This document shows, in pieces, positions 1 through 64,000 of a stretch of 64,000 bases of DNA. A program made the translations under genes and the position numbers. Position 1 is the stretch's first letter. The number at the start of each line of letters is the position of its first letter. The notes under the pieces were generated by a model. It was not told the DNA's origin, did not search any database, and saw only the letters and a program-made list of their open reading frames with translations. The stretch lies in NCBI GenBank assembly GCA_900473915.1, contig UCNG01000007.1, positions 202,939 through 266,938 on the forward strand. The letters run 5' to 3'. This stretch comes from Hyphomicrobiales bacterium (lineage in GTDB: Bacteria; Pseudomonadota; Alphaproteobacteria; Rhizobiales; Rhizobiaceae).

Positions 1-9
1 AACGACAGA

Positions 10-1041
10 ATGAGCGATACCATTTCGATTTCGACGGAAGAACTTGCCGGGCTTGTGGGGCAGATCCTGAGCAAGGCGGGTTTCAGCGCCGATAATGCCG
101 CAGCCATCGCCAGAACCATTGTGGCGGGAGAGCGCGATGGCTGCAAATCCCATGGTGTCTATCGCATCGAGGGCTGCCTGCGCACGCTGAAAAGCGGCAA
201 GGTCGTTGCCGATGCCGAACCGGTCGTCACGACGGATGATAGCGCTGTGGTTCGTGTCGATGCCAAAGGCGGTTTTGCCAATCTGGCCTTCGAGCGCGGC
301 AACCCTGCCCTCGTTGAAAAGGCGCGCAAGCTTGGCGTCGCCGTGCTTGCCATCAATGATTGCACCCATTTCGCCGCCCTGTGGCCGGAAGTCGAGGCGC
401 TGGCCGAACAGGGTCTTGCAGCAATCGCCATGTGCCCGAGCTATGCCACCGTCGCCCCCGCAGGCGGAACCAAGCCGCTTCTCGGCACCAATCCCTTTGC
501 CTTCGGCTGGCCTCGCCCCGGCGACTACCCTTACGTGTTCGATTTTGCCACCAGCGTTGCCGCGCGCGGCGAACTGGAGCTTTACCGCCGCGCTGGCAAG
601 CAATTGCCGGAAGGCTGGGCCATTGATGCCGATGGCAACCCGACCACCGACCCGGAAGCTGCCCTTGCGGGCGCGATGCTGCCCTTTGGCGGGCACAAGG
701 GATCGGCCATTTCCACGATGATCGAGCTTCTTGCCGGTGCGATGATCGGCGATTTCACCAGCCCCGAAGCGCTCGAATTTCTGGGCACGACGACGCTCGC
801 GCCGCGCCATGGCGAACTCATCATCGCCTTCGATCCGGCCCGCATGGCGGGCGGGCGCGGCAACCCGCAGGAACGCGGCGAGATCCTGATCGAAGCGATT
901 GCCGGACAGGGCGCGCGCCTGCCCTCGCAGCGCCGCTTTGCCGCCCGCCGCGATTCACTCGCCAAAGGCATTACGCTTACCGCCGCTGAAATGGCGCTCC
1001 TGGAGAAGCTCAAGGAACAAGGGCTGGACGCAGTTTCCTGA
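10..1041 (+). CDS. Ldh2-family oxidoreductase, probable delta1-pyrroline-2-carboxylate reductase
   Basis: A 343-residue protein of the malate/L-lactate/imino-acid reductase (Ldh2) family, NAD(P)H-dependent and cytoplasmic. The family motif CKSHGVYRI near residue 47 holds the conserved catalytic His. Further conserved blocks are LLGTNPFAFGWP (around 160-171) and GGHKGSAIS (around 227). Members of this family reduce delta1-pyrroline-2-carboxylate or delta1-piperideine-2-carboxylate, or oxidise 2-hydroxy acids. The convergent neighbour is a HypD-like deaminase of hydroxyproline breakdown, which favours an imino-acid substrate; that is inference. Only nine bases precede the ATG here, so the promoter and any upstream operon partners lie outside the window. 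The gene ends at a strong terminator shared with the neighbour. Confidence 0.85.
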   Translation: MSDTISISTEELAGLVGQILSKAGFSADNAAAIARTIVAGERDGCKSHGVYRIEGCLRTLKSGKVVADAEPVVTTDDSAVVRVDAKGGFANLAFERGNPALVEKARKLGVAVLAINDCTHFAALWPEVEALAEQGLAAIAMCPSYATVAPAGGTKPLLGTNPFAFGWPRPGDYPYVFDFATSVAARGELELYRRAGKQLPEGWAIDADGNPTTDPEAALAGAMLPFGGHKGSAISTMIELLAGAMIGDFTSPEALEFLGTTTLAPRHGELIIAFDPARMAGGRGNPQERGEILIEAIAGQGARLPSQRRFAARRDSLAKGITLTAAEMALLEKLKEQGLDAVS

Positions 1042-1047
1042 CCAAAC

Positions 1048-1079
1048 AAAAAGGCGCCGAAACCCGGCGCCTTTTCTTT
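1048..1079. terminator. Bidirectional intrinsic terminator between convergent genes
   Basis: A GGCGCCG / CGGCGCC stem with a five-base loop (arms 1053-1059 and 1065-1071) is preceded by an A-run and followed by TTTTCTTT. It can therefore stop transcription from both sides: the Ldh2 gene on plus and the deaminase gene on minus. Confidence 0.85.
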
Positions 1080-1098
1080 ATCTGTATCCGTGCAGGTT

Positions 1099-2061
1099 TC
1101 AGGCCGCGTATTTTGCAGCCGCACCGCCCTGCTTGACCCAGTCGGCATACCAGTCCTGGAACAGCTTGAGCTGCGCTTCGCAATAGCCGCGCTGGCTGTC
1201 GGAAAGCTTGTCCGTCTCGTTGAAATGCAGCTCATATTCCGGGTTTCCGGTCAGAACCATCATGTGCTTGTAGAAGAGAACGAGGTCCGGGCCTTCATCG
1301 AAAGACGAGAGGACGTTGAGCGCGGCTTCCAGTTCCAGCGCCAGCTTGCGCGCCTCGACATCGCCTGCCGCTGCCGCCTTCGACAGCGCCACCAGATGCT
1401 GCACTTCCTTCGGCAGCACATTGCCGATGCCGGTGATCGCGCCGACTGCGCCGCAATTGACGAAGCCGTGGAAAACGCCGGTATCGACGCCAACCATCAG
1501 GATCACGTCATCGTCGGCGCTGGTGATGTTTTCAGCGGCATAGCGCATCGGTTCCGCACCGCCGAATTCCTTGAAGCCGATGAGGTTCGGATGCTCGGCC
1601 CGCAGCGCGAAAAACAGGTCGGCACGGGTTGCGAAACCGTAATAGGGGCTGTTGTAGATGACAGCCGGAACATCTGGAGCAGCCGACAGGACCGCCTTGA
1701 AATGCGCCTTCTGCGCCGTGATCGACGAGCCGCGCGAAAGCACGCGCGGGATGACCATCAGGCCCTTGGCGCCGACTTTCTGCGCGTGCGCGGCATGGGC
1801 GGCGGCGATCTTCGTGTTGACCGCGCCGGTGCCGACGACGACAGGCACGCCAGCCTTGGCCAGCGCCTCGACGCCTGCCATGCGGTCCTCGTCCGAGAGG
1901 AGCGGCCAGTCACCCATGGAACCGCAATAGACAACCGCAGACATGCCCTTCGCGATCAGTTCCTTGCCCTTGCGGACCAGCGCATCGAAATCCGGCGTGC
2001 GGTCGGGCTTGCAGGGGGTCATGAGGGCCGGAATGCAACCGGCGAAAATGTTAGAGGTCAT
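1099..2061 (-). CDS. DHDPS-family lyase, probable 1-pyrroline-4-hydroxy-2-carboxylate deaminase
   Basis: A 320-residue (beta/alpha)8 aldolase of the DapA/N-acetylneuraminate lyase superfamily. YNSPYYGFATRAD (around 140-152) carries the conserved catalytic-site Tyr. IGFKEFGG (around 163) supplies the Schiff-base Lys. The N-terminus SNIFAGCIPALMTPC and GSMGDWPLL are as I recall for rhizobial HypD, which deaminates 1-pyrroline-4-hydroxy-2-carboxylate to 2,5-dioxopentanoate in hydroxyproline catabolism. It is divergent from a GntR regulator that is its likely controller. Cytoplasmic. HypD here is the hydroxyproline enzyme, not the hydrogenase maturation protein of the same name. Family assignment is firm; the exact substrate is inferred from similarity. 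Confidence 0.85.
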   Translation of the reverse strand: MTSNIFAGCIPALMTPCKPDRTPDFDALVRKGKELIAKGMSAVVYCGSMGDWPLLSDEDRMAGVEALAKAGVPVVVGTGAVNTKIAAAHAAHAQKVGAKGLMVIPRVLSRGSSITAQKAHFKAVLSAAPDVPAVIYNSPYYGFATRADLFFALRAEHPNLIGFKEFGGAEPMRYAAENITSADDDVILMVGVDTGVFHGFVNCGAVGAITGIGNVLPKEVQHLVALSKAAAAGDVEARKLALELEAALNVLSSFDEGPDLVLFYKHMMVLTGNPEYELHFNETDKLSDSQRGYCEAQLKLFQDWYADWVKQGGAAAKYAA

Positions 2062-2134
2062 AGCGTCGTTCCTTGGACGTTTTTCCTTGAGCGTTTCTCA
2101 CGCGGGCTGGATCTACAATCGGTCTGCCAAACCT

Positions 2135-2163
2135 TGTATTGAAATCAAATATACACTTTGTAT
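2135..2163. promoter_or_regulatory. Candidate GntR operator (TGTAT/ATACA repeats)
   Basis: Upstream of the deaminase gene lie TGTAT (2135-2139), ATACA (2151-2155) and TGTAT (2159-2163). They form two overlapping inverted repeats in an AT-rich promoter region. FCD-type GntR proteins often bind short palindromes with TGTA/TACA half-sites. That the adjacent GntR binds here is inference. Confidence 0.35.
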
Positions 2164-2194
2164 TTTTCTTGTCGACCAAAATTTTGTTTCGGGT

Positions 2195-2344
2195 TAACAC
2201 TACAGTTGCAAATTCGTCAGGCCGTGGCGAAAAGAGTGATTTTCGAGTACCGGAGCGCAACGTACTTAAAGGTACGTGAGCACCGAAACGCAGACAAATT
2301 GCTCTTTGCAGCCCGGCATCACGAGGAATGCAGCTGTAGTGTTA
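2195..2344. repeat. Bru-RS-like palindromic repeat element, about 150 bp
   Basis: The ends are inverted repeats: TAACACTACAG (2195-2205) and CTGTAGTGTTA (2334-2344). Inside is a second symmetric core, CGTAC..GTACG, around 2261-2275. The whole element can fold into a long hairpin. It fills most of the gap between the deaminase and GntR genes and has no credible coding frame. Its design matches the palindromic Bru-RS elements described in Brucella, which serve as IS711 insertion sites. I cannot confirm identity without a genome-wide search. Confidence 0.6.
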
Positions 2345-2427
2345 GGATTGCTTGACCGGTGGGACTTAAACTGCTGTTAGAATGCCGTTATGCCGCGCCG
2401 CACACACCGCAAGAGGACAGAAAGATC

Positions 2428-3132
2428 ATGGACAAAGACGACGCAAGCCAGACCGCCGACCGGAAGAAGGGTTCGGGCGTCAAGCTGGTTTACGACGTGC
2501 TGCGCGACGAGATCATCGATCTTTCGCTCGCGCCGGGCAGCCCCATCGATGAAAATCAGTTGGCAGAGCGCTTTTCCATGTCGCGCACGCCGATCCGCGA
2601 GGCTTTGGTGCGGCTTGCGAGCGACGGCTTCGTGACCACGCTTCCCAACCGCTCGACGGTTGTGTCCAATATCGATTTTCTGAGCCTGCCCGCCTTCTTC
2701 GACGCGGTGACGCTGATGTACCGCGTGACGACGCGGCTTGCCGCGCGCAACCGGACCGACAAGGACCTTGAGACTATCCGGGCGCATCAGGAGGCTTTTG
2801 CCCGCGCCGTTCGCTCACAGAACGCGCTGGAAATGATCGCGACGAACCGCGATTTTCATGCAGCCATTGCCGAAGCGGGCCGCAACCCGTTCTATACCAC
2901 CTTCTTTTCGCGGCTTCTGGATGAAGGGCGCAGGCTGCTGCGCCTCTATTACCAGTCTTTTGCCGACCGCCTGCCGGAGCGCTACGTCACCGAGCATGAA
3001 GACATGATCCGCGCCATCGAAGAGCGCGACGTCGACACCGCCGACCTGCTTGGCAAGGCGCATGGCGACCAGATCGTTCATCAAATCCGCAAGCTGATTG
3101 CAGAAGACCGCCGCGACCAGCTCGATTTATAG
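2428..3132 (+). CDS. GntR-family (FadR/FCD subgroup) transcriptional regulator
   Basis: A 234-residue regulator. The N-terminal winged helix (about 15-80) contains IDENQLAERFSMSRTPIREAL, the usual GntR recognition region. A helical FCD ligand-binding domain follows (about 95-225). I chose the ATG at 2428 because an AGAGGAC ribosome site precedes it; a longer frame opening at 2359 would start inside the flank of the repeat element. It is divergent from the hydroxyproline-type deaminase, with candidate operator repeats between them. It probably represses this catabolic locus in response to an imino acid or hydroxyproline intermediate. Confidence 0.85.
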   Translation: MDKDDASQTADRKKGSGVKLVYDVLRDEIIDLSLAPGSPIDENQLAERFSMSRTPIREALVRLASDGFVTTLPNRSTVVSNIDFLSLPAFFDAVTLMYRVTTRLAARNRTDKDLETIRAHQEAFARAVRSQNALEMIATNRDFHAAIAEAGRNPFYTTFFSRLLDEGRRLLRLYYQSFADRLPERYVTEHEDMIRAIEERDVDTADLLGKAHGDQIVHQIRKLIAEDRRDQLDL

Positions 3133-3160
3133 AACTACATTCCCGGCAGGGAGGCCGCCG

Positions 3161-3700
3161 TCAGACGGCTTCCGGCAATCGTCGCGCTTCCATCACCCGG
3201 TCCCACCAACCGAGCACGGCCTTGCTGTCCGGGGCCAGCAGAACGCCGCAATCCCCGGCAAAGTCGTTCCAGCCCTCCACATAGGTCTCGCGCACCACGG
3301 TCAGCACGGGAACCCGGCGCGCATAGGCCGTTTCGATGACGGAGCGGAAACCGTGCCCTTCCGTCTCGCCCTTGCCGAAACGGTTGAGGATCAGCATCTC
3401 GGCGCCATCATCGAGTTCGGCCAAAAGCGAGCCTGCCACATCGGCAAGCGCCGCCGGATCGAGACGGCATCCCCTCGACCCCGAACCGAGCGACTGCGAA
3501 ATAATCTGCGTGACGCCGGTTCCGATATGCTCGATCTCGATATCGCGGCAGCATTCCTCCCCGCCGGTTTCACGGTGCTGGAGAAAGCCCGCCACGCGCA
3601 GGCCCGCCCGCCTTGCCTGCTGCGCCACGCTCGCCAGAAGCTGGTCCACCGGCACATCCTTTGCGGCGAGGATGGCCGCAAGGATCGGTTCGTGGCTCAT
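3161..3700 (-). CDS. DUF2478 protein at the end of the nar operon
   Basis: A 179-residue cytoplasmic protein of the DUF2478 family, which resembles THEP1-type nucleoside triphosphatases and is often found beside molybdenum or nitrate-reductase genes. The N-terminus, where a P-loop would be expected, reads AAILAAKDVPVDQLLASV and lacks a canonical GxxxxGK[ST], so NTP hydrolysis is doubtful. ILNRFGKGE (around 105) is the best conserved stretch. Its ATG overlaps the stop of the parvulin gene by 4 bases, so it is the last cistron of the nar operon. A role in molybdenum cofactor handling is possible but unproven. Confidence 0.7.
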   Translation of the reverse strand: MSHEPILAAILAAKDVPVDQLLASVAQQARRAGLRVAGFLQHRETGGEECCRDIEIEHIGTGVTQIISQSLGSGSRGCRLDPAALADVAGSLLAELDDGAEMLILNRFGKGETEGHGFRSVIETAYARRVPVLTVVRETYVEGWNDFAGDCGVLLAPDSKAVLGWWDRVMEARRLPEAV

Positions 3701-4602
3701 GCCCCGGCTCCTTCGTTCGACAGGAGATCAATGCCGGTAATGTCGGCATCGGCTGCGAGGATCGCGATATATTGCGACACGGCCTTGGACCAGGTGGAGG
3801 CTTCCAGCCATCCGGCAATGCGGTCGGCCACATAGTCGAACGGCAGTTCCTCGCCCTCGATGCGGCGGTCGAGCCGCACGATATGAAAACCGAAACGGCT
3901 TTCAATGGGGGCAGCGGTGATTTCACCGGGGGTCATCCGTTCCAGCGCCTTTTCAAATTCGGGCACCGTGCTGCCGCGCGTGAGCTGGCCAAGATTGCCG
4001 CCCTGCGCGCCCGAAGGACAGGACGAATATTCATGCGCAACCGAGGCGAAAGTGGCCGGATCGGCAATCACCGCGGAAGCCAGGCGCGATGCGGTCGTGC
4101 GAGCCTTTTCGCGGGCCTGGCTGTCGGCAGGGTCGGCGGCGATCAAGATATGGCTCGCCTCCAGAATGGGCGCACTGGTGAAACGGTGGCGGTTGTTTTC
4201 GTAGAAGCGCAAGGCTTCCTCGCGGCTTGCCGAAGGCACCTCCACTTCCCGCTCAATCACCATGCGGACCAGCGCGTCCTCGTCGGTTTCGCTGCGGCCT
4301 TCGGCGTCCTTCTCGCGTTCGGGGACGATGCCCGTTTCCCTTGCGCGCTGCAAAAGCAATTCCCGCACCGCCAGCGCGCGGGCGGCGGCTAGCAATGCCG
4401 CACCCGGATTGTCCGACGGATGGTTTTGCGCCTCCGTCAGAATGTCGGTTTCGTTGATCGCCACGCCATTGACGGACACCGCATCGAAAACCGGACGCGG
4501 CTTTGGCGGCACCCGCGTATCCGGCTCCTGATAGGTGGTGTAGCCGGTCGGGTGATTGTGCTGCCCGGCAGCGGGTTGTTTCCGGTCGAAAAGCGTCACC
4601 AT
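3697..4602 (-). CDS. Parvulin-type peptidyl-prolyl isomerase (PpiC/NifM-like)
   Basis: A 301-residue protein. A helical N-terminal chaperone-like region (about 45-130) precedes a parvulin rotamase domain (about 140-235), marked by ASHILIAAD, GGNLGQLTRG and FGFHIVRLD. There is no signal peptide or transmembrane segment, so it should act in the cytoplasm, unlike periplasmic SurA/PrsA. It lies 5 bp after narI and overlaps the next gene by 4 bp. The position argues for a role in folding or assembling the nitrate reductase, comparable to the parvulin encoded in some nar operons and to NifM for nitrogenase. Enzymatic class is firm; client is inferred. Confidence 0.85.
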   Translation of the reverse strand: MVTLFDRKQPAAGQHNHPTGYTTYQEPDTRVPPKPRPVFDAVSVNGVAINETDILTEAQNHPSDNPGAALLAAARALAVRELLLQRARETGIVPEREKDAEGRSETDEDALVRMVIEREVEVPSASREEALRFYENNRHRFTSAPILEASHILIAADPADSQAREKARTTASRLASAVIADPATFASVAHEYSSCPSGAQGGNLGQLTRGSTVPEFEKALERMTPGEITAAPIESRFGFHIVRLDRRIEGEELPFDYVADRIAGWLEASTWSKAVSQYIAILAADADITGIDLLSNEGAGA

Positions 4603-4607
4603 CAGCC

Positions 4608-5321
4608 TTACTCCGCAGGGACGCGCACAGGCGCTCTATGATTGCGCTCGCGCACGACCTGATAGCCCGGACGCCAGATATAGCGCACCGGCGCGCTCAG
4701 CATATGCACAAGGCGCGTGAACGGGAACAGCAGGAAGATGGTGAGACCCAGGAAGATGTGCATCTTGAAGACAAACGACGCATCGGTGATGTAGCTCGAT
4801 GCAGCCGGGTTGAAAGTGAAGATGCCCTGCGCCCAGTTCATGAATGTCACCATTTCCCCGCCATCGATATGTTGCAGCGAGACCGGAATGGTGCCGAGGC
4901 CCAGCAGAAGCTGCACCCACAACAGCATGATAATCAGCGTGTCGGTGGGCCTTGACGATGCGCGCACGCGCGGATCGAACAGGCGGCGGTGCACCAGCAT
5001 GGAAGCGCCGATAATTGCCATCACACCGGCGATGCCGCCTGCGACGACGGCAAGAATCTGCTTTGCCTCGTGGCTGACGCCAAGCATGTCGAAGACCCAG
5101 ATCGGCGTCAGCAGCCCGACGAAATGACCGGCGAAGATGAACAGCACGCCAAGATGAAACAGGACCGAACCCCACATGAGCTGCCTGCGCCGCAAAAGCT
5201 GGCTTGAGCCCGAACGCCATGTGTAAGGCTCGCGGTCGTAGCGGAAGATCGAGCCGAGCGCGAGCACGCTCAATGCGATGTAGGGATAGATGCCGAAAAG
5301 AAACGTATGGAGATAAGCCAT
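4608..5321 (-). CDS. narI: Respiratory nitrate reductase gamma subunit (cytochrome b)
   Basis: A 237-residue integral membrane protein with about five transmembrane helices, the usual NarI size. It carries two b hemes and passes electrons from quinol to NarH. FHLGVLFIFAGH (about 55-66) and FKMHIFLG / FTRLVHM near the C-terminus supply the heme-binding His residues. The start ATG at 5321 (MAYLHTFLFG) fits NarI family N-termini; an upstream in-frame extension to 5429 is Arg/Pro-rich, reads into the end of narJ and is unlikely. It follows narJ by 10 bp. Confidence 0.93.
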   Translation of the reverse strand: MAYLHTFLFGIYPYIALSVLALGSIFRYDREPYTWRSGSSQLLRRRQLMWGSVLFHLGVLFIFAGHFVGLLTPIWVFDMLGVSHEAKQILAVVAGGIAGVMAIIGASMLVHRRLFDPRVRASSRPTDTLIIMLLWVQLLLGLGTIPVSLQHIDGGEMVTFMNWAQGIFTFNPAASSYITDASFVFKMHIFLGLTIFLLFPFTRLVHMLSAPVRYIWRPGYQVVRERNHRAPVRVPAE

Positions 5322-5331
5322 TTTCCGTCTC

Positions 5332-6042
5332 CTATAGATGTGAAGGGTTGGACGGGGCGTCGGGCTTGCGCTGTGCCGCACGCATCTGCATGCGCAACCG
5401 GTCCGGACCGCAGGAATTTTCGCCCGCATTGCCGCCGAACGTCACCGCTTCTTCTTCCCAGATGCGGTCGAGCGCGGCGAGATCGTTCGGGTCGTCTTCT
5501 TCCTGCCGAAGCAATTCTCCGACGAGGTTCTTGTCCGGCTTGGCATTGGCGACATGCAGCAAGGTCGCGAAGGCATTGGCATAGGGCGACTGCCGCTTGC
5601 GCAGGCGCTCGCCGATGGCCGCCGTGATATGGCCGGTTTGGGTGAGAAGATCGTGGATTTCTTCGGCTGAGCGCGTCGACAGGAATTCAAGGAACAGCGG
5701 CAGATAGTCCGGCAGTTCCTTGGCATCCACCACAAAGCCGTTGTCGTCATACATCTTCTTGAGATCGACCATGGCCTGTCCGCGGTCGCGGCTTTCACCA
5801 TGCACATGCTCGAAAAGATGCAGCGACAGCGACCGCGTGCGGTCGAACAGATGCACGTAACGTTCCTGCGCCTCATAGAGATCGCAGTCGCAGACATAAT
5901 CGACAAGGCTATCGAGTAGCCTGCGGATGCCGGGGGAAAGATTTTCCCCGGCCAGCGCTTCTTTCAGTTCCTCTCCGCCCAATTGCAGCTCAGCGCTCGG
6001 ATAGGAGAGCAGCAGCGAAATGATTTTCAGGGTCCTGTTCAT
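5332..6042 (-). CDS. narJ: Nitrate reductase assembly chaperone (delta subunit)
   Basis: A 236-residue cytoplasmic chaperone of the TorD/NarJ family. It binds the NarG N-terminus and supports molybdenum cofactor insertion and membrane attachment of NarGH. HLFEHVHGESRDRGQAM (about 75-92) is the classical NarJ signature, followed by YLPLFLEFLS. The acidic C-terminus (EEDDPNDL) is typical. The start codon overlaps the narH stop as TAATG, implying translational coupling. Confidence 0.92.
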   Translation of the reverse strand: MNRTLKIISLLLSYPSAELQLGGEELKEALAGENLSPGIRRLLDSLVDYVCDCDLYEAQERYVHLFDRTRSLSLHLFEHVHGESRDRGQAMVDLKKMYDDNGFVVDAKELPDYLPLFLEFLSTRSAEEIHDLLTQTGHITAAIGERLRKRQSPYANAFATLLHVANAKPDKNLVGELLRQEEDDPNDLAALDRIWEEEAVTFGGNAGENSCGPDRLRMQMRAAQRKPDAPSNPSHL

Positions 6043-7580
6043 TACACCTGCTCCCTGAAAATATCGGTCGGCGTCTGGACCACCTTCTGGCGCTTGGCGC
6101 CGAACAGGTCTTCCGTCGACGTTCCGCCCGAGCAGCCATTGCCGAAGGTGAAGCCGCAGGAGCCGCGCACGTCATAGGCGTCCTCGGTGATTTCACGATG
6201 CGTCGTCGGGATCACGAAGCGGTCTTCGTAATTGGCAATCGCCATGATGTGGTACATTTCCTCGATCATCGCGCTGCTCATGCCGACACGGTCGGCAATC
6301 GCCTCGTCGATGACGCCATCGACGGTCTTGGCGCGCATATAGGCGCGCATGGCGAGCATGCGTTCCAGCGCCGAGATGACCGGCTCTTCCTTGCCTGCGG
6401 TCAGGAGATTAGCGAGATAGCGGACCGGGATGCGCATGGAGCGCACATCCGGCAGCGGGCCGTCCATGCCAAGCTTGCCGGCAGCGGCAGCCGATTGCAG
6501 CGGCGAGAGCGGCGGCACATACCAGACCATCGGCAGGGTGCGATATTCTGGATGGAGCGGGAAGGCGATCTTCCAGTCCATCGCCATCTTGTAGACCGGC
6601 GAATGTTTTGCCGCTTCCAGCCATGCTTCCGGCACGCCGTCCTTGCGCGCCTGTTCGATCACCGCAGGATCGTTCGGATCGAGGAAGATGTTGAGCTGTT
6701 CTTCGTAAAGATCCTGCTCATTGGCCGTGGACGCGGCTTCCGAAATACGGTCGGCATCATAGAGCATCACGCCGAGATAACGGATGCGGCCCACGCAGGT
6801 TTCCGAACAGACGGTCGGCTGACCGGCTTCGATGCGCGGATAGCAGAAGATGCACTTCTCGGACTTGCCCGAACTCCAGTTGTAATAAATCTTCTTGTAG
6901 GGGCAACCGGAAACGCACATGCGCCAGCCACGGCACTTTTCCTGATCGATCAGGACGATGCCGTCATCCTCGCGCTTGTAGATCGCTCCTGACGGGCAGG
7001 CCGCAACGCAGGTCGGGTTGAGGCAGTGCTCGCACAGGCGCGGCAGATACATCATGAAGGTGTTTTCGAACTGGCCGTAGATTTCCTTCTCCACGCCCTC
7101 GAAATTGTAGTCCTTCGAGCGCTTGGCGAACTCGCCGCCGAGAATTTCTTCCCAGTTCGGGCCCCATTCGATCTTTTCCATCCGCTCGCCCGAAATCAGC
7201 GAGCGCGGGCGGGCGGTCGGCATGGTCTTGCTTTCGCCTGCCGTCTGCAGATGACCGTAATCGAAGTCGAACGGCTCGTAATAATCGTCGATTTCCGGCA
7301 GGTCGGGATTGGCGAAAATCTTGGCGAGGATGCGCCATTTCGCGCCCATCTTCGGCTCGATCTTGCCGTTCTTCTTGCGGACCCAGCCGCCGTTCCACTT
7401 CTTCTGGTTTTCCCAATCCTTGGGAAAACCGATGCCGGGCTTGGTCTCGACATTGTTGAACCAGGCATATTCCACGCCTTCGCGGTTGGTCCAGACGTTC
7501 TTGCATGTCACCGAGCAGGTGTGGCAGCCGATGCACTTGTCGAGATTGAGCACCATTCCAATTTGCGCACGGATTTTCAT
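6042..7580 (-). CDS. narH: Respiratory nitrate reductase beta subunit (Fe-S)
   Basis: A 512-residue electron-transfer subunit with three [4Fe-4S] and one [3Fe-4S] cluster. Cys motifs are CIGCHTCSVTC (about 16-26), CEHCLNPTCVAACP (about 183), CRGWRMCVSGCP (about 216) and CIFC...CSETC (about 243-263). The Trp in CRGW replaces the fourth Cys, the hallmark of the [3Fe-4S] site. It sits on the cytoplasmic face between NarG and NarI. The start overlaps narG by 4 bases. Confidence 0.95.
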   Translation of the reverse strand: MKIRAQIGMVLNLDKCIGCHTCSVTCKNVWTNREGVEYAWFNNVETKPGIGFPKDWENQKKWNGGWVRKKNGKIEPKMGAKWRILAKIFANPDLPEIDDYYEPFDFDYGHLQTAGESKTMPTARPRSLISGERMEKIEWGPNWEEILGGEFAKRSKDYNFEGVEKEIYGQFENTFMMYLPRLCEHCLNPTCVAACPSGAIYKREDDGIVLIDQEKCRGWRMCVSGCPYKKIYYNWSSGKSEKCIFCYPRIEAGQPTVCSETCVGRIRYLGVMLYDADRISEAASTANEQDLYEEQLNIFLDPNDPAVIEQARKDGVPEAWLEAAKHSPVYKMAMDWKIAFPLHPEYRTLPMVWYVPPLSPLQSAAAAGKLGMDGPLPDVRSMRIPVRYLANLLTAGKEEPVISALERMLAMRAYMRAKTVDGVIDEAIADRVGMSSAMIEEMYHIMAIANYEDRFVIPTTHREITEDAYDVRGSCGFTFGNGCSGGTSTEDLFGAKRQKVVQTPTDIFREQV

Positions 7581-10500
7581 TCTGCTGCCTCCTTCACGGC
7601 GGAGTTGCGGTTGCCTTCTTCAAGCGGCCCTTCCATCCAGTCCACATGGTCGAGCTTGCGCACGACCACGAACTCGTCGCGGTTGGCGCCAACCGTTCCG
7701 TAATAGTTGAAACCATAGGACTGGTGGGCGTAGCCGCCGATCATATGCGTCGGCTTGGTGATGATGCGGGTGACGGAGTTGTGAATGCCGCCGCGCTGGC
7801 CGGTGAGCGGCGAGCCGGGCGTGTTCACGATCTTCTCCTGCGCGTGATACATGAAGATGGTTCCATCCTTCATGCGCTGGGAGACGACCGCGCGGGCCAC
7901 GATGGCGCCGTTGGCGTTGTAAACCTCAACCCAGTCATTATCGACAATGCCAGCCTTCGCCGCATCCGGCTCCGAAATCCAGACAACCGGCCCGCCGCGA
8001 TTGAGCGTCAGCATGAGCAGATTGTCCGAATAGGTGGAGTGGATGCCCCATTTCTGGTGCGGCGTGATGAAGTTCAGCACCAGATGCGGCTGGCCGTCCG
8101 CCTTTTCGCGGATTGCCGGGTTGACCGTCTTGGTGTCGATCGGCGGGCGATAGACGCAGAAGCCCTCGCCAAAGGCGCGCATCCACAGATGATCCTGATA
8201 GAGCTGCTGACGGCCGGTCAGCGTGCGCCAGGGGATCAGCTCATGCACATTGGTATAGCCTGCATTGTAGCAGACATGCTCGGATTCCAGCCCCGACCAG
8301 GTTGGCGAGGAGATGATCTTGCGCGGCTGCGCGACGATATCGCGATAGCGGATCTTCTCATCTTCCTTGGGAAGAGCCAGATGGGTGTGGTCGCGTCCGG
8401 TGAATTTCGACAGCGCTTCCCATGCCTTCACCGCCACTTCGCCGTTGGTTTCCGGCGCAAGCGACAGGATAACCTCGGTTGCGTCCACATCGGTATAGAT
8501 GCGCGGACGCCCTTCGGTTGCGCCCGGCTCATGAACCTTGCCGTTCAGCTTGCCGAGAAGCTCGACCTCATGTTCGGTGTTCCACGAGATGCCCTTGCCG
8601 CCATTGCCAAGCTTGTCGAGAAGCGGCCCGACGGAGGTGTAGCGCTTGTAGAGGTTCGGATAATCGCGCTCCACAACCACGACCGATGGCATGGTCTTGC
8701 CGGGGATCGGCTCGACCTCGCCCTTCTTCCAGTCCAGCACGTCCTTCGGCTGCGCCAGTTCGCCCGCCGTGTCGTGCAGGGTCGGCACAAGAACGATATC
8801 CTTCTCGACGCCCAGCACTTCCGGCGCCACTTCCGAGAACTTCTTGGCGATGCCCTTGAAGATTTCCCAATCGCTGCGCGCTTCCCAAGCCGGGTCGGCT
8901 GCGCTCGATAGTGGATGGATGAAAGGATGCATGTCAGAGGTATTGAGGTCGTTCTTCTCGTACCAGGTGGCAGTCGGCAGAACGATATCGGAATAGACGC
9001 AGGTCGTGGACATGCGGAAGTCGAGCGTGACCAGAAGGTCGAGCTTTCCTTCCGGGGCCTCATCGTGCCACACGGCCTCGCGGCTTTCCTGCGCGCCTTC
9101 CTGTCCCAGATCCTTGCCAAGCAGGCCGTTGGACGTGCCAAGCAGATGCTTCAGGAAATATTCATGCCCCTTGCCCGACGAGCCGAGCAGGTTCGAGCGC
9201 CAGACGAACATGTTGCGCGGCCAGTTGGCCTCGTGGTCCGGGTCCTCGCAGGACATGGTGAGGGTGCCGTTCTTCAAGGCATTCGCGATGAAGTCCTTCG
9301 GCTCCTTGCCCGATGCGGCTGCTTGCTTGGCAAGCTCCAGCGGGTTGGTCTGGAGCTGCGGCGCGGAAGGCAGCCAGCCCATCCGCTCGGCCCGGATATT
9401 GTAGTCGATCATCGTGCCTTCCCACGCGCCGTCCGGCGCGGTGGGCGAAAGAATGTCCTGCACCTTCACGGTTTCGTAGCGCCACTGGTCGGTATGCGCA
9501 TAGAAGAAGGAGGTGGAGTTCATGTGGCGCGGCGGGCGGTTCCAGTCCAGCGCGAATGCGAGCGCCGTCCAGCCGGTTTGCGGACGCAGCTTTTCCTGCC
9601 CCACATAATGGCTCCAGCCGCCGCCCGACTGGCCGATGCAGCCACACATCACCAGCATGTTGATGATACCGCGATAGTTCATGTCCATGTGGTACCAGTG
9701 GTTGAGACCGGCACCGAGAATGACCATGGAACGGCCATTGGTCTTTTCGGCATTGGTGGCAAACTCGCGTGCGACCGCAATGATCTGGTCGCGCGGGACG
9801 CCCGTGATCTTCTCCGCCCATGCCGGGGTATATGGCAGGCCCTCATCGTAGGACTTGGCGGAGTTCTCGTCGCCAAGCCCGCGATCGAGGCCGTAATTGG
9901 CGGCGAACAGGTCGAACACGGTCGCGACCAGCACATCGCCCTTTTTCAGTTTCAGCTTGCGGGCCGGAACCTTGCGCACCAGCACGCTGTCATGGTCGGT
10001 GCCTTCGAAATAATCGTGCTCGCGATTGCCGAAATAAGGGAAGGCCACATCGGCGATGGCATCGTGCGCGCCCGCCTCAATGAAGCTCTTGGCAAGTTCC
10101 ACGTCCTTGCCCTGGCCGTCCTTTTCTTCAAGGTTCCACTGGCCGTCATTGCCCCAGCGGAAGCCGATGGAGCCTTGCGGCGCAACATAGGTGCCGGATT
10201 TCGTATCATAGGCGACGGTCTTCCAGTCGGGATTGTTGGCCTCGCCAAGATCGCCCTTCAGGTCGGAAGCGCGCAGGAAGCGATCCGGCACGTAGCGCCC
10301 GTCCTTCTTCGTGAGCATGACCAGCATCGGGAAGTCGGTATATTTGCGGCAATAATCCTCGAAATAGGAAACCTGCCGGTCAAGGTGATATTCGCGCAGG
10401 ATCACATGGCCAAGCGCCATGGCCAGCGCCGCGTCGGTGCCTTGCTTCGGGTGCAGCCACAGATCAGAGAACTTCGCGGCCTCCGAATAGTCGGGCGAGA

Positions 10501-11341
10501 CCACGACCGACTTGGTGCCCTTGTAGCGCACTTCCGTATAGAAATGCGCATCCGGCGTGCGGGTCTGCGGCACGTTGGAACCCCAGAGCATCAGGAAACC
10601 GGCATTGTACCAGTCTGCCGATTCCGGCACGTCCGTCTGTTCGCCCCATGTCATGGGTGATGCGGGCGGCAGGTCGCAATACCAGTCGTAGAACGACATG
10701 CAGACGCCGCCCAAGAGCGAGAGGTAACGCGAGCCCGCCGCATAGGACACCATCGACATGGCCGGGATTGGCGAGAAGCCGATCACGCGGTCAGGCCCAT
10801 AGGTCTTGGCCGTATAGGCATTGGCGGCTGCGATGATCTCGTTGACTTCTTCCCACGTGGCGCGGACGAAACCGCCAAGGCCGCGCACCTTCATATAGTC
10901 GGCGCGCTTGGCGGGGTCCTGCTGGATCGCGGCCCATGCAGCGACCGGCGTTTTCAGCACACGTTCCTTGCGCCACAGTTTCAGGAGCCGCGAGCGGATC
11001 AGCGGATATTTCACGCGGTTGGCCGAATAGACGTACCAGCTATAGCTCGCCCCGCGCGAACAGCCGCGCGGTTCGTGGTTCGGAAGATCGGCGCGGGTGC
11101 GCGGATAGTCCGTCTGCTGGGTTTCCCAGGTGATGATGCCGCCCTTGACATAGACCTTCCACGAGCAGGAGCCGGTGCAGTTCACGCCATGGGTGGAGCG
11201 CACGATCTTGTCGTGCTGCCAGCGCTTGCGATAGGCGTCTTCCCAGTCACGGTTTTCGTTGGTGGTGACGCCATGGCCTTCCGAGAAGGTGCCGACATTC
11301 TTGCGGGCAAGAAAGTTCAGGCGATCGAGGAGTAGACTCAT
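7577..11341 (-). CDS. narG: Respiratory nitrate reductase alpha subunit (Mo-bisMGD)
   Basis: A 1254-residue catalytic subunit that reduces nitrate to nitrite on the cytoplasmic side, allowing anaerobic respiration. The N-terminal HGVNCTGSCSW (about 50-60) and GCSRG (about 93) carry the His/Cys ligands of the FS0 [4Fe-4S] cluster. YCDLPPASPMTWGEQTD (about 221-237) includes the Asp expected to ligand Mo. Length is as usual for membrane-bound NarG. A TGAGGA ribosome site precedes the ATG. It lies 23 bp after narK, so narKGHJI-ppiC-DUF2478 is one operon. Confidence 0.96.
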   Translation of the reverse strand: MSLLLDRLNFLARKNVGTFSEGHGVTTNENRDWEDAYRKRWQHDKIVRSTHGVNCTGSCSWKVYVKGGIITWETQQTDYPRTRADLPNHEPRGCSRGASYSWYVYSANRVKYPLIRSRLLKLWRKERVLKTPVAAWAAIQQDPAKRADYMKVRGLGGFVRATWEEVNEIIAAANAYTAKTYGPDRVIGFSPIPAMSMVSYAAGSRYLSLLGGVCMSFYDWYCDLPPASPMTWGEQTDVPESADWYNAGFLMLWGSNVPQTRTPDAHFYTEVRYKGTKSVVVSPDYSEAAKFSDLWLHPKQGTDAALAMALGHVILREYHLDRQVSYFEDYCRKYTDFPMLVMLTKKDGRYVPDRFLRASDLKGDLGEANNPDWKTVAYDTKSGTYVAPQGSIGFRWGNDGQWNLEEKDGQGKDVELAKSFIEAGAHDAIADVAFPYFGNREHDYFEGTDHDSVLVRKVPARKLKLKKGDVLVATVFDLFAANYGLDRGLGDENSAKSYDEGLPYTPAWAEKITGVPRDQIIAVAREFATNAEKTNGRSMVILGAGLNHWYHMDMNYRGIINMLVMCGCIGQSGGGWSHYVGQEKLRPQTGWTALAFALDWNRPPRHMNSTSFFYAHTDQWRYETVKVQDILSPTAPDGAWEGTMIDYNIRAERMGWLPSAPQLQTNPLELAKQAAASGKEPKDFIANALKNGTLTMSCEDPDHEANWPRNMFVWRSNLLGSSGKGHEYFLKHLLGTSNGLLGKDLGQEGAQESREAVWHDEAPEGKLDLLVTLDFRMSTTCVYSDIVLPTATWYEKNDLNTSDMHPFIHPLSSAADPAWEARSDWEIFKGIAKKFSEVAPEVLGVEKDIVLVPTLHDTAGELAQPKDVLDWKKGEVEPIPGKTMPSVVVVERDYPNLYKRYTSVGPLLDKLGNGGKGISWNTEHEVELLGKLNGKVHEPGATEGRPRIYTDVDATEVILSLAPETNGEVAVKAWEALSKFTGRDHTHLALPKEDEKIRYRDIVAQPRKIISSPTWSGLESEHVCYNAGYTNVHELIPWRTLTGRQQLYQDHLWMRAFGEGFCVYRPPIDTKTVNPAIREKADGQPHLVLNFITPHQKWGIHSTYSDNLLMLTLNRGGPVVWISEPDAAKAGIVDNDWVEVYNANGAIVARAVVSQRMKDGTIFMYHAQEKIVNTPGSPLTGQRGGIHNSVTRIITKPTHMIGGYAHQSYGFNYYGTVGANRDEFVVVRKLDHVDWMEGPLEEGNRNSAVKEAAE

Positions 11342-11364
11342 GATTTTATCCTCACTTTAGTTCG

Positions 11365-14103
11365 TTAGGCAGCAGCAGCTGCTGGCTTGCTGCGATGCTC
11401 CACGTCGTAGAGCAGCCCGCCTTTTCGGGTGTAGACGCCCCAGGTGATGACGAGGCATGTCACGTAGAAGATCAGGAAGGCCCACAATGCTGCTTCCGGC
11501 CCGCCGGTCATGCTGATCGAGGTGCCGTAGCCCTTCGGGATGAAGAAGGCGCCGAAGGCAGCAATGGCCGAGGTGAAGCCGGTGATGGCCGCGGATTCCT
11601 TGTCCGCTTCGTGGCGGCGTTCTTCCGGGGTGGCATTGGGCATCAGCCGCACCATTTCCTTCGACATGATCGCCGGGATCATCTGGAAGGTGGAAGCATT
11701 GCCGATACCGGTTGCGAAGAACAGCAGCACGAAGGAAGCGAAAAAGCCCCAGAACGCATTCGGCTGATCCTTGATGCCGACGAAGTAGAGCACGCCCGCC
11801 ACGCCCACCATCATCAGCACGAATGCCCAGATGGTGACGCGCCCGCCGCCATACTTGTCCGCCAGCCAGCCAGAGCCCGACCGCGACAGCGCGCCGACCA
11901 AAGGCCCGAGAAAGGCGAACTGAAGCGCATTCACTTGCGGGAACAGGATGTTGGTCAGAAGCGGGAAGCCAGCCGAATAGCCGATGAACGAACCGAAGGT
12001 TCCCGTATAGAGCCAGCACATGATCCAGTTGTGCCTGCGGCGAAAAATGACGGCCTGATCGGCAAACGAAGCCTTGGCGGATGCGATATCGTTCATGCCG
12101 AACCAGTTGGCGAAAGCCGTGACGACAATGAACGGCACGAAGACGAACCCGGCATTTTGCAGCCACAGCGGTGCGCTGCCCGCTTCGGTTGCGACCATGG
12201 CCGGATCGCCGCCAAGCTTGCCGAAGATACCGGCGGTAATGACCAGCGGCACCACGAACTGCACGACGCTGACGCCGAGATTGCCGAGGCCCGCATTGAG
12301 CGCAGCCGCATTGCCCTTCTCGTGCTTGGGAAAGAAGAACGAGATGTTGGACATGGAGGAGGCGAAGTTGCCGCCACCGAAGCCGCAGCACAGCGCGAGC
12401 AGAAGGAAGATGAAGTAAGGCGTGTCCGGGTTCTGCACCGCATAGCCGATACCGATGGCCGGGATGACCAGCGACCAGGTGGTGAGCGTCGTCCACAGGC
12501 GGCCGCCGAAGATCGGCACCATGAAGGAATAGAAGATGCGGAAGGTCGCGCCCGAAATGCCGGGGAGTGCCGCCAGCCAGAAAAGCTGGTCGGTCGTGAA
12601 CTGGTAGCCCACGAGCGGCAGCTTCGCCACCACCACGGACCAGACCTGCCAGATGGCGAAGGACAAAAGAAGCGCGGGGATCGAAAGCCACAGGTTGCGC
12701 TTGGCGATCTTGCGTCCCTTCTGTTCCCAGAAAGCCGGGTCGTCCGGACGCCAGTCGGTGAGGACGGAATCGCCCTTTGCCGGCTTGATTTCAGCCTTCT
12801 TCAACCCCTGCAATTCGGCAAAGGCCGGAAGCTCTTCCGTGGCCGCGCCTTGCGAGGCGCGCTCCATCTGGCGGATCGAGACATGCATCCACACGAAAGA
12901 TACCGCGACGATGACGAAGAGCAGCATGAAGCAGCTTGTCCACAGGCCCGTCTGGTCGAGGATCACGCCGAACAGGATCGGCAGGATGAAGCCGCCGAGA
13001 CCGCCGATCATGCCCACCAGACCGCCGACAGAGCCGACATTGCCCGGATAATAGACAGGAATGTGCTTGAAGACCGCAGCCTTGCCCAAGGCCATGAAGA
13101 AGCCGAGGATGAAGACGGTGACGGTGAAGCCGATCACGCCCATTTCGGCATGGAAGGCCAGCGGGCCGTTATCGCTCTGGATGACATAATCCGTCGGCGG
13201 ATAGGACAGCACGAAGGTTGCGACCAGCGACACGGCGAAGGTCCAGTACATGACGCGGCGCGCGCCATAAACATCCGAAAGATGCCCGCCATAGGCGCGG
13301 AACAGGCTTGCCGGGACCGAAAAGAACGCTGCGATGATGCCTGCGAGACGAATATCGACGCCGTAGACATGGATCAGATATTGCGGCAGCCACAGCGCGA
13401 GAGCCACGAAGGCGCCGAAGACGAAGAAATAGTATAGCGAGAAACGCCAGACCTGCACGTTCTTCAGCGGTTCCAGCTCCATCAGCGTGCTGGCGGGCTT
13501 TTCACCCTTGCGGCGGCGCTCGACCAGAACCGGATCGTCGCTCGTGGTGAAATAGAAGATCAACGCCATGACGACCATCGCAGCCGCCCAGACTTCGGCA
13601 ACCGCGTGCCAGCCGAAGGCGACCATGACCATCGGCGCGAAGAATTTCGTCACTGCCGAGCCGACATTGCCCGCGCCGAAAATGCCGAGCGCGACGCCCT
13701 GCTTTTCCGGCGGATACCAGCGCGACACATAGGCGACGCCGACCGAGAACGACCCGCCCGCCACGCCGACGCCGAGCGCTGCAACCAGCATCTGCGGATA
13801 GGTGGTGGCGTAGGTCAGCAACCAGGTGGCAACCGCCGAAACCAGCATTGTGAGGGTGAAGATGGCGCGACCGCCATAACGGTCCGCCCAGATGCCGAGG
13901 ATGACGCGGATCAGCGACCCGGTCAGGATGGGCGTGCCGACCAGCAGGCCGAACTGCGTTTCGCTCAAGCCCAGCTCGGACCGAATTTCAATGCCGATGA
14001 TTGCGAAGATGGTCCAGACCGCGAAACAAACTGTAAAAGCGGTCGTACTCATCGCTAGCGCCGTTGTCTGCGCCCTGGGATTTTCCCCTGCGACATGTTG
14101 CAT
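11365..14103 (-). CDS. narK: Fused nitrate/nitrite transporter NarK (two MFS domains)
   Basis: A 912-residue protein with two complete major-facilitator domains of about 12 helices each (roughly 20-435 and 490-905). In domain 1, GSLIRVILGIWADRYGG and GLVGMIGGLGGF are nitrate/nitrite-porter signatures. Domain 2 repeats the pattern with GATFRIFYSFMVPIFGG and GLGNLGVSVVQF. Such NarK1-NarK2 fusions, known from Paracoccus, combine a nitrate/H+ symporter with a nitrate/nitrite antiporter. The ATG at 14103 has GGAG seven bases upstream. It is the first gene of the nar operon, with an FNR-type box centred at 14181.5. Confidence 0.93.
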   Translation of the reverse strand: MQHVAGENPRAQTTALAMSTTAFTVCFAVWTIFAIIGIEIRSELGLSETQFGLLVGTPILTGSLIRVILGIWADRYGGRAIFTLTMLVSAVATWLLTYATTYPQMLVAALGVGVAGGSFSVGVAYVSRWYPPEKQGVALGIFGAGNVGSAVTKFFAPMVMVAFGWHAVAEVWAAAMVVMALIFYFTTSDDPVLVERRRKGEKPASTLMELEPLKNVQVWRFSLYYFFVFGAFVALALWLPQYLIHVYGVDIRLAGIIAAFFSVPASLFRAYGGHLSDVYGARRVMYWTFAVSLVATFVLSYPPTDYVIQSDNGPLAFHAEMGVIGFTVTVFILGFFMALGKAAVFKHIPVYYPGNVGSVGGLVGMIGGLGGFILPILFGVILDQTGLWTSCFMLLFVIVAVSFVWMHVSIRQMERASQGAATEELPAFAELQGLKKAEIKPAKGDSVLTDWRPDDPAFWEQKGRKIAKRNLWLSIPALLLSFAIWQVWSVVVAKLPLVGYQFTTDQLFWLAALPGISGATFRIFYSFMVPIFGGRLWTTLTTWSLVIPAIGIGYAVQNPDTPYFIFLLLALCCGFGGGNFASSMSNISFFFPKHEKGNAAALNAGLGNLGVSVVQFVVPLVITAGIFGKLGGDPAMVATEAGSAPLWLQNAGFVFVPFIVVTAFANWFGMNDIASAKASFADQAVIFRRRHNWIMCWLYTGTFGSFIGYSAGFPLLTNILFPQVNALQFAFLGPLVGALSRSGSGWLADKYGGGRVTIWAFVLMMVGVAGVLYFVGIKDQPNAFWGFFASFVLLFFATGIGNASTFQMIPAIMSKEMVRLMPNATPEERRHEADKESAAITGFTSAIAAFGAFFIPKGYGTSISMTGGPEAALWAFLIFYVTCLVITWGVYTRKGGLLYDVEHRSKPAAAAA

Positions 14104-14174
14104 AGGCGTACTCCGAATTGAATACCATTGGGAGGTTTCGTATGCACTTATGCGTCGACTGTTGGATGAATACA

Positions 14175-14188
14175 TTGATTAAGATCAA
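14175..14188. promoter_or_regulatory. Perfect FNR/NNR-type box for the narK operon
   Basis: TTGATTAAGATCAA is an exact TTGAT-N4-ATCAA site. It is centred 78.5 bp upstream of the narK ATG. Activation from a -41.5 position would put the transcript start near 14140 and leave about 37 bases of leader. The divergent regulator at 14343 has the E..SR recognition helix that reads this sequence. Confidence 0.8.
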
Positions 14189-14286
14189 TATCTCTGGACT
14201 ATTCAAGTTGAATTTTAGTTTTTCGTGACTTAAGGGAAATAATAGACCAAGTTAGGCGCAAGTATTGATTAATGCATATTGCCTAA

Positions 14287-14300
14287 TTGATATTTATCAA
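14287..14300. promoter_or_regulatory. Perfect FNR/NNR-type box upstream of the Crp/Fnr regulator
   Basis: TTGATATTTATCAA is a second exact TTGAT-N4-ATCAA site, centred about 49 bp before the regulator's ATG. A -41.5 geometry would place the transcript start inside the ribosome site. Autorepression, or a joint role with the narK site, is therefore as likely as activation. Confidence 0.7.
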
Positions 14301-14342
14301 TTATGTTAACGGGCTATAACTTGACCCCTAAAGTGAGGATTG

Positions 14343-15062
14343 ATGCGGAAAGAAGAAATCGACGCGCTGAGAAATTTGCCGCTTTTCACGGACATGGCGG
14401 ATGCCACGTTCGAGCGGCTGGTGCGTCCGAGCTTCGTGCAGTCTTTTCCGCCGCGCACGACCCTGATCCGGGAAGACGAGCCTGCGGACTTCCTGTTCGC
14501 GATCCTCGACGGGCTTGTGCTGATGTCGGCCAAATCGGACGATGGCGAGACCGCGCTGGAGATATTGCGCGCCGACGATATCTTCATTCTCGCGGCCGTG
14601 CTCAATGACGATGTGTGCCTGCAAACCGCGCAGACGCTCACGCCCACCCGCGTGCTGATGGTGCCCTCCAGCCTGGTGCGCGACCTGATGAGCGAGGATG
14701 TCGGCTTCATGCGCGCCATCGTTTTTGAAACCGCGCGCGCCTATCGCCGCCTGGTCAAGGAACTGAAGACGCAGAAGCTGCGCAGCAGCGTGCAGCGCCT
14801 CGCCAACTGGATCGTCAAGGAATCGCTTCTGAACGACGGCGCCGATGTGGTGATGATCCCTTACGAAAAACGCACGCTTGCCGCCTATCTCGGCATGACA
14901 CCGGAAAACCTGTCGCGCAATTTCGCGACGCTCACCTCGCATGGCGTCACGGTGCAGGCCTCCGCGATCAAGATCACCAACAAGAACAAGCTGCTGCAAT
15001 TTGCAGCCCCCTCCCACCTGATCGACAGGCAGGAACCGGCGCGCAGTTTCGACAAGATCTGA
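14343..15062 (+). CDS. Crp/Fnr-family regulator without Fe-S cysteines (NarR/NnrR type)
   Basis: A 239-residue activator with a cyclic-nucleotide-like beta-barrel (about 10-125), a dimer helix and a C-terminal winged helix. The N-terminus lacks the Cys cluster of FNR, placing it with DNR/NnrR/NarR proteins that sense NO, nitrite or nitrate instead of oxygen. The recognition helix MTPENLSRNFATL has the E-x-x-S-R residues of FNR and so should bind TTGAT-N4-ATCAA; two such sites lie just upstream. GAGG precedes the ATG at 14343; an adjacent in-frame TTG at 14340 is too close to it. It most likely controls the divergent narKGHJI operon, as reported for Brucella NarR. Which paralogue this is needs phylogeny. 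Confidence 0.85.
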   Translation: MRKEEIDALRNLPLFTDMADATFERLVRPSFVQSFPPRTTLIREDEPADFLFAILDGLVLMSAKSDDGETALEILRADDIFILAAVLNDDVCLQTAQTLTPTRVLMVPSSLVRDLMSEDVGFMRAIVFETARAYRRLVKELKTQKLRSSVQRLANWIVKESLLNDGADVVMIPYEKRTLAAYLGMTPENLSRNFATLTSHGVTVQASAIKITNKNKLLQFAAPSHLIDRQEPARSFDKI

Positions 15063-15135
15063 GATTGGCGGCCTTCATCTTTCTGTCAAACAGAACGACT
15101 ATCCGGTGACTTTCTCCATCGAACGGGCCTCCGCC

Positions 15136-16200
15136 ATGAAAGCACCTTTTATCGTCCTGTTTCTCGCTCTTGCAACCAGCGCCGTTGCGCAGGAATTGCC
15201 CAAGCCCGAACTGATCGGCGCTTTCACGCTGCCCACCGGCCTGAAAATCGGCGGCGTCGAGTTCGGCGGAATTTCCGGCCTCGATTACGATCCGCGTGAA
15301 GACGTCTATTACGCCATATCCGACGACCGTTCGGAAAATGCGCCTGCGCGCTTTTACAAGCTCAAGCTCGCCATCGACGGTTCCGGCGTGCAAAGCCTCG
15401 ATATTCTGGAAACGGTCACGCTTCTGGACAAAGCCGGCAAACCATTTGCGCTGAAGGATGTGGACCCGGAAAGCATACGCTTCAACGCGGCCACCGGAAC
15501 CATCTACTGGTCAAGCGAAGGCAACAGGAACGGCAGACCGTTTGTCGGCGAAGCAAAGACCGATGGCAGCTTCATCCGCGAATTTGCCTTGCCGGAAGCC
15601 TACATTCCCGACGAAGGCAAGACACGCGGCATCCGCAACAATCTGTCCTTTGAAAGCCTGACCATCACGCCGGACGGCAAAACGCTTCTGGCGGGCACGG
15701 AAAACGCGCTGATACAGGATGGAGACAAGGCGACGCTCGACCATGGCAGCCGCTCGCGCATCATCGCCTTCGATCTCGCATCGGGCAATGTCACGGCGGA
15801 ATATGCCTATGATACCGACCCGATCTTCACCAAGGCGATTGAGCCGCCCTTCTGGAACGATAACGGCATGTCGGAATTCGTTTCCGATGGAAACGATCTT
15901 CTCACCGTCGAACGCTCCTTCGCCATGGGTGTGGGCAACCGGATCACGCTTTACCGCGCCTCCTTCGATGGCGCCAGCGATGTGAAGGGCGTGCCGTCGC
16001 TTGCCAGCCAGCCGGTAACGCCGCTCGGCAAGAAACTTCTTCTCCGGCTCAACGAAGGCGATTTCGGCCTCGACATCGACAATATCGAGGCCATCACCTT
16101 CGGGCCGACGGTTGACGGCAAGAGGACGCTCATCCTCGCCTCCGACAACAATTTCAGTCCCGGTCAGGTTTCGCAGTTCATCGCCCTGAAGCTGCCCTGA
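15136..16200 (+). CDS. Exported esterase-like phytase-family protein (PF13449-like)
   Basis: A 354-residue protein with a Sec signal peptide (MKAPFIVLFLALATSAVAQ) and a beta-propeller-like body. ISGLDYDPREDVYYAISDDR (about 45-64) and VDPESIRF (about 107) are typical of the esterase-like activity of phytase domain. Such proteins are periplasmic and may bind or hydrolyse phosphate esters. I start at 15136, where the signal peptide begins; the upstream in-frame start at 15106 would add ten non-signal residues. It follows the Crp/Fnr gene and converges on the CdsA-like gene. Confidence 0.75.
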   Translation: MKAPFIVLFLALATSAVAQELPKPELIGAFTLPTGLKIGGVEFGGISGLDYDPREDVYYAISDDRSENAPARFYKLKLAIDGSGVQSLDILETVTLLDKAGKPFALKDVDPESIRFNAATGTIYWSSEGNRNGRPFVGEAKTDGSFIREFALPEAYIPDEGKTRGIRNNLSFESLTITPDGKTLLAGTENALIQDGDKATLDHGSRSRIIAFDLASGNVTAEYAYDTDPIFTKAIEPPFWNDNGMSEFVSDGNDLLTVERSFAMGVGNRITLYRASFDGASDVKGVPSLASQPVTPLGKKLLLRLNEGDFGLDIDNIEAITFGPTVDGKRTLILASDNNFSPGQVSQFIALKLP

Positions 16201-16216
16201 CAAATAGTGACCGCAC

Positions 16217-17146
16217 TCAGGTCCAGAAATAGCGCACGATGTGGAAGAAGACCGGGGCCGAGAAGACGAGGCTGTCGGCCCGGTCGAGCATGCCGCCATG
16301 CCCTTCGATCATGTGGCCCCAGTCCTTCACGCCGCGATCACGCTTGATGGCGGAGGCGACAAGCCCGCCGAAGAAGCCCATGATGCAGGATGTTGCGGCA
16401 AGCGCGCCCGCCTGAAGCGGCGAAAACGGCGTCAGCCAGGCAAGCCCTGCCCCCAGAAGCGAGGCGCTGGCGACCCCGCCGACAAAGCCTTCCCAGGTCT
16501 TGGACGGCGATATGGCGGGCGCGATGCGATGTTTGCCGAACAGCTTGCCGAAAATATATTGCAGCACATCGCTGCCCTGCACGGTGGCCACCAGAAAGGC
16601 GATCAAAAGCAGCTTCTTGCCGTCAAAGCCGGGAATATCCAGCGTCATCAGCGCGGGCACATGGCTGATGCAATAGACCGACAGCATGATGCCCCATTGC
16701 TGCTCGCTGATGCGCTCCAGAAAGCGCGACGTGTCGCCGGAAAGCGCCGTCAGCACCGGCATGGCGAGGAAGCAATAGACCGGGACAAAGATGGAATAGA
16801 GCCCGTACCAGTCGATCCAGATCAGGTAATACTGCACCGGGATAACCAGCAGGAACATGCCCAGCAGCACGCGATGGTCGGCGCGCCGCGTCTGCGTCAG
16901 CGTCGCATATTCGCGCAAGGCGGCAAACGAGATCAGCGCGAACAGCACGATCACCCCGCCCTTGCCGAACAGGAAGGCGACGCACATGGCGCCGACCATG
17001 ATCCACCATGCCTTGATGCGGGCATTGAGATTGACCAGCGTGGAGGAAAGCGGCTTCGGCGCGCGCCATGAAAGAACACCGGCAACGGCGCTTGCCGTTG
17101 TCAGAACGCCCATGAGGCCAAGGAACAGTCGGGTTGTTTCGCTCAT
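16217..17146 (-). CDS. CdsA-like phosphatidate cytidylyltransferase (YnbB-like)
   Basis: A 309-residue polytopic membrane protein that should convert a phosphatidate-type lipid and CTP to a CDP-lipid. The C-terminal CdsA signature is present: SAIKRDRGVKDWG, followed by GHGGMLDRADS. The usual P-G of that signature reads I-E here. It ends a minus-strand run with an acyltransferase, a PAP2/dual-specificity phosphatase and a hydrolase-methyltransferase, and a CDP-alcohol phosphotransferase is divergent. This set matches E. coli ynbABCD, so it is probably a specialised paralogue and not the housekeeping CdsA. Its ATG overlaps the acyltransferase stop. Confidence 0.88.
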   Translation of the reverse strand: MSETTRLFLGLMGVLTTASAVAGVLSWRAPKPLSSTLVNLNARIKAWWIMVGAMCVAFLFGKGGVIVLFALISFAALREYATLTQTRRADHRVLLGMFLLVIPVQYYLIWIDWYGLYSIFVPVYCFLAMPVLTALSGDTSRFLERISEQQWGIMLSVYCISHVPALMTLDIPGFDGKKLLLIAFLVATVQGSDVLQYIFGKLFGKHRIAPAISPSKTWEGFVGGVASASLLGAGLAWLTPFSPLQAGALAATSCIMGFFGGLVASAIKRDRGVKDWGHMIEGHGGMLDRADSLVFSAPVFFHIVRYFWT

Positions 17147-17796
17147 GGTTGTTTACCGTTGCGGGGCTGAATATCGAGAAGGCTCTGGCGGGCGCGGGCG
17201 AGAAATTCCTTGCGGTCCTCGCCTTCGCGAAGCTGGACCGGCGCGCCAAAGATGACGCGGCACAGAAGCGGCACCGGCAGCATCGCGCCCTTGGGCAGCA
17301 CGCGCGACATGTTTTCGATCCAGCACGGCACCAGTTCCACATCAGGGCGCGCCAGCGCCAGATTGTAGATGCCGGAGCGAAAGCGCAGCAGCGCCTCGTC
17401 GGTCATGTTGCGCGTGCCTTCCGGGAAGATGATGAGCGAATGGCCATCGGCCAGCGCCTTCAGCATCACTTCCATCGGGTCTTGCGTGCGTTCCACCCAG
17501 TTGCGCTCGACAAGCACGGTGCGCAGCAGAACTTCCGCCATGAACTGGCGCACGCGGTTGCCCCGCCAGTAATCCGCCCCGGCGACGGCACGGGTGCGGG
17601 CGCGCTCTTCCTGATCGAGACAGGAGGAAAGCAGGATGAAATCGCCATGGCTTGTGTGATTGGCAAAATAGATGCGCTGATTGCGCGACGGTCCGGTGCC
17701 GCTCCAGATGGGCCGCACGCCGGTAATCCCGCGCGACAGGATGGCCAGAAACGAACCGAAAATCGATTGCACCTGATGGCGGATCAGTTCCCGCAT
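17143..17796 (-). CDS. 1-acyl-sn-glycerol-3-phosphate acyltransferase (PlsC family)
   Basis: A 217-residue membrane-associated acyltransferase. NHTSHGD (about 51-57) is the HX4D catalytic motif and FPEGTRN (about 125) the substrate-phosphate motif. It would acylate a lysophosphatidate-like acceptor. The start at 17796 is in frame with the domain; a longer frame to 18015 reads antisense-like low-complexity sequence through the neighbouring gene. It lies between the small membrane protein and the CdsA-like gene, so its product could feed CDP-lipid formation. E. coli ynbABCD, as I recall it, has no such acyltransferase. Confidence 0.88.
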   Translation of the reverse strand: MRELIRHQVQSIFGSFLAILSRGITGVRPIWSGTGPSRNQRIYFANHTSHGDFILLSSCLDQEERARTRAVAGADYWRGNRVRQFMAEVLLRTVLVERNWVERTQDPMEVMLKALADGHSLIIFPEGTRNMTDEALLRFRSGIYNLALARPDVELVPCWIENMSRVLPKGAMLPVPLLCRVIFGAPVQLREGEDRKEFLARARQSLLDIQPRNGKQP

Positions 17797-17797
17797 G

Positions 17798-18229
17798 TCA
17801 GAGTCCCCACCCCAATGGCTGACCTGATGGCACTGCGGCCAGCAGAATGAAAAGCACGATCCCAACCCCCTTGAAGAACCGCAGTCGCCCCACGATGCGC
17901 CGCGAACCCTCAATCCTTGCCGCAAGCGGACGCACCGGCCCCTCGGTGGAACGAAGGCCCATGCGCTCCAGAATTTGGTCGACCTCGCCCAGGCCCGTTT
18001 CACCGGAAGCGGCAATCAGGCGGAAAAGCGCTGCGTCGAACAAGAGATGCGCGGCGATACCGAGCATGATCAACGCAGTGGCGAGCAGCAGCGGCCAGAT
18101 CAGCCAGAATGCCAGATCGTGCGCCGGGCGCAGGAAGGGCGCGACCGCAAGGAGAACAACCGCGATGGCAATGCCAAGGAAGGCGTTGCGGCGCAGCATA
18201 ATCGCCGTCGAGGTTGCAGGCATATTCAT
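17798..18229 (-). CDS. Small membrane protein of the phospholipid module
   Basis: A 143-residue protein that I cannot assign to a named family. It has two N-terminal hydrophobic helices (about 15-60), a cytosolic helical stretch with GEVDQILERMG, and one C-terminal helix (about 120-140). The start ATG overlaps the stop of the phosphatase gene as ATGA, and the acyltransferase ATG follows 1 bp after its end, so all three are translationally linked. A structural or regulatory role in the lipid pathway is a guess from position. Confidence 0.7.
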   Translation of the reverse strand: MNMPATSTAIMLRRNAFLGIAIAVVLLAVAPFLRPAHDLAFWLIWPLLLATALIMLGIAAHLLFDAALFRLIAASGETGLGEVDQILERMGLRSTEGPVRPLAARIEGSRRIVGRLRFFKGVGIVLFILLAAVPSGQPLGWGL

Positions 18230-19539
18230 GCCGCCTCCCCCGCCAGATGCAGATGGACCGGCCAGCCTTTGGCGCGGACCAGCGCTTCTGCTTCCTGCGC
18301 ATTGGCGGCGCGTCCGGTGGAAACAAGCCACGCAACCGCAACGGTGGCGCTGCGCTGGAAGCCAAGCGCGCAGCAGATGAGAACCGGGCCGTGATGGCGA
18401 GCCGCTTCAACGGCATCGGCGGCCAGTTGCACTTTTTCGGATGACGGCGCGATCAGGTCCAGCGTGGCAAAACTTTTCCATTCCGTGGCGTGCGGCGGCG
18501 GCACCATTTCAGCGGCAAGATCGATGATTGCGGCAAAGGATGAGAGTTCCGCCGCTTTTGGAAACCGCCCAAGAAACACCCCATCGGCAAGCTCGACCTG
18601 CGGCGGCAGCTTGCGGGTCCAGAACCGCACATTCAGCCGGGCAAAAAGCCTGTAAGGCCATAACAGCCAGCGGCTTGCGAGACTGACCGATCCGTCCGTC
18701 TGCTTTTGGAAAATGGCCGCACCGGCACCAAAATAGCCGAGCGCCACAGTGGCAAGCGCGGTTGCAGGCCAGAGCCAGAAAATCGCATAGCCGGTGACGG
18801 TCAGGCCATGGATGGCGAGCGCCAGAAACAGGACGGCGCCCGCCAGATAGCAAAGCCCGATCCTTCTGGCTTTGGGGTCCGATGTAAACGAAAAGCCAGC
18901 CAGCGGCGAAGGGCCGTTGCGTGGAAAAAGCCACAGGGCAAACAGGCCGAGCAAGCTGCCAGCCGGAATATCGACCGCATGGTGCTGATAGGTGGTCAGC
19001 ACCGACAGGCCGATCAGCAGGCACCAGACATGCCAGACCACGCGCATGGCATCACCCATCACGCGGCGCATCTGGTCCCAGATGATGACCAGCAGCGCGA
19101 TATGCAGCGAAGGCGCCTGATTGAAAGGCTTGTCGAAGCCGCCAAGCACATCGAACATGAAGCCCGGAATGCCCGCCGTTGCCGGTTTCACGAAGGTCGC
19201 CGTCAGCGGAAAGGCGACGAAGCAGAAAACGGCGATAATCTGTGCTGTCAGATAACGCTTCGCCAGCCGGTCGACCTGTTCCGGACTGTCATTGACGAAC
19301 AGCGCAATCGCGTAAAACAGGTTGACCGACCAATAGGGCACGATGCTCCACGCGATGAACGGAACCCGGCTTTCCCACGTGAAGGCAAGGTTCGGCACAT
19401 GGCTTTGCTGCGATGCGAGCCAGTTGGCCGTACCGTAGGTCAGGTAGAAAAAGGGAGCGAGAAACAGAAGCCAAAGGATGGCGCGACGGGCCACGGGCCG
19501 CCGCGAATATCCCTCGCGTTCCGTCAGATCCACTGTCAC
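18226..19539 (-). CDS. PAP2 phosphatase fused to dual-specificity phosphatase (YnbD-like)
   Basis: A 437-residue two-domain protein. The N-terminal part is a polytopic PAP2-type phosphatase with PSLH (about 145) and TYQHHAVD (about 190) carrying the catalytic His pair. The C-terminal domain (about 300-437) has a CALGFQRS loop, matching the CX5R of dual-specificity phosphatases. The same fusion and length occur in E. coli YnbD. Start is a GTG at 19539 overlapping the preceding stop (GTGA). It may dephosphorylate a phosphatidylglycerophosphate-like or inositol-like product. Confidence 0.87.
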   Translation of the reverse strand: MTVDLTEREGYSRRPVARRAILWLLFLAPFFYLTYGTANWLASQQSHVPNLAFTWESRVPFIAWSIVPYWSVNLFYAIALFVNDSPEQVDRLAKRYLTAQIIAVFCFVAFPLTATFVKPATAGIPGFMFDVLGGFDKPFNQAPSLHIALLVIIWDQMRRVMGDAMRVVWHVWCLLIGLSVLTTYQHHAVDIPAGSLLGLFALWLFPRNGPSPLAGFSFTSDPKARRIGLCYLAGAVLFLALAIHGLTVTGYAIFWLWPATALATVALGYFGAGAAIFQKQTDGSVSLASRWLLWPYRLFARLNVRFWTRKLPPQVELADGVFLGRFPKAAELSSFAAIIDLAAEMVPPPHATEWKSFATLDLIAPSSEKVQLAADAVEAARHHGPVLICCALGFQRSATVAVAWLVSTGRAANAQEAEALVRAKGWPVHLHLAGEAA

Positions 19540-21320
19540 GCTTCGCCGTCTCCAACGCGCTCCGCAATCGAGACGGTGAAAATGCCCCACTGGTCGATGC
19601 GCTGCTCGATCTTGCGATAGCCTGCCTTTTCGACAAGCTGGTCCATTTCGCCCTGCGTGCGGCGGCGCATCACCCATGCCTCGCCGCCGCGATGCGAGGT
19701 CAGCGCCCGCGCGATCATTTCAAGCTGCGGATGCCAGGGCTGGTTGGTGTAGATCAGCAATGAGCCGGGTTTTTGCACGCGGGCAAGCCCCGACAGCGAA
19801 CGATTGATCAACGCATTATCGGGGAAAAGCTCGTAAAGACCGGACACGATGGCGAGATCCGGCTGCGGCGTGACCGCGGCAAGGCTTTCCTCGTTGAAAG
19901 CGTCGCCCTCTTCCATATGGGCGATGGCTTCCAGCCCGCGCTCCTTGATGAGCTTGTTGCCCGCCAGCACATTGATCGGCGAATAATCCCGCAGGTGAAT
20001 GCTGTCCGGCAAGTCGCCTGCACGCACCACCGCATCGATGACATAGCGGCCATGGCCGCAGGCAATGTCGAGGATATTGGTCGAGCGGCCCTCGCTTTCG
20101 AGCCGCCTGATGGCGTGCCTGATCAGTTCTTCCAGATGCACCTTGCGCTGGCGGATGCCGCGCCAGCCAATCGCTTCCAGAAACTGCCTGTCGATGAGCT
20201 TGCCGCCCGGTCCAATGCCGCGCGCTTCGTTCTCATAGACATAATCAAGCGTCGAACCGGAATCGAAGCCGGTGCGCTTGCCGACTTTCAGCCCTTCCGA
20301 AAACAGTGCGCCGAAGCCTATCGAAGCGCGTGTCGACGCCCAGTAAAGCCCCCGTGCCGTCAGAAGCGACAGCGGGGTCGACAGCCGGTCCGCCTCGTCG
20401 CGCGTGTAGCCTGCGATATGCGCTTCCGTCAGGTCGGCGCGCTGCGGCTTTTCGGCAAAACGCGCCTCGATGAAATCATGGATGCGCTCGATGGCCGGCT
20501 TGCGATCCCGCTCGCCCAGCGTGTCGTGGTAGAAGCCTTTCAGCACATGCCGCTCCTTGATGCGGCTGCCGAGATTTTCGAAGAAGCGATGTTGCGGCGC
20601 GGGGCGCACGACAAAATCGCTGCCGGAGATGAGCAATTGCGTCGGGACGGTAATCGCCCGCGCATCGTCCACCACGCGCTTTGCCGCCTCGTAGAGTTGC
20701 AGCAATATATGCGATGCGATGGGCCGCGTGATCAGCGGATCGGTGCGATAGGATTCGATGCGCTCCGGATCGTGGGTCAGGAATTGCGGCTTGACGTAGG
20801 AATTGACGTAGAACGTTCCCTTCAGCTTCTGCCAGAACGCAATGCCTTCCTTGGCGAACGGCACATAGAGCTTGATGTCGAAGGCAGGCGAAGCCAGCAC
20901 CAGCGCGCGGATATTCGGCGCATAATCATGCACCCATGCGGCAGCAAGCACCGCGCCGACGCTTTGCGCGATGATGGCCACGTCCTCGATGGCGGCACCG
21001 GTTTCCTGCCGGATATGGGTTACGAAACAATCGAGATCGCGGATCGACGCGCCGAAGGATGGCGAGAAGCCGCGCACGCCCGGCGACTGGCCGTGGCCGC
21101 GCGCATCCCAGGCATAGAAGGCGTAGTCGTCGAGCCCCAGCTCATCGACCAGATGCGCGACGCGGCCGCTATGCTCATGCCCGCGATGCAGCAGCACGAT
21201 CACGCCTTTCGGCTTGCCGGAGAGCGACGGCCAGAAACGGTAGAACAGCGACGTGCCGTCATGGGTGACGAACCGGCTTTCCTGCGCCACGCGATGCGGT
21301 TTGACTGCGTGCTCGTTCAT
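19536..21320 (-). CDS. Alpha/beta-hydrolase fused to SAM methyltransferase (YnbC-like)
   Basis: A 594-residue bifunctional protein. The N-terminal alpha/beta-hydrolase (about 15-300) shows WDARGHGQSPG and AQSVGA with the nucleophile Ser, of monoglyceride-lipase type. The C-terminal class I methyltransferase (about 340-590) shows ILDIACGHGRYV for SAM binding. E. coli YnbC has the same layout and size. GAGGGG precedes the ATG at 21320; the 36-residue upstream extension is not credible. First gene of the minus-strand run and divergent from the CDP-alcohol transferase. Substrates are unknown; a lipid that is both deacylated and methylated is one possibility. Confidence 0.87.
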   Translation of the reverse strand: MNEHAVKPHRVAQESRFVTHDGTSLFYRFWPSLSGKPKGVIVLLHRGHEHSGRVAHLVDELGLDDYAFYAWDARGHGQSPGVRGFSPSFGASIRDLDCFVTHIRQETGAAIEDVAIIAQSVGAVLAAAWVHDYAPNIRALVLASPAFDIKLYVPFAKEGIAFWQKLKGTFYVNSYVKPQFLTHDPERIESYRTDPLITRPIASHILLQLYEAAKRVVDDARAITVPTQLLISGSDFVVRPAPQHRFFENLGSRIKERHVLKGFYHDTLGERDRKPAIERIHDFIEARFAEKPQRADLTEAHIAGYTRDEADRLSTPLSLLTARGLYWASTRASIGFGALFSEGLKVGKRTGFDSGSTLDYVYENEARGIGPGGKLIDRQFLEAIGWRGIRQRKVHLEELIRHAIRRLESEGRSTNILDIACGHGRYVIDAVVRAGDLPDSIHLRDYSPINVLAGNKLIKERGLEAIAHMEEGDAFNEESLAAVTPQPDLAIVSGLYELFPDNALINRSLSGLARVQKPGSLLIYTNQPWHPQLEMIARALTSHRGGEAWVMRRRTQGEMDQLVEKAGYRKIEQRIDQWGIFTVSIAERVGDGEA

Positions 21321-21459
21321 GCCATCCCCTCTCGGCTGCTTCCCCAAGGGCCATAGCCCCCAATTTCTATTGAGTGAAACAAAATGTTTGCATAAACGAG
21401 CTGGCGCGAACCGCAAATAGCTGTTCAATACTTATTCTTCGTTTCCCAAGAGATTCTTG

Positions 21460-22065
21460 ATGTCGGTTTATCAACTCAAGTCGCGTTTCCAGAATTTACT
21501 GAGGCCAGTTGTCGTGCGACTTGCCGCAGGCGGTGTAACGGCCAATCAGGTTACAGTCGCCGCCGCGCTCGTTTCCATCATACTTGGCGCTTTTCTGGCA
21601 TGGAGCGGAAGCGCGGCATGGTTCGCACTCGTCCCTGTCTGGCTGTTCCTGCGCATGGCCTTGAACGCCATCGACGGAATGCTGGCGCGCGAACACGGGC
21701 AGAAATCGACGCTCGGCGCCTATCTCAACGAGATCGGCGACGTGGTTTCCGACGCGGCGCTCTACGCGCCTTTCGCATTGGTAGCGCCGTTCAGCGGCCC
21801 ATGGATTTTCGCGGTCATTTTCCTCGCCACCCTGACGGAATTTGCGGGGCTTGCCGGAGCAACCGTGGGTGCGAGCCGCCGCTATGACGGCCCGATGGGC
21901 AAGAGCGACCGCGCCGTGGTCTTCGGCGTGCTTGGCGCATGGATCGCCATCGACGGCGCATTGCCGGACTGGATGTTCTGGCTGCAACCGCTCCTTTGCC
22001 TGTTACTCGCCGCAACCACGGTCAAGCGCATCGCCAACGGCATAAGCGAGGCAAAGAACCGTTAA
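21460..22065 (+). CDS. CDP-alcohol phosphatidyltransferase (YnbA-like)
   Basis: A 201-residue membrane enzyme with about six helices that should exchange CMP of a CDP-lipid for an alcohol head group. The motif region NAIDGMLAREHG...GAYLNEIGD is a variant of DxxDG-AR-GxxxDxxxD in which the first and third Asp are Asn. As I recall, E. coli YnbA has the same Asn substitutions, so this looks like a subfamily trait and not decay. The head group is unknown. ATG at 21460; divergent from the YnbC-like gene. Confidence 0.88.
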   Translation: MSVYQLKSRFQNLLRPVVVRLAAGGVTANQVTVAAALVSIILGAFLAWSGSAAWFALVPVWLFLRMALNAIDGMLAREHGQKSTLGAYLNEIGDVVSDAALYAPFALVAPFSGPWIFAVIFLATLTEFAGLAGATVGASRRYDGPMGKSDRAVVFGVLGAWIAIDGALPDWMFWLQPLLCLLLAATTVKRIANGISEAKNR

Positions 22066-22142
22066 AACGGGCCTCCGGTACTGGTATTGACGCAATTGGG
22101 GCCTATGTTGGTTCCCATTCAATTCCAGCTCAATCGGAGGCC

Positions 22143-22463
22143 ATGCCAATGAAGAAAGCTAAGATTGCTGCTCTCGCCGGGGTCTTGTTCGCATATTCGT
22201 CCGCGCCCGGCCCGGTGCTTGCCGCCAGCGATGGCAATTCCAGACAGCGGGCGAAGGAAGTCACCGCTGTCGTCAACGCCGTCGCGCAGAAAATGCCCGA
22301 CCAGCCGATCAATACGGTGATGTATATCCGCTCCAACAATTTCGAGGTTCTGGCTGGCGACTGCACGGTGCGCGCGCATATCGTCTCGTCCGGCCACAAG
22401 GCGAAAAGCACCTCTCCCGACCGGATCAAGGTGCGGCTCAACAAGCGGCGCTGCGCGCGTTAA
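22143..22463 (+). CDS. Small exported protein of unknown function
   Basis: A 106-residue protein with an N-terminal signal peptide ending near VLAAS and a basic C-terminus (KRRCAR). The mature part contains two Cys that could form a disulfide. I recognise no family. GGAGG lies directly upstream of the ATG at 22143; a second ATG at 22149 is also possible. It stands alone between the CDP-alcohol transferase and the convergent LysR gene, whose stop overlaps its own by 4 bases. Confidence 0.65.
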
Positions 22464-23386
22464 TTCCCATTAAGCTGTGACTTGGCAACGGTCTTGACCA
22501 CCCAATCGGCGAAGACGCGCAGGCGGTTGCTGAGGTGCCGGTTGGGCGGATAGACCAGATAGATCGGCATCGGCTCGATCTCCCATTCCTGCAGGACGGG
22601 GCGCAGCGTGCCGTTGGCGATGTCGTCCCTCACCATGAACAAGGGCGCCTGCACCACGCCAAATCCGGCCCGCGCGGCGGCAAGATAGGTGGTCGATTCA
22701 TTCGCCGCCACCACATAGCGCCCGTTGACCTCGATCTCCTCCGTCCCCTTCCTGAAGCGGAACGGCATCTGCTGGCCGGTCGATGGCCGGAAATAGCCGA
22801 CCACCGTGCAGTCCCGACCAAGATCGGAGGGGTGCAGCGGCGTGGAACAACGGTCAAGATATTCAGCGGAAGCACATGCAATGGAATGCATGTCGCCAAT
22901 GCGCCGGGCAATCAGCGACTGGTCGGCAAGCTCGCCGACACGGATCGCGCAATCGACGTTTTCCGCCACATAGTCGACGGGCCGGTCGGATACGCCGAGA
23001 TCGATCTGGATATCGGGATAACGCTGGTGGAACTCCATCAGCGCCGGAATGATGATGAGATTGGCGATCGCGCCCGCCATTTCAACGCGCAGACGGCCTT
23101 TGGGCAAGGTCTGCGCGCTCGACAGGCTGCCGTCGAGTTCTTCCAGATCGGCCAGCAATCGCGCTGCGCGCTCATAGTAAAGTGCGCCGTCCGGTGTTAC
23201 GAGAACCCGACGAGTGGTCCGATTGAGGAGTTTTGTGCGCAAATGGGTCTCCAATCCCTGAATGAGATTGCTGACCGTGGCCTTGGGCATGTTGAGCGAA
23301 GCGGAGGCGCGGGTGAAGTTGCCGGTTTCGACAACCCTGAGAAATGCGCGCATGGCCGAAAGCTGGTCCATTTGAAAAACTGCCAT
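22460..23386 (-). CDS. LysR-family transcriptional regulator
   Basis: A 308-residue LTTR with an N-terminal helix-turn-helix ([20 protein letters not shown], about 11-30; then [14 protein letters not shown]) and a periplasmic-binding-like effector domain (about 90-300). It resembles the large group of LTTRs next to genes for oxidoreductases or efflux. Starts at 23386 and 23371 are both possible, neither with a clear ribosome site. It is divergent from a degenerate hydrolase gene followed by bepF-bepG. Whether it controls the pump is unknown. Confidence 0.87.
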
Positions 23387-23495
23387 TGTTCGAGATTCTG
23401 AATAGTGTAACCAATTAGAGGGGACTATTCCAGATGGGAGACAATGATAATATTCCAACATAGCGGTTTGCCGCTATACGTGAAGGCCAACAAAG

Positions 23496-24323
23496 ATGTG
23501 CGAGAAGTTCAGCGTAGAGACAATTCTGGTTAACGGAAAGGCCGATGACTGCGGCTGCACGGCCCGCGTTTATCGCGGTGCAGAATTGCTTTCTCCGCCG
23601 CCTGTGGTGCTGCATCTCCACGGCGGGGCTTTTTCCGCCAATTGCGTTGGCGCCTGCGAGCGCGTTGCCGAAACACTTGCCGAGGCGGGTGCGGTGGTCG
23701 TGTCGCCGGAATATTCGGCAGCCTGTCTCAACCCGTTCCCGGCGGCGCTTGAGATCGTCTACTCCATCCTGACTTCGATGCGCGCGCGTTGCCCGGAGTT
23801 TGCGCACAAGAAGTCGATGCTGTTCGTCGCCGGTGAAGAGGCGGGCGGCAATATTGCTGCGGGTTTGGCGCTCATGGCGCGAGATCAGAATCTGACGGAC
23901 CTCAAAGGTCAGATATTGCTTTCGCCCATGCTCGACCCCTGCCTCGCCACGGCGTCTTTCCGCAAATATTGCCCGGAAAGCGCGGTCCAGACGATGGCGG
24001 ATGGCTGGCAGCATTATCTGGGCCAGTGCGGCGGGTTCACGCATCCCTACGCCGCGCCCGGTCTTTGTACACGTCTGGGCGGTCTGGTTCCGACCTTGCT
24101 CGTTTCCAGCGCCCAATGTCCGATGCGCGATGAAACGCAGGCCTATGCCGAGCGTCTTCGCGAAGCGGGCGTGAAGGTCCAGTCCCATGTCCTTCCGGGG
24201 AAAGCGGGCTGGATACCCGAAAACAAGGTGGCCGGCAGCGACTGGTCGCCACAGGAACACAAACTTATCGACCTGTTTTCCGATTTCTTCCGGCAGGCAG
24301 GAGCAAAGCCAATCGCAGCATGA
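23496..24323 (+). CDS. Alpha/beta-hydrolase-fold protein lacking catalytic Ser and His
   Basis: A 275-residue protein of the hormone-sensitive-lipase/acetyl-esterase fold. HLHGGAF (about 40-46) is an intact oxyanion motif. The nucleophile elbow reads GEEAGGN (about 112-118) where active members have GDSAGGN, so Ser is Glu. At the usual PGxxHGF site it reads LPGKAGW, so the catalytic His is also missing. The Asp region (MRDETQAYAERL) is kept. The frame is open and full length, suggesting a maintained non-enzymatic or altered function. It lies upstream of bepF, separated by a palindromic repeat. Confidence 0.8.
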   Translation: MCEKFSVETILVNGKADDCGCTARVYRGAELLSPPPVVLHLHGGAFSANCVGACERVAETLAEAGAVVVSPEYSAACLNPFPAALEIVYSILTSMRARCPEFAHKKSMLFVAGEEAGGNIAAGLALMARDQNLTDLKGQILLSPMLDPCLATASFRKYCPESAVQTMADGWQHYLGQCGGFTHPYAAPGLCTRLGGLVPTLLVSSAQCPMRDETQAYAERLREAGVKVQSHVLPGKAGWIPENKVAGSDWSPQEHKLIDLFSDFFRQAGAKPIAA

Positions 24324-24367
24324 AGCATGTCTCCCAGAAGCGGGAACCGGTTTTGAGAGACATGCTT
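24323..24367. repeat. Dispersed palindromic repeat, copy 1
   Basis: A perfect 11-base inverted repeat (AAGCATGTCTC at 24323-24333, GAGACATGCTT at 24357-24367) flanks the core AGAAGCGGGAACCGGTTTT and is followed by AAAAACAA. The core layout recurs at 47685-47729. It begins on the last base of the hydrolase stop codon and may also act as a transcription end or mRNA stabiliser before bepF. Confidence 0.7.
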
Positions 24368-24454
24368 GAAAAACAATCAGATTGAAGTCCTCCCAAGCTT
24401 TGACCTGATGCCCCATTGAAGCCGGCTTCCCCTACCGGTTTAGGAGATACAACG

Positions 24455-25645
24455 ATGACATTGATCACAGCCCGCCGGGCCCTATGGGGCGCCGGCCTGA
24501 GTATCCTATTGTCTGCAGCTGGCGGCGGCGCCATTCTCTTCGGCGTGCCGCATCTCACGGCCGATGCTGCAACCGATATTTCCGCTCCCCCGCCTGCCGT
24601 TCCTGTTTCCGTCGCCAAGGCGGAATCGCGCCGCATCGCGACCTGGGAAGAATTTTCAGGCCGTTTGGAAGCAATCGACCGCGTTGAAATTCGCCCGCGC
24701 GTCGGCGGCGCCATCCAGAAAGCCCATTTCCGCGAGGGCGCGCTGGTGAAACAGGGCGACCTGCTCGTCACCATCGATCCCGAACCCTATGCGGCGGCGG
24801 TCGAAAAGGCGAAGGCTCTGGTTTCCGCCGAAGAGGCGCGCGTTGCGCTGGCCAAGGCCGAACTGGAACGCGGTCGCCAGCTCGTCACCACCCGCACCAT
24901 CGCCCAAAGCGGCCTCGACCAGCGCTCCAGCGCCTTTGACGAGGCACAGGCAAGCCTGCGTTCGGCCAAGGCCGCGTTGCAAACAGCCGAGCTTGACCTG
25001 CGATATACGGAAGTGCGCGCACCGATTTCCGGTCGCGTCGGGCGGCTGGAAGTAACGGCGGGCAATCTCGTCGCCGCAAGTTCCGCCTCGCCGGTGCTGA
25101 CCACGCTTGTCTCGGTCGACCCGATCTATGCAAGCTTCAGCGCCAATGAGGAAGTCGTCACCAGGGCGCTCGCCAAGCTTGCCGCCTCGCCCGGCGGCAG
25201 CGCCATCGAGCGCATACCCGTGCAGATCGGCACCGCTTCCGATAACGGCACCCCGATTTCCGGCCATATCCAGCTCATCAACAATGAGGTGGATGCCACG
25301 ACCGGCACGATCCGGGTTCGCGCCGCGATCGACAATCCGGATGGCAGGCTCATTCCGGGCCAGTTTGTCCGCATTCGTTTCGGCGAACCGGAACCGGATG
25401 AAAAGCTGGTGGTGAGCGACCGGGCCATTGCTTCCGATCAGGACAAGAAATTCGTCTTCGTGGTCGGCGCCGATAACAAGGTCGAATACCGGCAGGTGGT
25501 TCTGGGACGCAATTATGACGGCCTGCGCATCATCGAAAGCGGGTTGAAGCCCGGCGAGAATATCGTCGTGAACGGGTTGCAGCGCATTCGTCCGGGCGTG
25601 GTCGTCGCACCGCAACCCGTCACCGAAACACTTGCCAAAAACTGA
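24455..25645 (+). CDS. bepF: RND efflux periplasmic adaptor (BepF-like)
   Basis: A 396-residue membrane fusion protein with an N-terminal membrane anchor (about 8-30). The body has a barrel-sandwich hybrid/lipoyl region (RVEIRPRVGGAIQKAHF, about 78) and a coiled-coil hairpin (about 105-170). A beta-barrel domain follows (APISGRVGRLEVTAGNLV, about 190). It links the inner-membrane RND pump to an outer-membrane channel, probably BepC encoded elsewhere. TAGGAGA precedes the ATG at 24455. Symbol choice rests on recall: Brucella suis has bepDE with an adjacent TetR gene bepR, and bepFG on chromosome II without one; no TetR gene lies here. Confidence 0.85.
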   Translation: MTLITARRALWGAGLSILLSAAGGGAILFGVPHLTADAATDISAPPPAVPVSVAKAESRRIATWEEFSGRLEAIDRVEIRPRVGGAIQKAHFREGALVKQGDLLVTIDPEPYAAAVEKAKALVSAEEARVALAKAELERGRQLVTTRTIAQSGLDQRSSAFDEAQASLRSAKAALQTAELDLRYTEVRAPISGRVGRLEVTAGNLVAASSASPVLTTLVSVDPIYASFSANEEVVTRALAKLAASPGGSAIERIPVQIGTASDNGTPISGHIQLINNEVDATTGTIRVRAAIDNPDGRLIPGQFVRIRFGEPEPDEKLVVSDRAIASDQDKKFVFVVGADNKVEYRQVVLGRNYDGLRIIESGLKPGENIVVNGLQRIRPGVVVAPQPVTETLAKN

Positions 25646-25765
25646 ATTAAAACGGCGCGCCTGAGCGCGCGCTAACCGCAAATGCTCAGCCTCAGCAACC
25701 CGCGAAATCTGCCGATTTCGCGGGCCGGGAGAGTTTTTGCCTTCCCGCTTAAGGGGGATAAACAG

Positions 25766-28700
25766 ATGAACTTCTCACGCTTTTTCGTCGACCGGCCGGT
25801 CTTCGCTGGCGTTCTGTCGGTCCTGATCTTCGTTGCCGGTCTGATCGGCATGACAGGTCTGCCGATCTCGGAATATCCGGAAGTCGTGCCGCCGCAGATC
25901 GTGGTGCGCGCGCAATATCCGGGCGCCAACCCTGCCGTCATTTCCGAAACCGTCGCCACGCCGCTTGAAGAACAGATCAACGGCGTCGAGGGCATGCTCT
26001 ACATGCAGAGCCAGGCGACCGCCGATGGCGTCATGACGCTGACCGTCACCTTCGCGCTCGGCACCGATCCCGATCAGGCCCAGCAGCTGGTGCAGAACCG
26101 TATTTCGCAGGCCGAACCGCGCCTGCCGGAAGAAGTGCGCACGCTTGGCGTCACGACCGCCAAGAGCTCGCCCGACCTGACCCTCGTCGTTCACATCATC
26201 TCACCCGATGGCCGCTATGACGTGAACTATCTGCGCAATTATGCCGTTCTCAACGTCAAGGACCGCATCGCCCGTATTCCGGGCGTCGGACAGGTGCAGA
26301 TATTCGGCGGCGGCGATTATTCGATGCGCGTCTGGATCGACCCGCAAAAGGCCGCCGAGCGCGGACTTTCCGCAAGCGACATCGCCAATGCCATCCGCCA
26401 GCAGAATGTTCAGGCCGCTGCTGGTGTCATCGGCGCATCGCCGTCGGTTTCGGGTCTTGACCTGCAACTTTCCGTCAATGCGCAAGGCCGTCTCCAGTCG
26501 CCGGAAGAATTCGCCAATATCGTCGTAAAGTCCGGCAATCAGGGCGAAATCACCCGGCTGGGTGATGTGGCGCGTGTCGAGATGGGCGCTGCCGATTATT
26601 CGCTGCGCTCGCTGCTCGACAACAAGCTGGCGGTCGGCATGGGCGTGTTCCAGTCGCCTGGTTCCAATGCGCTGGAAATTTCCGAAAACGTCCATGCGGC
26701 CATGGCCGACCTGAAGAAGACCATGCCGGAAGGCGTGGATTTCGACATCGTCTATGACACGACCGGGTTTGTGAAGGCCTCCATCGAGTCGGTCATCCAT
26801 ACCCTGCTCGAAGCCATCGTGCTGGTGGTGATCGTCGTCATCATGTTCCTGCAGACATGGCGCGCCTCCATCATTCCGCTGGTTGCCGTTCCGGTTTCCA
26901 TCGTCGGCACATTCGCGGTCATGTATGTGTTCGGCTTCTCCATCAACGCGCTCAGCCTCTTCGGCCTCGTCCTCGCCATCGGCATCGTGGTCGATGACGC
27001 CATCGTGGTGGTGGAAAATGTCGAGCGCAATATCGAGCAGGGGCTGTCGCCGGTCGAGGCCACCTATCGCGCCATGCAGGAAGTTTCCGGGCCGATCATC
27101 GCCATCGCGCTGGTGCTGGTCGCGGTCTTCGTGCCGCTTGCCTTCATCACCGGCCTGACCGGCCAGTTCTATCGCCAGTTCGCGCTCACCATCGCGATCT
27201 CGACGGTGATCTCGGCCTTCAACTCGCTGACGCTTTCGCCCGCTCTGGCGGCCCTGCTGCTGCGCGGCCACGATGCGCCGAAGGATCGGCTCACCCGCGC
27301 CATGGACAAGCTGTTCGGCTGGTTCTTCCGTGGCTTCAACCGCTTCTTCGGTGCAAGTTCGGAAGCCTATGGGCGCGGCGTCGGCGGCATTCTCTCGCGC
27401 AAGTCGCTGGTGATGGGCCTCTATGTCGTGCTGCTTGGCGTCACCTTCGTCCTGTTCCGCGCGGTGCCCGGCGGCTTCGTTCCGGCGCAGGACAAGCAAT
27501 ATCTGATCGGTTTCGCGCAATTGCCGGATGCGGCAACGCTCGACCGTTCGGAAGATGTGATCCGCCGCATGAGCGACATTGCCCTCAAGCATCCGGGCGT
27601 GGCCAATGCCATCGCCTTCCCCGGCCTGTCGATCAACGGGTTCACCAACTCGTCGAACTCCGGCATCGTCTTCGTGACGCTGAAGCCGTTCGAGGAGCGC
27701 AAGACCCCGGAACTGTCGGCAAATGCGATCACCATGGAACTGAACCAGCAATACGGCGCCATTCAGGATGCCTTCATCGCCATGTTCCCGCCGCCGCCCG
27801 TTCAGGGTCTCGGCACGACCGGCGGCTTCAAGCTTCAGCTTGAGGATCGCAACGGGCTTGGCTTCAAGGCGCTGGACGATGCAACCAAGGCATTTCTCGC
27901 CAAGGCCTATCAGACGCCGGAACTGGCCGGTCTCTATTCGAGCTACCAGATCAATGTGCCGCAGCTTTATGCCGATCTTGATCGCACGAAGGCGCGTCAG
28001 CTTGGCGTGGCGGTGACTGACGTGTTCGAAACCCTGCAAATCTATCTGGGTTCGCTCTATGTCAACGACTTCAATGCCTTCGGGCGGACCTACAGCGTGC
28101 GCATTCAGGCCGATGCGAATTACCGCAGCCATGCCGAGGATATCGGCAAGCTGAAGGTTCGCTCGCAGTCGGGCGAGATGATCCCGCTGTCGGCTCTCCT
28201 GAAGGTCGAGCAGACGGTCGGTGCCGAACGCGCCATCCGGTATAACGGCTTCCTTTCCGCCGATATCAACGGCAACCCGGCCCCCGGCTTCTCGTCCGGC
28301 CAGGCACAGGCCGCCATTGAACGGATCGCCGAGGAAACCTTGCCTCCGGGCATCGCCTATGAGTGGACCGACCTGACCTACCAGCAGATCCTGGCTGGCA
28401 ATTCAGGCTTCCTCGTCTTCCCGCTGGCGCTGCTGCTCGTCTATCTGGTGCTGGCCGCGCAATATGAAAGCCTTGCCCTGCCGCTGTCGATCATCATGAT
28501 CGTGCCGATGGGGATCATGGCGGCACTCACCGGCGTCTGGCTGACCGGAGGCGACAACAACGTCTTCACCCAGATCGGCTTGATCGTCCTTGTGGGGCTA
28601 TCGGCGAAGAACGCGATCCTGATCGTGGAATTCGCCCGCGAGCTGGAACTGTCGGGAAGAGGCGTCGTGCAGGCGGCGGTCGAGGCAAGCCGGTTGCGTC

Positions 28701-28951
28701 TGCGCCCGATCCTGATGACTTCGATGGCCTTCATCATGGGCGTGGTGCCGCTGGTGGTGTCCACGGGTGCGGGTGCGGAAATGCGCTCGGCCATGGGCAT
28801 CGCGGTCTTTGCAGGCATGATCGGCGTGACCGCCTTCGGCATCTTCATGACGCCGGTGTTCTATGTGCTGATCCGCAAGCTCTCCGGCGAGCGCCCGCTG
28901 AAACATGCAGGCGCCAAGATCGAGGCCCCGCATCTGGCGCCGGGGGAATAA
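25766..28951 (+). CDS. bepG: RND multidrug efflux transporter (BepG-like, HAE1 family)
   Basis: A 1061-residue AcrB-type proton antiporter with 12 transmembrane helices and two large periplasmic loops. The start MNFSRFFVDRPVFAGVLS is typical of HAE1 pumps. GIVVDDAIVVVENVERN (about 405) contains the paired Asp of the proton relay, and the matching helix near 940 holds the Lys (GLSAKNAILIVEFA). It expels drugs and detergents with BepF and an outer-membrane channel. It follows bepF after a 120-base spacer holding AAGGGGGA. A clear intrinsic terminator follows. Confidence 0.92.
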   Translation: MNFSRFFVDRPVFAGVLSVLIFVAGLIGMTGLPISEYPEVVPPQIVVRAQYPGANPAVISETVATPLEEQINGVEGMLYMQSQATADGVMTLTVTFALGTDPDQAQQLVQNRISQAEPRLPEEVRTLGVTTAKSSPDLTLVVHIISPDGRYDVNYLRNYAVLNVKDRIARIPGVGQVQIFGGGDYSMRVWIDPQKAAERGLSASDIANAIRQQNVQAAAGVIGASPSVSGLDLQLSVNAQGRLQSPEEFANIVVKSGNQGEITRLGDVARVEMGAADYSLRSLLDNKLAVGMGVFQSPGSNALEISENVHAAMADLKKTMPEGVDFDIVYDTTGFVKASIESVIHTLLEAIVLVVIVVIMFLQTWRASIIPLVAVPVSIVGTFAVMYVFGFSINALSLFGLVLAIGIVVDDAIVVVENVERNIEQGLSPVEATYRAMQEVSGPIIAIALVLVAVFVPLAFITGLTGQFYRQFALTIAISTVISAFNSLTLSPALAALLLRGHDAPKDRLTRAMDKLFGWFFRGFNRFFGASSEAYGRGVGGILSRKSLVMGLYVVLLGVTFVLFRAVPGGFVPAQDKQYLIGFAQLPDAATLDRSEDVIRRMSDIALKHPGVANAIAFPGLSINGFTNSSNSGIVFVTLKPFEERKTPELSANAITMELNQQYGAIQDAFIAMFPPPPVQGLGTTGGFKLQLEDRNGLGFKALDDATKAFLAKAYQTPELAGLYSSYQINVPQLYADLDRTKARQLGVAVTDVFETLQIYLGSLYVNDFNAFGRTYSVRIQADANYRSHAEDIGKLKVRSQSGEMIPLSALLKVEQTVGAERAIRYNGFLSADINGNPAPGFSSGQAQAAIERIAEETLPPGIAYEWTDLTYQQILAGNSGFLVFPLALLLVYLVLAAQYESLALPLSIIMIVPMGIMAALTGVWLTGGDNNVFTQIGLIVLVGLSAKNAILIVEFARELELSGRGVVQAAVEASRLRLRPILMTSMAFIMGVVPLVVSTGAGAEMRSAMGIAVFAGMIGVTAFGIFMTPVFYVLIRKLSGERPLKHAGAKIEAPHLAPGE

Positions 28952-28983
28952 CCCGGCGTCTCCTTCCATCACCTTCTGCAGAG

Positions 28984-29011
28984 GGGCCGGAGCAATCCGG
29001 CCCTTTTCTTT
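28984..29011 (+). terminator. Intrinsic terminator of bepFG
   Basis: GGGCCGGA and TCCGGCCC form a perfect 8-bp stem with a GCAA tetraloop, followed directly by TTTTCTTT. Confidence 0.9.
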
Positions 29012-29095
29012 GTGGACTTGTCTTTTGCGGTCGCGATATCGCCCGAATCGGTTTCTTAAGAGGAGGCTTTGTCCGCTGCATGAAGGAGAAGATCG

Positions 29096-29473
29096 TTGCA
29101 GAAGTCCGGTTTGCTTGCCCTCGTCCTCGCTGTCACTGCCCTGACAGCATGTTCCGAAACGACGCCCGGTCCTTCGGCAAGCGCCACCCCCGCCAAGCCG
29201 CCCGTCGATCCGACCCCCATCACCGGCAACTGGTGCAGCCCCGACGGACAGCGATTCGCCATTTCCGGCGAGCGTTTCGACAGCCGCGACAGCCAGTGCT
29301 CGGTCACGCGGATGAACAATTACGAAGGCACCTTTACCGTGTCGATGTCCTGCACCGCCAATGGCCAGCAGTCGAAGGAAAACATCACCATTTCACCCGT
29401 CGGCCAGACGCTGCATATCTCATTCCTGTCGATGGGCGGCAAGCGGGCGGTGGTGAGCCGCTGCGCCTCCTGA
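29096..29473 (+). CDS. Small lipoprotein of the AprI/Inh-like outer-membrane type or unknown
   Basis: A 125-residue lipoprotein: the signal ends in LTAC, giving a lipidated Cys at about residue 19. A Pro/Ser/Ala-rich linker (about 20-40) leads into a compact domain with CSPDGQRFAI and three further Cys. Start is a TTG with AAGGAG seven bases upstream; no ATG fits. An overlapping plus-strand frame (29080-29709) has no such features. Function unknown; the fold class I name is only a suggestion. Confidence 0.7.
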   Translation: MQKSGLLALVLAVTALTACSETTPGPSASATPAKPPVDPTPITGNWCSPDGQRFAISGERFDSRDSQCSVTRMNNYEGTFTVSMSCTANGQQSKENITISPVGQTLHISFLSMGGKRAVVSRCAS

Positions 29474-29507
29474 GCGGTCCGAAATCACATCAAGGCAAAA
29501 TCGTGAT

Positions 29508-29537
29508 CTGGCGCGAAAATCGCGCCAGTTGCGTTTT
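29508..29537 (+). terminator. Intrinsic terminator of the lipoprotein gene
   Basis: CTGGCGCGA / TCGCGCCAG makes a perfect 9-bp stem (29508-29516, 29520-29528). A T-run follows a few bases later (TTGCGTTTTT). Confidence 0.6.
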
Positions 29538-29705
29538 TGCGCGGCAAATCGTTCCGTTTTTGCGCCAAAATCTGTGGCGAACGCCCGACAAATTCATGGC
29601 AAAAATGTGGCGAAGGGCTTTTTCGGATGATGTGATGCGACAGAAGTTTCCCGCTCTGCTAAACTCGCCGCTGCAATGCCATACCCACAATATAGGGAGA
29701 CAGAC

Positions 29706-29870
29706 ATGAAAGTCGTATTCGTGACTACCGCTGTCCTCGCTCTGTCGGCTGCTCTATCGGTTACAGGCGCGATGGCAGACTGCACCTATCATAGTGCTCA
29801 ATCTTCCACGAAGATCGAGAAGCCGCAAACCACTGCAAGCATCCAGACGACGGCTCCGGAACAGAAATAA
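29706..29870 (+). CDS. Tiny exported peptide, 54 residues
   Basis: The ATG has GGGAGA just upstream. Residues 1-24 form a signal peptide (KVVFVTTAVLALSAALS...AMA). The mature part is about 30 residues, Thr/Ser/Gln-rich with one Cys. An intrinsic terminator follows within 40 bases, which supports a real monocistronic gene. No family recognised; similar short exported peptides are common in Brucella-type genomes. Confidence 0.6.
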   Translation: MKVVFVTTAVLALSAALSVTGAMADCTYHSAQSSTKIEKPQTTASIQTTAPEQK

Positions 29871-29909
29871 ACTGCCGGAAAAGCTGGAAACTGACGCCTA
29901 TCCTGCTTC

Positions 29910-29947
29910 GTGACGATCGCGCCCAGACGCCGGTCGTCACTTTTTTC
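29910..29947 (+). terminator. Intrinsic terminator after the 54-residue peptide gene
   Basis: GTGACGA (29910-29916) pairs with TCGTCAC (29934-29940), followed by TTTTTT. Confidence 0.8.
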
Positions 29948-29962
29948 TGAAAGGAATACAGG

Positions 29963-30225
29963 CAAAAAAAAGCGCGCCCTCCAGATTGAAGGACGCGAAA
30001 GAGGTGCAAGCTCGCTCTGTTCGAGGAACCTGAACGGCAGGTTCTAGGCTCGACCAGATGCCTGTCGGCCATTCTGTCCTGGAAGCGACCAGAGTGCGGG
30101 ACCGGTTTTTATTCGTAGCTCGAAACGTTTCGCTTCGAGAGTAACCGTTATCGCCGCTGCCGCGCTGTCCGGACTGGTTTGGCTGCCTATCGACCCCGAC
30201 TCCCCGCGGTCGATAAGCAGCCCCC
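29963..30225 (-). ncRNA. Candidate structured minus-strand ncRNA
   Basis: Read on the minus strand, this region has no credible coding frame but opens with a strong hairpin: GGCTGCTTATCGACC pairs with GGTCGATAGGCAGCC with one mismatch (arms 30208-30222 and 30181-30195). Further hairpins follow, CTCGAA..TTCGAG near 30120-30140 and AACCTG..CAGGTT near 30030-30045. It ends in an ideal intrinsic terminator: CGCGTCC pairs with GGGCGCG, followed by C and eight T (29963-29998). I match it to no known RNA family. The 5' end is a guess and I see no convincing promoter. Confidence 0.4.
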
Positions 30226-30567
30226 GCCCAATTTTTGCGTCAGCCTCCTAAGCCCAACAGGCCGACGGCTATTTAGTGAACGCTCCAGTAGCGAAAAACA
30301 ATTCCCCTATTCAGGGGGGTATGAAACAAAGAAGAACCGGCCTCCATGTCCCGCAATGACTTTCAGCAGCCGGTAGAGTTTGAAAGACTTTATGAAACCA
30401 TTTGATATTTATTTGAAATTAGACCAGACTTTTTCGGTGATATGTGCGAATTGACGCTTTTGAAGGGAAATTTCGCCCGCCAAAATCAGGAGATTCTTGA
30501 AATTGCGCGCGCCCTCCCTTTAAAGCTTAGGTACATTCGCATTCTTTCGTTTCTGGAGATACCCCAC
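30226..30567. other. Gene-free stretch upstream of the SUOX-fold gene
   Basis: About 340 bases, noticeably more AT-rich from 30390 to 30450. It should contain the promoter of the plus-strand operon starting at 30568, and perhaps that of the minus-strand ncRNA candidate. A short palindrome CCCCTATTCAGGGG lies at 30303-30316. I cannot assign -35/-10 boxes. Confidence 0.4.
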
Positions 30568-31113
30568 GTGTCATGCGCAAACTGGATGTTCGCTCTCCGG
30601 CGTCTTCTGGCGCTCCCGGCACTGATTGCGCTTTTCGCCATCTGCCAAACTTCTCCTTTTGCAGGGGCGGCTGAAGTCCCGTCGTCCGCGACGACGACCA
30701 TTACGCTGACCGTCATCGGCCCGAACGGAACAACCCGCGTGCTGACAAGCGACGACTTCACGCAACTGCCGCAGAACAGGTTGCAGACGAATACCGCCTG
30801 GACCGAGGGCCCGCAGAATTTCGACGGCGTGCTGCTGCGCGACGTGCTGGCAACGGTCGGCGTCGACGGGAAAGACGCCGCAGACCGTTCGATCACCATT
30901 CTTGCGATCAACGACTACAGTATCAGCATTCCGCTGCAGGACGCCTACAGGTACAATGTCCTCGTCGCGCACAAGATGAACGGCAGGGAGCTGAGCCTGC
31001 GCGACAAGGGACCATACTGGATCGTCTATCCGCGCGACCAGCATCAGGAGCTGAACGATTCGCGCTATGATCACCGCTGGGCGTGGCAGTTGAAGCAGAT
31101 CGAGGTGAAATGA
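30568..31113 (+). CDS. Periplasmic molybdopterin-domain (SUOX-fold) protein without the Mo-ligand Cys
   Basis: A 181-residue exported protein: a hydrophobic signal segment (LLALPALIALFAICQ, about 12-26) and a domain like the oxidoreductase molybdopterin-binding family (PF00174; about 45-175). Enzymes of that family have a Cys shortly before the VEGW-type motif that ligates Mo. Here the matching stretch is NTAWTEGPQNFDGVLLRDVL with no Cys, and the mature chain has none at all. A GTG at 30568 has GGAG nine bases upstream; an ATG at 30586 lacks one. Its stop overlaps the histidine kinase start (ATGA), so it is probably a sensory partner of that kinase. Confidence 0.75.
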   Translation: MSCANWMFALRRLLALPALIALFAICQTSPFAGAAEVPSSATTTITLTVIGPNGTTRVLTSDDFTQLPQNRLQTNTAWTEGPQNFDGVLLRDVLATVGVDGKDAADRSITILAINDYSISIPLQDAYRYNVLVAHKMNGRELSLRDKGPYWIVYPRDQHQELNDSRYDHRWAWQLKQIEVK

Positions 31114-32501
31114 GAATCAAGCGAGGCTACATTCTCTCCGGCCTGGTCATGGCAGGGTTTGCAGCGCTGCTCGCTTATGCATTCATTCAGCTTTTCGAAA
31201 TCCAGAAATCGCTTGCAACCTATACCGGCGAGAACATGGTCTGGGCCATCACCAAGACGGAACGCGACGCCAGCCGCCTGGCCGAAACGGCGCTGACATT
31301 TCCCGCAGGCAGCACGAACACAGGTGATCTCTCGCTCCGCCTCGACGTTCTCTACAGCCGTTTCGCGCTTCTGGCCGATGGCCCGCAGAAGAAATATTTC
31401 GAAGGCATTCCGGGCGCTGCCGAAACCATCCGGCGCAATGCAGACCGGCTTCCCGAAATCGAGGCGATGATCAAGGCCGGGCCGGAACAATTCAACCCCG
31501 CCGCCATCTACGAAGCGTTGGTTCCCATGCGCGATGAACTGACCAAGGTCGCCAATGATGCAACGATAGTGGAGCAGGACCGCGGCGGCGCGCACCGCGA
31601 CCAGCAATTGCAGTCAATCTACCTGATCATGTTCGCGGTGCTGGGCATCATGGCCACTGGCGCCATTCTGTCCTGGCAGCTTTTGTCCAACATGCGCAGG
31701 GCCGAGCGCGCCCACAAAGCCTTGCAGGAATACAAGCAGCAACTGGAACAGACCGTCGCCGACCGCACCGCCGCCCTGCGCGAGGCGCTGGAAAGCGAGC
31801 GCAAGGCCAAGGAACTCTACAAAAGCTTCATCACCACGGTTTCACACCAGTTCCGCACGCCGGTATCGATCATCGACATCATCGCCCAGCGCTTCATCCG
31901 CCGCGCCGACGAGTTCACGCCTGAAATCATCATCGACAAGGCCAAGCGGATGCGGAATGCCAGCCGCCGCCTGATTCTGCTTCTGGAGAGCACCGCCAAT
32001 GCGGAACGCCTCGACGAGAACGGGTTTCAGATCAACCGGCAGCCGGTCGATTTCTCCGAACTGGTGCGTAACACTTGCACCTATCATCAGGAGCTGCATC
32101 CCGAGCTGGAACTGGTGACGGACATCAAGGACAGCGAGACTTTCTGTTATTGCGACGGCATTCTGGTCGAGCAGATTCTGGTCAACCTGCTTGGCAATGC
32201 CACCAAATATTCGCCCGCCGGCAAGCCCATCGAAGTGACCACGGAAGAAGACGAGAACGGCTTTCGCTGCATTGTCCGCGACCATGGCATCGGCATACCG
32301 GCGGAGGAAGCGGATCGCGTATTCACGCGTTTTTTCCGCGCCAGCAACGCATCGCACATGGCGGGAACCGGCCTTGGCCTCAGCCTGTCACGCGCGCTGG
32401 CCGAATTGCACGGCGGTACGCTTGTCTTCACTTCGGTTGAAGGACAAGGTACGGTATTCATTCTGTCTCTACCAAAGGTGGCCCAGCATGCGACTGCCTG
32501 A
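31110..32501 (+). CDS. Membrane sensor histidine kinase
   Basis: A 463-residue kinase with two transmembrane helices (about 8-28 and 170-192) bounding a periplasmic sensor domain of about 140 residues. A coiled coil (about 200-245) leads to the HisKA domain, whose phosphorylated His lies in VSHQFRTPVS (about 252). The ATPase domain has LLGNATKYSPAG (N box), DHGIGIP (G1) and GTGLGLSLSRAL (G2). It is encoded between the periplasmic SUOX-fold protein and a LuxR-type response regulator with overlapping ends. Confidence 0.92.
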   Translation: MRIKRGYILSGLVMAGFAALLAYAFIQLFEIQKSLATYTGENMVWAITKTERDASRLAETALTFPAGSTNTGDLSLRLDVLYSRFALLADGPQKKYFEGIPGAAETIRRNADRLPEIEAMIKAGPEQFNPAAIYEALVPMRDELTKVANDATIVEQDRGGAHRDQQLQSIYLIMFAVLGIMATGAILSWQLLSNMRRAERAHKALQEYKQQLEQTVADRTAALREALESERKAKELYKSFITTVSHQFRTPVSIIDIIAQRFIRRADEFTPEIIIDKAKRMRNASRRLILLLESTANAERLDENGFQINRQPVDFSELVRNTCTYHQELHPELELVTDIKDSETFCYCDGILVEQILVNLLGNATKYSPAGKPIEVTTEEDENGFRCIVRDHGIGIPAEEADRVFTRFFRASNASHMAGTGLGLSLSRALAELHGGTLVFTSVEGQGTVFILSLPKVAQHATA

Positions 32502-33138
32502 AACTCCTCCCATGCCCACTGTCCTCTGCATCGAGGACGAGGCGCATATTCTTGAAGAACTGATCGATGAGCTGAGCACTTCGGGCTTCAACGCCATTGG
32601 CGCCGCCAATGCAGGTGAAGCGCTGCGCGTGCTGGAGCGGACGACGCCCGACATCATCATCTGCGATATATTGATGCCCGGCACCAACGGCCTGCAATTT
32701 CTGGAACAGATCCGCAGTTCCCGGCCCGACCTTGCCGGAACGCCATTCCTGTTTCTGACCGCCCTTGCCGACCGCAGCCACGAGCTGACCGGCAGAGAGG
32801 CCGGCGCCGACGACTATCTCACGAAACCAATCGATTTCGACGTCCTGATCCTCACGATTCGCGCCAGGCTCAATCTGGTGGCGCGCGTAAAGGCCATATC
32901 CACTCCTTCCGCTGCGGCGGAACCGAATGGAGACTTCATCCATCTTTCGCGGCGCGAAACCGAAGTGCTGAAGGAGATCAGCACCGGCCAGCGCAATGGC
33001 GAAATCGCCCGCAAACTTGGACTATCGGAACATACAGTCAGCGATTATGTGAAGGCGATCTACCAGAAGCTCAGCGTGTCATCGCGCGCCGAAGCAACCC
33101 GCGAAGCCATCCGGCGCGGACTGGTCGACATGAGATAG
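32488..33138 (+). CDS. Response regulator with LuxR/NarL-type DNA-binding domain
   Basis: A 216-residue regulator. The receiver domain (about 10-125) shows the acidic pair in CIEDEAH, the phospho-acceptor Asp in ICDILMPG (about 59) and the Lys in LTKPIDF. The C-terminal helix-turn-helix (about 150-212) reads LSRRETEVLKEISTG and KLGLSEHTVSDYVKAIYQKL. The gene overlaps the kinase stop by 14 bases and is its partner. The ATG at 32488 gives the fuller N-terminus; 32512 is an alternative. Confidence 0.92.
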   Translation: MRLPETPPMPTVLCIEDEAHILEELIDELSTSGFNAIGAANAGEALRVLERTTPDIIICDILMPGTNGLQFLEQIRSSRPDLAGTPFLFLTALADRSHELTGREAGADDYLTKPIDFDVLILTIRARLNLVARVKAISTPSAAAEPNGDFIHLSRRETEVLKEISTGQRNGEIARKLGLSEHTVSDYVKAIYQKLSVSSRAEATREAIRRGLVDMR

Positions 33139-33167
33139 GCAGGCGAATTCAACCGGTTTTTTGGGGG

Positions 33168-34403
33168 ATGATCGGTAATGATCTCGACAATCCGACAACC
33201 CCAAATTACGATTTGCGCATGAAGCAACCGGTTCGACAACGCGCTGTCTTCTTCATTGGCGGCTATGATCCGAAAACGCCGGAGGCGTTTTTTGGACGAT
33301 TGAACAGAGAAATCAAACGGTTCGAAGCTCTCTGGAACGTTCGTTCCGACGTTTCGGATATCAGCGTATCGCCGGATGGCGAGATAGGCTCCGTCTCAAT
33401 CAAGACGGCACCCGGCGACAATGGCTGGGCCACCGAAACGGACTTCAATTTTCTCGTTCTGGACAGAATCGTACTGGCGGATTTCGACCGTCCGCTCCCG
33501 GTCAGGCTGGCCAAATATCTTGTCGCCTTCGGCGATTTCGTCATCACCGGCACTGCGTTTCGCTTCTTTGCCAGGGCATGGCGGTTCGGGCTTTATTTCC
33601 TCTACCCGTTTCTCATGCTCGCCCTGTTCGCGGTGGCGGGCTATGCGGCGGCGCGGGCGACTGCTCACTGGCTTGGCGCCTTGAGCTGGCTCGTCGGGCT
33701 TGCGGTTTTTTCGGCGGCACTCGCGATTCTGGGCAAAAGATGGTCCACCAACCATCTGATGGACCTGTGGTCGTTCTCGCTCAATTTCATTCGCGGGCGG
33801 CGGCGGGATGCAGAATCCCTGATGCAGCGCTTTGCCGCCGGTATCGTCCAACGCACCGCCGCGAAACAGTATGACGAGGTCATTCTGATCGGCCACAGCA
33901 CCGGCGGCATGCTGATGCTGGACGTTGCCGCGCGCTGCCTTGCCATCGATCCGCAATTCAGCCGCCATGCGCCGAAGGTGACGGTCCTCACGCTTGGCTC
34001 GACCGCGCTCAAGGCAGGCTATCATCCGGCGGGCGGACATTTTCGCGAAGGCGTGCAGCGGCTGGTGGACGATGGCAAAATCGACTGGGTGGAAATCCAG
34101 TGCCTGACCGATGCGATCAATTTCTACAAGACCGATCCCGTGGCCGAGATGGGCTTGAGGCGGGAGCCGCAACGAGCCTTTCCCGTCACCCGGACAGTGC
34201 GCATGAAGGAAATGTTGCAGCCGGAAATCTACAAGCGCGTGAAGCGGAACCTTTTTCGCGTGCATTATCAATATGTATTCGGAAATACGAAGCCCTATTG
34301 GTATGATTTCTTTCAGATCTGCTGCGGGCCGATTTCGCTCCGCGAACGGACGGATGACCGCATCATCGGTGCCCAGCCAAGGAAGGAAACTGTTGCCGAA
34401 TGA
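33168..34403 (+). CDS. Membrane-anchored alpha/beta-hydrolase-like protein
   Basis: A 411-residue protein. The N-terminal 120 residues begin with AVFFIGGYDPKTPEAFF. Two adjacent transmembrane helices lie at about 140-205. The C-terminal half holds VILIGHSTGGMLMLDVA, a lipase-type nucleophile elbow (Ser at about 247). I recognise no named family. The ATG at 33168 follows GGGGG with almost no spacing; ATG at 33219 is an alternative. Its stop overlaps the methyltransferase start as ATGA, tying it to lipid or membrane chemistry. Confidence 0.72.
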   Translation: MIGNDLDNPTTPNYDLRMKQPVRQRAVFFIGGYDPKTPEAFFGRLNREIKRFEALWNVRSDVSDISVSPDGEIGSVSIKTAPGDNGWATETDFNFLVLDRIVLADFDRPLPVRLAKYLVAFGDFVITGTAFRFFARAWRFGLYFLYPFLMLALFAVAGYAAARATAHWLGALSWLVGLAVFSAALAILGKRWSTNHLMDLWSFSLNFIRGRRRDAESLMQRFAAGIVQRTAAKQYDEVILIGHSTGGMLMLDVAARCLAIDPQFSRHAPKVTVLTLGSTALKAGYHPAGGHFREGVQRLVDDGKIDWVEIQCLTDAINFYKTDPVAEMGLRREPQRAFPVTRTVRMKEMLQPEIYKRVKRNLFRVHYQYVFGNTKPYWYDFFQICCGPISLRERTDDRIIGAQPRKETVAE

Positions 34404-34987
34404 CACCGACACTGGCCGCAATCGTCTGGGGAATCGGGCTTGTCGCCTGGGTCGTTATCCGCATTCCGCACCAGCGGCGCGCACGCAAGATCAAGGTTGC
34501 AAACGATGCGAAGACGCTGGCTGACCGGCTGGCGCTGGGTGCGGCGACGGCGGGCCTGTCGTTGATCCCCATCGTCTATGTCGCGACCGGCGTTCCCGCC
34601 TTTGCCGATTATGCTTTCCAGCCGTGGCTGGCCTGGATCGGGGTAATTGTCGAGATCGCCTTCCTCTGGCTTTTTTATGCAAGCCATCGCCAATTGGGCA
34701 AGAACTGGTCGGTCTCGCTTGAAATCCGCCGCGAGCACAAGCTGGTGACCGACGGGCTTTACAAATATGTCCGCCATCCGATGTATCTGTCGTTCTGGCT
34801 GTGGGCGATTGCGCAATTCTGCCTGCTGCCGAACTGGTTTGCCGGGCTGGCCGGGATTGTCGGCGTCGCCATCCTCTATTTCTATCGGGTCGGCCATGAG
34901 GAGGCGATGATGCGGGCGGCCTTTGGCGCGTCCTATGACGATTATGCGCGCCGCACGGGCCGCGTCATTCCAAAACTCAAGTTCTAG
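34400..34987 (+). CDS. Isoprenylcysteine carboxyl methyltransferase (ICMT)-like membrane methyltransferase
   Basis: A 195-residue membrane protein with about five helices and the ICMT/PEMT signature: LVTDGLYKYVRHPMYLSFWLW (about 114-134, with the RHPxY SAM-binding core), then a Glu pair in GHEEAMMRAAFG. Bacterial members methylate small molecules or lipids; prenylated Cys targets are not expected here. The start overlaps the upstream hydrolase gene by 4 bases, so the two act together or are at least co-expressed. Confidence 0.82.
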   Translation: MTPTLAAIVWGIGLVAWVVIRIPHQRRARKIKVANDAKTLADRLALGAATAGLSLIPIVYVATGVPAFADYAFQPWLAWIGVIVEIAFLWLFYASHRQLGKNWSVSLEIRREHKLVTDGLYKYVRHPMYLSFWLWAIAQFCLLPNWFAGLAGIVGVAILYFYRVGHEEAMMRAAFGASYDDYARRTGRVIPKLKF

Positions 34988-35037
34988 TGATTTGGCTGAA
35001 ACGGATCGGCGCTCTAAATAGCTGTTTCGTTGCCCCT

Positions 35038-35061
35038 CGTTCGAAAGTCATTTTTCGAACG
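35038..35061. repeat. Perfect short palindrome
   Basis: CGTTCGAAA (35038-35046) and TTTCGAACG (35053-35061) form a 9-bp stem with a six-base loop between the methyltransferase and lipase-like genes. It could end the upstream transcript (a T-run lies within the hairpin, not after it) or be an operator. Confidence 0.45.
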
Positions 35062-35082
35062 CGCCCCAACAGGTAGTCGAAG

Positions 35083-35718
35083 ATGGTTTCAAAGCCCGAT
35101 CGTTTGCATTCGAAAATCATGACCCGCCGCAGCCTGATCTTTGCAGGAGCGGCTCTTGCGCTTTATGGCGGCGCAGCGCAGGCGGCGCCCAAAACACCTT
35201 CCAGAAAGTCCTCGCGGGCGGATGTCTATCTTCTGCGCGGGTTCGGGGACATTTTCTCCACCGGCATTGACGAGATCGGCAGGCAATTGCAGGCCAATGG
35301 CGTCGATGCGCATGTCGAAAGCCATCAGGCATGGCGTTTTGTGCTGAACCGGATACTTGCCGACCAGCGCGAGAACCCGCGCGCGCCCGTGGTTCTGATT
35401 GGCCATTCGCTTGGCGCCAATGCTGTCATCGACATTGCGGCCGCTCTTGAAAAAAAGGGCATTCGCGTCGCCTATATGGCGACCTTTGCCGCCACAGCGC
35501 CTGCCCCTTTGCCAGGCAATATCAGGCGTGTCGTGAATTTCTATTTCAAGCAGCATGGATGGGGGCTGCCGTTGACCGCCGGCCCGCGCTTCAGGGGAAG
35601 CCTCGACAATCGCGATTTCTCGGGCATGAAGGATATCGGTCATTTCAACATCGAGAAGCAGCGCCCGCTTCAGGATGAAGTGGTTCGCAATGTGCTGAGT
35701 ATCGTACGTGCCAGATGA
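35083..35718 (+). CDS. Exported lipase-like alpha/beta-hydrolase
   Basis: A 211-residue protein with a twin-arginine-like signal (TRRSLIFAGAALALYGG, residues 14-30, cleavage near AAQAA). The core VVLIGHSLGANAVIDIA (about 104-120) has the GxSxG nucleophile Ser. A His late in the chain (DIGHFNIE, about 188) fits a catalytic His. Substrate unknown. It converges on the tRNA-Sec gene, 14 bases beyond its stop. ATG at 35119 is an alternative start that would begin just before the twin Arg. Confidence 0.75.
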   Translation: MVSKPDRLHSKIMTRRSLIFAGAALALYGGAAQAAPKTPSRKSSRADVYLLRGFGDIFSTGIDEIGRQLQANGVDAHVESHQAWRFVLNRILADQRENPRAPVVLIGHSLGANAVIDIAAALEKKGIRVAYMATFAATAPAPLPGNIRRVVNFYFKQHGWGLPLTAGPRFRGSLDNRDFSGMKDIGHFNIEKQRPLQDEVVRNVLSIVRAR

Positions 35719-35732
35719 TCGGAAAAGCCGAT

Positions 35733-35828
35733 TGGCGGAAGAGAATGGGAGTCGAACCCACCAAAGACCGTCTATCGGCCCCTCCCGGATTTGAAGTCCG
35801 GACGCCCCACCAGGAACGCGTCTCTTCC
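35733..35828 (-). tRNA. selC: tRNA-Sec (anticodon TCA) with encoded CCA
   Basis: Read on minus, this is a 96-base tRNA with an 8-bp acceptor stem (GGAAGAGA / TCTCTTCC), a long variable arm and the T-arm loop GTTCGACT. The anticodon stem CCGGA..TCCGG holds CTTCAAA, hence anticodon TCA reading UGA. G73 and CCA are encoded. The 8-bp acceptor, long variable arm and G73 are tRNA-Sec hallmarks. Its first base directly follows the selB stop codon, so it should be processed from the fdo-sel transcript. Confidence 0.97.
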
Positions 35829-37790
35829 TTATATCGCTGCTTCAGCAGATGCAGTTTGAGCGAAATCGCCGAACAAGTCCAGCTTGCGGCGGTTAAGGCG
35901 GCGCATGTCTCCACGCCTTATCGTGACGCTGTTGCGGTCGAAGAATTCCAATATCTGGATTGCCACCTTGCGGCCGCTATCGACCCGGTCACGAAAGCGC
36001 GCCGCGATGAACCAGCCGCTGTCGAAGGCCGCATCCATATCCGACAATATGCCGATCATTTCGGCAATCGTCGCTCGCAGGAAGAAGTGGTCGTGCGCCA
36101 CTTCATGCACCCGGCCCATGCGCCCGGCGAGCTTGAGCAGGCGGCGAATATCTTCCTCCCGCTCGTCGAGGACACCCGCAATATCGCGCACGCGCGGCGG
36201 ACGGAAACGGGCGTCGCCGCCAAGCAGCGGCGCAATGCACTGCCAGAGCGCCTCGTCGGCATCGCTCATCGTCACTTCATGATCGCGGAGGCGCAGCCAC
36301 GCACCGTCCAGCCTTATCAAATCCACTTCCACAAGCGCGGCAATGGCGGCGCGAAAAGCCGGTGCGGGCAAGCGCGGTTTCAACAGCAGGCGCAGCCGTT
36401 CGACACCCATGCCGATCAGGTCCGGATTTTCCGCATGAAAAACGCCAAGGCGCGCCAGAATATCCTCACGCAGCGCATTCCACCGCTCCGGCAACAGCAA
36501 GAGCACGGAATTCGGCTGCGGCAGCATCACGGCATCGAGCGCTTGCGCCAGACCTTGCGGATCGTCGGCCAAGGCGCGGTCGCGCAGGAATGCCGCCGCA
36601 TCAAGATAATAAGGCTCGACCGACAGCAATGCGCGTGCCGCTTCCACAGGGTCGTCGATGGAATGAGCGTCGAGTTGAGCCATGCGCTCCGGGCTGCGGC
36701 GCTTGCGCTGCGGCGGGCGCAAATCCAGAAATCGACCGCCGCCGATGGTGCGTTGTGCAGAAACATCCCGGATGACGAAACGATCCCCCGCCGCCGCCGC
36801 AATGGGGCGATCCAGCACCAGTTGCACCCGTTCTTGCGCGCCGGGCCGCAGCTCCTCATCCCGCAGAAGCACGATGCGCGCCCCGACCTCGGCTGCGGCA
36901 TGATGCAGGCGAACCGGAAACCACTGGCCGACCGTTTTTTTCTCCGAAGGCAGGATTTGCAGCGATGCATCGATGCGGTCCGCGGGGCGGTGAAGGCCGG
37001 GCGACACCAGCATGTCGCCGCGATGCACCGCCTCTTTCGTTATGCCCTCGCCCGCCAGATTGAGCGCGCAGCGATCACCCGCCTCGGCAGTTTCGCTTGA
37101 CCTGTTCTGCGCATGGATGGTGCGGACACGCGCTTCCCTGCCGGACGGGCTGATGAGCAGATGCTCACCAGCCGCAACCTTGCCGGAAAGCACCGTGCCG
37201 GTGACCACGGTTCCAGCGCCCTTGAGCGTGAAGGAACGGTCCACGGCAAGACGAAAACGCCCGTTTACCCGGCGCCCGCCAAATGCATGCGCTTCGTTTT
37301 CCAGCAAGGTCCTGAGTTCGTCGATCCCGGCCCCGGAAACAGTGGAGACCGCCAGGACAGGAATATCGGCCAGTCCCGTCAGCGCCAGTTCATTGCGGAT
37401 GGCAATTTCGACTTCTGCGAGGCGTTCCGGCTCAGCAAGATCGGATTTGGTGATGACGGCGACGCCGCGCCGGATGCCGAGCAGATTGACGATTGCCAGA
37501 TGTTCCCGCGTTTGCGGCATGATCCCGTCATCGGCGGCGACAACCAGCATGACGAAATCGATGCTCGCAGCCCCGGCGAGCATCGTATGCACGAATTTTT
37601 CATGCCCCGGCACGTCGACAAAGCCGAGAGTATGCTTTTCATCGCCGGAGAGAGGCAGATAAGCAAAGCCGAGATCGATGGAAATTCCGCGTTCTTTTTC
37701 TTCTTTCAGCCGATCCGTATCGACCTTGGTCAGCGCGCGCACCAGCGCGGTCTTGCCATGATCGATATGTCCCGCCGTTCCGACGATCAT
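35829..37790 (-). CDS. selB: Selenocysteine-specific elongation factor
   Basis: A 653-residue translation factor that brings Sec-tRNA to a UGA marked by a SECIS hairpin. The GTPase domain (about 1-170) has GHIDHGKT (G1), DVPGHE (G3) and TKSD (G4). Beta-barrel domains follow, then C-terminal winged helices (about 400-653) that bind the SECIS RNA. The ATG overlaps the selA stop by 4 bases. The TAA stop abuts the tRNA-Sec gene with no spacer. Confidence 0.96.
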
Positions 37791-39190
37791 GAGCGGCGCG
37801 CCGCAAGAGACGACAGATTGTGCAGAAAGCCGTCTTCATCCTCAAGGCAGCGCAGATCGAGCACGAAGGCACCCTTTTCGATCCGCCCGATGACGGGCAG
37901 AGGCAAAGCGCGCAATGAACTGGCAAGCGCTGTCAGCGCCGTGCCGCTGCCATCCTTCGGCACAATCGACAATCCGGCGCTTGGAACCGTTGAAAGCGGC
38001 AATGCGCCGGAGCCGATCTGGCTGGCGCAATCCGTCACCGCCACGATGAAAGCCGGGCCAAGCGCTCTTACAAGCTCCGGCTTGAGCCTTGCCGCCTGCG
38101 CGGCGATTTCCGGCTGCGGGCGCGCGAGATAGCGGATGGTCGGCAGCTTTTCGGAAAGCCGTTCCGGGTTGCGATAAAGTTTCAGCGTCGCTTCGAGGGC
38201 CGCCAGCCTGATCTTGTCGACCCGCAAGGCGCGCTTCATCGGGTTCTTGTTGATGCGCGCAATCAGGTCACGCCGCCCGACGATGAACCCCGCCTGCGGT
38301 CCGCCCAGAAGCTTATCGCCGGAAAAGGTGACGATATCCGCGCCTTCGGCAACCGCCTCACGCACTGTCGGCTCATGGGCGAGGCCGAAAGCAGCCAGAT
38401 CGGCAAGCGTGCCGGAGCCCAGATCATTGACCAGCGGCACGCCCTTGCCTCGCGCGATTGCCGCCAGTTCCGGTGCCGTGACTTCCCGCGTGAAACCTTC
38501 GATGCGGTAATTGGAGGTATGGACCTTCAGCACAAGGCCGGTATCCGGGTTGATTGCATTCTCGTAATCGCGCGGATGGGTGCGGTTGGTGGTGCCGACT
38601 TCGACAAGCCGCGTCCCGGCGCGGGTCATGATGTCCGGCATGCGGAACGCGCCGCCGATCTCGATCAGTTCGCCACGCGACACAATGGCTTCCTTGCCCG
38701 CGGCAAGGCTGTTCAGCGCCAGAAGCACGGCGGCGGCATTGTTGTTGACGACGGTTGCGTCTTCCGCGCCTGTGAGTTCGCAGACAAGCGCGCGCAAATG
38801 GTCGTCGCGCTCGCCACGCGACCCGGACACCAGATCAAACTCAAGCGAAACCGCCTGCCGCATCGCTTGCGTGGCGGCCTCGATTGCGGCATCGGCAAGG
38901 ATAGCGCGACCCAGATTAGTGTGCAGAACGGTTCCCGTCAGGTTGAACAGCGGGCGCAGGCTCGACTGCCCGGATGCTGCAAGCAGATGGAGAACCCGTT
39001 CCGCCAGATGCGTATTGCTGGAGAGCGAAGCACCGGATTTCACCGCCTCGCGCTCGTCGTGCAGAACCTTGCGGACGACCTCCGCCAGCGATGCGTGGCC
39101 AAAATTCTCCGAGGCCCCGGCAAGTTCGGGCATGTGCAGGATGGCGTCCACAGACGGCAGATGACGCAGTGACGTCTTGATCTGGTCCAT
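37787..39190 (-). CDS. selA: L-seryl-tRNA(Sec) selenium transferase
   Basis: A 467-residue PLP enzyme that converts Ser-tRNA(Sec) to Sec-tRNA(Sec) with selenophosphate. [14 protein letters not shown] (about 293) contains the PLP Lys. [13 protein letters not shown] (about 84) is the N-terminal SelA signature. It forms a homodecamer in the cytoplasm. It sits 6 bp after fdhE and overlaps selB. Confidence 0.96.
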
Positions 39191-39196
39191 GCTGCC

Positions 39197-40108
39197 TCAC
39201 AATCCGGCAAGAAGCGGGGAGAAGCCACCTCGCCTGTAAGGCGTCTCGCGCATCAGCATATCGAGACCGAGGCTTGCAACATCGTCCGCCACCGGATCGG
39301 CATCCGCCGACAGATGCTGGTAGATGATCTTGACCCAGTTTTGGCATTCATCGCAGGTTTCGGCCTTGATGATGCCGCCGCCTTCTTCAACGTGCCTGTA
39401 GCCAATGCCCTTTGTGGAACCGCAGCACACGCATTTGACCCGCACATAATGCCAGAGCGTATTGCACACGGAACAGGAGCAGAAGCGCGCGCCATGCGCA
39501 CCGAGCCAGCCGACGACCATCGAGCTTGACGGCATGCTGCCGCAAGACGGGCAGACGCCATCGGCGACCGGCTTCACCGATTTGGCGTCGAGCGCCGAGG
39601 CAAGCCGCGTGAAATGGAGCTGCAATCCCGCCCAGATATAAATATGTTCGGCAATCGCCTGCGGCGGCAGAACACCGGCGAAAAGCGCCTCGATCATCCG
39701 GCGGCGCTCATCAGTGCTGCTTTGCGCCACACGCTCCAGCGCATCGGCGGCATCCTGCGGCTTGGCGATTGTGTCGGCGCGCGCGAAAAGCCGGTCGAAG
39801 ATGGTGTCGAGCGCCTCGTCCGATAGGACATCCGCACGATCGATCGACGGCATGCCGAACTCGCGTCCCCGGTCGTTCTCCTGGAGCGCAACGACAGGAC
39901 CGAGACCAGCCTCGATTTCTGACTGCGCCTCGCTCAGATCGGCGATGAATTCCAGATAGGGTTTCAGCGGGCTGACCGAGGCCAGAAGACGCAGGCGCTC
40001 CGCTCGTCTGGCGAAAAGTGCGCCGGGGTCCGGCAATTGCACGAAGGGTGGGGCCGATATTTCGCCGATGACCGTCGGGTCCGGCACCAGATCTTTCTTG
40101 CCTGCCAT
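39197..40108 (-). CDS. fdhE: Formate dehydrogenase accessory protein
   Basis: A 303-residue cytoplasmic protein needed for activity of respiratory formate dehydrogenases. Four CxxC pairs in the C-terminal half (CPSCGSMP, CSCSVCNTLW, CVCCGSTK, CDECQNW) form rubredoxin-like iron sites, as in E. coli FdhE. GAGGAG lies upstream of the ATG at 40108. It follows the cytochrome subunit gene after 73 bases. Confidence 0.93.
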   Translation of the reverse strand: MAGKKDLVPDPTVIGEISAPPFVQLPDPGALFARRAERLRLLASVSPLKPYLEFIADLSEAQSEIEAGLGPVVALQENDRGREFGMPSIDRADVLSDEALDTIFDRLFARADTIAKPQDAADALERVAQSSTDERRRMIEALFAGVLPPQAIAEHIYIWAGLQLHFTRLASALDAKSVKPVADGVCPSCGSMPSSSMVVGWLGAHGARFCSCSVCNTLWHYVRVKCVCCGSTKGIGYRHVEEGGGIIKAETCDECQNWVKIIYQHLSADADPVADDVASLGLDMLMRETPYRRGGFSPLLAGL

Positions 40109-40181
40109 GTCACTCCTCACGAACCCAACGGGCCACGTGGACCACTGAATATGGTCGCCCTCAAATGACGACCGCGTAAGT

Positions 40182-40889
40182 TCAGGCGGCAGGCTTGCTG
40201 CCGCCCTGTTTCACTTTCTGCTTCGATGCCAGTTCGCGCAACCATTTGCGGTGGTGCCGCCATGCCCAGCCGCCGCTCACCGTGCCCCGCGTCATGGCAC
40301 GGATGGTGCCCTTCACCCAGATCGCGGCATAGACATGCACGATCCAGACGCAGATCGCCGCCACAGCCGCCATGGAGTGAACAAACAAGGCCCATCGCTG
40401 CTGGTTGATGCTGGTATAAGACCCGAAATATTCGTTCCAGATCATCAGTCCGGAACCGATCAGGATGATAATCAGGAGCGACATGGACCAGAAAACCAGC
40501 TTCTGACCGGCATTATATTTGCCGACTTCGGGCAGTTTTTCCTCATTGCCGGCAATCACGTCATTGGCCTGCGCCAGCCACTGGCTGTCTTCGCGCTTCC
40601 ATAGATTGGCGCTCCAGAAGCGCAGGAAAAGCCCTAGGAAACTGAAGAACAGGACAACGCCGATCCATGGATGGATGGCGCGTGTCCATTGTCCGCCGCC
40701 GAACAGCCCCGACAGGAAAAACAGCGACGGATGAAACATGGCAAGGCCGGAGAGTGCCAGAAGCACGAGGCTGATGGCGGTGATCCAGTGGTTGAGGCGC
40801 GCGCCGCCGGAATAGCGATGCACCCGGACCGGCTTGCCGGGCTCTATGCCGTCGCCGCGTTCAACATCCTTGAAATCGGTCCTGCTCAT
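40182..40889 (-). CDS. fdoI: Formate dehydrogenase gamma subunit, cytochrome b556
   Basis: A 235-residue membrane cytochrome with four transmembrane helices. [14 protein letters not shown] (about 25-38), IHPWIG (about 72) and [18 protein letters not shown] (about 168) supply His residues for the two b hemes. It passes formate electrons from FdoH to quinone. Its start overlaps the fdoH stop by 4 bases. The Lys-rich C-terminal tail faces the cytoplasm. Confidence 0.93.
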
Positions 40890-41827
40890 GAGCTTTTTTC
40901 TCCCGTGAGCTTTTCGGCCTGTTCCTCGTCATGCTCCGTCACGACATTCGGCCCCTTGAAGATATAATGCAACAGACCCGCCGCCGCGGCCAGCCCCATT
41001 GCCGCCATGCCCGCATATTTGGACACGCCCTTCCACGCCTCGACAACCGGGCTGATGCGCGGATTGTTCGGCAGGTTGGCATAGATTTCAGGCTTGTCGG
41101 CATGATGCAGCACATACATGACATGCGTGCCGCCAACGCCCGGCGGATCGTAAAGCCCGGCATTTTCAAAGCCGCGCGATTTCAGGTCCTTGATGCGGCC
41201 GTCGGCCCATTCCTTCATCTCGTCCTTGGTGCCATAGACGATGGCCTGCGTCGGGCAGGCCTTGGCGCAGGCCGGCCCTTGCCCCACCGCGATGCGGTCG
41301 GAACAGAGCGTGCATTTATAGGCCTTGTTCGTCACCGGCGAAATGCGCGGAATGTCGAACGGACAGCCCTTGATGCAATAGCCGCAGCCGATGCAGTTCT
41401 CATGGATGAAATCGACGATGCCATTGGAATATTGCACGATTGCGCCCGGCGCCGGGCAGGCCTTGAGACAGCCGGGGTCCTCGCAATGCATGCAGCCATC
41501 CTTGCGGATCAGCCATTCCAGATTGCCGGTATCGGGATTGTCCCACTCGGTAAAGCGCATCAGCGTGAAGGTATCGGGCGTCAGGTCGTGCGGATTGTCA
41601 TAGACGCCGACATTGACGCCCACTTCCTCATGCGTGTCGTTCCATTCGGCGCAGGCCGACTGGCAGGCCTTGCAACCGATGCATTTCGACACGTCGATGA
41701 GCTTCGCCACTTCGGTCTGGCGCTCCGCTGGCGGCGTCACGTTCGACGCCGACCGCCTGATGAGGTCCTTGTCACCGAAACGCGGCTGTTGCGGCGTGAG
41801 ATCGGGATTGGGAACGGGTGGAAACAT
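40886..41827 (-). CDS. fdoH: Formate dehydrogenase beta subunit, four Fe-S clusters
   Basis: A 313-residue ferredoxin-like subunit. Cys motifs [40 protein letters not shown] and CTLCSDR..CAKACP bind four [4Fe-4S] clusters. One C-terminal transmembrane helix ([19 protein letters not shown], about 265-285) anchors it on the periplasmic side. It lies 12 bp after fdoG. Confidence 0.95.
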
Positions 41828-41839
41828 CTCTAATCCCTC

Positions 41840-44800
41840 CTATGCCACTGGCGCGCTTGAGCGCTCGATATTGACCAGAAACGCCTTGAACTCCGGCGTC
41901 TCGATGTTCGCGTCGCCGACGAAAGGCGTCAGCGAATTGGGGCCGAAGCCCTTGCGGGCGGCACCCATGAAGCCCCAATGGAGCGGGATGCCCACCACAT
42001 GCACCGTCTTGCCGTCGCAGATGAGAGGCTTGATGCGCTTGGTGACCACGGCCTTGGCCTTGACCGAGCCGCGCTTCGACCACACGCGCACCCAGTCGCC
42101 CTTGGCGATGCCCTTTTCCTTCGCCAGTTCCTCCGAAATTTCCACGAAGAATTCCGGCTGCAGGACGGCGTTCACATGAACATGCTTGGTCCAGTAGTGG
42201 AAATGCTCCGTCAGACGGTAGGAGGTTGCGGCGTAAGGGAATTCCTCCGAAGCCGTTTCCGCGAACTGCTTGAAGTCGTCGTTGAAGACACGCGCCACCG
42301 GATTACCGCGAACCTTCGGTGCAATCACATTGGCGACCGGCGATTCAAACGGCTCGTAATGGGCCGGGAACGGACCGTCGCGCATCATGCCGCGGCTGAA
42401 CAGGCGCGAGGAGCCTTCCGCATTCATGATGAACGGCCCGACCTCCTGCGGCTTGGCGGTCGGCGCAATGTCCGGCACGTCATAGCCGCTCCATTTCGAA
42501 CCGTCCCACTCGATGAGCTTGCGGCTCGGGTCCCACGGCTTGCCGTCAATATCAGCGGAGGCGCGGTTATAGAGAATGCGCCGGTTGGCCGGCCATGCCC
42601 ACGACCAGTTGAGATAGGCGCCTGTCTCGTCTGGATCGTGATTGTCGCGGCGGGCCATATTGTTGCCCGCCTCGGTGAAGCAGCCGGAATAGATCCAGCA
42701 GCCCGATGCCGTCGAACCATCGTCGCGCAGCGCCGCGAAGCCGGACAGAAGCTTGCCCGCCTCGGCAACGACCTTGGTCGGATCGGTCGGGTCCGTCACC
42801 GTGGAAAGCGCGCGGCCGTTCAGTTCCTTGGCCAGCTCTTCCGCCGTCGGCTCGCCCTCATCCGCATAATCCCAGGTGACGTTGAGGATCGGATCGGGGA
42901 ACGCGCCGCCTTCCTTGCGATAAAGCTCCCGCAGCCGCAGGAAAATCTGCGCCATGATCCAGTTGTCGGTCTTCGCCTCGCCGGGTGGCGTTGCGCCGGG
43001 CCAGTGCCATTGCAGCCAGCGCCCGGAATTGGTGAGCGAACCCTCATCCTCGGCAAAGCAGGTGGAGGGAAGCTGGAACACTTCCGTCTGGATGGAAGCC
43101 GAATCCACATCGTTATATTCGCCGTGGTTTTCCCAGAAGCGCGAGGTTTCCGTTTCCAGCGGGTCCATGGTCACGAGGAATTTCAGCTTCGACAAGGCGT
43201 CGGTCAGCTTCTTGCGGTTCGGCACCGCCATCAGCGGATTGAACCCCTGACAGACATAGCCGTTGACCTTGCCTTCATGCATCATGTCGAAGATGCGCAG
43301 CATGTCGTAGTTCGGCACGTCAAGCTTCGGCAGCCAGTCATAGGCAAAGTCGTTCTCGACCGTCGCCGCATTGCCCCACATGGCCTTCTGGAAACTGACG
43401 AAGAACTTGCGATAGTTCTGCCAGTAGCTCATCTGGTTCGGGCGCAGCGGCTTGAAACCGCGTGTCGACATATAAGTCTCGAGATCGGTTTCCTTTTCGA
43501 CCGGGATATTCATATAGCCCGGCAGGAGGTTGGACATGAGGCCGATATCGGTCAGCCCCTGAATGTTGGAGTGGCCGCGCAGCGCATTCATGCCGCCGCC
43601 GCGCACGCCGATATTGCCAAGGATCAGCTGCAGCATCGCCATGCAGCGAATGTTCTGCGACCCCTTGGAGTGCTGCGTCCAGCCGAGCGCATACATCGAC
43701 GTCATCGTCTTGTCCGGCGCCGAACATTCGGACATCATCTGCGCCACTTTCAGGAATTTCTCCTTCGGCGTGCCGCAGATGCGCTCCACCATTTCCGGCG
43801 TGAACACGGAAACATGCTGCTTCAAAAGGTTCCACACGCAGCGCGGGTTCTGCAACGTGTCGTCGACGACCGCATAACCATCGTCGCCGATCACATAGTC
43901 CCAGCTTGAGCGGTCATAATCCCGCTTTTCCTCGTCATAGCCGGTAAACAGCCCGTCCTTATATTCGAAGCCATCCTTGATGATATAGCTGGCATTGGTG
44001 AAATGCTTCACATAATCCCACTGCACCTTGTCATTCTGGATGCAGTAATTGATGACGCCGAGCAGGAAGGCGATATCCGAGCCTTGCCGGATAGGCGCGT
44101 AGAAATCCGCGACCGACGCCGTGCGCGTGAAGCGCGGATCGACGACGATCAGCTTCGCGCCGCGATGGTGCTTGGCCTCCGTCACCCATTTGAAGCCGCA
44201 CGGATGCGCTTCCGCCGCGTTGCCGCCCATGACGACGACGAGATCGGTGTTCTTGATATCGGTCCAGGAGTTGGTCATTGCTCCGCGGCCAAATGTTGGG
44301 GCGAGACTCGCCACCGTCGGGCCGTGTCAGACGCGTGCCTGGTTATCGAATGCAACTATGCCTGTGCTGCGCACCACCTTGTAGGTGAGGAACGCCGTTT
44401 CATTGGTGGTGGCCGAAGCCGCGAGAAAGCCTGTCGACGTCCAGCGGTTGACCGTGGTGCCCGCCGCGTTCTTCGCGATGAAATTGGCGTCGCGGTCGTC
44501 CTTCAGATGCCGCGCGATACGGTCGAGCGCATCTTCCCAGGAAATCTGCTTGAATTCGGACGAGCCCGGCTCGCGCACCCGCGGATTTTTCAGACGGGTT
44601 TCCGCCTTCACGAAATCCTTCAGCGCCGCGCCCTTCGGGCAAAGCGTGCCGCGATTGGTCGGGTGATCCGTATCGCCTTCGACATGGATCAGTTCTGCCT
44701 TCTCGCCCTTGCGCACATCGCCCTTGGAATAAAGAATGACGCCGCAGGCGACCGAGCAGTAAGGACAGGTATTGCGGGTTTCGGTCGTATTGGTCAGCTT

Positions 44801-44926
44801 GAAGGGGCGAATGGTTTCGGCATAGGCGCTTTCCACCGCACCGAAACCGAAGGACCCAAGCGCCGAAGCCGCCACCACCGCCCCCGTTCCGCCCAGAAAC
44901 TGGCGGCGTGAGAGCTCCACATTCAT
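41840..44926 (-). CDS. fdoG: Selenocysteine-containing formate dehydrogenase alpha subunit
   Basis: A 1028-residue Mo/W-bisMGD catalytic subunit oxidising formate to CO2 in the periplasm. The N-terminus has a Tat signal (SRRQFLGG) and the Cys set CPYCSVACGV...CPKG for one [4Fe-4S] cluster. At 44327-44329 an in-frame TGA (codon 200) sits in the context ARV-U-HGPTVASLAP, exactly the Sec site of E. coli FdnG/FdoG. A naive reading splits the gene at 44314/44327. GGAGG lies nine bases before the ATG at 44926. It heads the fdoGHI-fdhE-selABC operon. Confidence 0.96.
44287..44329 (-). promoter_or_regulatory. SECIS region following the UGA-Sec codon of fdoG
   Basis: Directly downstream of the UGA, the mRNA can fold with GGCGAG paired to CUCGCC, giving the short apical hairpin needed for SelB binding. 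The sequence after UGA (CACGGCCCGACGGU) is close to that in E. coli formate dehydrogenase genes. The exact SECIS boundaries are approximate. Confidence 0.75.
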
Positions 44927-45429
44927 TGCGCTGCACCTCCCTGACCCTCGGAAGAAATGCCAAAGCACATTCTTCCTTAAATTGGACTTGCCTGACAACA
45001 GTTCACCGCAATAAACCCAAGTTGTCAACCGAACGGCAGGTTAATTTAATTAACAATAAGACCTATTTATCAATAACATGAATTTCACTGTCATGTATTA
45101 ATACATCAATCGTTTCACAGGATTGACTTGAAAGCATGCTGGCTGATTGACGTTACCGTGTAAAAACGCCAGACTGACAAGGTGGCTTCTTTTGTTGCTC
45201 CCGAGTTTCGGGGCCTGAAATTTGAGCAGCTCCTGCCTCGCCTCGGCTTCCTTGCTCCGATGCGACGGGTTGGTTTGGCCCTCGGTTCAGGCAGTTTCCA
45301 ACCGGGCAAAGCCGCATCCGGATTTCCTGAAATCATTGCATGTTCGACACTTTTCGGCCTGGAGGCCGCGAAGCGATTTTTCTCGCGCCAACGCAACAAG
45401 AGCAATTCAAAGCATAAAAGGGGATCGTC
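44927..45429. promoter_or_regulatory. Divergent control region of the fdo-sel operon and the transglutaminase-selD genes
   Basis: About 500 bases with no convincing gene. TGACAAC (44993-44999) and GTTGTCA (45021-45027) form an inverted repeat and, on minus, a TTGACA -35-like hexamer before fdoG. ACATGA (45076-45081) and TCATGT (45091-45096) form a second inverted repeat in an AT-rich core (45040-45110). No perfect TTGAT-N4-ATCAA site is present. The stretch 45180-45429 is GC-richer and may be leader of the plus-strand gene. Confidence 0.4.
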
Positions 45430-46530
45430 ATGAACCGTCGGGAACTTCTCAAATCCGGCGCGGCCTGTGCCGCCGCCAGCATCCTGCCGAATTTTGCATT
45501 TGCCGCCTCCAACATGTTCGCGCCGCAGCCTTCGGACTGGCGCAGCTTCGAGATCACCACCAGCATCACGCCTGCCGCTTCGAAGGAGGTCATTCGTGTC
45601 TGGGTTCCGCTGGCAGGGTTCAATGCCGATGACTGGAACCGCCCGGAGGGCAATCGCTGGACGACCAATGCCAAGGTCGCACGGCTCGACCGCGATCCGG
45701 CCAGCGGCACCGGCCTGCTTTATCTCGAATGGGATGGCGGCGAAGAAAACCCGCAGGCCGAAATCATCAGTCTCATCGCCACCCGCGACCGCGCAAGCAA
45801 CCTTGATGCCTCGATCAAGGCCGTGCCGCTGACCCGCGCCGAACGTGACCGCTATCTGGCCGGGACGCGCCTTGCGCCGGTCGATGGCATCGTCAAGCAA
45901 ACTGCTGACAAGATCGTCGCGGGTGCGGACAACGATCAGGAGAAGGCCCGCCGGATCTACGATTGGGTCGTCGCCAACACCTACAGGCGCGCCGCGACAC
46001 GCGGCTGCGGTGACGGCAATATCGTCGCCATGCTCGACAGCGGCGATCTCGGCGGCAAATGCGCCGACATCAATCCGCTGTTCGTGGCCCTCGTCCGGGC
46101 AGCGGGAATCCCGGCTCGCGACCTTTATGGTGTGCGCGTTGCGCCTTCCGCCTTCGGCTACAAGAGCCTTGGCGCGAAGAACGAAGTCATCACCAAGGCC
46201 CAGCACTGCCGCGCCGAAATTTACCTCGACGGCATCGGCTGGGTAGCGACCGATCCGGCGGATGTACGCAAGGTGATGCTGGAAGAAGAAAAGGACGGGC
46301 TCGCTGCCGACGATCCGCGCGTTGTCGCCGTGCGGCAGAAGCTGTTCGGTTCATGGGAGGGCAACTGGATCGCCTTCAATGATGGCAGCGATATCGCCTT
46401 GCCGTCTTCGCGTGGGCCGGAACTCGGCTTCCTCATGTATCCGCAGGCCGAAGTCGCAAGTGCCCGGTTGGATTGCCTTGATGCGGACAGTTTCCGCTAC
46501 GCGATGACCGCGCGCGAGATAACCATATAA
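45430..46530 (+). CDS. Tat-exported transglutaminase-like protein
   Basis: A 366-residue protein of the transglutaminase-like superfamily. The N-terminus ([19 protein letters not shown]) is a twin-arginine-type signal ending near AFAAS. The catalytic Cys lies in [23 protein letters not shown] (about 207), and the His/Asp in [21 protein letters not shown] (about 257-277). AAGGGG precedes the ATG. The gene lies 13 bases before selD and is divergent from the Sec formate dehydrogenase operon. It probably acts in the periplasm as a peptidase or amidase; a link to selenium or to formate dehydrogenase maturation is only suggested by position. Confidence 0.83.
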
Positions 46531-46543
46531 TTCCGAGGGTATC

Positions 46544-47596
46544 ATGGATATTGCATCGCCTATTCGTCTCAGCACGCTCGCCCATGGCGGCGGCTGCGGC
46601 TGCAAGCTCGCTCCAGCCGTTTTGCAGGACCTGCTGTCGGACCAGCCGGTCATGCAGCCTTTCAGCCAACTTCTGGTTGGCACGGAAACCGGCGACGATG
46701 CCGCCGTCTGGCAGCTGGACGACGAAAACTGCGTGATCGCCACCACGGATTTCTTCATGCCGATGGTGGACGATCCGTTCGATTTCGGACGCATCGCGGC
46801 CACCAATGCAATATCCGACGTCTACGCCATGGGCGGAACACCGATCATGGCGCTGGCGATCCTCGGCATGCCGGTGAACAAGATGCCCGCCGAAATGATC
46901 CGTGAAATCCTGAAAGGCGGCTCCAGCATCTGCGCTGAAGCGGGCATTCCGGTCGCGGGCGGGCATTCCATCGACGCACCGGAACCGATCTACGGGCTGG
47001 CGGTCATCGGCACCTGCAAGCTTTCGAACCTTCGCAAGAACAGCGGCGCTCGTCCCGGCGACAGGCTGATCCTGACCAAGGGTATCGGCGTCGGCATCTA
47101 TTCCGCCGCCTTCAAGAAACAGGAACTCGACCGCGCCGGTTATGAAGAAATGATGGCGTCGGTCACGCTCCTGAACCGGGTTGGTGCCGAACTCGGCAAG
47201 GATGACGCCGTCCACGCCGTCACCGATGTGACCGGCTTCGGCATTCTCGGCCATGCGCTGGAAATGGCGCGCGGCTCGAATGCAGGCATTGCGCTGGACT
47301 ATGCCGCCCTGCCCTTTCTCCATCAGGCTGAACATCTGGCGCAGGGCGGCTTCGTCACCGGAGCCTCCACCCGAAACTGGGCAAGCTACGGCCATGATGT
47401 GCGGCTCCCCGGTGATTATCCGCTCTGGAAACAGCAATTACTGACCGACCCGCAGACATCCGGCGGCCTTCTCGTATCCTGCGCGCCGGAGAAAGCTGAA
47501 AGGCTTCTGGGCAGCATCCGCACCGCCGGTTATCCCTCTGCAAGCATCATCGGAAAGGTGACGGATGATAAGGGCCGCGTGACTGTGGCCGATTGA
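46544..47596 (+). CDS. selD: Selenide, water dikinase (selenophosphate synthetase)
   Basis: A 350-residue AIR-synthase-fold enzyme making selenophosphate from selenide and ATP, the selenium donor for SelA. The N-terminal loop [10 protein letters not shown] (about 16-25) has Cys at the catalytic position, so it is the Cys form and not itself a selenoprotein. [20 protein letters not shown] (about 66) and GGHSID (about 142) are conserved ATP/metal-binding blocks. Located just after the transglutaminase gene, probably in one transcript with it. Confidence 0.96.
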
Positions 47597-47684
47597 ATGG
47601 AATTGAGACGGCTCATCAACAGTTCGCTTCGCGGATAGGTCAACGCCCTCTGGAAATCGCTGCCGCGAGGCGATAAAGGCAATA

Positions 47685-47729
47685 GCGCGTCCCGAAAAGT
47701 GCGAAGCGGTTTTCGGAAAAGATGCGCGT
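47685..47729. repeat. Dispersed palindromic repeat, copy 2
   Basis: Outer arms GCGCGTC (47685-47691) and GATGCGC (47721-47727) and inner arms CCGAAAA / TTTTCGG flank the core GTGCGAAGCGG. Layout and core (AGTGCGAAGCGGTTTT) match the copy at 24323-24367, with the same AAAAAACAA tail after it. It fills the gap between selD and the permease gene. Confidence 0.7.
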
Positions 47730-47765
47730 AAAAAACAAATGGATAATATTTTCCAGAGGGACATT

Positions 47766-49055
47766 ATGGGCTATTTTCCAAGTTGGCGTTTGACATCAAA
47801 CGCCGTCGTGCTTCCCGACGAGCGCCTTCCAGCCTCCGCCGCCATTCCAATGGGCGTGCAGCATCTTCTTGCCATGTCCGGCTCGACCATCGTCGCGCCA
47901 TTGCTCATGGGTTTCGATCCCAATGTGGCCGTCTTCTTTTCCGGCATCGGCACGCTTCTGTTCTTCCTGCTGACGGCAGGTCGGGTGCCGAGCTATCTCG
48001 GTTCATCCTTCGCGTTCATCGCGGTCGTCATCGCCGCGACGGGCTATGGCGGCTCCGGCCCCAATCCCAATATCGCAATCGCGCTTGGCGGCATCATCGC
48101 CTGCGGCGCGCTTTATGCGCTTATCGGCCTTGTGGTCATGGCTATCGGCACGGGTTGGGTCGAACGGCTGATGCCCCCGGTCGTCACCGGCGCCATCGGC
48201 GTTTCCATCGGCCTCAACCTCGCGCCGGTCGCTGTCGGCCAGTTGAAGGGAAGTGGCACGCATATCACCATCGCTCTGCTTACCGTTCTCTGCATGGGCA
48301 TGATCGCCGCCTATGGGCCGCGTGGAACCAAACGCCTGTCGGTGCTCTTTGCGCTGCTGTTCGGCTACCTGCTGGTCCTGATCCTCGGCAACGGCCTCGG
48401 CATCGTGCCGGGCATCGATTTCACCGCCGTCAGCAATGCCGCATGGTTCGGCCTGCCGCATTTCACCGCGCCGGAGTTCAACTGGCAGGCGATCACCCTC
48501 ATCGCGCCGGTCGCCATCGTGCTGGTGGCGGAAAACCTCGGCCACATCAAGGCGCTCGGTTCCATCACCGGCCAGAGCATGGACCGCTACATCGGCCGCG
48601 GCTTTCTTGGTGACGGCATCGCGACCATGATTTCCGGCTCGGGCGGCGGCACCGGCGTCACCACCTATGCGGAAAACATCGGCGTCATGGCGATGACCAA
48701 GGTCTATTCGACGCTGATCTTCGTTATCGCCGCCATCATGGCGCTGATCCTCGGCATGTCGCCAAAATTCGGCGCGATCCTGCAAACGATCCCGGCTCCA
48801 GTCCTGGCCGGTCTTGCCGTTTCGGTGTTCGGCCTGATCGCTTCGGCCATGGCGCGCATCTGGATCGTCAACAAGGTGGATTTCGCGGATTCCCGCAACC
48901 TGTTCACCGCTGGCGTGGCGCTGATTTTCGGCGCTGGCGACTTCACTTTGAAGATCGGCGAATTCGCTCTCGGCGGCATTGCCACATCGACCATTGCTGC
49001 ACTGGTTTTCTATCAGTTGCTTGGCATCGGCCGCCGCGACAAGCCGGCCGAATAA
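47766..49055 (+). CDS. NCS2-family pyrimidine/xanthine permease (UraA/RutG-like)
   Basis: A 429-residue nucleobase:proton symporter with about 14 membrane segments. MGVQHLLAMSGSTIVAPLL (about 38-56) and the Glu-containing AENLGHIKALGSITG (about 259) are NCS2 transport motifs. Sequence character is nearer uracil/pyrimidine carriers (UraA, RutG) than xanthine carriers. AGAGGG lies five bases before the ATG at 47766; the earlier ATG at 47739 has no such site. It appears to be a single-gene unit. Confidence 0.88.
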   Translation: MGYFPSWRLTSNAVVLPDERLPASAAIPMGVQHLLAMSGSTIVAPLLMGFDPNVAVFFSGIGTLLFFLLTAGRVPSYLGSSFAFIAVVIAATGYGGSGPNPNIAIALGGIIACGALYALIGLVVMAIGTGWVERLMPPVVTGAIGVSIGLNLAPVAVGQLKGSGTHITIALLTVLCMGMIAAYGPRGTKRLSVLFALLFGYLLVLILGNGLGIVPGIDFTAVSNAAWFGLPHFTAPEFNWQAITLIAPVAIVLVAENLGHIKALGSITGQSMDRYIGRGFLGDGIATMISGSGGGTGVTTYAENIGVMAMTKVYSTLIFVIAAIMALILGMSPKFGAILQTIPAPVLAGLAVSVFGLIASAMARIWIVNKVDFADSRNLFTAGVALIFGAGDFTLKIGEFALGGIATSTIAALVFYQLLGIGRRDKPAE

Positions 49056-49077
49056 AGCCAGCCAGCCAAATAAAACA

Positions 49078-49107
49078 GGAAGGAGCGAGCATCCGTCCGC
49101 TCCTTCC
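49078..49107 (+). terminator. Hairpin at the end of the permease gene
   Basis: GGAAGGAGCG (49078-49087) and CGCTCCTTCC (49098-49107) form a perfect 10-bp stem. No T-run follows, so termination is likely but may be inefficient or Rho-aided. Confidence 0.55.
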
Positions 49108-49127
49108 ACTGCCGAAGCAGGTCCTGC

Positions 49128-49141
49128 TTGATTGGCATCAA
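49128..49141. promoter_or_regulatory. Perfect FNR/NNR-type box upstream of carbonic anhydrase
   Basis: TTGATTGGCATCAA is a third exact TTGAT-N4-ATCAA site. It is centred 69.5 bp before the ATG at 49204. Activation at -41.5 would start the transcript near 49176, downstream of the other candidate start at 49165. Confidence 0.6.
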
Positions 49142-49203
49142 ATACTGTATCTCCATATTCGTCTATGTCCGAGAATGACGATCAATCGGATGAGACGGGT
49201 TTC

Positions 49204-49827
49204 ATGCTGTCAGACCTTTTCGAACATAACCGGCAATGGGCCGCAGAAAAACGCCGGGAAGACCCTGAATATTTCAGCCGGCTGTCATCCATGCAGCGCC
49301 CGGAATATCTCTGGATTGGATGTTCGGACAGCCGTGTCCCGGCCAATGTCGTCACCGGATTGCAGCCGGGCGAAGTGTTCGTGCACCGCAATGTCGCCAA
49401 CCTCGTCCACCGCGCCGATCTCAACCTGCTGTCGGTGCTTGAATTCGCGGTCGAGGTGCTGGAGATCAAACACATCATTGTCTGCGGCCATTATGGATGC
49501 GGCGGCGTGCGCGCCGCCATGGCCGGTTATGGCCACGGCATCATCGACAACTGGCTGCAGCCGGTGCGCGATATCGCGCAGGCCCATGAACAGGAGCTGG
49601 ACCGCTTTACCGATCCCGAAGAGCGCCTGAACCGGCTTTGCGAGCTGACCGTCGCCTCGCAGGTGGAAAGCCTGTCGCGCACGCCGGTTCTGCAATCGGC
49701 CTGGAAACAGAACAAGGATATCGTCGTGCACGGCTGGATTTACGGCCTCAAGGATGGCCTGTTGCGCGACCTTGAATGCGACTGCACGAAAAGCGTGCTG
49801 CATTTTTCATGTCAGCAGACGGGATGA
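49204..49827 (+). CDS. Beta-class carbonic anhydrase
   Basis: A zinc enzyme interconverting CO2 and bicarbonate. From the ATG at 49204 it is 207 residues; an in-frame ATG at 49165 would add 13. Zn ligands and the Asp-Arg dyad appear in IGCSDSRVP (about 37-45) and CGHYGCGG (about 97-104). The 49204 start is preferred because it matches the N-terminus of E. coli Can (MKDIDTLI-type) and because an FNR-type box would place the transcript start between the two ATGs. The 3' end overlaps the convergent thioesterase gene by 16 bases. Brucella suis has two characterised beta enzymes; I cannot tell which this is. Confidence 0.9.
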   Translation: MLSDLFEHNRQWAAEKRREDPEYFSRLSSMQRPEYLWIGCSDSRVPANVVTGLQPGEVFVHRNVANLVHRADLNLLSVLEFAVEVLEIKHIIVCGHYGCGGVRAAMAGYGHGIIDNWLQPVRDIAQAHEQELDRFTDPEERLNRLCELTVASQVESLSRTPVLQSAWKQNKDIVVHGWIYGLKDGLLRDLECDCTKSVLHFSCQQTG

Positions 49828-50231
49828 TCCGCAAGCAGCTTTTCGGCCCTGATGCGCATGTCGGGCGCAAGTTCGGCTGAGCGCCGCACAATCTTGTCGA
49901 AATAGACAGACGTTACCTCATTGACCGCACGCAGTTCACCGTCGAGCGAACCCAACATCGCCTGGCGAAACATGATCGATGAGCGCCCGACTTTCAGCAC
50001 TTGCGAATAGATCGTCAGCAGGTCTCCGGCTGGCACTTCCTGCTTATATTCGGTTGTCGAACGCACATCCGCCCAGCCGAATGCGTCATCGGGAACCTTC
50101 CCTGCAATGTGACCAAGCAATTGAAAGCTCGCATCGTCGAACATCGCCGCATAATGGCGGACATTCATATGCCCCATGACATCGCACATCCACGGATGCG
50201 CGACGCCGACAAAGGTAACGAGGCCGCTCAT
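49812..50231 (-). CDS. Hotdog-fold acyl-CoA thioesterase
   Basis: A 139-residue 4-hydroxybenzoyl-CoA-thioesterase-like protein. CDVMGHMNVRHYAAMFDDA (about 16-34) contains the D-x-x-G-H-x-N catalytic motif. It overlaps the HDAC-like gene by 4 bases and is last in the catabolic run. In carnitine degradation a similar thioesterase (CdhB) acts after the beta-keto-acid cleavage enzyme, so this one may hydrolyse the acyl-CoA made by the BKACE encoded three genes upstream. That link is inference. Confidence 0.85.
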   Translation of the reverse strand: MSGLVTFVGVAHPWMCDVMGHMNVRHYAAMFDDASFQLLGHIAGKVPDDAFGWADVRSTTEYKQEVPAGDLLTIYSQVLKVGRSSIMFRQAMLGSLDGELRAVNEVTSVYFDKIVRRSAELAPDMRIRAEKLLADHPVC

Positions 50232-51256
50232 CGCGCCACCGACTGATAACCGCCGAGGAAGGCTGTGAGATTATCGCCGAGCGCATCGCACAGATAGCCG
50301 CCTTCCTGCACGATGACGGTCGGCAGGCGAAGCTTTGCGATTGCTTCGGCGATGCGTCCGAAACCTCCGGTCGTGACTGACAATCCGCCGAACGGGTCGC
50401 CCTCAAACGGGTCGAGGCCGAGTGCGACCACAATCGCATCGGGCGCGAAGGCTTCGATGCGGCGGAAGGCCGTGTCGAGCGACGCGAGGAACTCGGCGTC
50501 GCCCGATTTGCGCGGCAGCGGCAGGTTGAGATTGTAGCCAAGCCCCGCCCCTTCTCCGCGTTCGTCGGCGTGTCCCCAGAAGAATGGATAGAAACGCACG
50601 GGATCGGCATGGATGGAGACGGTCAGCACGTCGGGGCGAGAATAGAAAATGCCTTGTGTGCCGTTGCCGTGATGCAGATCGACGTCGAGGATCGCCACGC
50701 GCTGGGCCTTTGAGCGCAGGCGCTCTGCCGCGACCGCCGAATTGTTGACGAAGCAGAAGCCGCCCGCCACATCGGCAAAGGCATGATGCCCCGGCGGGCG
50801 GCAAAGCGCATAGGCCGCCACCTCGCCGCCCAGCACCGCATCGGCGGCATCGACTGCGCTCCACGCACTCCAGCACACGCTTTCCCAAGTATGTTCAGCA
50901 ATCGGGCAGGCCGTATCGGCCATGTGATAGCCGACCTGCCCCACGGCAGACGCCGGATAGCGGCCATCACGCGCCAGCGGATGGATGTTCGGGATCACCT
51001 CTTCCGACGCCTCCTCGATGCGCCGCCAGCGGGCATGGATGTGCTGAAGAAATTCCAGGTATTCCGGCGTATGCACGGCTGCAATCGGGCCAAGGCCGTG
51101 ATTTTGCGGGCGGATGATCTCGCAGCCTGCGGCCTTCGCACCGGCCAGCAGGCGCTCGACACGCTCCGGCTGTTCGGGGTTCGGCTGCGGCGCGCCGCTG
51201 GAAAGAAAGGCTTTCGGGTCGTGACGCTTCTGCTCGACGGCGTAAAAGGCTTTCAT
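50228..51256 (-). CDS. Histone-deacetylase-superfamily amidohydrolase (acetylpolyamine type)
   Basis: A 342-residue Zn amidohydrolase of the arginase/HDAC fold. RPPGHHAFADVAGGFC (about 151-166) has the paired catalytic His. DVDLHHGNGTQGIFY (about 192-206) has the metal-binding Asp/His. A second metal Asp follows in GLDPFEGDPFGG. Bacterial members deacetylate acetylpolyamines or other N-acyl amines. It overlaps both neighbours by 4 bases, next to an N-acetyltransferase gene, so acylation and deacylation of an amine may both occur in this pathway. Confidence 0.88.
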   Translation of the reverse strand: MKAFYAVEQKRHDPKAFLSSGAPQPNPEQPERVERLLAGAKAAGCEIIRPQNHGLGPIAAVHTPEYLEFLQHIHARWRRIEEASEEVIPNIHPLARDGRYPASAVGQVGYHMADTACPIAEHTWESVCWSAWSAVDAADAVLGGEVAAYALCRPPGHHAFADVAGGFCFVNNSAVAAERLRSKAQRVAILDVDLHHGNGTQGIFYSRPDVLTVSIHADPVRFYPFFWGHADERGEGAGLGYNLNLPLPRKSGDAEFLASLDTAFRRIEAFAPDAIVVALGLDPFEGDPFGGLSVTTGGFGRIAEAIAKLRLPTVIVQEGGYLCDALGDNLTAFLGGYQSVAR

Positions 51257-51780
51257 GACTGCTCCCTGCTTTGATTGATGCGGGCCAGGCGGGTGAAATC
51301 CTCGCCATAGGCGCCGTGATCGCGGTCGGATTCGATCCAGCCGATACCGAGCCGCTCATAAAATCTCTGCGCTGCAACATTGTCGCGGTCGACAGCCAAC
51401 CGCAGATAGACGCCGCCCCGCGCCATCGACCAGGAGGCGACATGGCGCAGAAGCACTTCGCCGATCCCGTTGCCGCGAAAGGCTTCATCGACATAGAGGT
51501 CCTGCACATAGACGCCGGGCTTGCCGAACCATGTCGAGAAGATGGGGAAGAACAGGGCAAGCCCGGCAAATGCCCCGTCCACCTCGGCGATCAGGCTGGT
51601 GAAAGCAGCGTAGGGGCCGAAGCCGTAGCGGCGAAAATCCTCGACCGTGCTGGAGATTCTGTCGGCAGCGCCAAGCCCTTCGCCCATGATGCGGATCGCC
51701 TCGTGGATCAATTCGGCATCGGCGGCTTCGCCAAGCCGTACCGTAACGCCTGTTTTGTTGTCCAACACGATTTTCGGCAT
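51253..51780 (-). CDS. GNAT-family N-acetyltransferase
   Basis: A 175-residue acetyl-CoA-dependent acetyltransferase. The acetyl-CoA loop is the stretch VDEAFRGNGIGEVLLRHV (about 97-114), with the R/Q-x-x-G-x-G/A pattern. C-terminal AAQRFYERLGI is also typical. It resembles diamine/polyamine (SAT-like) acetyltransferases in layout. The ATG at 51780 overlaps the BKACE stop codon. Confidence 0.85.
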   Translation of the reverse strand: MPKIVLDNKTGVTVRLGEAADAELIHEAIRIMGEGLGAADRISSTVEDFRRYGFGPYAAFTSLIAEVDGAFAGLALFFPIFSTWFGKPGVYVQDLYVDEAFRGNGIGEVLLRHVASWSMARGGVYLRLAVDRDNVAAQRFYERLGIGWIESDRDHGAYGEDFTRLARINQSREQS

Positions 51781-52727
51781 CAAAACGCCACCCTGTCTCC
51801 GCCTTTGAGGCCCAGATATTCACGTGCCTCGTCGGGTGTCGCAACGTCCAGCGACAGGCCATCGAGGATGCTTCGGATGCGCCGTACCTGATCGGCATTG
51901 CTTTTGGCAAGCTGGCCGCGCCCGTCATAAAGGCTGTCTTCCAGCCCGACACGGACATTGCCGCCCATGGCTGCCGCCATGGTGATCATCGGGATCTGGT
52001 GCCGCCCTGCGGCCAGCACGGAGAAGGAATAATCGTCCCCGAACAGCTTGTCGGCAATCCGCTTCATATGCATCAGATTGTCAGGATCTGCCCCGATGCC
52101 GCCCAGCACGCCGAAGACGAACTGGATGAACAGATGCCCGGACACCAGCCCCCGGTCGCGGAAATGCGCCAGCGAATAGAGATGGCCGACATCGTAGCAT
52201 TCGAATTCGAAGCGCGTGCCGCAGCCCTGCCCGAGACTGGTCAGGATACCTTCCATATCCGCGAAAGTGTTCTTGAAGATCGAATGGCGCGTGGCTTCCA
52301 GCAGTTCCGGCTCCCATGCGTGTTTCCACTCGCGCGGCTTGTCGAGTGCCGGGAACAGCGCGAAGTTCATCGAGCCCATATTGAGCGAACACATTTCCGG
52401 CTGCGCCTTCAGCGGCGCGGCCAGCCGGTCTTCCAGCGTCATCAGCGACGAGCCGCCGGTGGAAATATTCACCACGGCAGATGTCGATTGCTTGATGCGC
52501 GGCAGGAACTGCATGAACAGGTCCGGATTGGCGGACGGCCTGCCGTCATGCGGATCGCGGGCGTGAAGATGCAGGATGGATGCGCCCGCTTCCGCCGCCG
52601 CAATCGCTTCGCTCGCAATCTCGTCCGGCGTCACCGGCAGATGCGGCGACATGGAGGGCGTGTGCACGGAGCCTGTCACCGCGCAGGTGATGATCACCTT
52701 GCGTTGCGTCTTCTTCTTGTCGGTCAT
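51780..52727 (-). CDS. Beta-keto acid cleavage enzyme (BKACE, DUF849)
   Basis: A 315-residue TIM-barrel zinc enzyme. ILHLHARD (about 51-58) has the paired metal-binding His and CAVTGSVHTPSMSP (about 15-28) the N-terminal signature. Known BKACEs condense a beta-keto acid with acetyl-CoA to give acetoacetate and a new acyl-CoA, e.g. 3-keto-5-aminohexanoate in lysine fermentation or dehydrocarnitine. The substrate here is unknown. The upstream aminotransferase could supply a beta-keto acid from a beta-amino acid. It lies 12 bp after that gene. Confidence 0.9.
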   Translation of the reverse strand: MTDKKKTQRKVIITCAVTGSVHTPSMSPHLPVTPDEIASEAIAAAEAGASILHLHARDPHDGRPSANPDLFMQFLPRIKQSTSAVVNISTGGSSLMTLEDRLAAPLKAQPEMCSLNMGSMNFALFPALDKPREWKHAWEPELLEATRHSIFKNTFADMEGILTSLGQGCGTRFEFECYDVGHLYSLAHFRDRGLVSGHLFIQFVFGVLGGIGADPDNLMHMKRIADKLFGDDYSFSVLAAGRHQIPMITMAAAMGGNVRVGLEDSLYDGRGQLAKSNADQVRRIRSILDGLSLDVATPDEAREYLGLKGGDRVAF

Positions 52728-52739
52728 GATCCGGTTTCC

Positions 52740-54107
52740 TCACGCATTTACAGGCAGATTGAGTTCACGCGCCAGAACCTCCAGCGTGTCGCCAAGGATG
52801 GCGGTGATCTCGCCGACCTGTTCGCGGCTCACGATCATCGGCGGGCAGACAAGGAAGTGGTCGCCCTCGACGCCGCCGCGCGTGCGGCGCGAATAGATGA
52901 TGAGCCCACGCTCATAGGCGAGATCGACCATGCGCTGATGGGCATTCAACTCCTTCGGCAGCGGCTTCATGGTTTCAGGATCGGAAACAAATTCGGCAGC
53001 GAGCAGCAGGCCCTTGCCGCGCACGTCGCCGATGAAGGGGAAGCGTTTTGCCAGTCCTTCCAGCTCGCCTTTCAGCGCATCGCCCATCCGGGCGGCATTG
53101 CCGACAAGATCAAGACGATCGATTTCCTGCAACACCGCCTTGCCTGCCGCGCAGGCCAGCGGATTGCCGGCATAGGTGAAGCCATGCAGGAAGCCGCCCG
53201 CGTCCAGAACCGGCTGCACGATGCGGGCTGGTGCCGCCATCGCGCCAAGCGGGCAATAGCCGGAGGCAAAGCCCTTGGAAAGCGCAATCAGGTCCGGCTT
53301 GCAGTTCCAGTGGTCGCCGCCCAAAAACTTGCCAGTGCGTCCTGCGCCGCTCATCACCTCGTCATGGATCAGCAGGATGCCATACCGATCACAGATTTCG
53401 CGGATGCGCGGATAATAGCTGTCGGGCGCAACAAGCGCGCCTGTGGACGCTCCGCCGATCGGCTCCATGATGAAGGCGAGCACGCTTTCAGGACCTTCCT
53501 CCTGAATCCGTTCTTCCAGCATGTCGGCATATTTCTGCCCGCGCTGTTCCATCGAAAGATTGTCGCGGTCGAGATAGGCGGTCGGCGCCGGAACTTTCGG
53601 CATTTCGCGCATGATCGGCGCGAAAGGCTCGCTCAAGGCCGCATAGCCGGTGACGGCGAGCGCGCCAAGCGTGCCGCCATGGTAGGATGGAAAGCGCGAG
53701 ATCACTTTCCAGCGCTTGCCCTGCCCGGTGGCGACTGCCCATTGGCGCGCAAGCTTGATGCAGGATTCGACCGCTTCCGAACCGCCGGAAACAAAGAATA
53801 TCTTGTCCAGACCTTCCGGCATCCGCTCGGCGGCCATGCGCGCCAGATCTTCCGCCGGTTCATTTTCGAAATGCAGGCGATAGGCGAAGGTCACACGGTC
53901 CATCTGCTCTTTCATGGCATCGAGCACGTTGCGATTGCCATGGCCGATATTGACCACCATCGCGCCGCTCGACCCGTCGATAACACGGCGTCCATCCTGA
54001 TCCCAGATGTAGATGCCCTCGGCGCGATCCACCAACGGCCTGCGCAGGCGCGACTGGTAGAAAAGATGCGATGCCGGGCGTTCATTCTGTGCTTTTGTGT
54101 TGAGCAT
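52740..54107 (-). CDS. Class III PLP-dependent aminotransferase
   Basis: A 455-residue omega-type transaminase. GGSEAVESCIKLARQW (about 107), LLIHDEVMSGAGRTG (about 248, with the PLP-binding Asp) and ALSKGFASGYCPLGA (about 280, catalytic Lys) are diagnostic. Such enzymes move an amino group from omega- or beta-amino acids or amines to pyruvate or 2-oxoglutarate. Placed between the dimethylformamidase-like and BKACE genes. Confidence 0.93.
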   Translation of the reverse strand: MLNTKAQNERPASHLFYQSRLRRPLVDRAEGIYIWDQDGRRVIDGSSGAMVVNIGHGNRNVLDAMKEQMDRVTFAYRLHFENEPAEDLARMAAERMPEGLDKIFFVSGGSEAVESCIKLARQWAVATGQGKRWKVISRFPSYHGGTLGALAVTGYAALSEPFAPIMREMPKVPAPTAYLDRDNLSMEQRGQKYADMLEERIQEEGPESVLAFIMEPIGGASTGALVAPDSYYPRIREICDRYGILLIHDEVMSGAGRTGKFLGGDHWNCKPDLIALSKGFASGYCPLGAMAAPARIVQPVLDAGGFLHGFTYAGNPLACAAGKAVLQEIDRLDLVGNAARMGDALKGELEGLAKRFPFIGDVRGKGLLLAAEFVSDPETMKPLPKELNAHQRMVDLAYERGLIIYSRRTRGGVEGDHFLVCPPMIVSREQVGEITAILGDTLEVLARELNLPVNA

Positions 54108-54119
54108 GGCGTTACTCTG

Positions 54120-55760
54120 TCAGCGCTTGAGATATTGGTTGAGAACATTGGCGGTCACGCGCTCGACCATGCGGTCGCCGCGCTTGAGGGCCGCCACCCA
54201 TTCGCAGCTTCCGGCGTGGAAAACCTCGCCCTTGCCGCGCGGGAAATTGACGATCATGCCGCAGCCGCGCTTGATGCTTTCGACGGCTGCATCTCCATCA
54301 TTGCCGATCAGCGTATCGGCCACGAATTTTGCATCGGCATCGGAAAGAAACTGGTCGTCGGCTGGAATATCCGCGCTCTCTTCCTTGAGCGACGACATGC
54401 CGAGCGCCAATATCTGCAATCCATCCGGTGCGCCGCTGCCTTCTTCCGGCTCCGGCAGTCCGCCCCGGATCACATAGTCGAGCCCGTCAACTTCGTAACC
54501 GAAGGCATGGCCTTCCGCACCGAGAAGATCGCCGTAATAGATGCCGGTGCCAGCAAAGGCCCAGTGTTCGGGGCGATAGACCGGGAAACCGCGCACGCCG
54601 CGCGGGGCGCAACCGCCCCAGCCGACATAAAGCCCGCGCAATGCGTTAAGACCGAATGTTTGAGCGGCTGGCCGCCCGGTTTCCGCCGCTTCCCAGCAAC
54701 CGCTGGTGCGGCGCGGATCGGCGGAGCGATAGACCGGGTCTTCAGCGCGGGCGCGATATTTGTAGCAGGTCTGACGCTTGCCATTATCCTCAAGCCGGGT
54801 CTGCCACATGAAGTTGCCGGCAAAACGTGCCGCACGACCGCCGCCATCGACATAATTGTCGACGGCATCGCGCATCTCCCATGTCCAGTATTCGTCGTGA
54901 CCGACAAAAACCACGCAGTCATAACCGTCGAGGATTTCCGGCGAGAAATGCAATTCGTGCTGGCTGGCGAGATCGACCGCATAGCCTTCCCGCTCGGCCC
55001 AGCGGAAGAACAGGCTGTCATAGCTTGCCCAGCCGGAAGACGCATATTTCTTGGAATAGCCATTGGCATAAGCCCATTCCATATGCGGATAGCGCGGGGG
55101 GCTGGCTGGCGGCGTCACAAATTCCAGCGGCACGCGCGGCGCGTCGGATGGCAGCAGCGCGAAGCCACGACAGAACGGGCGCTCGATGCTCACCGTCGTC
55201 GCATATTGATCGCCATTTGGCCCGGTAATGCCCTGATAATGGTTGGAACCGCCCCAGGTATTATAGGCCGTCCATGTGCCGGTTGCCGCGACTTGCAGGA
55301 TACGACCGGGCTTTTTTCCCGCCGCAGGCCGCAAGATGAACAGGTGGTGGCAATGGATTGGCTCTCCGTCATTTCCATGCGCTTTCAGCGTGATGCGATA
55401 AGCGCCCGAAGGCCAGTTCTCATCCGTCCTGAAGGCAAACGTCGTTTCCCATCCGCAGCCGACAACCGAACATTGCGCCGGTGTTTCCTGCCATTTGCAA
55501 TCTATCCCGCTCTTGGCGAAGACTGGAGTTTCCACCGCCCCGTCCCGCACGATCTCGATATCGAAACGCGAGGCGGTCGCGCTTACCTGCAAATGGACGG
55601 TCGCGCCCGGCAGGTAGGAATAGGCATCGGTGTAGCACCAGATTTCACCGCGCGGACCGTCCATGCCGGGATATTCGTAATAATGGCCGAGGACAGCCTC
55701 GCGCCGCTGCGCCGGGGTCAGCCCGAAATCGGGAAAATCGCTAGCGGTTCTCTCGTTCAT
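54120..55760 (-). CDS. N,N-dimethylformamidase large-subunit-like protein
   Basis: A 546-residue protein whose C-terminal two thirds resemble the beta-subunit-like domain of N,N-dimethylformamidase. GHDEYWTWEMRDAV (about 289-302) carries the His and Glu expected to ligate iron. The N-terminal part (about 30-140) is a beta-sandwich, as in that enzyme. It is shorter than the roughly 760-residue DMFase large subunit, and no small-subunit gene is adjacent. No signal peptide. It may hydrolyse an amide bond of a small imported compound. The true substrate is unknown. Confidence 0.75.
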   Translation of the reverse strand: MNERTASDFPDFGLTPAQRREAVLGHYYEYPGMDGPRGEIWCYTDAYSYLPGATVHLQVSATASRFDIEIVRDGAVETPVFAKSGIDCKWQETPAQCSVVGCGWETTFAFRTDENWPSGAYRITLKAHGNDGEPIHCHHLFILRPAAGKKPGRILQVAATGTWTAYNTWGGSNHYQGITGPNGDQYATTVSIERPFCRGFALLPSDAPRVPLEFVTPPASPPRYPHMEWAYANGYSKKYASSGWASYDSLFFRWAEREGYAVDLASQHELHFSPEILDGYDCVVFVGHDEYWTWEMRDAVDNYVDGGGRAARFAGNFMWQTRLEDNGKRQTCYKYRARAEDPVYRSADPRRTSGCWEAAETGRPAAQTFGLNALRGLYVGWGGCAPRGVRGFPVYRPEHWAFAGTGIYYGDLLGAEGHAFGYEVDGLDYVIRGGLPEPEEGSGAPDGLQILALGMSSLKEESADIPADDQFLSDADAKFVADTLIGNDGDAAVESIKRGCGMIVNFPRGKGEVFHAGSCEWVAALKRGDRMVERVTANVLNQYLKR

Positions 55761-55769
55761 TGCGGCACC

Positions 55770-56543
55770 TCACGCAGCCAGATATTTCTTGAGGAAGGAA
55801 CGGGTGCGCTCCTGTATCGGATTGCTCAAAATCTGGTCCGGCGGTCCTTCTTCCACCACCACGCCGCCATCCATGAACAGGATGCGGTCGGCGACCTCGC
55901 CGGCAAAACGCATCTCGTGCGTGACGATCAGCATCGTCATGTGTTCGGCGGCAAGCTGCTTCATGACGGCATTGACCTCATCCACCAGTTCTGGATCGAG
56001 TGCCGAGGTTGCCTCGTCAAACAGCATCACTTTCGGCTGCATGGCGAGCGCACGCGCAATGGCGACACGCTGCTTCTGCCCGCCCGACAGGCGCGAGGGG
56101 TAGACGTCGATCTTGTCGGCAAGCCCCACCTTCGACAATAGCTCCAGCGCCAGAGCGCGGGCCGCGTCCTTGCCCATGCCCTTGAGCTTGATCGGGCCGA
56201 GCGTGATGTTTTCCAGCACGGTGAGGTGCGGGAACAGGTTGAAGTGCTGGAACACCATGCCCATCTGCTGGCGCACCGCATTGATGTGCTTTTCAAAGGC
56301 CGGTCCAGCCAGTGGCTGGTTGACCTGCACGCCGTCGAGCCAGACCTCGCCGCCATTCAGCGTTTCCAGATGATTGATCGACCGCAGAAGCGTGCTCTTG
56401 CCGGAGCCGCTCGGACCGATGATCGCAACGATCTGGCCGCGCGCCACGGAAAGGTCGATGCCTTTCAGCACTTCCAGCGCGCCGTAAGCCTTGCGGGCGC
56501 CCTTCACCTCGACCATCGGCTTTGCCGATTTGGAGCTGCTCAT
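55770..56543 (-). CDS. Polar amino acid ABC transporter, ATP-binding protein
   Basis: A 257-residue GlnQ/HisP-type ATPase. [18 protein letters not shown] (about 42-59) is the Walker A region, [15 protein letters not shown] (about 147) the signature, and [14 protein letters not shown] (about 170) Walker B. It powers import through the two permeases encoded upstream. Overlaps the permease gene by 4 bases. Confidence 0.95.
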
Positions 56544-57199
56544 CGCGTGACCTCCACTTTTCTTTCGATGCGCCGCAGGCCTGCCTCAAGCACGAGATTG
56601 ACCACGTAATAGATGGCTGCGACGGTGATATAGAATTCAAACGGGCTGAAGGTTTCGCTGATGGCAAGCTGGGCGCTGTGCACCAGTTCCGCAATGCCGA
56701 TGATCGAAACCAGCGACGTATCCTTCAAAAGAACGATCATGTTGTTGCCAATAGGCGGGATCGTGTTGCGGATCGCCTGCGGAATGACGATATAGCGCAA
56801 GGCCTGACCATGGCTGAAACCGATGGAGCGGGCACCCTCCATCTGGCCCGGATCGACAGCCACAATGCCTGCGCGGATGATATCCGCATTATAGACCGCA
56901 AAATGCAGGCTGAGGCCGATGATGCCCGCGCCAAGCGCCGGGATATCAATGCCGATTTGAACCAGTCCGAAATAGATCAGGAACAGTTGCAGCAGAAGCG
57001 GCGTGCCCATGAACAGCCACATGAAGAACCGCACCGGCCATGCAAGGATTGTGGGCGCATAAAGCACCACCAGCGCAAATGCGATGCCAAGCACGAAGCT
57101 GAAGAAGGCGGAAGCAACGGTCAGAACCAGCGTCCACCAAAGGCCGGTCAGAAGCAGGTCCGTATAGGGAGAGACGATGCTGAAATCGAGAGCTTGCAT
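56540..57199 (-). CDS. Polar amino acid ABC transporter permease 2
   Basis: A 219-residue HisMQ-family permease with about five helices. [21 protein letters not shown] (about 128-148) is the EAA-type loop that docks the ATPase. The start at 57199 is in family register; the longer frame adds 21 non-conserved residues. It lies 10 bases after permease 1. Confidence 0.92.
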
Positions 57200-57209
57200 C
57201 CGGTCCCCC

Positions 57210-57857
57210 TCACTGCGCCGCGAAACGCTTGTCGAGCAGATCGACCCCGCGCGCCACGACATAGATGATGATCATGTAAAGAACGGCGGCAACGCCGAAA
57301 ATCTCGAACGGCTTGTAGGTCGAGCCGATGAAGCGCTGCGCGGTATAGGTCAGTTCAACCACCGAAATGGTGGAAACCAGCGCCGAGCCTTTCAAAAGGG
57401 CGATGGCGTTGACGCCGAGCGGGCGGATCATCAGCCGGGCGGCCTGCGGCAGCACGACGAGCCGCATGGTCTGGCCTCGCCCGAAGCCGATGGAGCGCGC
57501 CGCTTCGCTCTGGCCGCGATCCACGCTCTGGATTGCACCCCGGATCGATTCCGACATGTAGGCGCCGATGTTCAGCCCGAGCCCGATGACGCCCGCGGCA
57601 AACGGCTCCAGATTGATGCCGATCTGCGGACCGCCAAAATAGAGGATGAATAGCTGGACAAGGCATGGCGTGCCGCGAAAGACGCTGACATAGGCAGCCG
57701 CCAACCCGCGCAGAATGGGGGAGCGCGACAGGCGCGCCGCCACAAGCAATGCTGCCACTGCAAGGCCAAGGATCAGGGCCAGCGCGGAAATTTGCACAGT
57801 CACCCATGCCGCCTCCAGAAAAAACGGGAGGACGCGCTGCATCAACGCAAAATCCAT
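57210..57857 (-). CDS. Polar amino acid ABC transporter permease 1
   Basis: A 215-residue HisMQ-family permease. SEAARSIGFGRGQTMRLVVLP (about 131) is the ATPase-docking loop and FRGTPCLVQLFILYFG (about 60) the conserved first-loop motif. It pairs with permease 2 to make the heterodimeric channel. It follows the binding-protein gene after 65 bases. Confidence 0.92.
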   Translation of the reverse strand: MDFALMQRVLPFFLEAAWVTVQISALALILGLAVAALLVAARLSRSPILRGLAAAYVSVFRGTPCLVQLFILYFGGPQIGINLEPFAAGVIGLGLNIGAYMSESIRGAIQSVDRGQSEAARSIGFGRGQTMRLVVLPQAARLMIRPLGVNAIALLKGSALVSTISVVELTYTAQRFIGSTYKPFEIFGVAAVLYMIIIYVVARGVDLLDKRFAAQ

Positions 57858-57922
57858 CGGAAAACTCCGGTCAATCGGTTCTCAACCGGCCCGGACATAT
57901 GCCGGGCCGGGATGGCGACAGA

Positions 57923-58708
57923 TCAGCGAATGTCGCTGCCGACCCACTGCATCGAGATCTTCTCGTAGGTGCCGTCGGCCATGATCTCGTCCAGAGCCTT
58001 CTGCATGGCTGCCTTCAGCTCAGGATTGTTCTTGCGGATGGCAATGCCGATGGCGACGCTGCCGCCTTCAATGTCCGGCGTATCAAGCTTGCGGACCTTC
58101 TGCCCGGTTTCCTTGATCGCCACCATGACCGGGATATTATCGACGACGATGGCGTCGACGCGGCCCGAATTCAGTTCGAGCATCAGTTCCGGCAAGCCCT
58201 TATAGGTGCGAATGGTCCAGCCGCCCTGCTCCCGCGCCCATTTCTCATGGGTTTCGCCAAGCGTCACGCCTAGCGTCTTGCCCTTGAGATCGTCAAGCTT
58301 CTGGACGGCGGAATCTTCCTTCACGAAAACCGCGCGGCCCGCGTGATAATAGGGTCCGACGAAGTCCACGGCCTTTTCGCGTTCCGGCGTGATGGTCATG
58401 GAGCCGACGACGGTGTCGAACTTGCCTGCACGAAGACCCGCGACGATACCATCCCAGGCCGTGGTGATGAGTTGCGGCTTCAACTTCATGCGCTCGGCAA
58501 TCGCCGAACCAATGGACGCATCGAAGCCCACGACCTCGTTCTTCTCGTTGACGAAATTGAACGGCGGGTACTGGCCGCTCATGGCGATCTTGAGTTCTCC
58601 CGATGCCTTGATCTTTTCAAGATCATCCGCCTGTGCAGGCGCAACCGCGAAGACTGCGGTGGCGGCAATAGCGGCAGCGGCAATGAAACCCGTGAATTTG
58701 CTAAACAT
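57923..58708 (-). CDS. Polar amino acid ABC transporter, periplasmic binding protein
   Basis: A 261-residue SBP family 3 protein. The signal peptide spans MFSKFTGFIAAAAIAATAVFAVAPAQA, cleaved before DDLEKI. GELKIAMSGQYPPFNF (about 36) and GFDASIGSAIAERM (about 58) are the usual ligand-pocket blocks. It gathers the compound processed by the downstream enzymes. First gene of the run and divergent from a LysR regulator. Confidence 0.93.
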   Translation of the reverse strand: MFSKFTGFIAAAAIAATAVFAVAPAQADDLEKIKASGELKIAMSGQYPPFNFVNEKNEVVGFDASIGSAIAERMKLKPQLITTAWDGIVAGLRAGKFDTVVGSMTITPEREKAVDFVGPYYHAGRAVFVKEDSAVQKLDDLKGKTLGVTLGETHEKWAREQGGWTIRTYKGLPELMLELNSGRVDAIVVDNIPVMVAIKETGQKVRKLDTPDIEGGSVAIGIAIRKNNPELKAAMQKALDEIMADGTYEKISMQWVGSDIR

Positions 58709-58842
58709 GTTGTTCCCGACTTCCTCTTGTTGTTTTTCTTGAGGCTTGTTTCTGCCCCTCAATATTCATGATTGCTTTTATGGATGCATTTCGCAAATAG
58801 ATAATGGGAATGGATCACATAGATTTCATGAATGGATGAGCC
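58709..58842. promoter_or_regulatory. Divergent promoter region of the ABC/BKACE run and its LysR gene
   Basis: 134 bases, AT-rich around 58760-58800. LysR regulators usually bind T-N11-A sites in such gaps; I see several loose candidates (for example around 58758-58772) but none I can single out. Confidence 0.35.
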
Positions 58843-59802
58843 ATGTCGTTGCATCGCCCCGAACGCCTTGTCTGGGATCTGGACTGGAACCTGCTGCGCA
58901 GTTTCGTGGTGATCGCGGAGGTGAAAAGCATCACCCGCGCCGCCGAACGCCTCAACCTCAAACAGCCGAGCGTGAGCAATGCCTTGCGCCGTCTGGAAGA
59001 CCGCATCGGCCAACGGCTGGTGGAGCGTGACGCCACGCATTTTGAACTGACTGAAGTTGGCAAACTGCTCTATGAACAGAGCATTGAGGTCTTCGGCGCC
59101 ATTTCGCAATTGCCGCAGCTGGTGCGCGGGGTGGGAGATGACGTGACCGGCCATGTCACCATATCGGTCGCCAGCCACATTATCTCGCCGATCTTCGATC
59201 AGGCACTTGCGCTCTTTCACGAACAGCATCCCCGCGCGACCCTGACGATCAACGTATCCGCCAGTACCGAAGTCGCCCGGCTGGTGCGGGAGAAGCGCGC
59301 TTCGTTCGGTCTGGGGCTGGTGAGCAATCGCGATCCAGCGCTGGACTACACCATGGTCTATCGGGAGTTCTTCGGCTTTTTCTGCGGGCCTCGCCACCGC
59401 ATGTTCGGCCAGTCGGGGCTGACGCTCGCCGATCTGAAGGGAGAACCCTCGGTGTCGTTCCAGACCGACCATATTGCCGACGCGTTGCGCCCTGTGGCCT
59501 TGCTGCGGAGCGAGGCGCGGCTTTCGCCGGAGGTGGTTGGCACGTCATCGAGCCTCGAGGAAGTGCGCCGGATGATCATCACCGGCCTTGGCATCGGCCC
59601 GCTGCCGCTGCATGTGGCGCGACGCGAGATCGATGACGGTCTTCTCTGGCGGCTGCCGCCCTATGAAAACCCTCCGGCAATCGATGTTTTCCTGATCCAC
59701 AATCCGGAAATCAATCTCAACAAGGCGGAGAAGGCCATGCTGGCCGGATTAAAGGGGCTGATTGCCTCCACGCCGCTGGAAGAGCGTATCTACGGCGATT
59801 GA
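58843..59802 (+). CDS. LysR-family regulator, likely controls the divergent catabolic run
   Basis: A 319-residue LTTR. The helix-turn-helix reads SITRAAERLNLKQPSVSNALRR (about 27-48) and the effector domain spans about 100-310. By the general rule for divergent LTTRs it should regulate the ABC importer operon on the other strand, with the imported compound or a product as inducer. It is followed by a convergent MFS gene. Confidence 0.9.
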   Translation: MSLHRPERLVWDLDWNLLRSFVVIAEVKSITRAAERLNLKQPSVSNALRRLEDRIGQRLVERDATHFELTEVGKLLYEQSIEVFGAISQLPQLVRGVGDDVTGHVTISVASHIISPIFDQALALFHEQHPRATLTINVSASTEVARLVREKRASFGLGLVSNRDPALDYTMVYREFFGFFCGPRHRMFGQSGLTLADLKGEPSVSFQTDHIADALRPVALLRSEARLSPEVVGTSSSLEEVRRMIITGLGIGPLPLHVARREIDDGLLWRLPPYENPPAIDVFLIHNPEINLNKAEKAMLAGLKGLIASTPLEERIYGD

Positions 59803-59833
59803 CGAGCGGGGGGCTACCCGCTCGCCTATAGGT

Positions 59834-61066
59834 TCATTCCGCCGGTTCTGCTGCGCATAGCGCATCACATTCGGCAGTTTCCCCCGTAGCGGAGAGGTTT
59901 GCCTGACCAAGCGCGACGATGGCCATTGCGCTGAGGCTCGCCACGACCGAAACCCAGAAGCCGTTTGCTGCGCCGAAATTGTCGACCACCCAACCGGAAA
60001 CAAACGCACCGAACGCCATCCCGATACCGATGCCGGTCATGACCCAGGTTATGCCTTCGGTCAGCATCGTCTCAGGCACGCGGCGTTCGATGAGGCCGAA
60101 GGCGGTAATGAATGTCGGAGAAATCGCAACACCGCTGACGAACACCGCCGTTGCCAGAAGCACGGTCGATGTACCCGCGAACGGGAGTGGCAATGCCGTC
60201 AGCGCCAGCACGCTGACCGCAATCAGTAACTGGCGCTGCAATGGAATGCGGATCGACAATGCGCCAAGCGTTATCCCCACAAGAAACGAACCAATCGCAT
60301 AGACACCGATGACGATGCTGGCTGCGCCGGGCTGGCCAAGCTCACGCGTGATCGCCACCGCGCTGACTTCAGCCGTCGCAAAGGTCGAGCCGACGAAAAC
60401 CAGCGCCAGCGTGATGATCTGAACGGGACGCGACCAGATCGCGGAACGTTGCGGATTGTTGCGGTCGAGCGCGCGAACCGGCGGCTCGCTGGAACGCTGA
60501 AGCAGGAAAGCAACCGTACCCACGGCGAGGAAAGCCGTGCTGATAAGCATTCCCGCTTCCGGAAACAGCGAAACCGCCAAGGCCACGGAAAGGGAAGCAC
60601 CCGAAATATAGACCAGCTCGTCCGCCGCCGATTCGAACGCAAAAGCCGTGTTCAGTTCGGGACGGTTGCGGAAAATTTCCGTCCATCTTGCCCGCACCAT
60701 GGCCGGAATGCTGGGCATGGCACCGGCAAAGAATGCCGAGAGGAACAGGGTCCAGTTTGCCCAGCCCTGATTTGTAGCCAAGATCAGGAAGACGAAAGCG
60801 ATCACCGAAACGACTGTAGCAGGCATGATGATACGGCTTTGCCCGTAACGATCAACGAGCCGTGAAATCTGCGGCGACAAGAACGCATTCGTCAGCGCGA
60901 AAGTCGCCGAAACGGCGCCCGCCAGCCAATATTCGCCACGGGTCTGCGCAAGCATGGCCACGATGCCGACCGGCACCATTGCGAAAGGAAGCCGGGCGAA
61001 AAAGGCAGCCGCCGAAAAACCGATAGCGCCCGGAGCGCTGAAAATCTCTCTGTATGGATTGGACAT
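59834..61066 (-). CDS. MFS transporter
   Basis: A 410-residue permease with 12 predicted helices. The loop 2-3 motif appears as LVDRYGQSRIIMP (about 72). It resembles drug or metabolite exporters more than importers. It is divergent from a TetR regulator with three palindromes between them, the usual arrangement for an efflux pump induced by its substrate. Substrate unknown. Confidence 0.88.
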   Translation of the reverse strand: MSNPYREIFSAPGAIGFSAAAFFARLPFAMVPVGIVAMLAQTRGEYWLAGAVSATFALTNAFLSPQISRLVDRYGQSRIIMPATVVSVIAFVFLILATNQGWANWTLFLSAFFAGAMPSIPAMVRARWTEIFRNRPELNTAFAFESAADELVYISGASLSVALAVSLFPEAGMLISTAFLAVGTVAFLLQRSSEPPVRALDRNNPQRSAIWSRPVQIITLALVFVGSTFATAEVSAVAITRELGQPGAASIVIGVYAIGSFLVGITLGALSIRIPLQRQLLIAVSVLALTALPLPFAGTSTVLLATAVFVSGVAISPTFITAFGLIERRVPETMLTEGITWVMTGIGIGMAFGAFVSGWVVDNFGAANGFWVSVVASLSAMAIVALGQANLSATGETAECDALCAAEPAE

Positions 61067-61104
61067 CGGAGTAGGTCCTTGAAAGGGGGAAATTGCATCA
61101 CTTG

Positions 61105-61170
61105 CATACGGTCCGTATGTTAATTAAATAATTGATACGCGGCGTATGTCAACTAATATACGCGGCGTAT
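61105..61170. promoter_or_regulatory. Three TetR-type operator palindromes
   Basis: CATACGGTCCGTATG (61105-61119), ATACGCGGCGTAT (61135-61147) and ATACGCGGCGTAT (61158-61170) are near-identical odd-centred palindromes sharing ATACG/CGTAT arms. They fill the gap between the MFS and TetR starts and should bind the TetR protein. Confidence 0.8.
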
Positions 61171-61189
61171 CTGAATAAATGGAGCCGCC

Positions 61190-61783
61190 ATGCGTAAACC
61201 CCGAAGCGAGATGATTGCCGAAACAAGGACGAAGCTGATGGCGGCGGGCCGCAAGGCCTTCGGCACCGTTGGCTACACGGAGGCTTCGATGGATGATTTC
61301 ACCGCCTCCGCCGGGCTGACACGCGGCGCGCTCTATCATCATTTCGGCGACAAGAAGGGTCTTTTGCAGGCCGTGATCAACGAAATCGATTGCGAGATGG
61401 CCGCGAGGCTATGCACGATTTCCGCGAAGGCGCCCAACCGGTGGCAGGCCTTTGTCGACGAGAATGTCGCCTATATCGAAATGGCGCTTGAGCCTGAAAT
61501 CCAGCGCATCATGTTTCGCGACGGACCGGCGGTATTCGGCGATCCGTCCTGCTGGCCGAGCGCCAATGGCTGTATCCGCACCATCACCACAAGCCTCGAT
61601 GCCTTGCGTGAGGAAGGCGTCATCGTCGATATCGATTCGGAGGCCGCCGCACGGCTGATCAATGCGGCCAGCAGCAGCGCGGCGCAATGGATCGCCAATT
61701 CAGACGATCCCCAGGCCACCTCGAAGCGGGCGGTCAAGGCATTCCGGACGCTTCTGGAAGGCCTGTTGAAGCGGGAGGGTTGA
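61190..61783 (+). CDS. TetR-family repressor
   Basis: A 197-residue repressor. The N-terminal helix-turn-helix has GYTEASMDDFTASAGLTRGAL and YHHFGDKKGLLQAV (about 28-63). The C-terminal ligand domain (about 75-195) includes PAVFGDPSCWP. It should repress itself and the divergent MFS exporter through the three palindromes. It ends one base from the convergent DeoR gene. Confidence 0.92.
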   Translation: MRKPRSEMIAETRTKLMAAGRKAFGTVGYTEASMDDFTASAGLTRGALYHHFGDKKGLLQAVINEIDCEMAARLCTISAKAPNRWQAFVDENVAYIEMALEPEIQRIMFRDGPAVFGDPSCWPSANGCIRTITTSLDALREEGVIVDIDSEAAARLINAASSSAAQWIANSDDPQATSKRAVKAFRTLLEGLLKREG

Positions 61784-61784
61784 G

Positions 61785-62492
61785 CTAGCCCGAGACGATC
61801 GAGGTAAAATCAGCCATGCCCGCGAAACGGGCGGCGCGAACCTTGCCATATTTGCTCTTGTCGATGACAAGATGTTTTTCGACGGCGCGCTGCATGGCCA
61901 TCTGCTTGATCGGTACTTCGTGAAAATGTGAGCACGTGACCCCGTGCTGCTCATCGACACCGCCAGCCGACAGAAAAGCCTTGTTGATGTTGACGCGCTT
62001 CAGGACATCGATCCCCTCGTCGCCCGAAAACGATGCAGCCTCCGGGTGGTAGAGCCCGCCCAGAACGATGAGACGCACATCGCTGCGCTGCGACAGGATT
62101 TCGGCGATGTTGAGCGCGTAGCAGACGACCGTAATATGCTGGTTCTGCGGGATGCGGTGAGCCAGGTGGGGCATCGTGGTGCCGCAATCGATGAAAACCG
62201 TGTCATAAGGTTCGATCAGCGCGGCTGCTGCGGCACAAGCCTGCGCTTTTGCATTGGCATGGCTGTCCTTTTCAAAATCAAAGACATAGTCGCCGTTCGC
62301 GCCGTCTTGTGTGGGGATAATGTAACCACCCAAACAATTGAGCGCACCGCCGTCGCGGCCTATATCGCGGCGGATCGTCATTTCAGAAACGCCAAGACGC
62401 GCTGCCGCATCGCGCAGACGAAGCACGCCAACTTCATCGACCAGCGCCGCCAGTTCGGCGATCCGCTCTTCTTTCCGGCTGATTCTGCTCAA
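61785..62492 (-). CDS. DeoR/GlpR-family sugar regulator
   Basis: A 235-residue repressor. The N-terminal DeoR helix-turn-helix contains LRDAAARLGVSEMTIRRDI (about 26-44). The C-terminal phosphosugar sensor (about 80-230) has DTVFIDCGTTMPHLAHRI and VLGGLYHPEAASFSG. It is divergent from a sugar-type binding protein gene and probably represses that transport operon until a phosphorylated sugar binds. Confidence 0.9.
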   Translation of the reverse strand: MSRISRKEERIAELAALVDEVGVLRLRDAAARLGVSEMTIRRDIGRDGGALNCLGGYIIPTQDGANGDYVFDFEKDSHANAKAQACAAAAALIEPYDTVFIDCGTTMPHLAHRIPQNQHITVVCYALNIAEILSQRSDVRLIVLGGLYHPEAASFSGDEGIDVLKRVNINKAFLSAGGVDEQHGVTCSHFHEVPIKQMAMQRAVEKHLVIDKSKYGKVRAARFAGMADFTSIVSG

Positions 62493-62860
62493 GCTGTCCC
62501 CAATTCCTGCAATCTGATCACCCGTTTATATGTCCGTGACATTTCACGCAATTGCGATCATCGGACCTTGACAGGTCGAACACAAATGTGAAACGATCCA
62601 AACATAATGATCGGATTGTAACATTATAATTCGCATTGTTGGGAGGATATGACAACAGGGTTTTGCGCGCGCCGGACAGAATTCCGTTCGCAGCGTCAAA
62701 CGGCGGGAAAGCAGATTGAGTTTTCGCCCGGCAGGGAAGCCGGGCTTGGAGGAGAACGCCGACGCACTCACCGTTCCTGAGATGCGTCGGCGTAGCAACA
62801 GTTGTGCCTGTCTGAGCCATCCAAGGCAGACGGCCAGGAATTCCCAGGGAGGAAAAACCG
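62493..62860. promoter_or_regulatory. Long leader/control region of the sugar ABC operon
   Basis: 368 bases without a gene. A TATAAT hexamer lies at 62625-62630 in an AT-rich block (62580-62640) that probably holds the DeoR operator and both promoters. A GCCCGGC / GCCGGGC hairpin (62726-62732, 62739-62745) lies in the probable leader. GGGAGGAAA precedes the GTG start at 62861. Confidence 0.4.
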
Positions 62861-63907
62861 GTGAAAAAATTTCTAGCATCCGTGGCGATTGCCATGTCCG
62901 TTGCCGTTCCGAACGCTTTTGCGGAGAGCGTCGTTGATACGTCGAAGATCAACAAGGAACTCATCACCACGGCCAACGACAAGAAGTACACCATCGCGAC
63001 AGTTGTGAAGGTGGATGGCATTGCATGGTTCGACCGCATGCGCGACGGCGTCGACCAGTTCAAGGCCGATACCGGCAATGACGTCTGGATGGTCGGTCCG
63101 AGCCAGGCGGACGCCGCGGCACAGGTGCAGATCGTCGAAAACCTGATCGCACAGGGCGTGGACGCCATTGCCATCGTGCCGTTCTCGGTTGAAGCCGTGG
63201 AGCCGGTTCTGAAAAAGGCGCGCGAGCGCGGCATCGTGGTCATCAGCCACGAGGCATCCAACATCCAGAATGTCGACTACGACATCGAAGCCTTCGACAA
63301 CAAGGCTTACGGCGCCAACCTCATGAAGGAACTTGGCAAGTCGATGGGCGGCAAGGGCAAATATATCGCCACTGTCGGCGGACTGACCGCCAAGTCGCAG
63401 ATGGAGTGGATCGACGGCGCCGTCGAATACCAGAAGGCCAACTTCCCGGAAATGGAAGAAGCGACCGGCCGCCTCGAAACCTATGACGATGCCAATACCG
63501 ACTATAACAAGCTCAAGGAAGCGATGACCGCCTATCCGGACATCAAGGGCATTCTCGGCGCGCCGATGCCGACTTCTGCCGGTGCCGGACGCCTGATCGC
63601 CGAAGGCGGTCTCAAGGGCAAGGTCTTCTTCGCGGGCACGGGCCTCGTCTCGGTGGCTGGCGAATATCTGAAGAACGACGACATCCAGTATATCCAGTTC
63701 TGGGACCCTGCGGTTGCGGGCTACGCCATGAACATGCTGGCGGTCGCCGCGCTTGAGAAGAAGAACGACCAGATCAAGGCCGGTCTCAATCTGGGCCTGC
63801 CGGGCTATGAAAGCCTGCTTGCGCCAGACGCTGCCAGGCCGAACCTGCTCTATGGCGCAGGCTGGGTCGGCGTGACCAAGGAAAACATGGATAAGTACGA
63901 CTTCTGA
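62861..63907 (+). CDS. Sugar-type ABC transporter periplasmic binding protein (RhaS/LsrB-like)
   Basis: A 348-residue SBP of the periplasmic-binding-protein-like sugar family, start GTG. The signal peptide ends near NAFAESV. IATVVKVDGIAWFDRMRDGV (about 45) and GVDAIAIVPFSVEAVEPVL (about 104) match rhamnose- and autoinducer-2-type binding proteins. The ligand could be a sugar, a sugar alcohol or AI-2; I cannot decide. Its ABC partners lie beyond the window. Confidence 0.88.
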   Translation: MKKFLASVAIAMSVAVPNAFAESVVDTSKINKELITTANDKKYTIATVVKVDGIAWFDRMRDGVDQFKADTGNDVWMVGPSQADAAAQVQIVENLIAQGVDAIAIVPFSVEAVEPVLKKARERGIVVISHEASNIQNVDYDIEAFDNKAYGANLMKELGKSMGGKGKYIATVGGLTAKSQMEWIDGAVEYQKANFPEMEEATGRLETYDDANTDYNKLKEAMTAYPDIKGILGAPMPTSAGAGRLIAEGGLKGKVFFAGTGLVSVAGEYLKNDDIQYIQFWDPAVAGYAMNMLAVAALEKKNDQIKAGLNLGLPGYESLLAPDAARPNLLYGAGWVGVTKENMDKYDF

Positions 63908-63925
63908 TATCCATGGAGGTTGGAT

Positions 63926-63949
63926 GGGAGGGGTCCCCCGGCCCCTCCC
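63926..63949 (+). terminator. Attenuator-like stem-loop after the binding-protein gene
   Basis: GGGAGGGG (63926-63933) and CCCCTCCC (63942-63949) make a perfect 8-bp stem with no T-run. Hairpins here usually protect the binding-protein mRNA and lower expression of the following transporter genes. Confidence 0.55.
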
Positions 63950-63987
63950 GCCCGACCAAACGCATTCCAGCCTTGCACGAGGCCCCA

Positions 63988-64000
63988 ATGAGTGAAAATC
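63988..64000 (+). CDS. Probable start of the next ABC gene (cut by window end)
   Basis: ATGAGTGAAAATC begins about 38 bases after the stem-loop, with ACGAGG upstream. Only four codons are visible, so the identity (ATPase or permease of the sugar importer) is a guess from gene order. Confidence 0.3.

What the first reader, a model, noticed from the sequence alone, without database searches (positions are those of the whole stretch)
49812..59802. Candidate undescribed amide/amine catabolic pathway built around a BKACE
Nine overlapping or closely spaced minus-strand genes with a divergent LysR gene combine a polar amino-acid importer, a dimethylformamidase-like protein, a class III aminotransferase, a beta-keto-acid cleavage enzyme, a GNAT, an HDAC-type amidohydrolase and a hotdog thioesterase. 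A logical order is import, amide cleavage, transamination to a beta-keto acid, acetyl-CoA-dependent cleavage to acetoacetate plus acyl-CoA, then thioester hydrolysis. The BKACE-thioesterase pairing has a precedent in carnitine breakdown. I know of no described pathway with this full set.
Basis: partly seen in the sequence, partly recalled or inferred. Interest (0 to 1): 0.75.

Follow-up and report, generated by a model that had tools for sequence, protein, structure and literature searches.

The report
Candidate beta-lysine breakdown operon
A ten-gene operon in a Brucella-related bacterium looks like a gene set for breaking down beta-lysine, an unusual amino acid found in some antibiotics, through an acetylate, transaminate, cleave, deacetylate scheme that was worked out biochemically long ago.

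Summary
The operon is real: ten minus-strand genes (49812-58708) plus a divergent LysR, in a Brucella/Ochrobactrum-type Rhizobiales. Relatives change the reading. The DMFase-like gene is accessory. The core is aminotransferase (AT) + C-C cleavage + GNAT + deacetylase, and steps are swapped for unrelated enzymes doing the same chemistry: BKACE for CoA-transferase plus thiolase, HDAC for an M20 deacylase. The GNAT's nearest solved relatives (distant) include enzymes acetylating the distal amine of lysine-like compounds; the HDAC is acetylpolyamine-amidohydrolase-like. This fits Barker's aerobic beta-lysine pathway (recalled): N6-acetylation, transamination, cleavage to acetoacetate + 4-acetamidobutyryl-CoA, then GABA. 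A genetic link supports it: all 9 rhizobial plasmids with the M20 of the CoA-transferase version, and a GNAT relative, also carry a lysine-2,3-aminomutase-like clade seen in 13 of 72,556 plasmids, in 10 of 13 beside an amino-acid ligase. The substrate is inferred, not shown. Twenty-seven of 80 relatives lack BKACE, and no searched bearer passes the true aminomutase cut-off, so beta-lysine would be imported. Most novel reading: symbiotic plasmids make and eat a beta-lysyl dipeptide.

The parts
49812..50231 (-). hotdog (4HBT) thioesterase; inferred 4-amino- or 4-acetamidobutyryl-CoA thioesterase
   Evidence: PF13279 5.7e-15; weak match to the thioesterase end of carnitine 3-dehydrogenase, 22.6 bits; no solved relative at E 0.01
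50228..51256 (-). HDAC-superfamily deacetylase, acetylpolyamine-amidohydrolase-like; inferred deacetylase of the N-acetylated distal amine
   Evidence: PF00850 5.3e-77; the five best solved relatives (3men, 9gkz, 6phr, 3q9b, 3q9c) are named acetylpolyamine amido/aminohydrolase; motifs present
51253..51783 (-). GNAT acetyltransferase (ATG at 51780); inferred beta-lysine N6-acetyltransferase
   Evidence: PF00583 4e-18; nearest solved relatives, distant (35-55 bits), include thialysine acetyltransferase, diamine acetyltransferases 1 and 2, ornithine N5-acetyltransferase NATA1
51780..52727 (-). [quoted passage not shown] inferred 6-acetamido-3-oxohexanoate cleavage with acetyl-CoA
   Evidence: PF05853 4.3e-109; NF053538 526.8 bits vs cut-off 430; nearest solved 3e02, 3e49, 8rip; Val/Ile at position 21 in all 30 cluster members compared
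52740..54107 (-). class III aminotransferase (AT); inferred N6-acetyl-beta-lysine transaminase
   Evidence: PF00202 5.6e-95; best solved relative 3i4j, also the one listed for B. subtilis YodT (PMC6522883); no NCBIfam model shown over its cut-off
54120..55760 (-). stand-alone DMFase-large-subunit-like protein, probable iron amidohydrolase; accessory; inferred to release the beta-amino acid from an amide
   Evidence: PF20254 2.2e-67; Y166, H288, E290, N316 align with DMFase Y399, H519, E521, N547; Y239 the likely second Tyr
55770..56543 (-). ATPase of polar amino-acid type ABC importer
   Evidence: PF00005 3.1e-38; best NCBIfam models EhuA, GlnQ, TcyN; none of the 25 shown over cut-off
56540..57262 (-). 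importer permease B (start may be 57199)
   Evidence: PF00528 4.3e-20; HEQRo_perm_3TM over cut-off; start
57210..57857 (-). importer permease A
   Evidence: PF00528 3e-22; HEQRo_perm_3TM over cut-off
57923..58708 (-). solute-binding protein, family 3
   Evidence: PF00497 2.5e-42; best NCBIfam models cystine and Lys/Arg/Orn binding proteins, below cut-off
58709..58842 (.). divergent promoter region; conserved block near LysR with repeated ATCTAT
   Evidence: aligned over 28 SBP-LysR intergenic regions, window included
58843..59802 (+). LysR-type regulator
   Evidence: PF03466 2.8e-29, PF00126 7.8e-20; LysR near the cluster in 34 of 80 relatives

Best explanation
The operon most likely encodes uptake and catabolism of beta-lysine (3,6-diaminohexanoate), free or released from a small amide. 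Inferred order: the ABC importer takes it up; the DMFase-like hydrolase cuts an amide where present; the GNAT acetylates the distal (N6) amine, so the later keto acid cannot cyclise; the aminotransferase turns the 3-amino group into a ketone, giving 6-acetamido-3-oxohexanoate; the BKACE and acetyl-CoA cleave it to acetoacetate and 4-acetamidobutyryl-CoA; the HDAC-type deacetylase and the hotdog thioesterase release 4-aminobutyrate. LysR regulates. This is the reaction order of Barker's aerobic L-beta-lysine pathway (recalled; no paper on it was seen). Shown here: conserved clustering, replacement of steps by chemically equivalent unrelated enzymes, enzyme subfamilies, co-occurrence of the related module with an aminomutase-like gene. 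Inferred: every substrate.
For: 1) In 398 Pseudomonadota genomes the 21 AT places at 62% identity or more have BKACE beside them in 16, CoA-transferase A+B plus thiolase in 2, neither in 3; HDAC in 16, M20 deacylase only in 3, neither in 2 (one cut by a contig end). Of 8 places at 42-49% only 1 has any such partner. CoA-transferase plus thiolase can stand in for BKACE only if the intermediate is an extended 3-oxo acid (chemistry, inferred). 2) GNAT's nearest solved relatives include thialysine, diamine and ornithine-N5 acetyltransferases. 3) BKACE is nearest 3E02/3E49, templates of the family study (PMC4922564, passages) whose group G1 takes hydrophobic or uncharged polar substrates (their G1 membership recalled); the Glu14 that binds a free amine in Kce (PMC10470551, passages) is Val/Ile in all 30 cluster enzymes (column match recalled). 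An N-acetylated tail is uncharged. 4) HDAC is acetylpolyamine-amidohydrolase-like. 5) AT shares its nearest solved relative, 3I4J, with YodT of B. subtilis, BSU19740, five locus tags from lysine 2,3-aminomutase KamA, BSU19690, both SigE-dependent (PMC6522883, passages). 6) The 9 rhizobial plasmids with the M20 of the CoA-transferase version all carry a relative of the window's GNAT (43-49%) and a lysine-2,3-aminomutase-like clade present in 13 of 72,556 plasmids. In four read in detail CoA-transferase, M20, thiolase, GNAT and a LysR 48-49% like the window's stand together; S. medicae SU277 also has an importer and a DMFase-like protein (65%) next door.
Against: No lysine 2,3-aminomutase over the AblA cut-off in 25 genomes with the DMFase-like gene or 12 with the AT; KamA relatives in two of them sit by EF-P genes (read by eye), so the host would depend on imported beta-lysine. 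The GNAT does not match the AblB model and its solved relatives are distant (55 bits at best). 27 of 80 relatives keep AT and GNAT but lack BKACE, 10 of them with the two genes only 10-14 bases apart; of their roughly 60% BKACE paralogues, the five loci whose neighbours were scanned belong to other settings. NF053538 names the BKACE for 3,5-dioxohexanoate. Val/Ile at position 21 is not special to the cluster: 12 of 13 paralogues share it. BKACE+HDAC also occur without this AT in Azospirillum. AT stays below the curated cut-offs of its best models. The plasmid aminomutase-like family (TIGR03822) has no proven substrate; those plasmids use a different class III AT (25% over part in one, no match at E 1e-3 in three); the 9 plasmids are 5 species, 5 of the 9 S. 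meliloti; the 2 Rhodobacterales plasmids with a 67% M20 lack the aminomutase, and 4 of its 13 plasmids lack the M20. In S. medicae the aminomutase lies 120 kb from the module.
Confidence: 0.57

Rival explanations
1. Same chemistry, different substrate: another beta-amino acid with a distal amine, such as beta-ornithine, a hydroxy-beta-lysine or 3,5-diaminohexanoate, is acetylated, transaminated, cleaved and deacetylated.
For: Every sequence argument concerns a distal amine plus a 3-amino acid, not chain length. TIGR03822 has no proven substrate, and the C104 aminomutase-like protein scores similarly against lysine, glutamate and arginine mutase models (291, 278, 268 bits, all below cut-off).
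Against: Beta-lysine is the one such compound for which I recall a pathway of exactly this order, and an AT of the same type sits near kamA in B. subtilis.
Confidence: 0.19
2. Beta-alanine route: a beta-alanyl amide is cut by the DMFase-like enzyme, the AT makes malonate semialdehyde, and the BKACE makes acetoacetate plus formyl-CoA, hydrolysed by the thioesterase.
For: A close BKACE (BKACE15, 8rip) takes malonate semialdehyde (PMC11961710, passages); a 74% DMFase-like homologue in L050 sits with a 41% AT, an S58 peptidase and an aldehyde dehydrogenase.
Against: Leaves GNAT and HDAC/M20 without a job, and CoA-transferase plus thiolase should not be able to replace BKACE on malonate semialdehyde, yet they do in L145, L155, L156 and L177.
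Confidence: 0.07
3. Polyamine catabolism: importer, GNAT, AT and HDAC handle acetylated polyamines, BKACE and thioesterase being loosely linked.
For: HDAC resembles acetylpolyamine amidohydrolase, GNAT resembles diamine acetyltransferases, the three relatives whose other importer was scanned have PotABCD-like parts, and 27 of 80 loci lack BKACE.
Against: Polyamines give no beta-keto acid, yet BKACE or CoA-transferase plus thiolase accompanies 18 of 21 AT orthologues.
Confidence: 0.1
4. One reading: amide or formamide catabolism with the DMFase-like enzyme as the defining first step.
For: Iron-site residues of DMFase are conserved, and 77 of 80 relatives of this protein have the AT within 9 kb.
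Against: The other enzymes form the same cluster without it in 11 of 21 sampled AT neighbourhoods; other amide hydrolases sometimes stand in the cluster instead: M20-family amidohydrolase, creatininase-like.
Confidence: 0.05

Closest known systems
Barker's aerobic L-beta-lysine pathway of a Pseudomonas (N6-acetyl-beta-lysine transaminase EC 2.6.1.65, 4-acetamidobutyryl-CoA deacetylase EC 3.5.1.51; all recalled)
   Same: One gene for each reaction in the operon: acetylation, transamination, acetyl-CoA-dependent cleavage to acetoacetate, deacetylation, thioester hydrolysis.
   Different: I recall no genes for it and the library listings show none; different genus; the operon adds an importer and a DMFase-like hydrolase; deacetylase and thioesterase are separate proteins here.
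B. subtilis yodTSRQP-kamA operon (YodT and KamA from PMC6522883; the other roles recalled)
   Same: Class III AT with 3I4J as nearest solved relative; a relative of our operon with CoA-transferase, M20 deacylase and GNAT (L155) has the gene content that I recall for yod.
   Different: Bacillus has its own KamA; the window has BKACE and HDAC instead of CoA-transferase and M20, and no KamA over the AblA cut-off was found in sampled kin.
N,N-dimethylformamidase (PMC7686228, passages)
   Same: Shares the C-terminal domain; DMFase Y399, E521, H519 and N547 align with Y166, E290, H288, N316; Y239 the likely second Tyr.
   Different: 546 aa, no N-terminal part, no small-subunit gene in the operon, 41 bits to the solved enzyme.
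BKACE enzymes of the carnitine, lysine-fermentation, phloroglucinol and deoxyribonate pathways
   Same: Same family and acetoacetate-forming cleavage.
   Different: Partner genes differ; lacks the Kce Glu that binds a free amine (PMC10470551, passages).

Membership tests
BKACE (PF05853) | family profile and zinc-binding HxH | tested here: met
   364.5 bits vs cut-off 24.8; HLHARD at 53 (motif recalled)
BKACE group G1 (uncharged substrates) | closest to the 3E49/3E02 templates, no Glu at the Kce Glu14 position | tested here: inconclusive
   432 and 426 bits to 3e02/3e49, Val21; group assignment of those templates and the column match are recalled, the published clustering was not rerun
Barker beta-lysine pathway | genes for acetylation, transamination, cleavage, deacetylation and thioester hydrolysis together | tested here: met
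   enzyme families only
Barker beta-lysine pathway | activity on beta-lysine intermediates | not testable with these tools
   needs enzyme assays
B. subtilis yod/kamA type | lysine 2,3-aminomutase in the genome | tested here: not met
   TIGR03820 over cut-off in 0 of 25 and 0 of 12 relatives' genomes; the window's own genome is not held
AblB beta-lysine acetyltransferase (TIGR03827) | match to the AblB model | tested here: not met
   not among the 16 NCBIfam matches of the GNAT at E 0.001
N,N-dimethylformamidase | 2-Tyr-1-Glu iron site plus essential His | tested here: met
N,N-dimethylformamidase | small subunit and full-length large subunit | tested here: not met
   no further gene in the operon and only 546 aa; a probable pair stands in L135 (116 aa without Pfam match, and 753 aa)
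Acetylpolyamine amidohydrolase | closest solved relatives are APAHs | tested here: met
   the best 5 of 138 matches are APAHs
Carnitine breakdown (BKACE + thioesterase) | carnitine 3-dehydrogenase in the cluster | tested here: not met
   no such gene at 49812-59802

The most novel reading that the evidence does not exclude
Rhizobial symbiotic plasmids both make and eat a beta-lysyl (beta-aminoacyl) dipeptide. A lysine-2,3-aminomutase-like enzyme beside an L-amino-acid ligase (with MFS transporters nearby in some) makes it, and the GNAT/transaminase/cleavage/deacetylase module with importers and DMFase-like or M20 hydrolases consumes it, much as rhizopines work. The window operon would be the consumer half alone, kept by Rhizobiales that live off this compound or off beta-lysine antibiotics in soil.
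Probability: 0.2. Interest if true: 0.82.

Novelty: new variant of a known kind. Interest (0 to 1): 0.62.

Why it matters
If right, it gives candidate genes for a pathway whose enzymes were studied decades ago (recalled) and for which I found no sequences, and makes each step assayable. It would explain why an acetylase and a deacetylase share one catabolic operon (a protecting group), show two interchangeable C-C cleavage solutions in one pathway, and point to a consumer of beta-lysine compounds such as the streptothricins, described as abundant in soil (PMC11702664, passages).

Tried and rejected
Rejected: (a) the DMFase-like protein as the defining step. (b) A lysine 2,3-aminomutase in the bearers as direct proof: relatives exist in 16 of 25 and 5 of 12 genomes but none passes the AblA cut-off, and two read by eye sit by EF-P genes. 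(c) KamA-family genes near the CB3171 cluster as strong proof: 166 and 259 bits against a cut-off of 525, and the BKACE there is a 133-aa fragment. (d) The roughly 60% BKACE paralogues as obvious stand-ins in BKACE-less Mesorhizobium: in the five loci scanned they lie with an ABC permease or TetR, or with 3-hydroxyacyl-CoA dehydrogenase and gluconolactonase-type genes. The SBP (E 1e-50) is missing in all 9 BKACE-less genomes searched and in 2 of 3 BKACE-bearing ones. (e) Deinococcus plasmid AT (42%): no informative neighbours. (f) Distant DMFase-like homologues (34-49%) gave mixed neighbourhoods. (g) GNAT resemblance to streptothricin acetyltransferase: weak (36.5 bits vs 420), and that enzyme acetylates the beta-amino group, not the distal one. 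(h) Curated Bacillus-type models PRK06917 and PRK06915 in the control genomes: each passes its cut-off in 1 of 14, but the tool does not say which.

Not found in print: ten searches of the open library, judged from listings. Searches looked for the Barker intermediates, enzymes or pathway; no listed title assigns genes. Two papers that contain an intermediate's name (PMC12787813, PMC9729555, both metabolomics by title) were not opened. Subscription papers are not held; Bastard 2014 was not available.


Full report
What is there. Ten minus-strand genes from 58708 down to 49812 form one operon, with a divergent LysR at 58843-59802. In transcription order: solute-binding protein, two permeases, ATPase, DMFase-like protein, class III aminotransferase (AT), BKACE, GNAT, HDAC-type deacetylase, hotdog thioesterase. 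Seven of nine junctions overlap by up to 4 bases or have gaps of 9-12. A 1380-aa ORF on the opposite strand was not picked by the codon-model gene caller. No own genome is held; by this protein the closest relatives are Brucella/Ochrobactrum-type Rhizobiales (93-97%).

Conservation. One scan of whole genomes with the DMFase-like protein gave 427 relatives, of which the best 80 are held. Within 9 kb of it AT is present in 77 of 80, GNAT 74, HDAC 71, BKACE 49, LysR 34, SBP 32, thioesterase 28; AT+BKACE+GNAT+HDAC in 43. The divergent SBP-LysR region keeps a conserved block over 28 regions, window included. Twenty-seven loci, Mesorhizobium or a Hyphomicrobiales MAG by their titles, keep AT and GNAT but no BKACE; in 10 of these the two genes are 10-14 bases apart, and the gaps hold no BKACE relic beyond one 19-residue match at E 0.27. 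I cannot explain how those strains handle the keto acid.

The core is not the DMFase-like gene. A 398-genome Pseudomonadota sample has AT relatives at E 1e-105 in 27 genomes, 29 places. Twenty-one places are 62-77% identical and eight are 42-49%. Beside the 21: BKACE 16, CoA-transferase A+B plus thiolase 2, neither 3; HDAC 16, M20 deacylase only 3, neither 2; GNAT 15; DMFase-like 10. Beside the 8: one locus (G216) with CoA-transferase, a weak thiolase match and HDAC, the other seven nothing. Named plasmids show the same: Shinella importer/AT/BKACE/GNAT/HDAC/LysR/thioesterase with no DMFase-like gene; Parasedimentitalea importer/LysR/AT/BKACE/HDAC plus amidohydrolase and racemase; two Rhodobacterales plasmids with AT/CoA-transferase A+B/M20/thiolase/amidohydrolase/racemase. 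Microvirga loci have an M20 deacylase and another hotdog thioesterase and no HDAC. The front end varies most: DMFase-like, M20-family amidohydrolase, creatininase-like. Importers vary too: polar-amino-acid type or PotABCD-like.

What the swaps mean (inference from pathway chemistry). BKACE, or CoA-transferase plus thiolase, does the same thing to an extended 3-oxo acid. HDAC and M20 both can remove an acetyl group from an amine. An acetylase and a deacetylase in one catabolic operon suggest a protecting group on a second amine. So the substrate should be a 3-amino acid with a distal amine.

Enzyme subfamilies. The GNAT's best solved relatives are an uncharacterised 2fe7, then thialysine acetyltransferase (12jc), diamine acetyltransferase 2 (2bei) and, lower, ornithine N5-acetyltransferase NATA1 and diamine acetyltransferase 1: enzymes for the distal amine of lysine-like compounds, but distant (35-55 bits). 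It does not match AblB. The BKACE is nearest 3e02, 3e49 and BKACE15 8rip. BKACE15 takes beta-ketohexanoate, 3,5-dioxohexanoate and malonate semialdehyde; its role is unknown (PMC11961710, passages). The family study lists group G1 as taking hydrophobic and uncharged polar substrates (PMC4922564, passages); that 3E49/3E02 belong to G1 is recalled. In Kce, Glu14 holds the free amine and is lost in the triacetate enzyme (PMC10470551, passages); the matching residue (matched by recall) is Val or Ile in all 30 cluster BKACEs compared, window included, and in 12 of 13 paralogues from other settings, so it marks the wider group and not this pathway. The HDAC is nearest acetylpolyamine amidohydrolases. 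The AT's nearest solved relative is 3i4j, the same chain listed for B. subtilis YodT; YodT is BSU19740 and KamA BSU19690, both SigE-dependent (PMC6522883, passages). The AT reaches no curated cut-off among the models shown. The DMFase-like protein keeps DMFase Y399, H519, E521 and N547 as Y166, H288, E290, N316, with Y239 the likely second Tyr (PMC7686228, passages), but lacks the N-terminal part and a small-subunit gene.

Match to a known scheme. Barker's aerobic beta-lysine pathway (recalled) runs beta-lysine, N6-acetyl-beta-lysine, 3-keto-6-acetamidohexanoate, acetoacetate + 4-acetamidobutyryl-CoA, then deacetylation and thioester hydrolysis to 4-aminobutyrate. Each step has one gene here. 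Five searches for its intermediates, enzymes or pathway listed no paper that assigns genes, judged from the listings.

Genetic link to an aminomutase. Four rhizobial plasmids (R. leguminosarum Norway, R. bangladeshense, S. medicae SU277, Rhizobium C104) carry CoA-transferase A/B, M20, thiolase, GNAT (43-49% to the window's) and LysR (48-49%), with a different class III AT. S. meliloti ml56 has a similar set, with one CoA-transferase copy in pieces and another copy apparently whole. S. medicae has an importer and a DMFase-like protein (65%) next door. The M20 of this type occurs in 11 of 72,556 plasmids at E 1e-150: 9 rhizobial at 85.9% or more and 2 Rhodobacterales at 67%. GNAT relatives at E 1e-20 occur in 22 plasmids, among them all 9. 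Aminomutase-like proteins at E 1e-70 occur in 32; a clade at 78% or more (TIGR03822, 556 vs 396 bits for the C104 protein) in 13, while two of the 69-73% hits are annotated beside EF-P lysylation genes. All 9 rhizobial M20 plasmids have the clade; the 2 Rhodobacterales do not; 4 of the 13 have no such M20. The distance to the M20 is 1.8 kb in C104, 10 kb in R. bangladeshense, 20 kb in R. leguminosarum, 36-47 kb in five S. meliloti, 120 kb in S. medicae. The nine are five species, so the hypergeometric value printed overstates independence. In 10 of 13 the aminomutase lies within 243 bases of an ATP-grasp ligase (the ligase search, listed 60 of 98 records); two such ligases of R. bangladeshense carry the L-amino-acid-ligase domain LAL_C2, and MFS transporters lie in the region in some. 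Window-type AT/GNAT/HDAC with two such ligases and two KamA-family genes also occurs in Rhizobium CB3171, where BKACE is a fragment and neither KamA relative reaches the AblA cut-off.

Limits. No true aminomutase was found in 25 genomes with the DMFase-like gene or 12 with the AT, so beta-lysine would have to come from outside. TIGR03822 has no proven substrate. BKACE and HDAC also lie together without this AT in Azospirillum. The most novel reading, a beta-lysyl dipeptide made and eaten by symbiotic plasmids, rests on co-occurrence only.

Verdict. A real, conserved operon; best explained as a beta-lysine (or close homologue) catabolic pathway with candidate genes for enzymes that I believe have no sequences. 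New variant of a known kind; interest 0.62.

Noticed in passing
35733-47596: A complete-looking selenocysteine set: tRNA-Sec, an ORF that reads like SelB (by eye), SelA, formate dehydrogenase genes whose large subunit is split into two ORFs (44327-44926 and 41840-44278), as an in-frame TGA would give, and a SelD-like AIRS protein at 46544-47596.
   Followed up: partly
51999-56141: A 1380-aa ORF on the + strand lies antisense to AT, DMFase-like and parts of the neighbouring genes; a family of long antisense ORFs appears in 7 relatives. Probably a codon-bias ghost.
   Followed up: partly
49812-49827: The carbonic anhydrase gene (+ strand, to 49827) and the thioesterase gene end tail to tail with a 16-base overlap.
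   Followed up: no
L038, L039 and 25 more: Relatives with a DMFase-like/AT/GNAT/HDAC operon that has lost BKACE; all 9 such genomes searched also lack the solute-binding protein at E 1e-50. Their keto-acid step is unexplained.
   Followed up: partly
L198, L200, L201: Rhizobial symbiotic plasmids with a lysine-2,3-aminomutase-like gene near L-amino-acid ligases, with MFS transporters in some: a possible unnamed dipeptide biosynthesis locus.
   Followed up: partly
L190:4137-17861: Azospirillum gene row with LysR, M20 deacylase, importer, ketopantoate-reductase-like, Zn hydrolase, HDAC, acetolactate-synthase-like and BKACE: another pathway pairing HDAC and BKACE.
   Followed up: no
L135:5402-10775: A probable DMFase pair (116 aa and 753 aa) followed by a stand-alone DMFase-like protein (558 aa) on the same strand.
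   Followed up: no
L033:8427-11620, L032, L050: Three MAG loci where a 74-76% DMFase-like protein stands divergent to an NCS1-type cytosine/purine permease, with at most a 41% AT from the operon set, suggesting a cyclic amide-like substrate.
   Followed up: partly
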